Origin: Pseudomonadota bacterium
GTDB lineage: Bacteria; Pseudomonadota; Gammaproteobacteria; Burkholderiales; Burkholderiaceae_D
Direction of reading: 5' to 3'
Assembly: GCA_030272785.1 (NCBI GenBank)
Contig: JARXKM010000020.1
Location: 1 to 34,455 of the forward strand
DNA length: 34,455 nt
Shown here: piece by piece, positions 1 to 34,455 of the stretch
Layout of the letters: each line of letters opens with the position of its first letter
How positions within the stretch are numbered: position 1 is the first letter of the stretch
Program-made: the position numbers and the translations under genes
The notes under the pieces: generated by a model
What the model saw: only the letters and a program-made list of their open reading frames with translations
Databases searched by the model: none
Told to the model about the DNA's origin: nothing

Positions 1-55
1 GAGCAGCACATTCGTAATGTGAAGGTCCCCAGTTCGATTCCGGGCATCGGCACCA
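1..55 (+). tRNA. tRNA-Thr (CGT anticodon), 5' end outside window
   Basis: The 3' two thirds of a tRNA are visible. The anticodon arm is CACA-TTCGTAA-TGTG, giving anticodon CGT (threonine, ACG codons). The T arm is CCCAG-TTCGATT-CCGGG with one mismatch. It is followed by the 3' acceptor strand CATCGGC, the discriminator A and an encoded CCA at 53-55. The D arm and 5' acceptor strand lie before position 1, so the acceptor stem cannot be checked. An integrase remnant begins 175 bases downstream, so the tRNA 3' end was probably used as an attachment site. Confidence 0.88.
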
Positions 56-89
56 TTGATTTAAAGCAACATGTTCTAAGTTGTGCCAG

Positions 90-122
90 AACCCGCTATC
101 CTCGTAGGAGAGCGGGTTTTTT
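90..122 (+). terminator. Rho-independent terminator of the tRNA gene
   Basis: An 8-bp perfect stem AACCCGCT/AGCGGGTT, extended inside by TCCT/AGGA around a CGT loop, is followed directly by a run of T. It lies 35 bases after the tRNA CCA end and points the same way. Confidence 0.85.
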
Positions 123-229
123 GTTGTGCCATCGGGTCCCCAGCCGTGTCATGGAAGCCCGAAGAAATGCGGGTACTTTTGATGGTACCTCCACATTTCC
201 CAGAAAAAAGTACCAACAGGGGGACGAAC

Positions 230-382
230 ATGGCTCTGACGGACACTTTTGTACGGAACGTGAAGCATACAGGCGCGCCAGCCAGCGACAAGTACGCTGA
301 CGGTCAAGGTATGTACTTGCTGGTGAAGACCACGCACCTGTATTGGCGCATGAACTACCGTTTTCTTGGCAAGCCAATATGA
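230..382 (+). pseudogene. P4-type tyrosine integrase, N-terminal fragment
   Basis: From ATG 230 the frame reads MALTDTFVRNVKHTG, then DKYADGQGMYLLV and WRMNYRFLGK. This is the arm-DNA-binding domain (DUF4102 type) that opens P4-like phage/island integrases. The frame stops after 50 codons, where the family normally continues for about 400 residues. An AGGGGG ribosome-binding stretch lies about 7 bases before the ATG. The position just after a tRNA is typical for such integrases. The rest of the gene is not contiguous; a core-binding fragment of the same class appears near 1931-2131. The remnant has no recombinase catalytic residues and is not functional. Confidence 0.82.
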
Positions 383-1168
383 CTTGCGCAGCACACTCGG
401 TCATAACGGGTTCTTAGAAGCATCGAAATTGGACAAAGCGACATCAAGTGCAAAGATACTGGTTCATCGCGTTCTCAGCAACCGGTTCCGAAGAATTGCA
501 TCAGGAGTGTGAGGGGCCGATTTCGACGCCATCCTCACACGACCTATGCCTAGTGACTAGAGTGGCGCATTTCAAACCCGTCCTGTCACAGAGGGTTTAG
601 TCGTAGATTGAGATCGTTCTAATCCCACGCCCTTCGGCGAAATTCTTCATCCCAATAATGGTTCCGTCAGGAAACGCGGCAGTCCGTTTCTGGCCGATTG
701 TTCCCGCTCGCACTGCTGAGCGGCACCGGAGCTCTCGCCCCAAAGCTGACGCTCATGGTCAAACGCAGAGCGCCGAGTCAGCTTCTTTTTGGCGGCGTGT
801 TCGAGGTCGGGAAAACTCTTCTGCATGATCAATGGGACTGTGGTCTCGGATGCCGTTATTGTTGCAGGTCTTGCAAGCGACCGGAACGGCTCCGGGGAGA
901 ATTGATCAGTGCTTCCCCAACTCCTCGGCGCCAGTTCTAGTTCCCTCCATCGTGATCGAGTAAATATTCGCAAATCATCAAGTTAATAGCTCAGCTGTAT
1001 GAATAACAGCTAGTGAGTGTCGAATATCTTTACACTTAAATTTTTCGCCCGCTCTGCGACGGCGTAAGTTGCTGATTTTAAATATATTGCGATCCCGGCA
1101 CGAAATATGCTGTCTTTGTCATTCGCAGTCGTTCAAAAATAATGATTTTTCTTCCAAAGGGGATAACT
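383..1168. other. Decayed intergenic stretch, mostly unassigned
   Basis: No complete gene is visible here. Every frame is broken by stops. The only recognisable segment is a weak IS-like transposase remnant on the minus strand at 647-826. From about 960 to 1168 the sequence becomes A+T-rich and should hold the promoter of the PEP-CTERM gene, but no clear -35/-10 pair was assigned. Confidence 0.5.
647..826 (-). pseudogene. IS5-like transposase N-terminal remnant (weak)
   Basis: From the ATG at 826 the minus strand reads MQKSFPDLEHAAKKKLTRRSAF. This resembles the N-terminus of IS5-family transposases (pattern MxQxxFADLEYAxKKxxTRRexFL). After about 22 residues the similarity is lost and the frame stops at 647. 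No terminal inverted repeats or target duplication were found. The call rests on this short motif only, so chance similarity is possible. Confidence 0.35.
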
Positions 1169-1879
1169 ATGAACTGCAGGCGAATGACATCTTACCTTTT
1201 CGGCGCTATGCTGATCGCAACAACAAGTTTGGCAAGTGCTGGTCCCTATCCGGGCGCGAAAGCCGGAGGGCCAGATGACGGTTTTATCGGCTGCGACGGC
1301 ATCGGCGAATGCAGTATTACACTTGATGAACGCGGCAACATTTCAGGGACGTTTGGCGGCTTCTTTGGACCCTACAGTGTTACACTGACACACATCGCTT
1401 CTAGCACAAGTTCAGCCTACGCGGGGTTGGAAGTGACATCTTACGAGATGGTCGGAAAGGGCGGGATTGCCCCATTCCGATTAGTGGAAGGAGCGATCGG
1501 CATTTGCGATGCCGGCGTAAGCTTGGACGGAATGAGCTGCCTTGGCCCCGACGGCAATAACAAAAGCGACGTACTGGTGTTTCGTCCTGGCGCAATCGAT
1601 GGAGATGGCAATGGGCACACAATCATCGACTTCTTGTCCGAAATTTCGGGTTCCTTTGCCTTTGACACTGACTATAACGTCTTGGAAGTTGGCGGAAGTG
1701 CGGTCTACCAAACCGATGGTACCGGTTGGTATGGTGGCATAAGCGGCCAGCCCAACGCGAATGAGCGCATGACTTTCTTCGTTGCTAGCGATGAAGTCAC
1801 CGTTCCGGAGCCTTCTAGTGTCGCCCTTCTGGCGCTTGGGTTTCTGGGATTGCGTTTCAGCAAACGCCGGAAAACATAG
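1169..1879 (+). CDS. PEP-CTERM sorting-domain exported protein
   Basis: A 236-residue secreted protein of unknown function. It has an N-terminal signal peptide (MNCRRMTSYLFGAMLIATTS, cleavage likely after LASA). The C-terminus is a PEP-CTERM tail: the motif VPEPSS, a hydrophobic stretch rich in Leu, Ala and Gly, and the basic end SKRRKT. The family is processed by exosortase and is linked to exopolysaccharide and cell-surface export. The middle part is Gly/Ser/Asp-rich and matches no domain I recognise. ATG 1169 was chosen over an upstream in-frame ATG at 1142 because AAAGGGGA lies 5 bases before it. A terminator follows closely. It is intact although both flanks are decayed mobile DNA, so it may be island cargo. 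Confidence 0.85.
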   Translation: MNCRRMTSYLFGAMLIATTSLASAGPYPGAKAGGPDDGFIGCDGIGECSITLDERGNISGTFGGFFGPYSVTLTHIASSTSSAYAGLEVTSYEMVGKGGIAPFRLVEGAIGICDAGVSLDGMSCLGPDGNNKSDVLVFRPGAIDGDGNGHTIIDFLSEISGSFAFDTDYNVLEVGGSAVYQTDGTGWYGGISGQPNANERMTFFVASDEVTVPEPSSVALLALGFLGLRFSKRRKT

Positions 1880-1885
1880 CAGACT

Positions 1886-1912
1886 AAATACCTCGCAGGC
1901 GCGGGGTATTTT
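1886..1912 (+). terminator. Rho-independent terminator after the PEP-CTERM gene
   Basis: An 11-bp stem (AAATACCTCGC paired with GCGGGGTATTT, one T-G pair) closes an AGGC loop and runs into TTTT. It starts 7 bases after the stop codon at 1879. Confidence 0.85.
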
Positions 1913-1930
1913 CGTTCTGATCGAATTTAG

Positions 1931-2131
1931 CGCTACCGCAGAACGTTCACATTAGCTGGTGTTCTTGGCGCGATTGACTGCGCGCACCGCATCCGGCAAG
2001 TGTGCGGCCAGATGCTGCGGTTCGGCGTCGCGCTTGGCCTGGTGGAGCGTGACATCACGCCCGACTTGAAGGGGGTGCTGAAGGTCGTTCCACGGACAAA
2101 CTCCTGCGCCTCGACCGCCTTCAGATCGAGC
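1931..2131 (+). pseudogene. P4-type integrase, core-binding-domain fragment
   Basis: Between stops at 1928 and 2129 the plus strand reads LAGVLGAIDCAHRIRQVCGQ, then MLRFGVALGLVERDITPDLKG and VLKVVP. This matches the core-binding region of P4-like integrases (pattern AxRixQicGqvFRYAvatGxaerDpTpDLrGaL). The similarity ends near 2090. It could be the middle of the same gene whose N-terminus is at 230-382, split by later insertions, or a second island integrase. No catalytic R-H-R-Y part is present nearby. Confidence 0.72.
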
Positions 2132-2405
2132 CCGCAATAGAAGCGGCGCGAGCCAACGCTGATGCTTGCGGGGTCTATTGCAGACACTGCAGAAGCAGAG
2201 TGGCGCTTGCATGATCGAGCGCTGTGGGCGGTCTTCGCCGCAAACGAAGTGAGGCGGTAGGAGCCGGGCCGGCAGGCCTTAGCCGCGCGCGGCCAACTCC
2301 GTAGCCAGCCGAAAGCATGACGCGAACCCGGGAGGTCGATTGGTCGCAATGAATTCGGAAGAACGCGATCGCGGGCGCGACCATCGATGCTCGCATGGAG
2401 GCGAT
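2132..2405. other. Unassigned decayed sequence
   Basis: Frames here are short or lack recognisable motifs. It sits between an integrase remnant and a Fic remnant and looks like degraded mobile DNA. No hairpin, repeat or RNA gene was recognised. Confidence 0.4.
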
Positions 2406-2639
2406 TTACTCGGTGCGTGCCAACAGTTCGATGTAGTTCTGATAGCCGAAGGTGCGAAATTTTCGCTGACCGGTCATTTCAGTGACGATGCCTAACTCGG
2501 TGAGCAACTTGACGGCGGCATTCGCCGTCGAAAAGCTGGTCGCTAATTCTTGCCGCGCTTTTTCCACCGTAAAGCGCGGCATCATCGGCAGCAACTCAAA
2601 CAAACGGAACGCAGCGGATCCTGCCTTGGGCGAATTGTC
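2406..2639 (-). pseudogene. Fic-family protein, C-terminal winged-helix fragment
   Basis: The minus strand encodes FRLFELLPMMPRFTVEKARQ, then ELATSFSTANAAVKLLTELG, then IVTEMTGQRKFRTFGYQNYI, ending ELLARTE. This is the C-terminal winged helix found after the Fic (AMPylating) domain in many Fic proteins, with the usual TSFxTANAAVKxLxELGI and MTGQ motifs. The Fic core (HxFxxGNGR) and N-terminal parts are absent. A stop (TAA at 2649-2651) interrupts the frame upstream, and the only usable start is a TTG at 2603. A short ATG-started frame upstream (MMVTIRPRQ...) is offset by one base, which suggests deletion plus frameshift. Two palindromes lie directly upstream. Confidence 0.7.
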
Positions 2640-2647
2640 ACCATCAT

Positions 2648-2695
2648 ATTAAAGCATTCTTTAATAAGAAAAAAGATATTAAAGGATTCTTTAAT
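2648..2695. promoter_or_regulatory. Two 18-bp palindromes, likely paired operator
   Basis: ATTAAAG-CATT-CTTTAAT (2648-2665) and ATTAAAG-GATT-CTTTAAT (2678-2695) have identical 7-bp arms and differ only in the spacer. Their centres are 30 bp apart, close to three helical turns, as expected for two dimers on one DNA face. They are A+T-rich in a GC-rich setting and abut the Fic winged-helix remnant, whose parent protein may have bound them. That link is an inference. Confidence 0.6.
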
Positions 2696-2723
2696 TGGTC
2701 AGGTGGCACAGCCAAGGACGCTC

Positions 2724-2967
2724 TCAGTTTTTTGGTTGCGAGGATCGACGGCGCTCGGCGCCATCGATCCTCGCCGTCTCGCGCTTGGGGGCCGCGCCGG
2801 CGATTGCCGCGGCTCGCATGTCGGCGCCGACTGTCTCAGCCTGGACAGCGCGCTCTCGCGCCGCTTCGAGCTTCGCTTCAAGTACTGCCGCCTGCTGTGT
2901 CGCTGCGGTTCGTTCCTGGCGTTCCGTTTTCAATTCATCGCGTAGCGCTTTTAACTCGGCTTCGAGG
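2724..2967 (-). pseudogene. Coiled-coil protein, C-terminal remnant (KfrA-like?)
   Basis: The minus strand reads [20 protein letters not shown], then [20 protein letters not shown], then [19 protein letters not shown], stopping at 2724. The heptad pattern with Ala/Leu and Glu/Arg/Gln is a long coiled coil. Plasmid KfrA-type DNA-binding proteins end this way, but coiled coils are poorly diagnostic. No start or N-terminal domain exists, since at about 2967 the sequence changes into a nitrilase remnant on the other strand. Confidence 0.45.
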
Positions 2968-3460
2968 TTGCGGGTACATGCGCTGGATGCCTTTACCGTC
3001 GGCGGACTGAATTGCTATGAAAACTGGATGCCCTTGTCGCGCGCCGCGCACTATGCCCAGGGAGAAGATTTGCACGTTGCGCTATGGCCGGGCAATTTGC
3101 GCAATACCGAGGACATCACGCGCTTCATTGCCAAGGAAGGGCGCAGCTACACGATTTCCGTCTCGGCCTTGATGCGCCGCGAAGACTTTCCCGCCGATAC
3201 GCCCCATCTGGACCGGATACTCGCTGATTGTCCGGAGCTGCTGGCGAACGGCGGCTCGTGCATCGCCGCGCCGAATGGCGAATGGGTGATCCCGCCCGCC
3301 CTCGGTCGGCACGGAATGCTTGCTGGTGGCGACGTTGGATCGCAACGAAGTTCGACGCGAACGCCAGAATCCGGATCAGGCCGGGCGCTATTCCCGGCCG
3401 GACGTCACGCGCCTGGTGGTCGACCGGCGCCGGCAAAATGTTGCGTCGTTCGACAATTGA
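2968..3460 (+). pseudogene. Nitrilase C-terminal half, frameshifted
   Basis: The frame at 2998 onward reads [20 protein letters not shown], then [20 protein letters not shown], then [20 protein letters not shown]. This is the nitrilase branch of the carbon-nitrogen hydrolases, and the Cys in GGLNCYENW is the family nucleophile. The N-terminal half, with the catalytic Glu and Lys, is missing. Near 3300-3313 the correct frame shifts: after EWVIPP the sequence resumes in another frame as [20 protein letters not shown] and ends VASFDN at the TGA at 3458-3460. The gene is therefore 5'-truncated and frameshifted. It lies back to back with a coiled-coil remnant and is convergent with the halogenase gene. 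Confidence 0.82.
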
Positions 3461-3491
3461 CGTGCCGCGCCGCCGAGCGGGGGCGGGGGAC

Positions 3492-5012
3492 TCATGGCGC
3501 GCGCGCCTTCCAGTGTCTGTCGATCCATTGCTGGTGCGTCGGCATCGCCGCGACGGCCGTCGCCAGCGTCGTGCGCACGCCCTCGACGTAGTTCACCAGC
3601 TTGTCCTCGGGCATGTCATCGACGATCGGGTGGTAGCTTTGCGGCATGATGCGCTGGCCCAGCATCACCTGGACCCAACTCGGCAGCGCGAAGAAATCCT
3701 CGCCGTTGCGGAAGTAGCGTCCGTCGCAGCGGAAAAGCTCCAGCGTTTCGCGCAAGCTGTCCGGGATCGACATGGTGCGGCAATAGTCCCAGAACGGCGT
3801 GTCGTCGCGTTCGGTCGCGTGGTAGTGCAGGATCAGGAAATCGCGGACCCGCTCGTATTCGAGCGCCGATTCGCGGTTGAAGCGCTCGGCCAGCAAGGGG
3901 TTGAAATCGCGGCGCGGGAAAAGGGCCAGCAGCCGGCTGATGCCCGACTGGACCAGGTAGATGCTGGTCGATTCCAGCGGTTCCAGGAAGCCGCTGGCCA
4001 GTCCCAAGGCCACGACATTCTTGTTCCAGAACTTGCTGCGCATGCCGGGGGTGAAGCGCAGCGGGCGCGGCTCGGCCAGCGCCTTGCCGTCCAGGTTCGC
4101 CAGCAGCGTCGCGGCGGCCTCGTCGTCGCCGATGTGCCGGCTCGAATACACGTAGCCATTGCCGGTACGGTGCTGCAGTGGGATGCGCCACTGCCAGCCG
4201 GCTGCGCGCGCGGTGGCGCGCGTGTACGGCGTGATCGGATCGACGCGTTCGCTGGGCACCGCCATCGCGCGGTCGCACGGCAACCAGTGCGTCCAGTCCT
4301 CGTAGCCGGTCTTGAGCGTTTGCTCGATTAGCAGGCCGCGGAAGCCCGAGCAGTCGATGAACAATTCGCCCTCGACCAACTGGCCATTTTCCATCGTCAC
4401 CGAGGCGACGAAGCCGTCGTCGGCGCGCTGGTTGACACCGACGATCTTGCCTTCGATGCGCTGCACGCCGCGCCGTTCGGACAGCTCGCGCAGGTAGCGC
4501 GCGTACAGGCTGGCGTCGAAATGATAGGCGTAGGCGATGTCGGCCAGCGGCGAATTGGCCGGCGCATGCCTGTCGCCGGGTACGAACTTGCCGCGCGGCG
4601 CCATCACCGTCTGCAGCGAGTAGTTGCTGATCGGCGCCGCGCGCCCGGACAGGAACAGCTTGAGCCAGAATTGGTGGAACGGCAGCGGCCCCAGCGATCG
4701 ACCGATGACGCCGAAGCCGTGCAGGTAGCTGTCGCCGATGCGCGACCAGTCCTGGAACTGGATGCCGAGCTTGATCGTGCCCTGCGTACGCTTGACGAAC
4801 TCGGCCTCGTCGATGCCGAGCATGTCGTTGAACCTGCGGATGTGCGGAACGCTCGCTTCGCCGACGCCGACGATGCCGATTTCCTCGGACTCGATCAGGC
4901 GAACCGACGCCTGCTTGCCAAGATAGGTGGCCAGCGCCGCCGCCGCCATCCAGCCGGCGCTGCCGCCGCCGACCACGACTACGCGGCCAATCCGGTTGTC
5001 CGCGCCGCTCAT
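3492..5012 (-). CDS. Flavin-dependent tryptophan-halogenase-family protein
   Basis: A 506-residue FADH2-dependent halogenase homologue. Visible motifs are the FAD-binding GGGSAGWM (residues 15-22), the lysine that forms the haloamine in the family (K81, in TQGTIKLG), the diagnostic WxWxIP motif (GWQWRIPL) and the [11 protein letters not shown] segment that carries the family's catalytic Glu. All key residues are therefore present. The start at 5012 (MSGADNR) was chosen because it places the GGGSAG fold at the usual distance; a longer TTG-started frame to 5096 has no support. The gene follows the TonB-dependent receptor on the same strand, separated by two terminators. Members linked to receptors in carbohydrate loci are common in proteobacteria, but their substrate is generally unknown. 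The true substrate here may not be tryptophan. Confidence 0.9.
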
Positions 5013-5071
5013 TGCGAACACCGGCGACGCTGGCGTGCGCCGCACATCTTGTTGCGGTTTGTAGGTCTCAT
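5009..5071 (-). other. 20-codon upstream ORF overlapping halogenase start
   Basis: An ATG at 5071 opens a frame of 20 codons (MRPTNRNK..., rich in Arg) whose TGA (5011-5009) overlaps the halogenase ATG as ATGA. Such a layout allows translational coupling. The halogenase ATG has no good Shine-Dalgarno of its own, which makes coupling plausible. Chance is also possible for so short a frame. Confidence 0.3.
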
Positions 5072-5094
5072 GGTGCGGTCCCGGTCGTTCCAGC

Positions 5095-5131
5095 AAAAAA
5101 AATCGGCAGTTGCAAGGGGCGGCAACTGCCG
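5095..5131 (-). terminator. Strong rho-independent terminator between receptor and halogenase
   Basis: A perfect 10-bp stem CGGCAGTTGC/GCAACTGCCG with an 8-base loop is followed on the minus strand by A and eight T (plus-strand A run 5095-5102). It lies in the 5' leader of the halogenase gene. Confidence 0.85.
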
Positions 5132-5134
5132 AAG

Positions 5135-5167
5135 AAAAAACCCCGGCACGCCGGTCGGCGCACGGGG
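5135..5167 (-). terminator. Terminator just after the TonB-dependent receptor gene
   Basis: A GC-rich imperfect hairpin (outer CCCCG/CGGGG, inner CGCC/GGCG) is followed on the minus strand by six T. It ends about 20 bases after the receptor stop codon and is in tandem with the stronger terminator at 5095-5131. Confidence 0.65.
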
Positions 5168-5185
5168 CGGGGGAGCAGGTCGATC

Positions 5186-8100
5186 TCAGAACTTGTAGCT
5201 CAGGCCCACGTAGGCGACGCGGCCGGCGTAGCCGTTCGAGTAGAACCGGTCCGTGGTGTCGCCGCCCAGATGCGAGCGGGTCTGTTGCTTGGTCAAATTC
5301 TGCACCGACGCGGTCAGGCTGAGCGCCTTGCTGAAGTTGTACGCCGCGTTCAGGTCGATCTGGGCGTACGGCGCTTCATAGACGTTCAAGCCGTTGACCA
5401 GGCCGTCCACCACTTCGCCGCGGCGGTTGTACGAAGCGCGCACCAGGTATTGGTCGTTTCCGTAGAACACGGTGAGGTTGGCCTGGTTCTTCGCGCTGCC
5501 GACCAGCGGCGACTTGCCGATGTTGGTGCCGTCTGCAAGGGTGATGGCCGCTTCGTTGGTCTTGTTGTACGTGTAGTTGAACTGGAAGCCGAGGCCGGAA
5601 TCGAACGTATGCTGCGTGTACAGCTCGACACCCTGCGACACCGCGTCGCGGCCGCCGGCACTGGTCGAGTAGCTCTGCACCGTCACCGGCTTGCCGCCGA
5701 CGTCGAGCGCGATGTCGCGCACCACCGGCACCGAGAAGTTGCTGACGTTCTTGCGGAACAAACCGGTACCGAGCACCGAGCCGCGGTGGAAATACCACTC
5801 CATGCTCACGTCGAACTGGTTGGCCTTGTACGGCTCAAGGTTCTTGTTGCTGCCCTCACCGAACCAGCCCTGCTTGTCCCCGCCGCCGATCAGGCGGCGG
5901 TCTTTGGCGTATTCCGCGCTGAAGTACTGTAGGCCGCCCGGCGCAGCGATGTCGCCGTAGCTCGGCCGCGAAATCACCTTGGAGGCGGCCGCGCGCAGCA
6001 GCAGCTTGTCGGTCAGGTCGTAGGCGATGTTGAAGCTCGGCAGGACGTCGGTGTAGGCGCGATCGAGCGAGCTGAGTACGAACGACGAGCTGCGCCCGAT
6101 GCTGTCGGGCAGCTTCGTGAAGCCGCTGACGCAGCCGGAGCCTGCGGGCGCGCCGACAGCCGGCACGCCGCCCACGCCGCACGGTGCCGGGTTGCCGTCG
6201 GCGCCGTTGTAGAAGTAGTCGTTGTAGTAGTCGACCTGGTCCGTGGAGTCGGCGTGCTGCTTGGTGCGCACCACGCGCACGCCGAGATTGCCGCGCAGGC
6301 GCTCGGTCTTGAAGTCGGCCTGCAGGTACGTCGAGGCGATCTTTTCACCGACGTTGTAGACGAAGTTCGGCTCCTGGCGGGTCTGCATCGTGCCGTAGGC
6401 CTGGTTCAGGTGACCGATGTAGGCCGGATAATTAATCGCCGGGAAGGCGCTGGCGTTGATGCCGCCGGCGAGGTTGCCCAGCGATTCCGGGTACAGGTAC
6501 GCCGGCTGGAACGTGGAGGCGGTGGGGTCGCAGCCGTTCTGGTAGCGTTTGTCGTAGTTGCCGGGATCGGCGCCCTGGCAGGTCCAGTAGTTGTTGCCGG
6601 TGTTGCGGTGGGTGCCGCCGTCACGGTACTTGGCCCCGAACTGCAGCGCGTCCAGCCAGCCGTGCTCGTTGTGCCAGGTGAAATCGGCCTGGGCATAATT
6701 CTGGTCGGTGCGGTTCCTGGTCCACGACGACGAGGTCGAGCCGAGGTCGATTTCGCCGATGCCCTTGCGCAGGTTCGCCATCAGTTCCGGCGAAAACGTC
6801 GCCGTCGGCGTGCCGAGCAGGCTCCACGCGCTGTAATAGTTGCCGAGGGTGTAGGTACCGGCCGCATTTTGCAGGCGCGGCTTGATCGGCATGGTGAATT
6901 GCAGCTCCGGACCGCCCTTGGCCCACGTCCGGCCGCCCTTGAAGGTGGCGTCCAGCGACTGGCCGTGCCATTCGGCTTCGAAGTCGGCGGTCTGCGACAG
7001 CGCGCTTTCGCGGTTGTAGCTGCCGGTGATCTGCGGCGTCGGAATCGAGCAGTCGTCCGGGCCGAAGCCGCCGGTATTGGTCACGCCGCCCGCCTTGGCC
7101 GCGGCGCCGCTGCAGTAGTAGGTCTTGCCGGCGTGCGCGCTGTATTGCGCGCCGGTGACGATGGTGCCGCTGCGGTCGAAGGTCAGGCCGTCGAGCAGGC
7201 GGCCGCCGGGCCAGTTGCCGTCGCCGGCATAGCGGGCCAGGTTCCATTCCGGAATCTTCAGCGTGTTGGTCTGGGAGTTCTGCGACAGGTCGAAACGGAA
7301 GTAGTTGGCCGTCATGGTCAGGTTCTTGACCGGCTTGAACTGCAGGGTCACCTGCCCGCCCTTGCGCTCGCGCTGTTCGTCCTTGACGTTGAAGTTGACC
7401 GAGGTCGGCATCATGAAATTGCTGTAGTACTTGCCGCTCTGGTCGTGGAAGCCCGATTCGCCCCACCAGTAACTGCTCAAGGTGGACGGCTTGCCGTTGA
7501 CATCGGTCGCCGGATGGGCGTCGTAGTCGTCGCCGTACCATTGCCAGTTTTCGGTGCTGGCACCCATGGTGCGGGTGGTGCGCTTTTGCTGGGTATAGCC
7601 CACCAGCACGCCGAAGCGGTTATCCTTGTCGTGCCAGGCATACTGGCCGGAGAACTGGCCGTCGGTCTTCTTGGTCGTGTCGGCCCAGGTCCCTTCGGTG
7701 GTGACGAAACCGGTGTTGGACTCCACGTCGAGCGGACGGCGCGTGTGCAGTATCACGGTGCCGCCGATGCCGCCTTCGTCGATGCGCGCTTCCGGCGTCT
7801 TGTACAGCTCGGCGCTGGACAGCATGTTCGCCGGCATCAGCGTGTAGTTGAACGAACGCGAGGGATCGCCGTTGGACTCGGCCGTGGCGATGTAGTTGCC
7901 GTTCAATTCGGTCAGCGTCAGTTCCGACGACAGGCCGCGCACGCTGACGTTCTTGCCCTCGCCGCCGCTGCGGCTGACGATCACGCCCGGCACGCGCTGC
8001 AGCGCGTCGGCGACGTTCTTGTCGGGGAATTTGCCGACGTCTTCGGCGGTGACCACTTCGACGATCGCGTTGGCGTTGCGCTTCTGGTCGAGACTTTTCT

Positions 8101-8356
8101 CGATCGCGTAGCGGTAGCCGACCACGACCACTTTTTCCGGTTGCTTGGTGTCGGCATTTTTCTCGGCATTTTTCTCGGCCGGATTCGCGGCCGGATTCGC
8201 GGCCGGATTCGCGGCCGGATTCGCATCCGGATTGGCGGCCGGCGTGGTTTGCGCGTGCGCGCTGCTCAGCGTCAGCAGTGCGGCGCCCAGCGCGGTGGCG
8301 ATGGGCGTTGCGGGCCAGCGGCGCTGGCGTGAAGCGAGTGGGGTCTTGAACGTCAT
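5186..8356 (-). CDS. TonB-dependent receptor (carbohydrate-type, 1056 aa)
   Basis: An outer-membrane active-transport receptor. The signal peptide ends at AHA-QTTP (about residue 36). It is followed by a repetitive Asn-Pro-Ala-Ala linker and Lys-Asn-Ala-Glu repeats, then a TonB-box-like EKVVVVGYRYAIEKSL. The plug domain contains VTAEDVGKFPDKNVADALQR, then VPGV and EGKNVSVRGL. The rest is the beta-barrel, ending in aromatic Phe (VAYVGLSYKF). The opening pattern is that of the large receptors of Xanthomonas, Caulobacter and Shewanella that import oligosaccharides. AGGAG lies 8 bases before ATG 8356. The gene opens the glycan locus, and the neighbouring GH92 and GH47 genes suggest that mannose-rich glycans are the substrate. 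Its leader is over 300 bases long and carries one of the shared 21-bp palindromes. Confidence 0.95.
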   Translation of the reverse strand: MTFKTPLASRQRRWPATPIATALGAALLTLSSAHAQTTPAANPDANPAANPAANPAANPAEKNAEKNADTKQPEKVVVVGYRYAIEKSLDQKRNANAIVEVVTAEDVGKFPDKNVADALQRVPGVIVSRSGGEGKNVSVRGLSSELTLTELNGNYIATAESNGDPSRSFNYTLMPANMLSSAELYKTPEARIDEGGIGGTVILHTRRPLDVESNTGFVTTEGTWADTTKKTDGQFSGQYAWHDKDNRFGVLVGYTQQKRTTRTMGASTENWQWYGDDYDAHPATDVNGKPSTLSSYWWGESGFHDQSGKYYSNFMMPTSVNFNVKDEQRERKGGQVTLQFKPVKNLTMTANYFRFDLSQNSQTNTLKIPEWNLARYAGDGNWPGGRLLDGLTFDRSGTIVTGAQYSAHAGKTYYCSGAAAKAGGVTNTGGFGPDDCSIPTPQITGSYNRESALSQTADFEAEWHGQSLDATFKGGRTWAKGGPELQFTMPIKPRLQNAAGTYTLGNYYSAWSLLGTPTATFSPELMANLRKGIGEIDLGSTSSSWTRNRTDQNYAQADFTWHNEHGWLDALQFGAKYRDGGTHRNTGNNYWTCQGADPGNYDKRYQNGCDPTASTFQPAYLYPESLGNLAGGINASAFPAINYPAYIGHLNQAYGTMQTRQEPNFVYNVGEKIASTYLQADFKTERLRGNLGVRVVRTKQHADSTDQVDYYNDYFYNGADGNPAPCGVGGVPAVGAPAGSGCVSGFTKLPDSIGRSSSFVLSSLDRAYTDVLPSFNIAYDLTDKLLLRAAASKVISRPSYGDIAAPGGLQYFSAEYAKDRRLIGGGDKQGWFGEGSNKNLEPYKANQFDVSMEWYFHRGSVLGTGLFRKNVSNFSVPVVRDIALDVGGKPVTVQSYSTSAGGRDAVSQGVELYTQHTFDSGLGFQFNYTYNKTNEAAITLADGTNIGKSPLVGSAKNQANLTVFYGNDQYLVRASYNRRGEVVDGLVNGLNVYEAPYAQIDLNAAYNFSKALSLTASVQNLTKQQTRSHLGGDTTDRFYSNGYAGRVAYVGLSYKF
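8177..8236. repeat. 12-bp tandem repeat in receptor linker
   Basis: Four perfect copies of GGCCGGATTCGC (8177-8224) are followed by a diverged fifth. They encode Ala-Asn-Pro-Ala repeats just after the signal peptide. The unit is a multiple of three, so copy-number change would alter linker length without a frameshift. Two copies of a KNAE-coding unit lie next to it (about 8156-8180). Confidence 0.85.
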
Positions 8357-9124
8357 GGTTTGTCTCCTGGTCTTGCCCGACGACGGGCTTTTTTATAGTG
8401 ATAACAGGGTTCCCTTCGCCCGTGGAACAGGCGGCAGGCCCGCGCAGTGCTACGCGAAAAGGCTCGGATGCCATACCGCTCGACGCCTCGACCGGTAACG
8501 ACCCTCCACCTTGCAGCTTGGTGCGAAGCCCAGCGCTCTAACCGCGCTTGGTTCGGCAGAGCGCCATCTGCTCGTTTTCCCAGGCTGCGCGCAGCGCATT
8601 TGGGGGGAATCTTGAAGCGTTCCTAAACGACCAACATGGCGCGCTGCATATCGATGGGCATCACATTCCATCCAGGAAATTTATACAGAAGAAGCCATGG
8701 CGGCGCTACAGACTTCCCAAGTCGGGACGAAGTTTAGTGTCGTTTACGAAACGGCAGTAAGGGGCTGGCGCGACGCGCCGCGCGCGCGTCGCCAGGCGCT
8801 CGATTGCGTGCCTGCCGACGCGCGCGCCGCGCGGAGTTCTACCAGGAAAAATCGCCGCGGCAGCCGCTTGCGTTGCTAGCCGCAGTGACCTGCGCCGGGA
8901 GGGGATGCGAACATCAACGCCGCCGCACGCGGAGTTGGCGCGCATCCACGACGTGCGTCGTCTGGCGCTTGCGCCGTTCGCCAAGGTCATGCAAGTCCGA
9001 CGGCGGCGGGCTGTTTATCGCAAGCAGCCGACGCCGCGGCGACGGTGGACTCCTGGGCGCGCCACGATAAACGATGCTTGCTTGCGGCGCCAAATAGGCT
9101 TGAGGAGATCACCGTTGTCGCGGC
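8357..9124. other. Long intergenic region, leader of the receptor gene
   Basis: This stretch holds no credible gene. It contains a 21-bp candidate operator (8732-8752), a possible minus-strand -10 (TATAAAT, near 8679-8685) and many GC-rich inverted segments. GTTTATCG-type words occur at 9013-9020 and, inverted, near 9066-9075. It is long for a promoter region, so an untranslated regulatory leader or a decayed gene is possible. Confidence 0.5.
8732..8752. promoter_or_regulatory. Candidate LacI-type operator, receptor gene
   Basis: The site begins GTTTAGTG and ends CGAAAC, 21 bp long. It shares the first eight bases and the CGAAAC end with the site at 23303-23323. It lies 376 bases upstream of the receptor start and about 47 bases upstream of a possible -10. 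Confidence 0.5.
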
Positions 9125-11626
9125 CTACCGACTCGCGGGGCCGTCCCGCGTGACTGCCTGGCGGGGCACCTCGGCCGCCTGATCCGGCGGCAGGCTCGCG
9201 GGGCTGCTGCCCCAATGCGGCGCGGCCGGATTCGCGCCGAGCTGCATGCGGATCTGTCCGCCTTGCTGGAGTTGTTCCCAGTCGAGCCAGACCTTGTCGT
9301 GCGGCTGGCCGTTCCAGCTCAGTTGTTCGATGAACGCGACGCCGCCGGCAGGCATGCGCGCGGCCGCGGCGACCTTCTCGATGCGCAGCACTTTGCCGGT
9401 GCCCAACTCGATCTGCGATGTGGAAAATTTCGGCTCATGCAGCAGGAAGCGTCCGCTGCCCGGCGTCGACGGATACAGGCCCAGTGCGCTGAAGACATAC
9501 CAGGCCGACATGGTTCCCAGGTCGTCGTTGCCGGTGACGCCGTTGGGCGCGTTGCTAAACAAGGTTTCGGCGGCGCGCAGGACGGTGCTGGTCTTCCACG
9601 GCTGACCGACCAGGGTGTACATCCATGGCACGTGGATGTCGGGCTCGTTGTTGGGATTGTAGCGATACTGGTTGTAGTAGTTGTAAGCGCCCATCACCCA
9701 TTGCTTGCGCACGGCCTGGTAAGGATCGCGGCGCAAGTCATCGAAGGCGAAGAAGGCGTCCAGCCGCTTGGCCGCCAGTGCGCGCCCGCCCATGGCCGCG
9801 ACCATGCCGCCGATGTCCTGCTGCACCAGCCATTGGTACTGCCAGGCCGTGCCCTCATGAAAGCCGTGCTCGGCGCGCGGCGTGTAGCTGCCGTCGAGCT
9901 CGCTGTACCACTGACCACCGTCCAGTTTGGCGCGCGGAAAACCGGTGAAGCCAAGCTCGGGATCCTTGGCCTCGCTGTCCCAGACGGCGCGCCAGTTGCG
10001 GGCACGATTGCGCAAGATGGCGGCGTCGGCCGTTTCGCCCAGCGCCTCGGCCATGTAGGCGAGCGCGCCGTCGGCCTGCGCATATTCCATCGTTGCCGAG
10101 CCACCGTGATGGGGGTCGACGTCCATGCCCTTGGCACGGTAGGCGAGGTCGTATTGGACGTATCCATGCTGCAGGTAGCTGGGATTGCCGGCGCGTCCCT
10201 CGCTGCGGCTGCCGAACGGCGGCACGCCGAAGGCATTCTCGCGCAGCGCCGCATAGGCCTGTTTCTCGTGTCCTTTCAGGGCGCCGTAACGCCACAGGTC
10301 GACCAGGAACGGCGTGACCGGGTCGCCCGTCATGACGTTCGATTCGAAGTTCGCATAGCCCCAGCGCGGCAACCAGCGCGCTTGCTCGTGGATCCGGAGC
10401 ACCGACGTGGCGATGTCGCGCGCGCGCGCCGGCCGCAACAAGGCGATCAGCTGGTTCTGCGCGCGATAGGTATCCCACAAGGAGAAAAATTCGTAGTAGG
10501 TGGCGCCTTCGGCCGAGTGGAGCAGGTCGTCGTAGCCGCGATAGCGTCCGTCGGCGTCGTTGCCGGTGAGCGGCTGCAGCAGCGCGTGGTACAGCGCGGT
10601 GTAGAACACGGTGCGCTCGTCCTTGCTGGCGCTGTCGATCCGCACCGAGTGCAGTTCCTGCTGCCATGCCTGCTGCGCCTGCGCCCGCATCGTCTCGAAG
10701 CTGCGCGCCGCGCCATGACCATAGGCGTCGGCGCGCAAGTTCAGCCGGGCGCCTTCGGCATCGACATGCGAAATCGCGCTGATGGCCGTGACGGCGTGCC
10801 GGTCCTTGACGTCGAAGGTGAACCAGGCGCCATGCGGGCGGCTGTCGCCTTGCAGACTGGACAGGTGCGAGCCGGTTTGGGCGCCATGTTCGTTCCAGAT
10901 GCCATGCGAGGTGAACGGGCGGTCGAATTCCATCCGGAACCAGGTCGCATATTGCGCGCCGCCGCAGAAGCTGCGCGTGACGATCTTGCCCTCGACGCTG
11001 TGATCGTCGACCACGCGCAGCTGGCTGCCGACGACGGCGTGGCGCTCGTTGGCCTGGCCGAGGTTGACCAGGATGTGGCCTTGCGCAGCGCCGGCAGCGA
11101 AGGTGTAGCGTTCAGCGGCGGCGCGCGTGAGCGCCGTCGATTCGGCCACGATGCCGCCATAACCGGTCAGCTTGATCTTGAAGTAGCCGGCCTCGCCCAC
11201 TTCGCCTTCGTGCGTGTAGGGCGAGGCATACAGCTTGTGATCGAAACTGGCGGCTTTGTCGGTGTCAAAATCGCCGTGCGGACCGATGCTGCCGGTCACC
11301 GGCAGGACCGACAGCTGGCCGCCTTGTTCCCAGCAACCTGCGCCGGAGAGGAAGAAGTGGCCAAAGCCCCGAATCTTGGGGTCGGTATAGCGCCAGCCGG
11401 CGTAGTGCTCGCCGATCGGGCTCACCTGCAGCATGCCGAACGGCGCCGATGCGCCGGGGAAGGTGTTGCCGTCATCCTGGGTACCGATGAAGGTGTTGAC
11501 CGGATAGGGCTGCTGCTGCTGCTGCTGCTGCTGCTGCGCCGGCGCCGCATGGCCGATGCCGGCGGTGCACATCAGTGCGCTCGCGCACAGCGTGGCGATG
11601 TGTAAGGACAGCGAGGGGATAGGCAT
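9125..11626 (-). CDS. GH92 alpha-mannosidase, secreted
   Basis: An 833-residue calcium-dependent exo-alpha-mannosidase of family GH92, which commonly cleaves alpha-1,2-mannose from N-glycans or mannan. Visible motifs are VNTFIGT with GNTFPGASAPFGM near the N-terminus, EFFSLWDTYRAQN (about residue 384), NEPDIHVPWMY (about 660, holding the general acid Glu) and GNDDLGTMSAWYVFSALGLY (about 699, holding the Asp residues of the base). The signal peptide ends near GHA-APA and is followed by nine Gln. ATG 11626 was preferred to the upstream TTG because GAGGA lies 8 bases before it. It follows GH47 by 72 bases on the same strand, most likely in one operon. Linkage specificity within GH92 cannot be read from sequence by eye. 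Confidence 0.95.
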   Translation of the reverse strand: MPIPSLSLHIATLCASALMCTAGIGHAAPAQQQQQQQQQPYPVNTFIGTQDDGNTFPGASAPFGMLQVSPIGEHYAGWRYTDPKIRGFGHFFLSGAGCWEQGGQLSVLPVTGSIGPHGDFDTDKAASFDHKLYASPYTHEGEVGEAGYFKIKLTGYGGIVAESTALTRAAAERYTFAAGAAQGHILVNLGQANERHAVVGSQLRVVDDHSVEGKIVTRSFCGGAQYATWFRMEFDRPFTSHGIWNEHGAQTGSHLSSLQGDSRPHGAWFTFDVKDRHAVTAISAISHVDAEGARLNLRADAYGHGAARSFETMRAQAQQAWQQELHSVRIDSASKDERTVFYTALYHALLQPLTGNDADGRYRGYDDLLHSAEGATYYEFFSLWDTYRAQNQLIALLRPARARDIATSVLRIHEQARWLPRWGYANFESNVMTGDPVTPFLVDLWRYGALKGHEKQAYAALRENAFGVPPFGSRSEGRAGNPSYLQHGYVQYDLAYRAKGMDVDPHHGGSATMEYAQADGALAYMAEALGETADAAILRNRARNWRAVWDSEAKDPELGFTGFPRAKLDGGQWYSELDGSYTPRAEHGFHEGTAWQYQWLVQQDIGGMVAAMGGRALAAKRLDAFFAFDDLRRDPYQAVRKQWVMGAYNYYNQYRYNPNNEPDIHVPWMYTLVGQPWKTSTVLRAAETLFSNAPNGVTGNDDLGTMSAWYVFSALGLYPSTPGSGRFLLHEPKFSTSQIELGTGKVLRIEKVAAAARMPAGGVAFIEQLSWNGQPHDKVWLDWEQLQQGGQIRMQLGANPAAPHWGSSPASLPPDQAAEVPRQAVTRDGPASR
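11509..11535. repeat. (CAG)9 triplet repeat coding poly-Gln
   Basis: Nine uninterrupted CAG codons on the minus strand encode Gln9 between the signal peptide and the GH92 domain. The identical codons suggest slippage rather than selection on sequence; gain or loss keeps the frame. Confidence 0.9.
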
Positions 11627-11698
11627 TGCGGGGTTCCTCAATATGCGGTGGCGGGAAGGGCGCGGGCGCGCCGTGGGCGCCGGCGCGGCGGTCGCAGT

Positions 11699-13072
11699 CT
11701 AGTGCACCGGCACCGGGCGCAACGGGTGCGCTTCGGTGTTGAAAGTCACCGCATCGAAATCGAGCGTGTCGGGCGCGGCGAACAGCAAGTAGAAGTACTT
11801 GAACGTTTCGGCGAAGACGAAGCTTTCCATCGAGTCAGCCTTCTGCTTGCTGCGCACATCCTTGAGGGCCGCGAAGGCACCTTGGGCGCGGCAATGACGC
11901 AGGAATCCGGTCAAGAATTCGCGCCCCATGGTGCGGTATTTGGCCTCGCCCGTCTGGTGATACAAGTAGTACGCCGACTCGACAATCTCCGGACGCAGCG
12001 CGTATTCGGGCGACGTCACTTTCATGGTCCGGTAGTCCAGCGCTTCCGGTTCGATCCCATGCAGGCGCCACATTTTCAGGTTCGAGTCCTGCAGGCGACG
12101 CGCGCGATCGAGGTCGCCGCCCAGTACCAGCAAGGCCGGCATGAAGGCGTCGAGCGCGCCATATTGGGACGTCGTGCGCGCGCCGCTATGCAGGTCGGCA
12201 TGGCCGTACCACAGTTCGCCACGCACTTCATCGGCCAGATAGCGGTTGACGGCGCCGATACTGTGTTCCCACATGGTCTTGCATTCGACGTCGCCGAACA
12301 GGCGCCAGCACTTGTACAGGTACTCGTAATAGGAATCGATGCCGCCGCCGATGTGGGCGTTGTTGTCGGTCCATTTGCCGGTCACCACATCGATCGCCGA
12401 GCCGACCAGTCCGACGGCGGAGCTGCGCTCGTAAGTGGCCACCAGGGCGCGCTTGGCCTTGTCGTAGAACACCGGCTTGTTGGTCAGGCGGCTGAGGGTG
12501 CCAAATTCGAGCAGCAGGGTGCCCGTCTCGGCCGGGTTGCTGATGGTGCCGCGCACTTGTCCGGTGCGCAGGTTGACGTGGGTGTAGGGCAGGCCGGTGG
12601 GCGACTCGAACACCGGCAGCAGGCGCGTGCCGAGATCCTCGGCCAACGCCAGCAGGCGCGCGTCGTGGGTGATCTGGTAGGCGGAGAGCAGGCCGCCGAG
12701 CAGCCGGATGGTGATTTCGAAATTCTGGACGTACATGTCCTGGTCGAACGAGAGCCGGGTGGCGATCAGTTCCGTCGCCTCGCTCGCTTCCGTCTTCAAG
12801 CCCATCAACAGCAGCGTGTCGAGCGCGTCGACCGGGGTCATCAGCAGGGAGGTCGGGTACCAGTCATGCGGCTGCTTGCTCAGGGGCTTGAGCGCGTCAT
12901 GTCCCCACGCATATTTCTTGTAGGCTTGCCACGACTGCTGGGTCGCCAGCTTGACTTGCGCCGCGGCCGCGTTGGCCTCGGCTGGTGTCATCGCCGCGGG
13001 TGGCGCCGTCCCGGCGTGGGCGCTGACGCACAAGGCCAGACTGGCAAGCGTGCGGTAGAACAGTTTCTTCAT
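11699..13072 (-). CDS. GH47 alpha-1,2-mannosidase, secreted
   Basis: A 457-residue class I alpha-mannosidase. Family GH47 is mainly eukaryotic (ER/Golgi trimming of Man9 N-glycans), with a few bacterial members such as the Caulobacter enzyme. Motifs seen are YAWGHDALKPLSKQPHDW, TPVDALDTLLLMGL, FEITIRLLGGLLSAY, LRPEIVESAYYLYHQTG, SMESFVFAETFKYFYLLF, and the C-terminal FNTEAHPL whose Thr binds the catalytic calcium. All family blocks are therefore present and the length is right for the bare catalytic domain. The signal peptide is MKKLFYRTLASLALCVSAHA. GGAG lies about 8 bases before ATG 13072. The gene sits upstream of GH92 on the same strand, so both alpha-mannosidases would be made together. 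Confidence 0.95.
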   Translation of the reverse strand: MKKLFYRTLASLALCVSAHAGTAPPAAMTPAEANAAAAQVKLATQQSWQAYKKYAWGHDALKPLSKQPHDWYPTSLLMTPVDALDTLLLMGLKTEASEATELIATRLSFDQDMYVQNFEITIRLLGGLLSAYQITHDARLLALAEDLGTRLLPVFESPTGLPYTHVNLRTGQVRGTISNPAETGTLLLEFGTLSRLTNKPVFYDKAKRALVATYERSSAVGLVGSAIDVVTGKWTDNNAHIGGGIDSYYEYLYKCWRLFGDVECKTMWEHSIGAVNRYLADEVRGELWYGHADLHSGARTTSQYGALDAFMPALLVLGGDLDRARRLQDSNLKMWRLHGIEPEALDYRTMKVTSPEYALRPEIVESAYYLYHQTGEAKYRTMGREFLTGFLRHCRAQGAFAALKDVRSKQKADSMESFVFAETFKYFYLLFAAPDTLDFDAVTFNTEAHPLRPVPVH

Positions 13073-13509
13073 TCATGACTCCAAAATAGTCGTTCAGGTG
13101 CCGTACGGCGTGTGCGGCGCGGTTCTGTCGCTCCAACATCGTCGCCAGCTGTGCTCTGGCGCCGCCGCCGGGAGTGCGCGGACGCCGCCGCTCCCGGTCG
13201 GTGCCGCCCGCCATCGGATGCGCGAACGGTACCGATGGCGTCTTGATCCGCTCCGGGCGGGCGTCGATGCCGATGTTTTATTAAACGCCAGCCTTGCCTG
13301 GCGGGCCGGCAGGTCGGTCGTGATTCTCACTCTTGCATGTATAGCATTGCGAAAAAGAGAGGTCAACGCGCGGCCACCGATGGCGCGCAGTTTATCGATT
13401 ATTAGTAAACAACGCGGCCGGTGGTCGACGCCGAGGTTAGCGCTTCGGCCGCGCCGGATGTCGCGCCGGATGGCGCGCGCGATGCGGCGAGTGCGGCGCG
13501 CCGACGCGC
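13073..13509. other. Intergenic region upstream of GH47
   Basis: No gene is supported here. It includes the 21-bp candidate operator at 13390-13410 and a GTTTTATTAAAC partial palindrome at 13275-13286. Both are A+T-rich islets in GC-rich DNA and probably mark the promoter of the GH47-GH92 unit. Confidence 0.5.
13390..13410. promoter_or_regulatory. Candidate LacI-type operator, GH47-GH92 unit
   Basis: The site runs GTTTATC-N9-TAAAC, with inverted GTTTA/TAAAC ends. It matches the site at 23141-23161 in its first seven and last five bases and has the same 21-bp length. It lies 318 bases upstream of the GH47 start. Confidence 0.5.
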
Positions 13510-14601
13510 TCAATGAACATAGCCGTCTTGTTCGATCGCGACGCTCGTCTTGCCATCGAGGCTAGTCAATGTGGCCTTGAACTGGTCCTTGCCCGCTTCG
13601 ATGTTGGGTGGCCAGGCATAGCCTGGTACCGGTTCGAGCGCCAGGCCGAGCGTGGCGAGGTCGGCGCCAAAGCGGGCGTGTTCGAGCCAGTAGCTGCGCT
13701 CGGCATAATAGAGCTGGCGCAAGGCCCACTTGGGCGCCGCCTTCGGATCGGGCACATAGTCGTCGTTACCGGTACCGGCCGTCTTGGCCGAAAACTGGAC
13801 GACGCCCCACATTTCCGGGTAGTGCATGTCGACCAGGCCTTGAGGCGACCAGACCCAATTGTCTTCGGCCAACGGCTGTCCCGTTTTCGCGTCGACCCGC
13901 TTCCGGTACTTGCCGTCGACGGCCTGGGTCTGCCACTGGACGCGCGAAAAATTGAGGCGCCACTGTTCGCCGGCCTTGGGCCGACTGGCGTCGCGGTAGC
14001 TCTCGCGCAGGGCGGACCAGGGAATGGCGATCTCGGCAGTCCAGCCGCCGTCGCGGTCGCCCGGCGCGTTGAGCGTGCCGCGCAGCGATGTCGCCACTTT
14101 CAGGCCATGCATGTCCCAGCCATTGACGGCGACATTCTTGCCGTCGCGGTAGGGCTTGATCAGCAGCAGATCCCAGGCGGTCGCCAGCGCATTGACTTCG
14201 AGCTCCATGTATTTGTGCGTGCTGCCGTCGGGGTCGATGAACACTTCGATGTCGTTGTCCTGAAAGATGACGGCGTCGCGCTCGGTGAGCGTGGCCCACA
14301 GGTCCGGCTCTTCCATCTCGATGGCCAGGTAGAGGTAGTCGTCGTCCCACAGCATCTTGGCGCGCGTCTTGAAGCGGGGCGTCGGCTTGGCGGCGCCCTC
14401 GATGTCGACAAAATTATCGGTCCAGGCCGCCTTGGCCCAGATGGTTTCATCGAGTTTGCCGTCGATCCGGATCGGCATATCCGTGCGGTAGCTGACATAG
14501 TGTTTCGGATCGCAGGCGATCGCCGGCTGGGCGAACGGGGTCGCCCAGGCAGGGGCGGGCAAGCTCAGCATGGCTGCGATGGCCACGATCGATCGTTTCA
14601 T
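13510..14601 (-). CDS. Secreted CBM9-like carbohydrate-binding protein
   Basis: A 363-residue exported protein with a family-9-like carbohydrate-binding fold. After the signal peptide (MKRSIVAIAAMLSLPAPAWA) come PIRIDGKLDETIWAKAAWTD, then FKTRAKMLWDDDYLYLAIEM, DNDIEVFIDPDGSTHKYMEL, TAEIAIPWSAL and WRLNFSRVQW. These are the characteristic blocks of the CBM9-like superfamily. The last 100 residues (from about 265) are not recognised. No catalytic function is expected; proteins of this type occur in glycan loci as sugar-binding accessories. ATG 14601 has GGAGCAACA directly before it; the frame is open further upstream without a good start. It lies upstream of GH47 on the same strand and divergent from GH5. 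Confidence 0.85.
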   Translation of the reverse strand: MKRSIVAIAAMLSLPAPAWATPFAQPAIACDPKHYVSYRTDMPIRIDGKLDETIWAKAAWTDNFVDIEGAAKPTPRFKTRAKMLWDDDYLYLAIEMEEPDLWATLTERDAVIFQDNDIEVFIDPDGSTHKYMELEVNALATAWDLLLIKPYRDGKNVAVNGWDMHGLKVATSLRGTLNAPGDRDGGWTAEIAIPWSALRESYRDASRPKAGEQWRLNFSRVQWQTQAVDGKYRKRVDAKTGQPLAEDNWVWSPQGLVDMHYPEMWGVVQFSAKTAGTGNDDYVPDPKAAPKWALRQLYYAERSYWLEHARFGADLATLGLALEPVPGYAWPPNIEAGKDQFKATLTSLDGKTSVAIEQDGYVH

Positions 14602-15104
14602 TGTTGCTCCAGAGTCGATGCAGGTGGACGCGATCTGCGCGGGTCGTTTCTTGCTGAGAGTTTCACACTTTGAAAATCGCGCGGTCAAGCCAAGCGGTGG
14701 AACTCTCCGCTGTTTCGCGCCGCTCGTTAAACAAGCTGAAACAAGGCGCCGGCGCGATCGAATCGTTCCGCTGGCCTGCGCGTGGTTGCCGCGTTTGTCC
14801 ATATTTTGCGCGTCTTGCCCATGCATGAAAGACGCGCGTTGGGCATCGTGAGAACCCGCGAGAACGCACTAAACACGATAAACACGGCGCAAAATGCGCG
14901 GCGCAATTGACCTCGGAGACACAAGGCCGTATAAAAAACCTGGCGCTAAACAGGCGCAGGCATCGCCGCGGCACGGCACCGATCCTCGGTCATGCCAACT
15001 GGTGCTGGTCGCTGCGTTGCCGGATCAGGAAATCGTCCGCGGTTGGTGGCGCTGCGGCCGCGACGGGCGCGTTTGGCGTGCATTGACATTGAAGAGGACA
15101 TGGC
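14602..15104. other. Divergent promoter region, CBM9-like and GH5 genes
   Basis: No gene is supported in these 503 bases. The region holds the 21-bp candidate operator at 14712-14732 and two TAAACACG-type words near 14868-14888, and must carry promoters for both divergent genes. No confident -35/-10 pair was assigned. Confidence 0.5.
14712..14732. promoter_or_regulatory. Candidate LacI-type operator, CBM9/GH5 region
   Basis: On the minus strand the site begins GTTTA and ends CGGCGCGAAAC. It is identical to the site at 23303-23323 at 18 of 21 positions, a match unlikely between unrelated intergenic regions. It lies 111 bases upstream of the CBM9-like start. Confidence 0.55.
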
Positions 15105-16448
15105 TTGAAAAAATCGATCATTCTGCTTGCCGGCGCGGTCCTGCTGGCTGCGGCGGCCCTGGCGTCGGCGCAAGCGGTGCCAGGCCGCGCGGGCGGCGCT
15201 GGACACGACGGCTTCGTGAGCGTCAAAGACAGTCACTTCGTCCAGCACGGCAAAACCTATTACGTGGTCGGCGCGAACGCATGGTATGCGGCCTACCTGG
15301 GCGCCGACGGCGCCGTGGGCGACCGCGCCCGGCTCGAGCGGGAGCTCGACAGCCTCAAGGCGATCGGCGTCAATAACCTGCGGGTGTTGGCCGTGTCCGA
15401 GGCGAGCGAGCTCAAACACGCGATCCGGCCGGCCACCAGCGCCGGCCCCGGTCAGCATGACGAAACCCTGTTGGCCGGGCTCGACTACTTGCTGGCGGCG
15501 CTGGCCAGGCGCGACATGACGGTGGTGCTGTACCTGAACAATTTCTGGCAGTGGTCAGGTGGCATGACGCAGTATCTGGCCTGGGTGGAAGGGAAGGCGC
15601 CGCTCGATCCCGACGTGAGCAACGACTGGGCCGGCTACATGACCAAGGCGGCGAGCTTCTATCGGAATGCACGGGCCCAGGCGGCCTACCGCGCCACGAT
15701 CGCCAAACTCGTTACGCGGGTCAATACCGTCAACGGCGTGCGCTACCTCGATGACCCGGTGATCCTGTCGTGGCAACTGGCCAACGAGCCGCGCCCCGGC
15801 AATCTGCAAACGACGGACCGGCAAAAACGCATCTACCGCAAGTGGATCGACGCTACGGCGCGCTTCATCCACCAGATCGACCCGCGCCACATGGTCAGCA
15901 GCGGCAGTGAAGGCGTGATCGGTTCGGGCGGCGATGCCCGCTTGTACGCGCGCGCCCACGCCTCGCCCTATGTCGACTACCTGACCTGCCACCTGTGGCC
16001 CAAGACCTGGGGCTGGTTCGACCCGAAGCAGGCGTCGCAGTCTTGGGACAAGGCGCTGCGCATGAGCCGTTCGTATCTCGACACCCATATCGCGATCGCG
16101 CGGCGCCTGCGCAAGCCGCTCGTGCTCGAGGAGTTTGGCATGGAGCGCGATGACGGCGCCTTCGGCATCGACGCCGGCACGGCGGTGCGTGACCGATTCT
16201 ATGGAGAGGTGTTCGCCTTGATCGAAGGCCACGCGCAGCGGGGCGATCCGATCGGCGGCTACAATTTCTGGGGGTGGGGCGGTCTTGGACGCGCCGCCAA
16301 TAGCGATTTCTGGTGGCTGCCGGGCGACCCGCTCACGGCCGACCCGCCGCAGGAGCAGCAGGGGCTGTATTCGGTCTTCGACAGCGACGTGAGCACGGTG
16401 GCGCTGATCGCCGCATCGGCGCGGCGCATGCACGCGCTGGAACAGTAG
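15105..16448 (+). CDS. GH5 mannanase/beta-mannosidase-like enzyme, secreted
   Basis: A 447-residue retaining glycoside hydrolase of family GH5, mannan-active branch. The signal peptide is MKKSIILLAGAVLLAAAALA with cleavage near SAQA. The barrel motifs are VVGANAWYAAYLG, NNLRVLAVSE, LSWQLANEPR (acid/base E228), a conserved CHLWPKTWGW (H296), and LVLEEFGMERDD (nucleophile E343). Both catalytic Glu are present. The start is the TTG at 15105: AAGAGGA lies 6 bases upstream, while the nearby ATG at 15100 stops after two codons. In an N-glycan setting this could cleave the Man-beta-1,4-GlcNAc core (as GH5_18 enzymes do); an endo-beta-mannanase of the GH5_7 type is the alternative. Subfamily cannot be settled by eye. 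It is divergent from the CBM9-like gene and convergent with the asparaginase gene. Confidence 0.88.
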   Translation: MKKSIILLAGAVLLAAAALASAQAVPGRAGGAGHDGFVSVKDSHFVQHGKTYYVVGANAWYAAYLGADGAVGDRARLERELDSLKAIGVNNLRVLAVSEASELKHAIRPATSAGPGQHDETLLAGLDYLLAALARRDMTVVLYLNNFWQWSGGMTQYLAWVEGKAPLDPDVSNDWAGYMTKAASFYRNARAQAAYRATIAKLVTRVNTVNGVRYLDDPVILSWQLANEPRPGNLQTTDRQKRIYRKWIDATARFIHQIDPRHMVSSGSEGVIGSGGDARLYARAHASPYVDYLTCHLWPKTWGWFDPKQASQSWDKALRMSRSYLDTHIAIARRLRKPLVLEEFGMERDDGAFGIDAGTAVRDRFYGEVFALIEGHAQRGDPIGGYNFWGWGGLGRAANSDFWWLPGDPLTADPPQEQQGLYSVFDSDVSTVALIAASARRMHALEQ

Positions 16449-16482
16449 CGGCGTTGCGCAGACGCGGGGGGCGTCGCTGACG

Positions 16483-17475
16483 TCAGCCGCGCAGCGCGTA
16501 GCGCGCATCGATGAGTCGGTTGCCGCTGGCGTCATGGACGGCGTAGTTGAAACCGCTCTGGATGCAGTAGGCCCCGGTCTGGCCGTCCTTGTTGATGGCG
16601 ATGAAGCCGACCTGGATGTCCTTGAGACTCGTCTTCCTGCGCATGGCCAGGCCGACGATGCGTTCGACCGCTTCCTGGCAGGCCTGCTCCGGGCTGCGTC
16701 CCTGGCGCATCAGTTCGACGACGAGAAAGCTGCCGACGACGCGCATGACTTCTTCGCCGTGGCCGGTGGCGGTGGCCGCGCCGACCTCGTTGTCGACGAA
16801 CAGGCCGGCGCCGATGATGGGCGAGTCGCCGACCCGGCCGTGCATCTTGTAGGCCATGCCGCTGGTGCTGCACGCTCCCGAGAGGTTGCCGTCGGCGTCC
16901 AACGCGAGCATGCCGATCGTGTCGTGGTTCTCGATGTTGGCCACCGGCGCATAGCGGCTCTGCTTGATCCAGTCACGCCACTCGCGCTCGGACTGCGCCA
17001 CCAGCAGGTTGGTGCGCCGGTGGCCCTGTGCCAGCGCGAACTGGAGGGCGCCGTCGCCGACGAGCATGGTGTGGGGCGTCTTCTCCATCACGGCGCGCGC
17101 CACCGAGATCGGATGGACAATCTGTTCGAGGCAGGCGACGGCGCCGATATTGGCCCGCTCGTCCATGATGGCCGCGTCGAGCGTGACGCGCCCGTCGCGG
17201 TCGGGCCGGCCGCCATAGCCGACGCTGCGCTCGTTGGGATCGGCTTCGGGCACGCGCACGCCCGCTTCGACGGCGTCGAGCGCACGCCCGTTCCGGCGCA
17301 GCACCTGCCAGGCGGCCTCGTTGGCCTCAATGCCGAAGCGCCAGGTCGAAAGCACGACCGGCTTGCGCGCCGCGATGCGCGGCGTGGGGAGGACGTCGGC
17401 GGCGCCGGCCTGGTGCGCCAGCGCGGCGATCGGGCTCAGGGTCGAGGCGGCGAGAAAGTGGCGTCTGTTGGTCAT
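16483..17475 (-). CDS. Glycosylasparaginase (N4-GlcNAc-asparaginase), Tat-exported
   Basis: A 330-residue Ntn-hydrolase that splits the GlcNAc-Asn bond left after glycoprotein breakdown. The self-cleavage site is HDTIGM, with T186 becoming the N-terminal nucleophile of the beta subunit. Other family blocks seen are NGRALDAVEAGV, SVGYGGRPDRDGRVTLDA, ANIGAVACLEQIVHPISVAR, SGMAYKMHGRVGDSPIIGAG and GAATATGHGEE. The N-terminus MTNRRHFLAAS is a twin-arginine signal, so the protein is probably exported folded to the periplasm. It lies 61 bases after GH97 on the same strand. The enzyme class is specific for N-glycans, so it is the strongest sign that the locus targets N-glycoproteins rather than plain mannan. 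A plant-type or isoaspartyl asparaginase is less likely given the GYGGRPDRDG and ANIGAVA blocks. Confidence 0.93.
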   Translation of the reverse strand: MTNRRHFLAASTLSPIAALAHQAGAADVLPTPRIAARKPVVLSTWRFGIEANEAAWQVLRRNGRALDAVEAGVRVPEADPNERSVGYGGRPDRDGRVTLDAAIMDERANIGAVACLEQIVHPISVARAVMEKTPHTMLVGDGALQFALAQGHRRTNLLVAQSEREWRDWIKQSRYAPVANIENHDTIGMLALDADGNLSGACSTSGMAYKMHGRVGDSPIIGAGLFVDNEVGAATATGHGEEVMRVVGSFLVVELMRQGRSPEQACQEAVERIVGLAMRRKTSLKDIQVGFIAINKDGQTGAYCIQSGFNYAVHDASGNRLIDARYALRG

Positions 17476-17536
17476 GGCATGGTCATCCGAAGGTCAGGCG
17501 AAACAGGAGGCCTGCCCAAGCGAGGGCGGGCCGCAT

Positions 17537-19570
17537 TTACTTGTCGAGCGCCCGAAAGCGAATGGCGGCGCCGCCGCCGGGCGCGAGCCACAGCGACAGC
17601 GTCTGGGCGGCGCCGGCGCTGCGCTGCTCGATGACGATGTCGTAGGGATTGCTGTCCCAGTGCGCCTGTGCGCCATCCCGATAGATCTGCGCGACGTAGT
17701 GGCGCGCCGGATCGAGGAAGTCGAGCTTGATGTCGAGCGTGCGCGCGCTGGCGTCGGTCAGCGCGCCGAGGAACCAGTCGTGGCTGTCGCGCCGCTGGCG
17801 CGCAATGGCGACGAATTGCCCCACTTCGCCGGCCAGCGCACGGCTGTTTTCCCAGTCGGTGGGCACGTCGACGATGAACTGGAAGGCATCCCGGCGCGCC
17901 TCGTAGTTTTCCGGCAGGTCGGCGGCCATCTGGATCGGGCTGTAAAGCACGACGTACAGTGCCAGTTCCTTGGCCAGGGTCGAGCGCACCCGGTTTTCGG
18001 CCTTCTCGCCATTCGGCTTGAGGTTGAAGATGCCGGGCGTGTAGTCAAATGGCCCGGCGAGCATGCGCGTGAATGGCAGCGTGGCGGTGTGCTCGGGCGG
18101 ATTGGGCGGGAAGCCCCAGGCATTGTATTCCTGGCCGCGTGCGCCCTCGCGCGTGATCCAGTTCGGGTAGGTGCGACGCAGACCGGTGTCCTTGATCGGC
18201 TCGTGCGTGTCGATGCTGATGTGGCGCTTGGCCGCCTCCTGCACGGAGCGCAGATATTCGCCTGCCATGAACTGGCCGTCATGCCACTCGTAGCGCACCC
18301 GACCCTGCTCGTCGACGCGCTTGATTCGGGCGTTGTCAGCCACGTAGCCGGTCTTGACCTGGGTGACGTGGTGGTCGCGGTAGTAGTCGTAGGCGGCGCC
18401 CATCTGGCTGGCGTAATGGCTGACCGCGCCCGAGGTTTCGTGGTGGCCGATCAGTTCCACGCCGGTATGCTTTGCGTAAGCGGCCACCTCCTTCATGTCG
18501 AAATCGGCATACGGTGTGGTGAATTTGAACAGGTCGCCGTTGTCGGGCCACTCGCCGTCCCAACCTTCGTTCCAGCCCTCGACGAGCACCCCGGCGAAGC
18601 CGTACCTGGCGGCGAAATCCATGTAGCGCTTGGTCTCGGCGGTGGTGGCGCCGTGTTGCGGGCCGGCGGACCAAGTCTTCTTCCACAAATGCATGGCCCA
18701 CCAGATACCGACGTATTTGCCAGGCTTGACCCAGGAGACGTCGCCCAGTTTGTTCGGCTCGTTGAGGTTGAGGATCAGGTCCGAGTTGAGCAGGCCGGGC
18801 GCGTCCGGTGAAATCTGGACAGTGCGCCAAGGCGACTTGAAATCGGTGCGCGTCTTGACCTTGATGCCGTCGTACCAGGGCGTGAGGTCGGCCTTGAAGA
18901 CGCCGTCGCGTTGCTGCGCCAGCGTCATCGAGGCATAATCGGTCAGGGCTGCTTCGTGGATGCTCATGTGCACCCCCGAGGCCAATCGGAACGTGAATGG
19001 CGTCTCGACGTGGGCCGCTTCGCGCAGCGACGTGTTGCGGTACAGGTATTCGAGGCTGCGCCAGGCGCGCGCCGGTATCCACCACGCGCGCGTCTGGTCG
19101 CTGTCGGGAAGCGCGAATTCGGTCGATTCGTCGACGATGTCGACCTGCTCCATGCCGGGCTGTCTGGGTACTTCATAGCGAAACCCGATGCCGTCGTCGA
19201 AGACCCGAAAGCGCACCGAGAACCGGCCGCTTTCCCCGGGCGCGCCGGTAAAATCGACGCGCAGCTCGTTGTGGCGGTCGCGCACGTGCTTGCGCTCGCC
19301 CCACGGCTGGGTCCACACCGCGTCGGCCTGGGCCGGCGCGCTTGCGGCGATGCGGTAGCCGTCGCCGAAGGAGGCGTGGTCCTTGAAGACGAGGCCCAGC
19401 CGGGACGGCGCGATCACTTGCTGGCCGCGGTAGCTGACACGGTAGCGCGGGTGGGCCTGGTCGTCGCTGACGGTGACGACGATCGCGCCGTCGGGCGAGT
19501 GCACGCTGACGTCCTTGGCGAACACGAGCGGGCAGAGCAGGGCGAGCAGAATCAGGCTAGTTCGATGCAT
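17537..19570 (-). CDS. GH97 alpha-glucosidase-type enzyme, secreted
   Basis: A 677-residue GH97 (SusB-like) enzyme with the usual three parts. These are an N-terminal beta-sandwich beginning VSVHSPDGAIVVTVSDD, a (beta/alpha)8 barrel, and a C-terminal beta domain ending WLAPGGGAAIRFRAL. Barrel motifs are GVLVEGWNEGWDGEW, HHETSGAVSHY, IDTHEPIKDTGLRRTYPNWI and TREGARGQEYNAW. The Glu residues in these blocks match the calcium ligands and acid/base of the inverting alpha-glucosidase branch, not the retaining alpha-galactosidase branch that uses an Asp nucleophile. The signal peptide is MHRTSLILLALLCPLVFA. In an N-glycan locus it could remove the glucose cap of Glc1-3Man9 chains. It follows the sugar kinase by 141 bases, with a perfect palindrome just before its start. 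Confidence 0.93.
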   Translation of the reverse strand: MHRTSLILLALLCPLVFAKDVSVHSPDGAIVVTVSDDQAHPRYRVSYRGQQVIAPSRLGLVFKDHASFGDGYRIAASAPAQADAVWTQPWGERKHVRDRHNELRVDFTGAPGESGRFSVRFRVFDDGIGFRYEVPRQPGMEQVDIVDESTEFALPDSDQTRAWWIPARAWRSLEYLYRNTSLREAAHVETPFTFRLASGVHMSIHEAALTDYASMTLAQQRDGVFKADLTPWYDGIKVKTRTDFKSPWRTVQISPDAPGLLNSDLILNLNEPNKLGDVSWVKPGKYVGIWWAMHLWKKTWSAGPQHGATTAETKRYMDFAARYGFAGVLVEGWNEGWDGEWPDNGDLFKFTTPYADFDMKEVAAYAKHTGVELIGHHETSGAVSHYASQMGAAYDYYRDHHVTQVKTGYVADNARIKRVDEQGRVRYEWHDGQFMAGEYLRSVQEAAKRHISIDTHEPIKDTGLRRTYPNWITREGARGQEYNAWGFPPNPPEHTATLPFTRMLAGPFDYTPGIFNLKPNGEKAENRVRSTLAKELALYVVLYSPIQMAADLPENYEARRDAFQFIVDVPTDWENSRALAGEVGQFVAIARQRRDSHDWFLGALTDASARTLDIKLDFLDPARHYVAQIYRDGAQAHWDSNPYDIVIEQRSAGAAQTLSLWLAPGGGAAIRFRALDK

Positions 19571-19571
19571 G

Positions 19572-19583
19572 GCGAAATTTCGC
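19572..19583. promoter_or_regulatory. Perfect 12-bp palindrome before GH97 start
   Basis: GCGAAATTTCGC is a perfect dyad one base upstream of the GH97 ATG. Its CGAAA half resembles the CGAAAC end of the 21-bp sites. It would overlap the ribosome-binding region, so it could be an operator or simply a hairpin. Evidence is weak. Confidence 0.3.
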
Positions 19584-19711
19584 TTGTAGTGGATGAAGTG
19601 GACGCGGCATGGCCCCGTGGATGGTGGCGGAGGCCATGCCTGGCGCGCTCGATGGCGCTTTGACGGCGTACTCGAAGCTTGCCGTTGGCGCTGCGTTGGC
19701 GATGAGCCGGC

Positions 19712-20662
19712 CTACGGCAGTTGCGCGTACCGCGCCTCGGCGCGCGGCTGCGGCAGCAGTGCTTCGATGCTGGCCAGCGTCGGCGGGCAGGCGCCGCTGC
19801 CGAGGCAGGCGGCAGCGCCGGCGGCGACGGCGAAGCGCAAGTGATCGAGCGGCGCACCCGCCGGGGCGCGCATCAGACTAAAGAGCAGCCCGGCGATGCT
19901 GGCGTCGCCGGCGCCGACGCTGTCGGCCACGGCAATGGCCGGCGCAGGCGCCTCCCAGTGCTGCGCGCCGATGTGCAGCGAGGCGCCGGCCGCGCCCTTG
20001 GTGTAGAGGTAGGCGGCGTCGCCGTTCCAGCTGCGCAGGGTGGCAAAGGCGGTCGCCAGGTCGTCGCTGCGAAACAGGCCGGCGAGGTCTTCGTCGGACA
20101 CCTTGACGACGTCGGCGAGCTGCGTCATCTGGCGCAAGGTGCTGTCGTAGCGCGCGTCCATCAGGGCACGGTGGTTTGGGTCGTAGCTGATGCGCACGCC
20201 GGCATGCTTCAAGCTTCGCGCCAGCGTCACCAGGCGGCCCGCCAGCGGTTCGCGCGCCAGGCTGATGCCGCCGAAATGCACCCAGCGGCTGTGCGCCTGC
20301 CAGCCTGCCGGCAGTGCGGCGGCGTTGAAATGCAGGTCGGCGCTGTCGTCGCCGATGAAAAAGTAGCGCGGCGGGCTGCTCTGATAGACCACGGCCAGCA
20401 GCGGCGCCTTGTCGATGCGCTGGATAAAACGCAGGTCGAGCCCGGCCTCGGCGCTCGCCTTGCGCAGTGCCTCGCCAAAGACATCGGTGCTGATGGCGCC
20501 GGCAAAGGCGCTCGCCACGCCCAGGCGCGCCATCACGCGCGCCACGTTCCAGCCCGAGCCGCCGACCTGGCTGTTCCAGTTCGACTGCGCGGCGTCGTTG
20601 GCGATGAGGTCAGTGAGCGCCTCGCCGGCGGCGACAAACAGCGGAAGGGGCGCCTCAGTCAT
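19712..20662 (-). CDS. PfkB-family sugar kinase, probable fructokinase
   Basis: A 316-residue cytosolic ribokinase/PfkB kinase. It shows the N-terminal GGSGWNVARVMARLG block, a central SYDPNHRALMD block, and the C-terminal anion-hole motif ADSVGAGDASIAGLLF whose Asp is the catalytic base. Its start overlaps the stop of the mannose isomerase gene by 8 bases (ATGACTGA), so it is translationally coupled to it. An isomerase making fructose next to a PfkB kinase supports fructokinase activity, giving fructose-6-phosphate. Other hexose or nucleoside specificities cannot be excluded from sequence alone. Confidence 0.88.
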   Translation of the reverse strand: MTEAPLPLFVAAGEALTDLIANDAAQSNWNSQVGGSGWNVARVMARLGVASAFAGAISTDVFGEALRKASAEAGLDLRFIQRIDKAPLLAVVYQSSPPRYFFIGDDSADLHFNAAALPAGWQAHSRWVHFGGISLAREPLAGRLVTLARSLKHAGVRISYDPNHRALMDARYDSTLRQMTQLADVVKVSDEDLAGLFRSDDLATAFATLRSWNGDAAYLYTKGAAGASLHIGAQHWEAPAPAIAVADSVGAGDASIAGLLFSLMRAPAGAPLDHLRFAVAAGAAACLGSGACPPTLASIEALLPQPRAEARYAQLP

Positions 20663-21905
20663 GGCTTGGCCCGAGCGCGCCGAGCACTTCATAGCAGGCG
20701 CCCATGGTGTGGTAGTCGGTCTTGCCGGCGGGGCTCTTGTGGGTGCAGATCTTGCGGTTGTCGCCGCCCAGGATACGGTACCAGGCGCCGTTTTCATGGT
20801 CGACGAAATGGCGCCAGCTGTAGTCCCAGATGCGGTCGTACCAGTGCCAGTAGTCTGGCTCGTCGCAGCGTTGGGCCAGCAGCGCGGCGGCCGCCAGCGT
20901 CTCTGCCTGGACCCAGAAATATTTGTCGCTGTCGCAGACTTGTCCGTCCGGTGCGAAACCGTAGACGATGCCGCCATGAACCGGATCCCAGGCGGCCGCC
21001 ATGGCGCGCTCGAACAGGTCGCGCGCCCGCGCGAGCAGCCAGTCCGGCTCGCGCGCCAGGTGCGCCTGGTGACGTTCGAGGATCAGCAGCAGCTTGCTCC
21101 ATTCGGTCAGGTGACCCGGCTGAAAGCCCCATGGCCGGAAGATGTCATTGCGGTTGTCTTTATTGAAGCCGGCATCGAGCGACCAGTCGGACCGGTAGTG
21201 CTCCCAGATCAGGCCGCCCGAAAGCGCTGCCTGGCGCACCGTGATGTTGTAGGCGAGCGTTTCGGCGCGCAGCAGGTACGGCTTGAATCCGGTCGCGTCG
21301 AAGGCGGCCAGCAGTGCCTCGCAGGCGTGCATGTTGGCGTTCTGGCCGCGGTAAGGGCCGAGCACGGACCAGTCGGCGCTGGCCTCGTCGGCGTACAGGC
21401 CGTACTGCTCGTCCCAGAAATGGCGTTCCATCAGATCGAACGTTTCGGCGATATAGGCATGCGCCTCGGTGACGCCGGCCATGCAGGCGTGCGCATAGGC
21501 GAGCAGCACGAAGGCCAAGCCGTAGCAGTGGTTGGTGGCGTCGGTGATGAGCTTTTCCTGCCCGTTCCAGCATAGCTCCCAGGCATAGCCGCCGGTCCGC
21601 GGATCGCGGTGGGCCGAGCGCAGGAAGTCGATGCCGTGGCGGACGCGCTGCTGGTATTCCGGCTGGTCGAAGTGGCGGTAGGCCATGGCGTGGTTGAAGA
21701 TGAAGCGGGTGCTGCTCACCAGGTGGCGGGTGTGCCGGTCATAGACGGTGCCGTCGTCCTTGTAAAAATGGTAGAAGCCGCCGCTGGGATCGACGCAGCG
21801 CGGGTCGTAGAAGGCCATGGTATGGCGTACGTGTGCCAGCAGCACAGACGGAAGTCGGAAATTGGGGAGCATGGGCGCAGGTGGGTGAAGGCTGGAATAG
21901 GTCAT
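20655..21905 (-). CDS. AGE-family D-mannose isomerase (ManI/YihS-like)
   Basis: A 416-residue (alpha/alpha)6-barrel protein of the N-acylglucosamine 2-epimerase superfamily. The conserved His blocks are all present: GQNANMHACEALL, FQPGHLTEWSKLL and KTDYHTMGACYEVLG, with SSTRFIFNHAMAY and GGYAWELCW before them. This pattern fits the mannose isomerase branch (ManI/YihS), which converts mannose to fructose, better than renin-binding-protein-type epimerases. No signal peptide is evident, so it is cytosolic. Its ATG overlaps the LacI stop as ATGA, and its stop overlaps the kinase start. The three genes form a tight unit for regulation and entry of mannose into glycolysis. A sulfoquinovose- or GlcNAc-related role is less likely given the mannosidases nearby. 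Confidence 0.88.
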   Translation of the reverse strand: MTYSSLHPPAPMLPNFRLPSVLLAHVRHTMAFYDPRCVDPSGGFYHFYKDDGTVYDRHTRHLVSSTRFIFNHAMAYRHFDQPEYQQRVRHGIDFLRSAHRDPRTGGYAWELCWNGQEKLITDATNHCYGLAFVLLAYAHACMAGVTEAHAYIAETFDLMERHFWDEQYGLYADEASADWSVLGPYRGQNANMHACEALLAAFDATGFKPYLLRAETLAYNITVRQAALSGGLIWEHYRSDWSLDAGFNKDNRNDIFRPWGFQPGHLTEWSKLLLILERHQAHLAREPDWLLARARDLFERAMAAAWDPVHGGIVYGFAPDGQVCDSDKYFWVQAETLAAAALLAQRCDEPDYWHWYDRIWDYSWRHFVDHENGAWYRILGGDNRKICTHKSPAGKTDYHTMGACYEVLGALGPSHD

Positions 21906-22885
21906 TTGCAGACTGTGCTTTCGCGCACGATCAGGCGTACTGGAACGACGCGTTCGACGATCTCGTCGGCCTTGCCGTTGAGGAGAAGCTCGACGCCGAT
22001 GGCGCCCAACGCCGCCTTGTCGATGCTGATGGTTGTCAAGGGCCGCTGCGCCAGCGCCGCCGCCGCAATGTTATCGAAGCCGACGATGGAGATGTCATGC
22101 GGCACCTTGACCTTGGCCGCGTAGCAGCAGCGCATGGCCACCAGGGCGGCGCTGTCGTTGTAGCAGAACACGGCATCGGGCCGGTTCGGCAGCGCCAGCA
22201 ACGCCTGCATCGCGTTCCAGACGGCTTGCTCGTTGTCGATGCCTTCCTCGAGCGCCACTTCGAGACGCGGGTCGGCCAGCACGCCGGCGTCGAACAGGGC
22301 CTGGCGAAAGCCCCTGGCGCGTTCGCGTATGCTGTAGTGGGCCAGCGAACCGGTGATGAAGCCGATCCGGTTGCGCCCGATGTCGAGCAGGTGGCGCGTG
22401 GCCAGGTAGCCGCCCATCTGATTGTCCGGATTGACCGAGGTAAAGTCGTGCATTTTCATGTCGATCAGTACCAGCGGCTTGCCCGTTGCGCGCAGCGCCG
22501 ACAGCATCTCGGGTTCAAAATAGCCGGCGCACAAGATGGCGTCGGGCGCGTGCAGGCGAATCTGGTCGATCATGCCGTCGGCCGGGCCGACCGCCATGAA
22601 CGACAGGATGATGCCCTTGTTGCGGCAGGCCTCGGCCGCGCCATGCAGCACCGGCGAATAGAACGGACTGCTGGCGACAGTATTGTGCTGGTGGTGCAGC
22701 AAGAAGGTGAGGCGGCGCACCTTTTTCTGGCGCAAGCGGCACAGGTCGTAGCCCATTTGCTGCGCCGTATCGAGCACGATCTTGCGCGTCTCTTCGGTCA
22801 AGCCGGACTCGTTCTTGAGGGCCCTGGAAATGGTGCCGATCGACAAGCCGGCGGCCTTGGCAACGTCGCGTATCGTGATGCTCAT
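21902..22885 (-). CDS. LacI-family transcriptional regulator of the glycan locus
   Basis: A 327-residue LacI/GalR regulator. The N-terminal helix-turn-helix is TIRDVAKAAGLSIGTISRAL and is followed by the hinge region to about residue 60. The periplasmic-binding-protein-like sensor domain includes DAILCAGYFEPEM, RNRIGFITGS, RPDAVFCYNDSAALVAM and ISIVGFDNI. ATG 22885 has AGGAG 9 bases upstream. It is the first gene of the lacI-isomerase-kinase run and is divergent from the MFS transporter. It presumably represses the locus and is released by mannose, fructose or a phosphate ester, and its probable targets are the 21-bp palindromes. Both effector and operator are inferences. Confidence 0.93.
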   Translation of the reverse strand: MSITIRDVAKAAGLSIGTISRALKNESGLTEETRKIVLDTAQQMGYDLCRLRQKKVRRLTFLLHHQHNTVASSPFYSPVLHGAAEACRNKGIILSFMAVGPADGMIDQIRLHAPDAILCAGYFEPEMLSALRATGKPLVLIDMKMHDFTSVNPDNQMGGYLATRHLLDIGRNRIGFITGSLAHYSIRERARGFRQALFDAGVLADPRLEVALEEGIDNEQAVWNAMQALLALPNRPDAVFCYNDSAALVAMRCCYAAKVKVPHDISIVGFDNIAAAALAQRPLTTISIDKAALGAIGVELLLNGKADEIVERVVPVRLIVRESTVCK

Positions 22886-23140
22886 GCTGTGGCTCCTGGA
22901 GGTGAGTGACACGGGAAACATGGCCGCTGCCGTGCAACAGGCGCGGGTGCCGACTGGCATTGCACGTCAACGCCGCCGCTTGCCCGCCGCATCGGTTCAC
23001 TTTCCGCTGCGGGCATACGCGCCAGTGGCGTGATCGGTACTGCGCCTGTATTTCCCATGACACTGAAAGGACTCTGTGTCTGGATCGGATTTAATCACAG
23101 CGGCGGCGGCACGACGCGGGTATGGCGCGTTGATGGCCTA

Positions 23141-23161
23141 GTTTATCTGGTTTTACTAAAC
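23141..23161. promoter_or_regulatory. Candidate LacI-type operator 1, lacI/MFS region
   Basis: The site reads GTTTATC-N9-TAAAC, 21 bp with inverted GTTTA/TAAAC ends. It has the same ends and length as 13390-13410. It is 256 bases upstream of the lacI start. Confidence 0.5.
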
Positions 23162-23302
23162 AATCGGACTGCGCATTTCGTGCCTGCGTTGGTGGCAGCC
23201 GGCGCGTCCGGCAGGGCGCGTTCCGGCCGGGCCGCGCCATGTCCGGTGGATCGATCCTGCGATTGCGCGACACGGCCATCGTGCGCGCCACGGCGTCCGC
23301 CC

Positions 23303-23323
23303 GTGTTTAGTGATCGGCGCGAA
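23303..23323. promoter_or_regulatory. Candidate LacI-type operator 2, lacI/MFS region
   Basis: The site begins GTTTAGTG and ends CGGCGCGAAAC, 21 bp long. It matches the site at 14712-14732 at 18 of 21 positions, and the site at 8732-8752 at both ends. It lies 230 bases upstream of the transporter start. Confidence 0.55.
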
Positions 23324-23552
23324 ACTGCGGGTGTTGTCGCATCACTATTTGACCGAGTGCGGACGTGCAGGGAGAATCTGGCAAGCAGGACCAGTGTGCT
23401 TCACCGGCTTCCTGCGGACCGCTCCAGGCCGGCCGGGCGCACACTGCGCACGGCATCCTTGATGTACCACGGCCCGGTCGCACGGCGCGTCGACCGAACG
23501 GCGTGCGCCGCTGTCGATTGGGTGACCTTTCACGATACACGGAGAAACATCG

Positions 23553-24875
23553 ATGGAACATGCAACAGAAGTGGTGATGCGTGCGCGCAGCCAGAGCGTC
23601 AACGGCACCGACGGCAACCGGGTGCCGCTGATGATCGTTACGCTGCTGTTTTTCATGTGGGGCCTGCTCACTTCGCTCAACGATGTGTTGATACCCCATC
23701 TCAAGGCGGTCTACACCTTGAGCTACGTGCAGGCCATGCTGGTCCAGTTCTGCTTCTTCGGCGCCTACTTCATCGTCTCCGTGCCGGCGGGCATGCTCAT
23801 CAAACGCATCGGCTACCAGATGGGCGCGGTGGCCGGCCTGATCGTGGCCGCGCTCGGTTGCGCACTGTTTTTTCCGGCCGCAACGAGCGGATATGCGATG
23901 TTCCTGTGCGCCTTTTTCGTGCTCGCGGCCGGCATCACGATGTTGCAGGTGGCGGCCAATCCTTACGTCACCGTGCTCGGCGAGGCGGCAACGGCGTCGA
24001 GCCGCTTGACCTTGACACAGGCTTTCAATTCCCTCGGAACGACCATCGCACCCACGCTCGGCGGGATATTGATACTCTCCGGCGGTGTCTTGAGCGTGGC
24101 GCAGTTTGCCCAGTTGCCCGGTGCCGAACAGGTTCTCTATCAGGCGAAACAGGCAGGCGCCGTGCAAGGCCCGTACCTGGTGCTGAGCGCGGCGCTGCTG
24201 GTGCTCGCCTTGCTCTTCGCCCTGGTGCGCTTGCCCAGGATCGACCATCTCGACCCAGCGCACAGCAACTCCGGCGCGGCGGCCAAGTCGTCCGTATTCG
24301 CCTATCGTCACCTTGTGCTGGGCGCCATCGGCGTGTTCGTGTACGTGGGTGGCGAGGTCAGTATCGGCAGCTTCCTGATCAATTTTCTGGGCGAAGCCGA
24401 CGTGGCCGCGTTGGCGCCGGGTGCCGCGGCCCACTACGTCAGCTACTATTGGGGGGGCGCGATGGTGGGGCGCTTCATCGGCTTTGCCGTCATGCGTTAC
24501 GTCAGCCCCGGCAAGACGCTCGCGTGCAATGCGGCCATCGCGATCGGACTCATTGTTGTGGCCATCTTCGCGCAAGGCGCGCTGGCGATGTGGGCCATCA
24601 TCGCGGTGGGCCTGTTCAACTCGATCATGTTTCCAACGATCTTCAGCATGGCCCTCAACCAGTTGGGCAAATTCACGGGGCAGGGCTCGGGCATCTTGTG
24701 CATGGCCATTGTGGGCGGTGCCATCGTGCCGTTTGCGCAGGGCCTGATGGCCGACCGGGCCGGCTTGCACCTGTCGTTTCTTATCCCGGCCGCATGCTAT
24801 TGCTTCATCTTGTACTTCGGCGTGAAATACGCCGACATGTACAAAAACATGCCTGTCGCCGCTGTAGCGCACTGA
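23553..24875 (+). CDS. MFS sugar:H+ symporter (FucP/GluP type)
   Basis: A 440-residue inner-membrane protein with about 12 hydrophobic helices. The family blocks are [20 protein letters not shown] (helix 1), [67 protein letters not shown] and [13 protein letters not shown]. These match the fucose/glucose/galactose/mannose symporters (FHS family). The cytosolic mannose isomerase and fructokinase encoded nearby make mannose a likely cargo; glucose or fructose are possible. It is divergent from lacI, with two candidate operators between. GGAG lies 8 bases before the ATG. It is convergent with the next gene; between them are short GACGCA(C) repeats and no clear terminator. Confidence 0.93.
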
Positions 24876-25019
24876 CGCAATGACGCACAGACGCACAGAC
24901 GCGCTGGCTGTTGATGACACCGTCTTGCCAACGCTCAAGCCAGAAAGTTCATAAGGTAGCGACGTGTGGGCTGCTGGCGAAGCGCCTGCCATTCAGTCAC
25001 ACGGCAGACCTTGCCCGCC

Positions 25020-26123
25020 TTATTTGTCCACGTCGGCCCACCACGCCAGCGTCGGCCGCGGCAGGCGCATGGCGAGTTGCTCGCCCATCCGCGGGGTCGT
25101 GATGGCCACGCCTGCTGCCTTGGCCAGCGCGGCTATGCGGTCGAGCGGTTCCTGCCAGCGGTGCAGGCCCAGGTCGAAGGTGCCGTTATGCACCGGCATC
25201 AAGATCTTGCCCTTCAGGTCGATGAATGCCTGCAAGGTCTCCTCAGGCTGCATGTGCACGTCCGGCCACATGGCGTCGTAGGCGCCGGTCTCGAGCATCG
25301 CCAGGTCGAACGGGCCGAACCGCGCGCCGATCTGTTTGAAGCCGTCGAAGTAGCCGCTGTCGCCGCTGAAAAACAGCTTGAGGTCGCCATGCTGAATCAC
25401 CCATGACGCCCACAAGGTCGCATCGCGGTCGCTCACCGATCTGCCGGAAAAATGCTGGGCCGGGGTCGCCACCAGGTGGACGTCGTTGACCCGCGTGCTT
25501 TGCCACCAGTCGAGCTGGCGCACCTTGGCCGCGGGCACGCCCCAGCCAATCAGGCGCTCGCCCACGCCGAGCGGCGTGATGAAGTGGCGGGTCTTGCCCG
25601 AAAGCGCCAGCACGGCGGCGTAATCGAGGTGGTCGAAATGGTCGTGCGACAGGATGATCGCTTCGATCGGCGGCAAGTCGTCGATGGCAATCGGCGGCTG
25701 GTGAAAGCGCGTGGGGCCGAACCACTGCACCGGCGAGGCACGCTCGGAAAACACCGGGTCGGTCAGGTAGAACGCCCCGCCCAGTTTGATCAGCATGGTG
25801 GAATGGCCGAGACGGAACACGGTGTCGTCCGGCGCCGCCAGCAACTGCGCGCGCGTCAAGGTCAGCACCGGGATCACGCCGGTCGGCACCGTGTTCTTCG
25901 GCTTCTGGAACAGGAACTTCCAGAAAATGCCGACCGTGTCACCGAAGCTGGTCTTGTGCATGGCCACCGCATTGCGGAACTTGCCGTCGCTGAACTGGGG
26001 CGAGCGCAGGATGGCGGCGGAGGCGGAGGTGGCGGCGCTCGCCGAGGCGTCGGCGGCGATGGTGGGATCGGTCATGGTGATGAGTCCAAGGGTCAGGGCG
26101 AACAACGGCAGAAGTTTTTGCAT
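25020..26123 (-). CDS. Exported metallo-beta-lactamase-fold hydrolase (NAPE-PLD/UlaG-like)
   Basis: A 367-residue secreted MBL-fold protein. The zinc-binding motif is LSHDHFDHLD, followed by ATPAQHFSGR, FSGDSGYFDGF and PVHNGTFDLGLH, which supply the other metal ligands. The front part (DTVFRLGHSTMLIKLGGAFY, then LTDPVFSERASPVQWFGPTR and FHQPP) is typical of NAPE-PLD-like phosphodiesterases. The signal peptide is MQKLLPLFALTLGLITM with a following Ala-Ser-rich stretch. ATG 26123 was preferred to a TTG 9 bases upstream. It is divergent from a TetR gene with two dyads between, so it is probably controlled by that regulator. The substrate is unknown; a lipid or phosphodiester role is possible. 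Confidence 0.88.
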   Translation of the reverse strand: MQKLLPLFALTLGLITMTDPTIAADASASAATSASAAILRSPQFSDGKFRNAVAMHKTSFGDTVGIFWKFLFQKPKNTVPTGVIPVLTLTRAQLLAAPDDTVFRLGHSTMLIKLGGAFYLTDPVFSERASPVQWFGPTRFHQPPIAIDDLPPIEAIILSHDHFDHLDYAAVLALSGKTRHFITPLGVGERLIGWGVPAAKVRQLDWWQSTRVNDVHLVATPAQHFSGRSVSDRDATLWASWVIQHGDLKLFFSGDSGYFDGFKQIGARFGPFDLAMLETGAYDAMWPDVHMQPEETLQAFIDLKGKILMPVHNGTFDLGLHRWQEPLDRIAALAKAAGVAITTPRMGEQLAMRLPRPTLAWWADVDK

Positions 26124-26143
26124 CTGGCTCAACTAAAAAATAC

Positions 26144-26158
26144 ACTACACAGTGTAGT
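26144..26158. promoter_or_regulatory. 15-bp perfect palindrome in TetR/MBL promoter region
   Basis: ACTACAC-A-GTGTAGT is a perfect dyad 21 bases before the MBL-fold gene start. Its position over the leader or promoter of that gene fits a repressor site. Confidence 0.6.
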
Positions 26159-26175
26159 TTCATTTTTCGGAAATG

Positions 26176-26191
26176 TATACCGTTCGGTGTA
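26176..26191. promoter_or_regulatory. Dyad overlapping the TetR promoter
   Basis: TATACCG-TT-CGGTGTA is a dyad with one mismatched pair, of the ATACCGNNCGGTAT form seen at many TetR-family operators. It touches a -10-like TAAAAT (26190-26195). The TetR ATG follows at 26202, so the transcript may be leaderless. This would give autoregulation. Confidence 0.6.
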
Positions 26192-26201
26192 AAATAGCGC
26201 C

Positions 26202-26816
26202 ATGACAACCCCGATCCGCCTTACCGACCGCAAGCGCCTGGCCATCTTGCAGGCGGCCGCCAGCCAGTTTCGCGCCCACGGATTCGACGCCTCGAGCATG
26301 GACAAGATCGCGCTGCAGGCGGGGGTATCGAAGCGCACCGTCTACAACCATTTTCCCAGCAAGGAAGAGTTGTTCGCCGCCACCTTGCTCGACTTGTTCG
26401 AGTCGGCCGCCGCGGAGACCGAGACGCCCTACCTGCCGGCGGCGCCGCTGCGCGAGCAGCTCGAAACGCTGCTGCGGCGCAAATTGCGTGTCCAGGGCAC
26501 GCGTGACTTCATCGATCTGGCGCGGGTGGCCATCGCCGAGGCGGTGCACGCGCCGGAGCGGGCCCGGCCCCTGATCGCCCGCATCGGCGCGCGCGAGGAA
26601 GGCTTGACCCTGTGGATACGCGCGGCCCAGGCGGACGGCAGGCTGATCGCCGGCGACCCGTTGTTCGCCTCGACCTTGCTGCAGGGGCAGTTGAAAGCGG
26701 TGGCCTTCTGGCCGCAGGTGACCATGGGCGCGCCGCCCATCGATGCCGCGCAACAGGCGCAGCTGGTCGAGGTGGCGGTGACGATGTTTCTTGCCTACTT
26801 CGCCAAGACGACTTAG
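26202..26816 (+). CDS. TetR/AcrR-family transcriptional regulator
   Basis: A 204-residue regulator with an N-terminal TetR helix-turn-helix: RLAILQAAASQFRAHGFDAS, then SMDKIALQAGVSKRTVYNHF and PSKEELF. This is followed by an all-helical ligand domain of the AefR/YbiH-like C-terminal kind (LARVAIAEAVHAPERARPL). No Shine-Dalgarno sequence is visible before ATG 26202, consistent with a leaderless message. It is divergent from the MBL-fold gene and convergent with the DJ-1-like gene, whose end lies 24 bases away. It probably controls itself and the hydrolase. Confidence 0.93.
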   Translation: MTTPIRLTDRKRLAILQAAASQFRAHGFDASSMDKIALQAGVSKRTVYNHFPSKEELFAATLLDLFESAAAETETPYLPAAPLREQLETLLRRKLRVQGTRDFIDLARVAIAEAVHAPERARPLIARIGAREEGLTLWIRAAQADGRLIAGDPLFASTLLQGQLKAVAFWPQVTMGAPPIDAAQQAQLVEVAVTMFLAYFAKTT

Positions 26817-26840
26817 CAGCCGCCGGCGGCGCCGCAGTGG

Positions 26841-27647
26841 TCAGCCATAGCGGCTGCGCGGTTCGATCGCATCGACGCTGCCGGCAGCGTCCGCCTGGCC
26901 GGTTTCCGCAGCCTGTCGTGTCGTTTCGCCCGACGCGGCGCCGCGTTTCGCCGCCAGCACCCCCAAGCCCAGCAACGCCAGGCTAAGCATCGTGCCCACC
27001 GACGGCGTCGCCAGCCAGCGCAAGGGCTGGCCCGGCGTGTCGGCAGGCATGCCGGGCTGCGGATCGGACTGCACCGGTTGCTGCATCCAGTGCATCGCGG
27101 GCCCGCCGGCAAACAGCGCCATCATCTCTTTGACGAACGCGGCCATGTCGGTGCGCCCTCTGCCCGAGAGCCAGTTGGCGTCGCGCACCACGTCCTCGTT
27201 GAGCCAGATCGCCCCGGCATTGACCAGGTCGTCGCGCGCGCCGGGCGACGACGCCAGCATGCGCCCTTTGGCCAGCCCGGCCGATGCGAGCAGCAGCGGC
27301 GCCTGCGACATCGCCGCGATCGGTTTGCCGAGCGCGTCGATGGCGCCGATGAAGGCGCGCGCCTGGGCCGACTGGCGCAGCAGGTCGGCACTGAAATGGC
27401 CGCCGGGAATGAGCAGGCCGTCGTAGTCGTGTGCGCGCACATCGCTCACCGCCTTGTCGACCTTGACCAGGTCCGCCGTCTCGTGGACTTGCATGCCGCG
27501 TATCCTGCCGGGATGCAGCGCAACGATCACGATCGTCGCGCCGGCCTCCTTGAGCGCGGCAACTGGCGCCAATAATTCGCCCTGCTCGAATCCATCTGTC
27601 GCCAACACAGCAATTCGCTTTCCTGCAAGTATGGGTGTTACACGCAT
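26841..27647 (-). CDS. DJ-1/PfpI-like protein, nucleophile replaced, membrane-anchored
   Basis: A 268-residue protein. Residues 1-190 are a DJ-1/PfpI (type 1 glutamine-amidotransferase-like) domain: KRIAVLATDGFEQGELLAPV with the conserved Glu, ALHPG, DYDGLLIPGGHFSADLL, then GKPIAAMSQAPLLLASAGL. At the nucleophile elbow the family normally has a Cys-His pair (ICHAP). Here S114-Q115 occupy it, so the usual protease, glyoxalase or deglycase chemistry is unlikely. After a Pro/Gln-rich linker there is a single hydrophobic helix (TMLSLALLGLGVLAAKR) and a polar tail. ATG 27647 has GGAAGGA 6 bases upstream. It is downstream of the beta-helix lipoprotein on the same strand. Its role is unknown. Confidence 0.85.
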   Translation of the reverse strand: MRVTPILAGKRIAVLATDGFEQGELLAPVAALKEAGATIVIVALHPGRIRGMQVHETADLVKVDKAVSDVRAHDYDGLLIPGGHFSADLLRQSAQARAFIGAIDALGKPIAAMSQAPLLLASAGLAKGRMLASSPGARDDLVNAGAIWLNEDVVRDANWLSGRGRTDMAAFVKEMMALFAGGPAMHWMQQPVQSDPQPGMPADTPGQPLRWLATPSVGTMLSLALLGLGVLAAKRGAASGETTRQAAETGQADAAGSVDAIEPRSRYG

Positions 27648-27728
27648 GGTGTCCTTCCAAAGTGTCTTTACGCTTTCAAGTTGGATGGACTTGCGGCCCA
27701 TCCTCCCATTCCATCATCGCGCTCGTCG

Positions 27729-28763
27729 TCAGAAACTTTCGTATGCCCCGATGTCGAGCGCAGCACCGAGCGGACGGGCGATGGCGTCGATATCGTAAGC
27801 CGGCGCGTAGTGCGTCACACCCTTATTCACCGCCGGCGAAGTGCTCAGCAAGCGATAGTTGCCGCTGCCGTTCTTCTGGTAATTCACAAACTTTGGATCG
27901 GCTGCAATGGTGCCGGTCGCGCTGCCGACGACCAGGGTAATCGCACTGCCGTTGCCAAATACCAGATTGTTTTCGATGGTGTTGTGGGTCCCGATGCAGC
28001 TCACGCCGGCGTAGCAGTATTGCTTGATGGCCGGCCCGGGATTGTCGTACACCAGGTTGTTGACCACGGTGGAATTGTCGAGCACGACGTTGGTCCCGCT
28101 GTCGCCGGTGCCAAATATCATGCCGCCGCCCATGCCGGTGCTGCCGTTGGCGAAGATGGTGTTGTTGGCGACCGCGACGCTGTTCGCCGCTTGCCACAGA
28201 TGGATGCCCCAGGAAGACGCGCGATAGATAATGTTGTTATAGATGTGGCCACGCAGATTCGACGAATAGATGCCGTGTACGCCGCTGCATGCGCCTGGTA
28301 CGCCGATGTCGTTGACCACGTTGCCGATGATGTCGTCGTCCGAGCCGCTGTTGTTGGCGTTGCTGATGCCGGCGCCGCCATCGCCGCAGCCGCCGGAGAC
28401 GGTCAGGTTGTGCACATGATTGCCCGACATCAGCGCGAACGATGCGTTATTGACGATCCCCAACCGTCCGCTGCCGCTGATGTCGAAGCCGACGATATCG
28501 ACGTAGTTGCCGTTGTTGGTCCACATCCCTTCGGTGCCGCTACCGATGATCCTGGCGCCCCACTTGGTGTCGGCCACATAGCGAATCCGCGCAGTGGCAG
28601 TGCCGCTTGCGCCGGTGCTGACGTTTTCGTAGTACGTGCCGGAGGCGACGTGCACCGTGGTATCCGGCTTGGCGACACTGGCCGCCTTGGTGATCGAGCG
28701 GAACGGCGACGCCTGGGTGCCGCCGTTGGCGTCCGAACCGGTGCTCGTCACATACAGGTGCAA
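27729..28763 (-). repeat. Second beta-helix module (copy B) of a 1.05-kb duplication
   Basis: This segment encodes the C-terminal module and matches 28787-29818 along its whole length, with offset near 1055 bases. Long blocks such as the SNLRGHIYNN and GSGTEGMWTNNG codes are nearly identical. It represents an in-frame tandem gene duplication. Confidence 0.85.
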
Positions 28764-30041
28764 TCCCTGTACCACCGGAGCGGCCACCAGTTCATAGGCG
28801 CCGATGTCGTATGCCGCACCGCTTGGCCTGGCCACGTCGTCCATATCGTAAGCGGGTGCCGAGTTAGCGATGCCTTTGTCGATGGCGGGCGATGTGCTGC
28901 GCAGGTGGTAGTCGCCGCTGCCGTTCGCCTGGTAATTGACGAATTGCGGATCGGCGCTGATGGTCGCCGTGGCGCCCCCCACGCGCATGGTGATGGCCGA
29001 GCCGTTCGCGTACACCAGGTTGTTGGCAACGGTGTTGTGCGCACCGATGCATTCCGGACCTGCATAGCAGTATTCGCGGATGCCATCGCCGGGATTGGCG
29101 TAGACAAGATTGTTGACCACGCTGGTATTGTCCAAAATGACGCCGCCCGGGCTGTCGCCGGTACCGAAGACAATGCCGCCGCCCATGCCGGCGCTGCCGT
29201 TGGCAAACACCGTATTGTTGGCGATCATGACGTTGTTGGCTGCGTGCCACAGCTGGATGCCCCAGGCCGACACGCGGTAGACCGTGTTGTTGTAGATGTG
29301 GCCGCGCAGGTTCGACGAATAGATGCCCTGGATGCCATTGCACGCACCCGGCACGCCGATATCGTGCACGACGTTGCCGATGATGTCGTCGTCCGAGCTG
29401 CTGTAGTTGGCGTTGTCGATGCCGGCGCCGCCGTTGCCGCTGCAGCCGCCGGAGACGGTCAGGTGGTGCACATGATTGCCCGATATCAGCGAGAACGAGG
29501 CGTAATTGAGGATGCCCAAGCGTCCCGGGCCGCTGATATCGAAGCCGACGATATCGACATAGTCGCCGTTGTTGGTCCACATGCCCTCGCTGCCGCTGCC
29601 GATGATCTTGGCGCCCCATTTGGTATCCGACACATAGCGGATTCGCGCGCTCGATGTACCGCTGTTATTGGTCTTGACGGTTTCGTTGTAAGTGCCGGCG
29701 GCCACATGGACCGTGGTGGACGCCTTGGCGACACTTGCCGCCTTGGTGATGGTGCGAAACGGCGACGCCTGGGTGCCGGCGTTGGTGTCGGCGCCGGTCG
29801 TGGCCACGTACAGGTGATAGGTGCTGGCAGTCACCGCGGTCGCGGTCGCCAACAACGCGGTCGGTGCGGTGTCCGGGTTGGCGGCGACGTGATCGGCGAC
29901 CGCCAGCAATGACGCAGCCGCGGCCGATTGCGTGTCGGCACTGGAGCTGCTGCCGCCGCATGCGCTCAACCACAGGGCGGCGCTGCAGCACAGCAAAGTG
30001 GCAACCCCGCCATCAGCGGCAAAAAAAGTACCTTTTTTCAT
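27729..30041 (-). CDS. Lipoprotein with two tandem parallel-beta-helix modules
   Basis: A 770-residue surface or periplasmic lipoprotein. The signal has a lipobox, LSAC, with Cys28 as the lipidation site, followed by GGSSSS. Two modules of about 350 residues follow. Each begins HLYV(A/T)(T/S)TG, with TQASPFR(T/S)ITKAASVAK and WTNNG(D/N)YVDIVGFDISG, and ends DIGAYE. The Asn- and Gly-rich short repeats (NNTVFANGS, NNLVYANPG) mark a right-handed parallel beta-helix, the DUF1565/choice-of-anchor-Q type related to pectate-lyase-like folds. No catalytic site was recognised. ATG 30041 has AGGA about 9 bases upstream; the longer frame to 30101 lacks such a site. Function may be polysaccharide binding or cleavage, or adhesion; this is uncertain. 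Confidence 0.88.
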   Translation of the reverse strand: MKKGTFFAADGGVATLLCCSAALWLSACGGSSSSADTQSAAAASLLAVADHVAANPDTAPTALLATATAVTASTYHLYVATTGADTNAGTQASPFRTITKAASVAKASTTVHVAAGTYNETVKTNNSGTSSARIRYVSDTKWGAKIIGSGSEGMWTNNGDYVDIVGFDISGPGRLGILNYASFSLISGNHVHHLTVSGGCSGNGGAGIDNANYSSSDDDIIGNVVHDIGVPGACNGIQGIYSSNLRGHIYNNTVYRVSAWGIQLWHAANNVMIANNTVFANGSAGMGGGIVFGTGDSPGGVILDNTSVVNNLVYANPGDGIREYCYAGPECIGAHNTVANNLVYANGSAITMRVGGATATISADPQFVNYQANGSGDYHLRSTSPAIDKGIANSAPAYDMDDVARPSGAAYDIGAYELVAAPVVQGLHLYVTSTGSDANGGTQASPFRSITKAASVAKPDTTVHVASGTYYENVSTGASGTATARIRYVADTKWGARIIGSGTEGMWTNNGNYVDIVGFDISGSGRLGIVNNASFALMSGNHVHNLTVSGGCGDGGAGISNANNSGSDDDIIGNVVNDIGVPGACSGVHGIYSSNLRGHIYNNIIYRASSWGIHLWQAANSVAVANNTIFANGSTGMGGGMIFGTGDSGTNVVLDNSTVVNNLVYDNPGPAIKQYCYAGVSCIGTHNTIENNLVFGNGSAITLVVGSATGTIAADPKFVNYQKNGSGNYRLLSTSPAVNKGVTHYAPAYDIDAIARPLGAALDIGAYESF
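28787..29818 (-). repeat. First beta-helix module (copy A) of a 1.05-kb duplication
   Basis: This is the N-terminal copy. It keeps the same order of motifs as copy B, with scattered substitutions and small indels (for example SGGCSGNGGAG against SGGCGDGGAG). High similarity across about 340 codons points to a fairly recent duplication or ongoing gene conversion. Confidence 0.85.
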
Positions 30042-30330
30042 CTGAAATTTCCTAACATTAACAGGGGAATGAGTAAGCTTTGAGCGGTGGAAAGCTTCCA
30101 TAGTTCAATTGTTTTGAAGAAAAATTTCTCGGCAGTATTAATTCAACACATGCATTGTCGGCTGAGAAATGTTAATTTCTTGGCGGCAAATGGCCGCGGG
30201 CAGTCCTCCGCGTTGGGCCGACGCGCCGCTATCGCATGCTTAACCGTGTTGATGCGGGGTGCGTTCTTGGTTATAGTCAATGTTTTATCCCACAACAGGA
30301 GGTTCAGGCTTTCCTGCAGCGAGTGTCCAC

Positions 30331-32205
30331 ATGAGCAACAGCTCCGTATTTTCCAAGGTGACGTCCGGCTCCGTGCTCACCGCCACCTGCATCCTCGGGC
30401 TGCTCTATTTCGGCCGCGAAGTGCTCGAGCCACTGGCGCTGGCGCTGGTGCTCAGCCTGGTCATCGCGCCGCTGATCCGCGCCATCACCCGCACCGGCCT
30501 GGGGCAGTTGCCGGCCACCCTGATCTCGGTCCTGCTGAGCGGCGTGGCGATCGTCGGCGTTTGCGTGATGCTGGCCTCGCAACTGGTCGCCGTGAGCGCC
30601 GACCTGCCGCAGTACCGCGACGCCATCCAGGCGAAGCTGCAGAACATCCGCGAAATCACCGAGCGTCCGTTCGCCCGCATCGAGGCCGAACTGCGCGCCG
30701 TGGCGCCGGCGTCGCCAATCAGCGGACCGCCGGCGCGGCGCCAGGGCAGCAACCTGGTGCTCGGCCAGAGCAAACCGATCCCGGTCGAGATCCATACGCC
30801 GGAGCTGTCGACCACGGAGACGATCACGCGCCTGCTCTCGCTGATCTCCGGCCCGATCGGCACCGCCGGCCTGGTGCTGGTGCTGCTGGTGTTCATCCTG
30901 CTTGAGCACGAGTCGCTGCGCGACCGCGTGGTGCGCCTGGCCGGCAAAGGCGAGGTCGGGCGCACCATGCGCGCGCTGGGCGACGCCACCGAGGGCGTCT
31001 CGCGCTTCTTCTTTTCGCAGTTCCTGGTCAACGTGATCTTCGGCGCGGTGGTCGGCGCCGCGCTGTGGAGCGCCGACATCCCGCATGCCGCCCTGTTCGG
31101 CGTGCTCAGCGGCCTGTTGCGCTTTGTGCCGTATCTCGGCGCGCTGGTGGCCGGCGCGGCGATCGCGCTGTTCGTCGCCGCCATCGATCCCGGCTGGACG
31201 CTGGCGCTGGCGTGCCTGGTGACGTTCGGCGTGCTCGAACTGATCGTCGCCAACGTCGTCGAGCCGAAGGTGTACGGCCAGAGTTCGGGCCTGTCGCCGC
31301 TGGCGGTGATCGTCTCGGCGCTGTTCTGGGGCGCCATGTGGGGGCCGGTCGGCTTGCTGCTGTCGACGCCGCTGACCTTGTGCCTGGTCGTCGCCGGCCG
31401 CCACGTGCGCGCGCTTGAGCCGATCACCATCCTGTTTTCCGATACGCCCAGCACCAACGAGGCGCAGCGCTTCTATCACCGCATCATGTCGGGCGACGCC
31501 GAGGCGATCATCCGCGACGCCCAGACCTACCTGCGCAAGTTCAGCTTCGCCCGCTATTGCGACCAGATCCTGCTGCCCGGGCTCGCGCTCGGCACCGACG
31601 AGTATGAGGCGGGCCGCATCGAGACGACGCAGCAGAACCAGGCGCGCGCCACCATCGCGGCGCTGGCCGAGTCGCTGGTGCCCAAGTCCGACCGGCCGCT
31701 CCAGCACCGCGGGCGGCGCCGCATCTCGATGCTCGACGCGAATGTCGGCGCCCACCTGCGCCAGATGCGCCAGCTCCACCTGGGCCGCTGGCAAGGCTCG
31801 CTGGACGTGCCGGCGCGCTCGATCGCGCTGTGCGCCGGCCTGCCGAACGAACGCGACGACCTGCTCAACGAATTGTTCGTCCTGACGCTGCGCGAGGTCG
31901 GGGTGGACGCACGCAGCGTCTCGGTGGCGCAGCCGGATGACGGCCCCGGACCCGGGCCGGGCCGCGAGGACCTGGTGTCGACCGTGTTCCTGACCTACCC
32001 GCTCAAGGACACCCTGGCGCGCTGGCAAGTGGTCGCCGGCCAGCTGCGCGCCAGCCTGCCGCAGGCGCTGCTGGTGACGATCCGTCTCAGTCCGGACAGC
32101 CGCGACGCCAACCAGTCGGTGGTCGAACAGAGTGTCGACATGGTGCTGCGCACTTTCGAGGAAGGCGTCGCGCTGCTCGCCTCGGACAGTCCGGCGCGGC
32201 CATAA
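30331..32205 (+). CDS. AI-2E/PerM-family transporter with C-terminal soluble domain
   Basis: A 624-residue inner-membrane protein. Residues 1 to about 360 carry the AI-2E exporter (PerM, formerly UPF0118) fold: paired N-terminal helices, a soluble segment (about 80-175), then helices with SGLLRFVPYLGALVAGAAIA, VEPKVYGQSSGLSPLAVIVS and FWGAMWGPVGLLLSTPLT. These are the family hallmarks. About 240 further residues are cytoplasmic, with RSIALCAGLPNERDDLLNEL near residue 495; this resembles the extra domain found in some long members. ATG 30331 fits the family N-terminus, but AGGAGG lies 28 bases upstream, too far to be its ribosome-binding site, so the start is uncertain (an in-frame ATG is at 30280). 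The transported substrate is unknown. It is 63 bases upstream of the diguanylate cyclase gene. Confidence 0.88.
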   Translation: MSNSSVFSKVTSGSVLTATCILGLLYFGREVLEPLALALVLSLVIAPLIRAITRTGLGQLPATLISVLLSGVAIVGVCVMLASQLVAVSADLPQYRDAIQAKLQNIREITERPFARIEAELRAVAPASPISGPPARRQGSNLVLGQSKPIPVEIHTPELSTTETITRLLSLISGPIGTAGLVLVLLVFILLEHESLRDRVVRLAGKGEVGRTMRALGDATEGVSRFFFSQFLVNVIFGAVVGAALWSADIPHAALFGVLSGLLRFVPYLGALVAGAAIALFVAAIDPGWTLALACLVTFGVLELIVANVVEPKVYGQSSGLSPLAVIVSALFWGAMWGPVGLLLSTPLTLCLVVAGRHVRALEPITILFSDTPSTNEAQRFYHRIMSGDAEAIIRDAQTYLRKFSFARYCDQILLPGLALGTDEYEAGRIETTQQNQARATIAALAESLVPKSDRPLQHRGRRRISMLDANVGAHLRQMRQLHLGRWQGSLDVPARSIALCAGLPNERDDLLNELFVLTLREVGVDARSVSVAQPDDGPGPGPGREDLVSTVFLTYPLKDTLARWQVVAGQLRASLPQALLVTIRLSPDSRDANQSVVEQSVDMVLRTFEEGVALLASDSPARP

Positions 32206-32268
32206 GGCGGCGCGGCGGCGCGTAATTCCAGTATCATCAGCGCTATTTTTCCGACATCGAATCGCCCC

Positions 32269-33237
32269 GTGACCACTGCCACTCCCGACCCCGCCGCCGA
32301 GCTTTCCGCGCGCGCCCTGAATCTCGTCAATTGCGGCGTCATCGTGCTCGATGCCGCGCAGCAGATCGTCGTCTGGAACGGCTGGATGGTGCCGCGCTCG
32401 GGCAGGTCCGCCGCGCGCGTGCGCGAACGCTGCCTGTTCGATGTCTGTCCGGAGCTGCGCGGCTCGCGGGTGGAGGCGGCAGTGCTGGCAGCGCTGATCG
32501 ACGACATCGCCACCAACCTGCCGCACGCGGACAACGGCGCACCGTTCCCGCTGCGCCAGGCCGGCAGTTTCGACGGCGCGCGGATCGACCATGCGGTGTC
32601 GGTGACGCCGTTCAGCGACGGCAAGGCGCGCTTCTGCCTGATCGAAATTCGCGACGTCAGCGGCACCGTCGGCCGCGAGCGCCAGCTGCTCGACCATGCC
32701 GAGTCGCTGCGCGCGCGCTCCTACGTCGACGGCCTGACCGGCATCGCCAACCGGCGCTACTTCGACGTCGCCATGAACCGCGAGCTGCGCCGCGTGCAGC
32801 GGCTCGGCGGCGAGCTGTCGCTGCTGATGATGGACATCGATGCGTTCAAGGCCTATAACGACCACTTCGGCCACCAGCAGGGCGACGCCTGCCTGGCGGC
32901 CGTCGCGCAGGCGCTGGCCGGCATGCTCAAGCGGCCGGCCGACGTCAGCGCGCGTTACGGCGGCGAGGAGTTTGCCGCCATCCTGCCCGACACCTCGGGC
33001 GAGCAGGCGCGCGGACACGCCAACGCGATCCGTGCGCACATCGCCGCGCTGGCGCTGGAGCACGCGCCGGCGGCGAACCGGCCGTACGTCACGCTGAGCA
33101 TCGGCGTGGCCAGCTTCAGCAAGGAACGGCTGAATGAGGCGGCCGGCCTGATCGACGCGGCCGACAAGGCGCTGTACGCGGCCAAGCGGGGCGGGCGCGA
33201 TTGCGTCGTCGTCGATGGCGACCCGCTGGCGCCCTAG
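32269..33237 (+). CDS. Diguanylate cyclase, PAS-like sensor plus GGEEF
   Basis: A 322-residue cytosolic protein that makes cyclic di-GMP from two GTP. The N-terminal half (residues about 10-140: NLVNCGVIVLDAAQQIVVWN ... CLIEIRDVSG) is a PAS-type sensor. The GGDEF domain starts at YVDGLTGIANRRYFD and includes the metal-binding MDIDAFKAYNDHFGHQQGD and the active site RYGGEEF. An RxxD inhibitory site (RPAD) lies five residues before GGEEF, so product inhibition is expected. The start is GTG 32269 with a poor ribosome-binding site, perhaps helped by the transporter gene just upstream. No transmembrane segment is present. Confidence 0.94.
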   Translation: MTTATPDPAAELSARALNLVNCGVIVLDAAQQIVVWNGWMVPRSGRSAARVRERCLFDVCPELRGSRVEAAVLAALIDDIATNLPHADNGAPFPLRQAGSFDGARIDHAVSVTPFSDGKARFCLIEIRDVSGTVGRERQLLDHAESLRARSYVDGLTGIANRRYFDVAMNRELRRVQRLGGELSLLMMDIDAFKAYNDHFGHQQGDACLAAVAQALAGMLKRPADVSARYGGEEFAAILPDTSGEQARGHANAIRAHIAALALEHAPAANRPYVTLSIGVASFSKERLNEAAGLIDAADKALYAAKRGGRDCVVVDGDPLAP

Positions 33238-33241
33238 CGGA

Positions 33242-33994
33242 TCAGCGGGCGCCGCTGCCCTGGTAGATCAGCTGCAGGCCGGTGGCGAGCAGGCAAATCT
33301 GCGAGATCTTGTAGAACCACACGGTGTTGACGCGCTGCTGCAGCCACAGGCCGAGCCAGACCCCGAGCGGCACCAGCGGCGCCAGCACCAGCGAGGTGCC
33401 CAGGTTGGCGGCGGAAAACTGGCCGAGCCACGCATACGGCACCAGCTTGACCGCATTGACGACCATGAAGAACACGCTGATGGTGGCCACGTAGGTGGTC
33501 TTGTCGAGTCGCTGCGGCAGCACGTAGACCATCGCCGGCGGCCCGCCGGCATGCGCCAGGAAGCTCGTCAGGCCGGATACGCCGGACCAGAACGTGCCCT
33601 TGATGACGGAGCTGCCGGCCGGCTGCTGGCGCGCGCCGAAGCCGAACCAGGCGTTCAGCGTGAACGCCACGGCGATGGCGCCGATCAGGATGCGGATGGC
33701 GCTTTCGGACAGCGTGCCGAAGGTGACCGTGCCGATGGCGATGCCAAGCAGGGCGCCCGGCAGCATGATCTTCAGGTTCGCCGTGTCCCACTTGCCGTAG
33801 TAGACGCGAAAGCCAACCAGGTCCATGAAGCACAGCACCGGCAGCAGGATCGCGGCGGCCTGCACCGGCGAGATCGCCAGCGCCATGATCGGCACGCCCA
33901 CGCCGCCCAGCGCGCTGCCGAAGCCGCCCTTGGAAATCCCGGTCAGCAGCACTGCGGGGATGGCGACTGCGTAGAACAGCGGATCGGCGATCAT
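33242..33994 (-). CDS. TauE/SafE (TSUP) family permease
   Basis: A 250-residue inner-membrane protein with about eight helices. The duplicated family motifs are GISKGGFGSALGGVGVPIMA in the first half and SGLTSFLAHAGGPPAMVYVL in the second. Members export sulfite, sulfoacetate or related organosulfur anions, or take part in sulfur handling; the substrate here is unknown. ATG 33994 (MIADPLF) puts the first helix at the N-terminus as usual; the longer upstream frame is not supported. It is convergent with the diguanylate cyclase gene, with only 4 bases between stops. Confidence 0.9.
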   Translation of the reverse strand: MIADPLFYAVAIPAVLLTGISKGGFGSALGGVGVPIMALAISPVQAAAILLPVLCFMDLVGFRVYYGKWDTANLKIMLPGALLGIAIGTVTFGTLSESAIRILIGAIAVAFTLNAWFGFGARQQPAGSSVIKGTFWSGVSGLTSFLAHAGGPPAMVYVLPQRLDKTTYVATISVFFMVVNAVKLVPYAWLGQFSAANLGTSLVLAPLVPLGVWLGLWLQQRVNTVWFYKISQICLLATGLQLIYQGSGAR

Positions 33995-34099
33995 GCGGGA
34001 GGTTCTTCCGTGGAGAGGACTGGCAGCGCTGCTGCGGCCCGATAGTGTAATCGGGATTCGCAAGCAGCATGGCAGGCGCCACGAAAGACTGTCAGCTTC

Positions 34100-34455
34100 T
34101 CAAAGCGCCGGTCCCACCCCGATCGGCGCCGGCGTGATATTGACGATCAGCGAAAACAGGCGGTCGAAGCCTTGCTTGTAGTCGGTGCCGGCCAGCGGAT
34201 CGCGGTTGGCGGCGAACGACGCGTCGACGCCGCGCCATTCCTCGTCGGTCAGGTAACGGTCGGCGGCCGGCAGCACGGCCTGTTCCTCCAGCCGCATGTG
34301 CGCGAAACTGAAGTCGACGTATTCCTCGACCGCATTGGCGAACGGCGCGAAGCCGGCCTCGCGATCGAGTTCGTACTGGGTCAGCGTGTGTTCGAGTTCG
34401 CGCACCGCGGCCTCGCCCTTGACGTGCTGCGCGCGCAGTTCGGCGATCTCGGCGT
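34100..34455 (-). CDS. Hemerythrin-like (HHE) protein, N-terminus outside window
   Basis: The C-terminal 117 residues of a hemerythrin/HHE cation-binding four-helix protein. The visible parts are AELRAQHVKGEAAVRELEHT, then VEEYVDFSFAHMRLEEQAVL, then PAADRYLTDEEW. The HxxxE arrangement (AHMRLEEQAVLP) is the metal-binding helix of the family. The frame continues past the window end, so the start and first iron ligands are not seen. Such proteins bind a di-iron centre for oxygen or nitric-oxide sensing or storage. The stop at 34100 lies 105 bases from the TSUP start, and both genes read in the same direction. Confidence 0.82.
   Translation of the reverse strand, partial: AEIAELRAQHVKGEAAVRELEHTLTQYELDREAGFAPFANAVEEYVDFSFAHMRLEEQAVLPAADRYLTDEEWRGVDASFAANRDPLAGTDYKQGFDRLFSLIVNITPAPIGVGPAL

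Follow-up and report, generated by a model that had tools for sequence, protein, structure and literature searches.

A flavin-dependent halogenase of the BrvH/Xcc4156 kind is recurrently placed with TonB-dependent receptors of sugar loci in proteobacteria

BrvH and Xcc4156 are flavin-dependent halogenases that brominate indole or its derivatives and do not accept tryptophan (PMC5945002, PMC7336383). Both have an open site, from which the authors suggested larger substrates, possibly peptides (PMC5945002, PMC7336383). Their native substrates were published as unknown (PMC7336383). BrvH and the Xanthomonas campestris enzymes are also named exceptions to the glycine of a proposed halide-site motif, Fx.Px.Sx.G (PMC7336383).

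The window, which is the whole stretch of 34,455 nucleotides that was analysed, has a gene for a flavin-dependent halogenase of 506 aa at 3492-5012 on the minus strand. This gene is read from the ATG at 5012, 14 residues ahead of the FAD motif; a longer open reading frame (3492-5096, minus strand) is possible from the first TTG at 5096. The protein matches the whole Pfam model PF04820 (Trp_halogenase, profile positions 1-458) with an E value of 4e-200 and 665.8 bits against a curated cut-off of 21. The GxGxxG motif, the catalytic lysine, the WxWxIP motif and the catalytic glutamate are all present. The FAD-binding motif is GGGSAG at residues 15-20 (4953-4970, minus strand, computed from the ATG), and the codon for Lys81 lies at 4770-4772 (minus strand) in a column that holds lysine in 180 of 187 aligned sequences. 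WQWRIP occupies residues 273-278 (4179-4196, minus strand). Glu347 (codon 3972-3974, minus strand) lies within PLESTS, residues 345-350, and its column holds glutamate in 181 of the 187 sequences. The statement in the earlier note that all halogenase hallmarks are intact is therefore borne out. No signal peptide was seen by eye, and the N-terminus opens straight into the FAD-binding fold. Judged by its sequence, the window gene is intact and otherwise unremarkable among halogenases of a known kind, that of BrvH and Xcc4156.

The family alignment contained 184 collected halogenases and three PDB chains. Both the lysine and the glutamate are kept in 177 of the 184. The window protein has serine where the proposed halide-site motif calls for glycine. 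Serine is found at this second position in 147 of the 187 sequences and glycine in only four. The glycine is not a defining feature, since the active BrvH is without it too. The best PDB match is 9luq (541 bits), followed by Xcc4156 (6y1w, 538 bits) and BrvH (6frl, 495 bits); the free-tryptophan halogenases PyrH (302 bits), PrnA (286 bits) and RebH (263 bits) score lower. The 9luq protein, deposited as 'Tryptophan halogenase', is about 50% identical to the window protein and falls in the Xcc4156 clade. Xcc4156 is likewise about 50% identical, has the same catalytic residues and no Trp-closing motif, and has relatives in TonB-receptor cassettes. However, its nearest relatives end SapC-Cupin_8 cassettes, and it reads PIESTN in place of PLESTS. 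BrvH (47% identity) shares the serine at the second halide-site position and the open site, but it belongs to a separate subclade and has HPFGL where the window protein has HGFGV. Compared by motifs only, in the available part of PMC8269204, Xcc-b100-4345 has ATVPHI and HGFGT versus ASVPHI and HGFGV in the window protein.

PrnA, RebH and PyrH belong to the same family and align with the window protein over much of its sequence. In contrast, their Trp4 motif is missing from the window protein, which has serine where they usually have the halide-site glycine. Neither of the Trp4 motifs of groups A and B, as described in the part of PMC8269204 that was available, is found in the window halogenase. 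A slightly looser form of the motif from the same part was found in none of the 187 sequences, a set that held no free-tryptophan halogenase as a positive control. The window protein aligns to Xcc4156 and BrvH without an insertion at region 2, i.e. without a long loop. It thus has two sequence features of the open-site group C, the absence of a Trp4 motif and of a long region 2 loop; a preference for bromide and the acceptance of indole, though not of free tryptophan, also belong to the profile of that group. The earlier note had proposed released tryptophan or peptides as substrates. The missing motifs, within the limits of that source, speak against free tryptophan, while a peptide or protein is still a possible substrate.

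The upstream neighbour of the halogenase on the same strand is a TonB-dependent receptor of 1056 aa (5186-8356, minus strand). It passes the TIGR01782 model with an E value of 2e-221 and 737.7 bits against a curated cut-off of 310. The neighbour was noted earlier as a carbohydrate-type TonB receptor, and the sugar setting proves to be fuller than had been described. Genes for glycosidases of the alpha-mannosidase type follow in families GH92 (9125-11641) and GH47 (11699-13072), with a GH97 glycosidase at 17537-19570 and a PfkB sugar kinase, an AGE-type epimerase and a LacI regulator at 19712-22960, all on the minus strand. The locus also has a CBM9-like protein, an asparaginase_2-type hydrolase and, on the other strand, an MFS transporter. 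These gene families suggest a locus for the utilisation of high-mannose glycans or N-glycans. Pfam searches of the 20 genes called in the window, the one at the window end being searched only in part, gave no natural-product biosynthesis family, in agreement with the claim that no such genes are near. SapC, Cupin_8 and DUF6445 were likewise not found by Pfam at the window locus, so the order receptor-SapC-Cupin_8-halogenase seen elsewhere does not occur there. Three further features of the window were observed. An NPAA-type repeat, likely variable in length, lies soon after the signal-peptide region near the N-terminus of the receptor. A PEP-CTERM sorting-signal protein adjoins the locus at 1142-1879 (plus strand), and a short open reading frame at 2406-2603 (minus strand) is HTH_13-like below the cut-off and possibly a remnant of a longer gene.

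The gap between the receptor and the halogenase has a terminator-like hairpin with 11 pairs and a T8 tail (5103-5132, minus strand) and a second, weaker one (5146-5163, minus strand). There is no Rfam match in this gap. A simple scan across 6.9 kb found 8 terminator-like sites against 7.5 expected from shuffles. Across loci, a hairpin occurs in 32 of 96 adjacent same-strand receptor-halogenase gaps versus 16 of 244 other co-directional gaps of 60-250 nt, with a shuffle mean of 0.55. Where a gene other than a halogenase follows the receptor, 7 of 26 gaps have a hairpin as well. Therefore the hairpin goes with receptor genes, and a halogenase-specific feature is ruled out. The position of these hairpins suggests that the genes downstream, including the halogenase, are made in smaller amounts than the receptor.

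The association with receptors extends across the alpha-, beta- and gammaproteobacteria. The named loci are the best 80 of 594 halogenase relatives. They contain 83 called halogenase genes, to which L096 and L111 contributed none because the gene caller missed theirs. Among these best 80, a TonB receptor lies directly upstream on the same strand for 66 of the 83 halogenases and within 5 kb for 73. Receptors directly upstream are found in Massilia eburnea (beta), Marilutibacter (formerly Lysobacter) chinensis (gamma) and Sphingomonas leidyi (alpha), at loci L068, L092 and L089, respectively. Systematic sampling of the phylum (60 stretches) gave 97 called halogenases, with 20 stretches 300 kb away as controls. 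A receptor lies within 5 kb of 78 of the 97; in the controls this holds for 1 of the 20 centre genes and for 9 of 324 genes. Only 40 of the 97 immediately adjoin a receptor, and 27 are directly behind one. In ten genomes rated 100% complete, every halogenase candidate and up to 39 receptor candidates per genome were scored. A TIGR01782 receptor lies within 5 kb of 66 of 74 halogenases, whereas random placement would give 3.95; 58 of these 66 sit downstream of the receptor on the same strand. Two of the eight unlinked halogenases (L160, L161) follow Oar-type receptors. Seen from the other side, 48 of the 122 scored TIGR01782 receptors have a halogenase within 5 kb. Of the 52 genomes whose halogenase is strong (E below 1e-150), 51 contain TIGR01782, versus 78 of 398 genomes overall, a comparison in which related genomes are not independent. 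The source genome itself has six halogenases, four of them in receptor cassettes (the window, two on contig C408 and one on C126); the other two, on C108 and C219, are at contig ends with no receptor in view. Halogenases of the BrvH/Xcc4156 kind are thus recurrently placed with TonB receptors of sugar loci. The nearest relatives of BrvH (65% and 56%) lie directly behind TIGR01782 receptors. For Xcc4156, the nearest relatives among the collected halogenases (65-68%) each close a SapC-Cupin_8-halogenase cassette, and a receptor is in view in two of three.

No description of this link was found in the open-access literature on the halogenase or SapC with TonB or sugars, and the word 'TonB' is absent from the main texts of PMC5945002, PMC7336383 and PMC8269204. 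The sequence identities of a halogenase and its adjacent receptor are correlated (r 0.80, 77 pairs, reached by 0 of 999 permutations); since r drops to 0.13 for pairs with halogenase identity under 0.6, this correlation mostly reflects close relatives. Ahead of the receptor gene, some 3 kb from the halogenase, several loci have short conserved stretches that are probably regulatory DNA (L066, L067, L078, L084 and others). Loci L216-L218 have a more distant PF04820 subgroup (E about 1e-130) with no receptor in the stretch, which is perhaps a different functional group.

The window halogenase belongs to a clade of 56 halogenases (support 1.0), and in 54 of these a TonB receptor is encoded on the same strand no more than four genes upstream. 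As a check of gene-neighbour conservation, this figure and the count from the ten genomes uphold the tie between halogenase and receptor. HGFG and FHQFWLK motifs are conserved in the clade. As to the immediate neighbour, 35 members lie behind TIGR01782 receptors and 18 behind Oar-type receptors (CarboxypepD_reg and OMP_b-brl_4). The 35 TIGR01782 loci have GH92 in 25 cases and a GH2-type mannosidase in 24. In 17 Oar loci, PF10091 glycosidases occur in 12 and parts of ABC sugar transporters in 10 and 8. These neighbour clusters were mostly named from a single member, and L160, L161 and L181 were left out of the clustering. Relatives linked to Oar-type receptors are L098-L101, L103-L109, L112, L124, L125, L129, L160 and L161, many with PF10091 and ABC sugar transporters. 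The sugar receptors found beside this clade are unrelated in sequence and differ in cargo, an argument against any explanation that involves only glycoproteins. The proposal that glycoprotein feeding is the reason for the halogenase is therefore weakened, as relatives occupy loci for other glycans.

Other cassettes have additional enzymes. On C408 of the source genome (L146:7148-15012), a receptor, a halogenase, SapC, Cupin_8 and another halogenase lie in a row; in the first of the two halogenases WIWDIG and PLEASA replace the usual motifs. On C126, the order is receptor, halogenase, DUF6445, and at L147:11343-12050 a DUF6445 gene is immediately behind a halogenase. The Cupin_8 protein matches human FIH (E 2e-20) and JMJD5/JMJD7, enzymes of a type that are mostly protein hydroxylases. 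Its HxD..H motif is invariant in 23 of 23 Cupin_8 proteins. DUF6445, for which Pfam lists no function, has HxD and a later histidine in 18 of 18 proteins. The folds that its structural model (pLDDT 93.6) matches are mostly those of 2OG-Fe(II) oxygenases (best E 1.6e-5, TM about 0.3-0.5), so the domain is predicted to fold like one. The SapC model is poor (pLDDT 52.8). Of the 29 SapC genes in the ten genomes, 20 have a halogenase within 5 kb and 20 have a TIGR01782 receptor within that distance. The set of halogenase, Cupin_8, DUF6445 and SapC looks like oxidative tailoring, and its target may be a polypeptide of the uptake system.

The preferred explanation is that the window gene encodes a cytoplasmic tailoring halogenase that modifies a polypeptide destined for the uptake system at an aromatic, tryptophan-like group, with a probability of about 0.38. 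It draws on the intact catalytic residues, the receptor linkage, the orphan enzymes BrvH and Xcc4156 in the same setting, the open site and the oxygenase partners. In the cytoplasm, an unlinked reductase would supply the enzyme with FADH2. Hypohalous acid formed at the flavin would be handed to Lys81 and Glu347, and an exposed indole or other aromatic group would be halogenated, probably brominated. The substrate may be the receptor before export or another exported component of uptake. The halogenase may also be one of an oxidative tailoring set attached to such receptors, made up of halogenases, an FIH/JmjC-like oxygenase and DUF6445, with SapC. Halogenases of this kind need FADH2. Together with the lack of a visible signal peptide ahead of the FAD-binding fold, this makes a receptor-bound or periplasmic aromatic compound, as suggested in the earlier note, an unlikely substrate.

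A polypeptide substrate could leave a trace in the receptors. The receptor alignment had 130 linked and 46 unlinked TIGR01782 receptors, which became 132 and 44 when L096 and L209, whose halogenases the gene calling had left out, were moved to the linked group; at 50% identity they form 48 linked and 40 unlinked clusters. Among the 130 and 46 receptors, no tryptophan column differs by at least 0.4 between the groups, the sole column over 0.4 being a threonine. The largest tryptophan difference (132 versus 44 receptors) is 0.63 versus 0.28 at residue 371 of the window receptor. Tryptophan content is equal in the two groups, and tryptophan before NPxLxP is no commoner in linked receptors (17 of 39 versus 11 of 30). 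A conserved tryptophan that marks linked receptors as a whole is therefore rejected. Among 523 three-residue tryptophan patterns, the best was D...WG, in 19 of 48 linked versus 1 of 42 unlinked clusters (p 1e-5), or 19 of 48 versus 1 of 40 (p 1.6e-5) after L096 and L209 were relabelled. It lies at one mid-barrel column, mostly as LTDPxGWG, in 23 receptors, all among the 132 linked ones and none among the 44 unlinked, a count found after the fact. Receptors with this LTDPxGWG-like site are at L119, L120, L139, L159, L171, L177, L194, L197, L198, L208 and L214. Two unlinked receptors (L270, L280) carry PxxWG at the site, and any tryptophan within 8 residues of the column occurs in 26 of 48 linked versus 12 of 40 unlinked clusters. 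The pattern is missing at this column from the window's own receptor group and is found in 0 of 18 linked Oar-type receptors. No tryptophan motif common to the TIGR01782 and Oar-type receptors of the window clade was obvious. The site is counted in favor of a polypeptide substrate as a lead and not as proof, and it may merely mark a receptor subfamily. A conserved small peptide gene beside the halogenase, as a hidden precursor, is also rejected. Among 1373 small open reading frames near halogenases, no cluster was present in more than 5 loci, and the clusters of 5 loci lay about 3 kb off, ahead of the receptor.

Several observations count against a polypeptide. Linked receptors have no special tryptophan overall, the window clade goes with two unrelated receptor families, and the window locus is without SapC, Cupin_8 and DUF6445. 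The modest share of halogenases that adjoin a receptor (40 of 97) or follow one directly (27 of 97) in the systematic sample points the same way. In addition, many 2OG oxygenases, including many of the listed fold matches of DUF6445, tailor antibiotics. The substrate may instead be a small aromatic molecule, such as an indole-like compound or a glycan-borne aglycone, with a product that serves as a signal or deterrent, or with detoxification as the purpose, when the uptake locus is on. Since there is no special tryptophan overall, no peptide gene and no common motif, this is a real possibility and nearly as likely as a polypeptide. It agrees with the bromination of indole or its derivatives by BrvH and Xcc4156 (PMC5945002, PMC7336383), and a role on the ligand side or across the cell would suit a link to receptors that are unrelated in sequence. 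However, the activity of BrvH on indole is low and the authors doubt that indole is the natural substrate (PMC5945002). The partner receptors also serve different glycans, so one common aglycone is unlikely. By Pfam, none of ten recurrent neighbour clusters is a natural-product family, although an MFS transporter cluster occurs in 18 of 81 loci.

The remaining explanations are less probable. QhpG acts on a protein tryptophan, and the enzyme might, like QhpG, mainly oxygenate in the cell rather than halogenate. The window protein weakly matches the QhpG and LodB models, and the other cassette enzymes look like oxygenases. With 23.5 bits for a curated cut-off of 240 and 20.7 bits for one of 400, respectively, these matches fall far short, and the conservation of both lysine and glutamate in 177 of 184 halogenases, with the lysine required for halogenation by BrvH (PMC5945002), makes oxygenation improbable. 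It is more improbable still that the enzyme protects the feeding cell locally from competitors or phage by releasing hypohalous acid. BrvH and Xcc4156 have an active-site lysine that is exposed to solvent (PMC5945002, PMC7336383), and PMC11337851, in the part available, guesses at bactericidal by-products or a virus-host receptor role for phage and Colwellia halogenases. That work assigned halogenase transcripts to Pelagibacter phages and Colwellia, and its available part mentions halogenase and TonB receptors separately; its virus-host receptor guess is comparable with the receptor link described here. Against a defensive role, BrvH was negative as a bromoperoxidase (PMC5945002), no signal peptide was seen by eye in the window halogenase, and the conserved HGFG and FHQFWLK motifs of its clade suggest a bound substrate. 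Chance or hitch-hiking, with no functional tie between halogenase and receptor, has in its favor the 8 of 74 halogenases away from a TIGR01782 receptor and the two at contig ends on C108 and C219 in the source genome. It is largely refuted by 66 of 74 linked halogenases against about 4 expected, and two of the eight exceptions are the genes behind Oar-type receptors (L160, L161).

The preferred explanation, a cytoplasmic halogenase with a polypeptide substrate, can be extended from the window gene to the family. A dedicated post-translational tailoring set of open-site halogenases, FIH/JmjC-like and DUF6445 2OG oxygenases and SapC, attached to the TonB receptors of sugar loci, would act in the cytoplasm on uptake proteins bound for the outer membrane. 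It would modify their aromatic and other residues ahead of export, an example being the tryptophan of the LTDPxGWG-like motif in one receptor subfamily. This wider form is unlikely, though it has the broadest consequences. To our knowledge, halogenation would be new as a modification of proteins in the bacterial outer membrane. If the wider form is true, outer-membrane proteins with halogenated, bromotryptophan-like residues would be widespread among Proteobacteria, and a change in the binding of phage or ligands is a possible purpose. It would also give BrvH, Xcc4156 and their kin a native role. With BrvH, Xcc4156 and the window gene in one receptor-linked family, these orphan halogenases gain a biological setting that can be tested.
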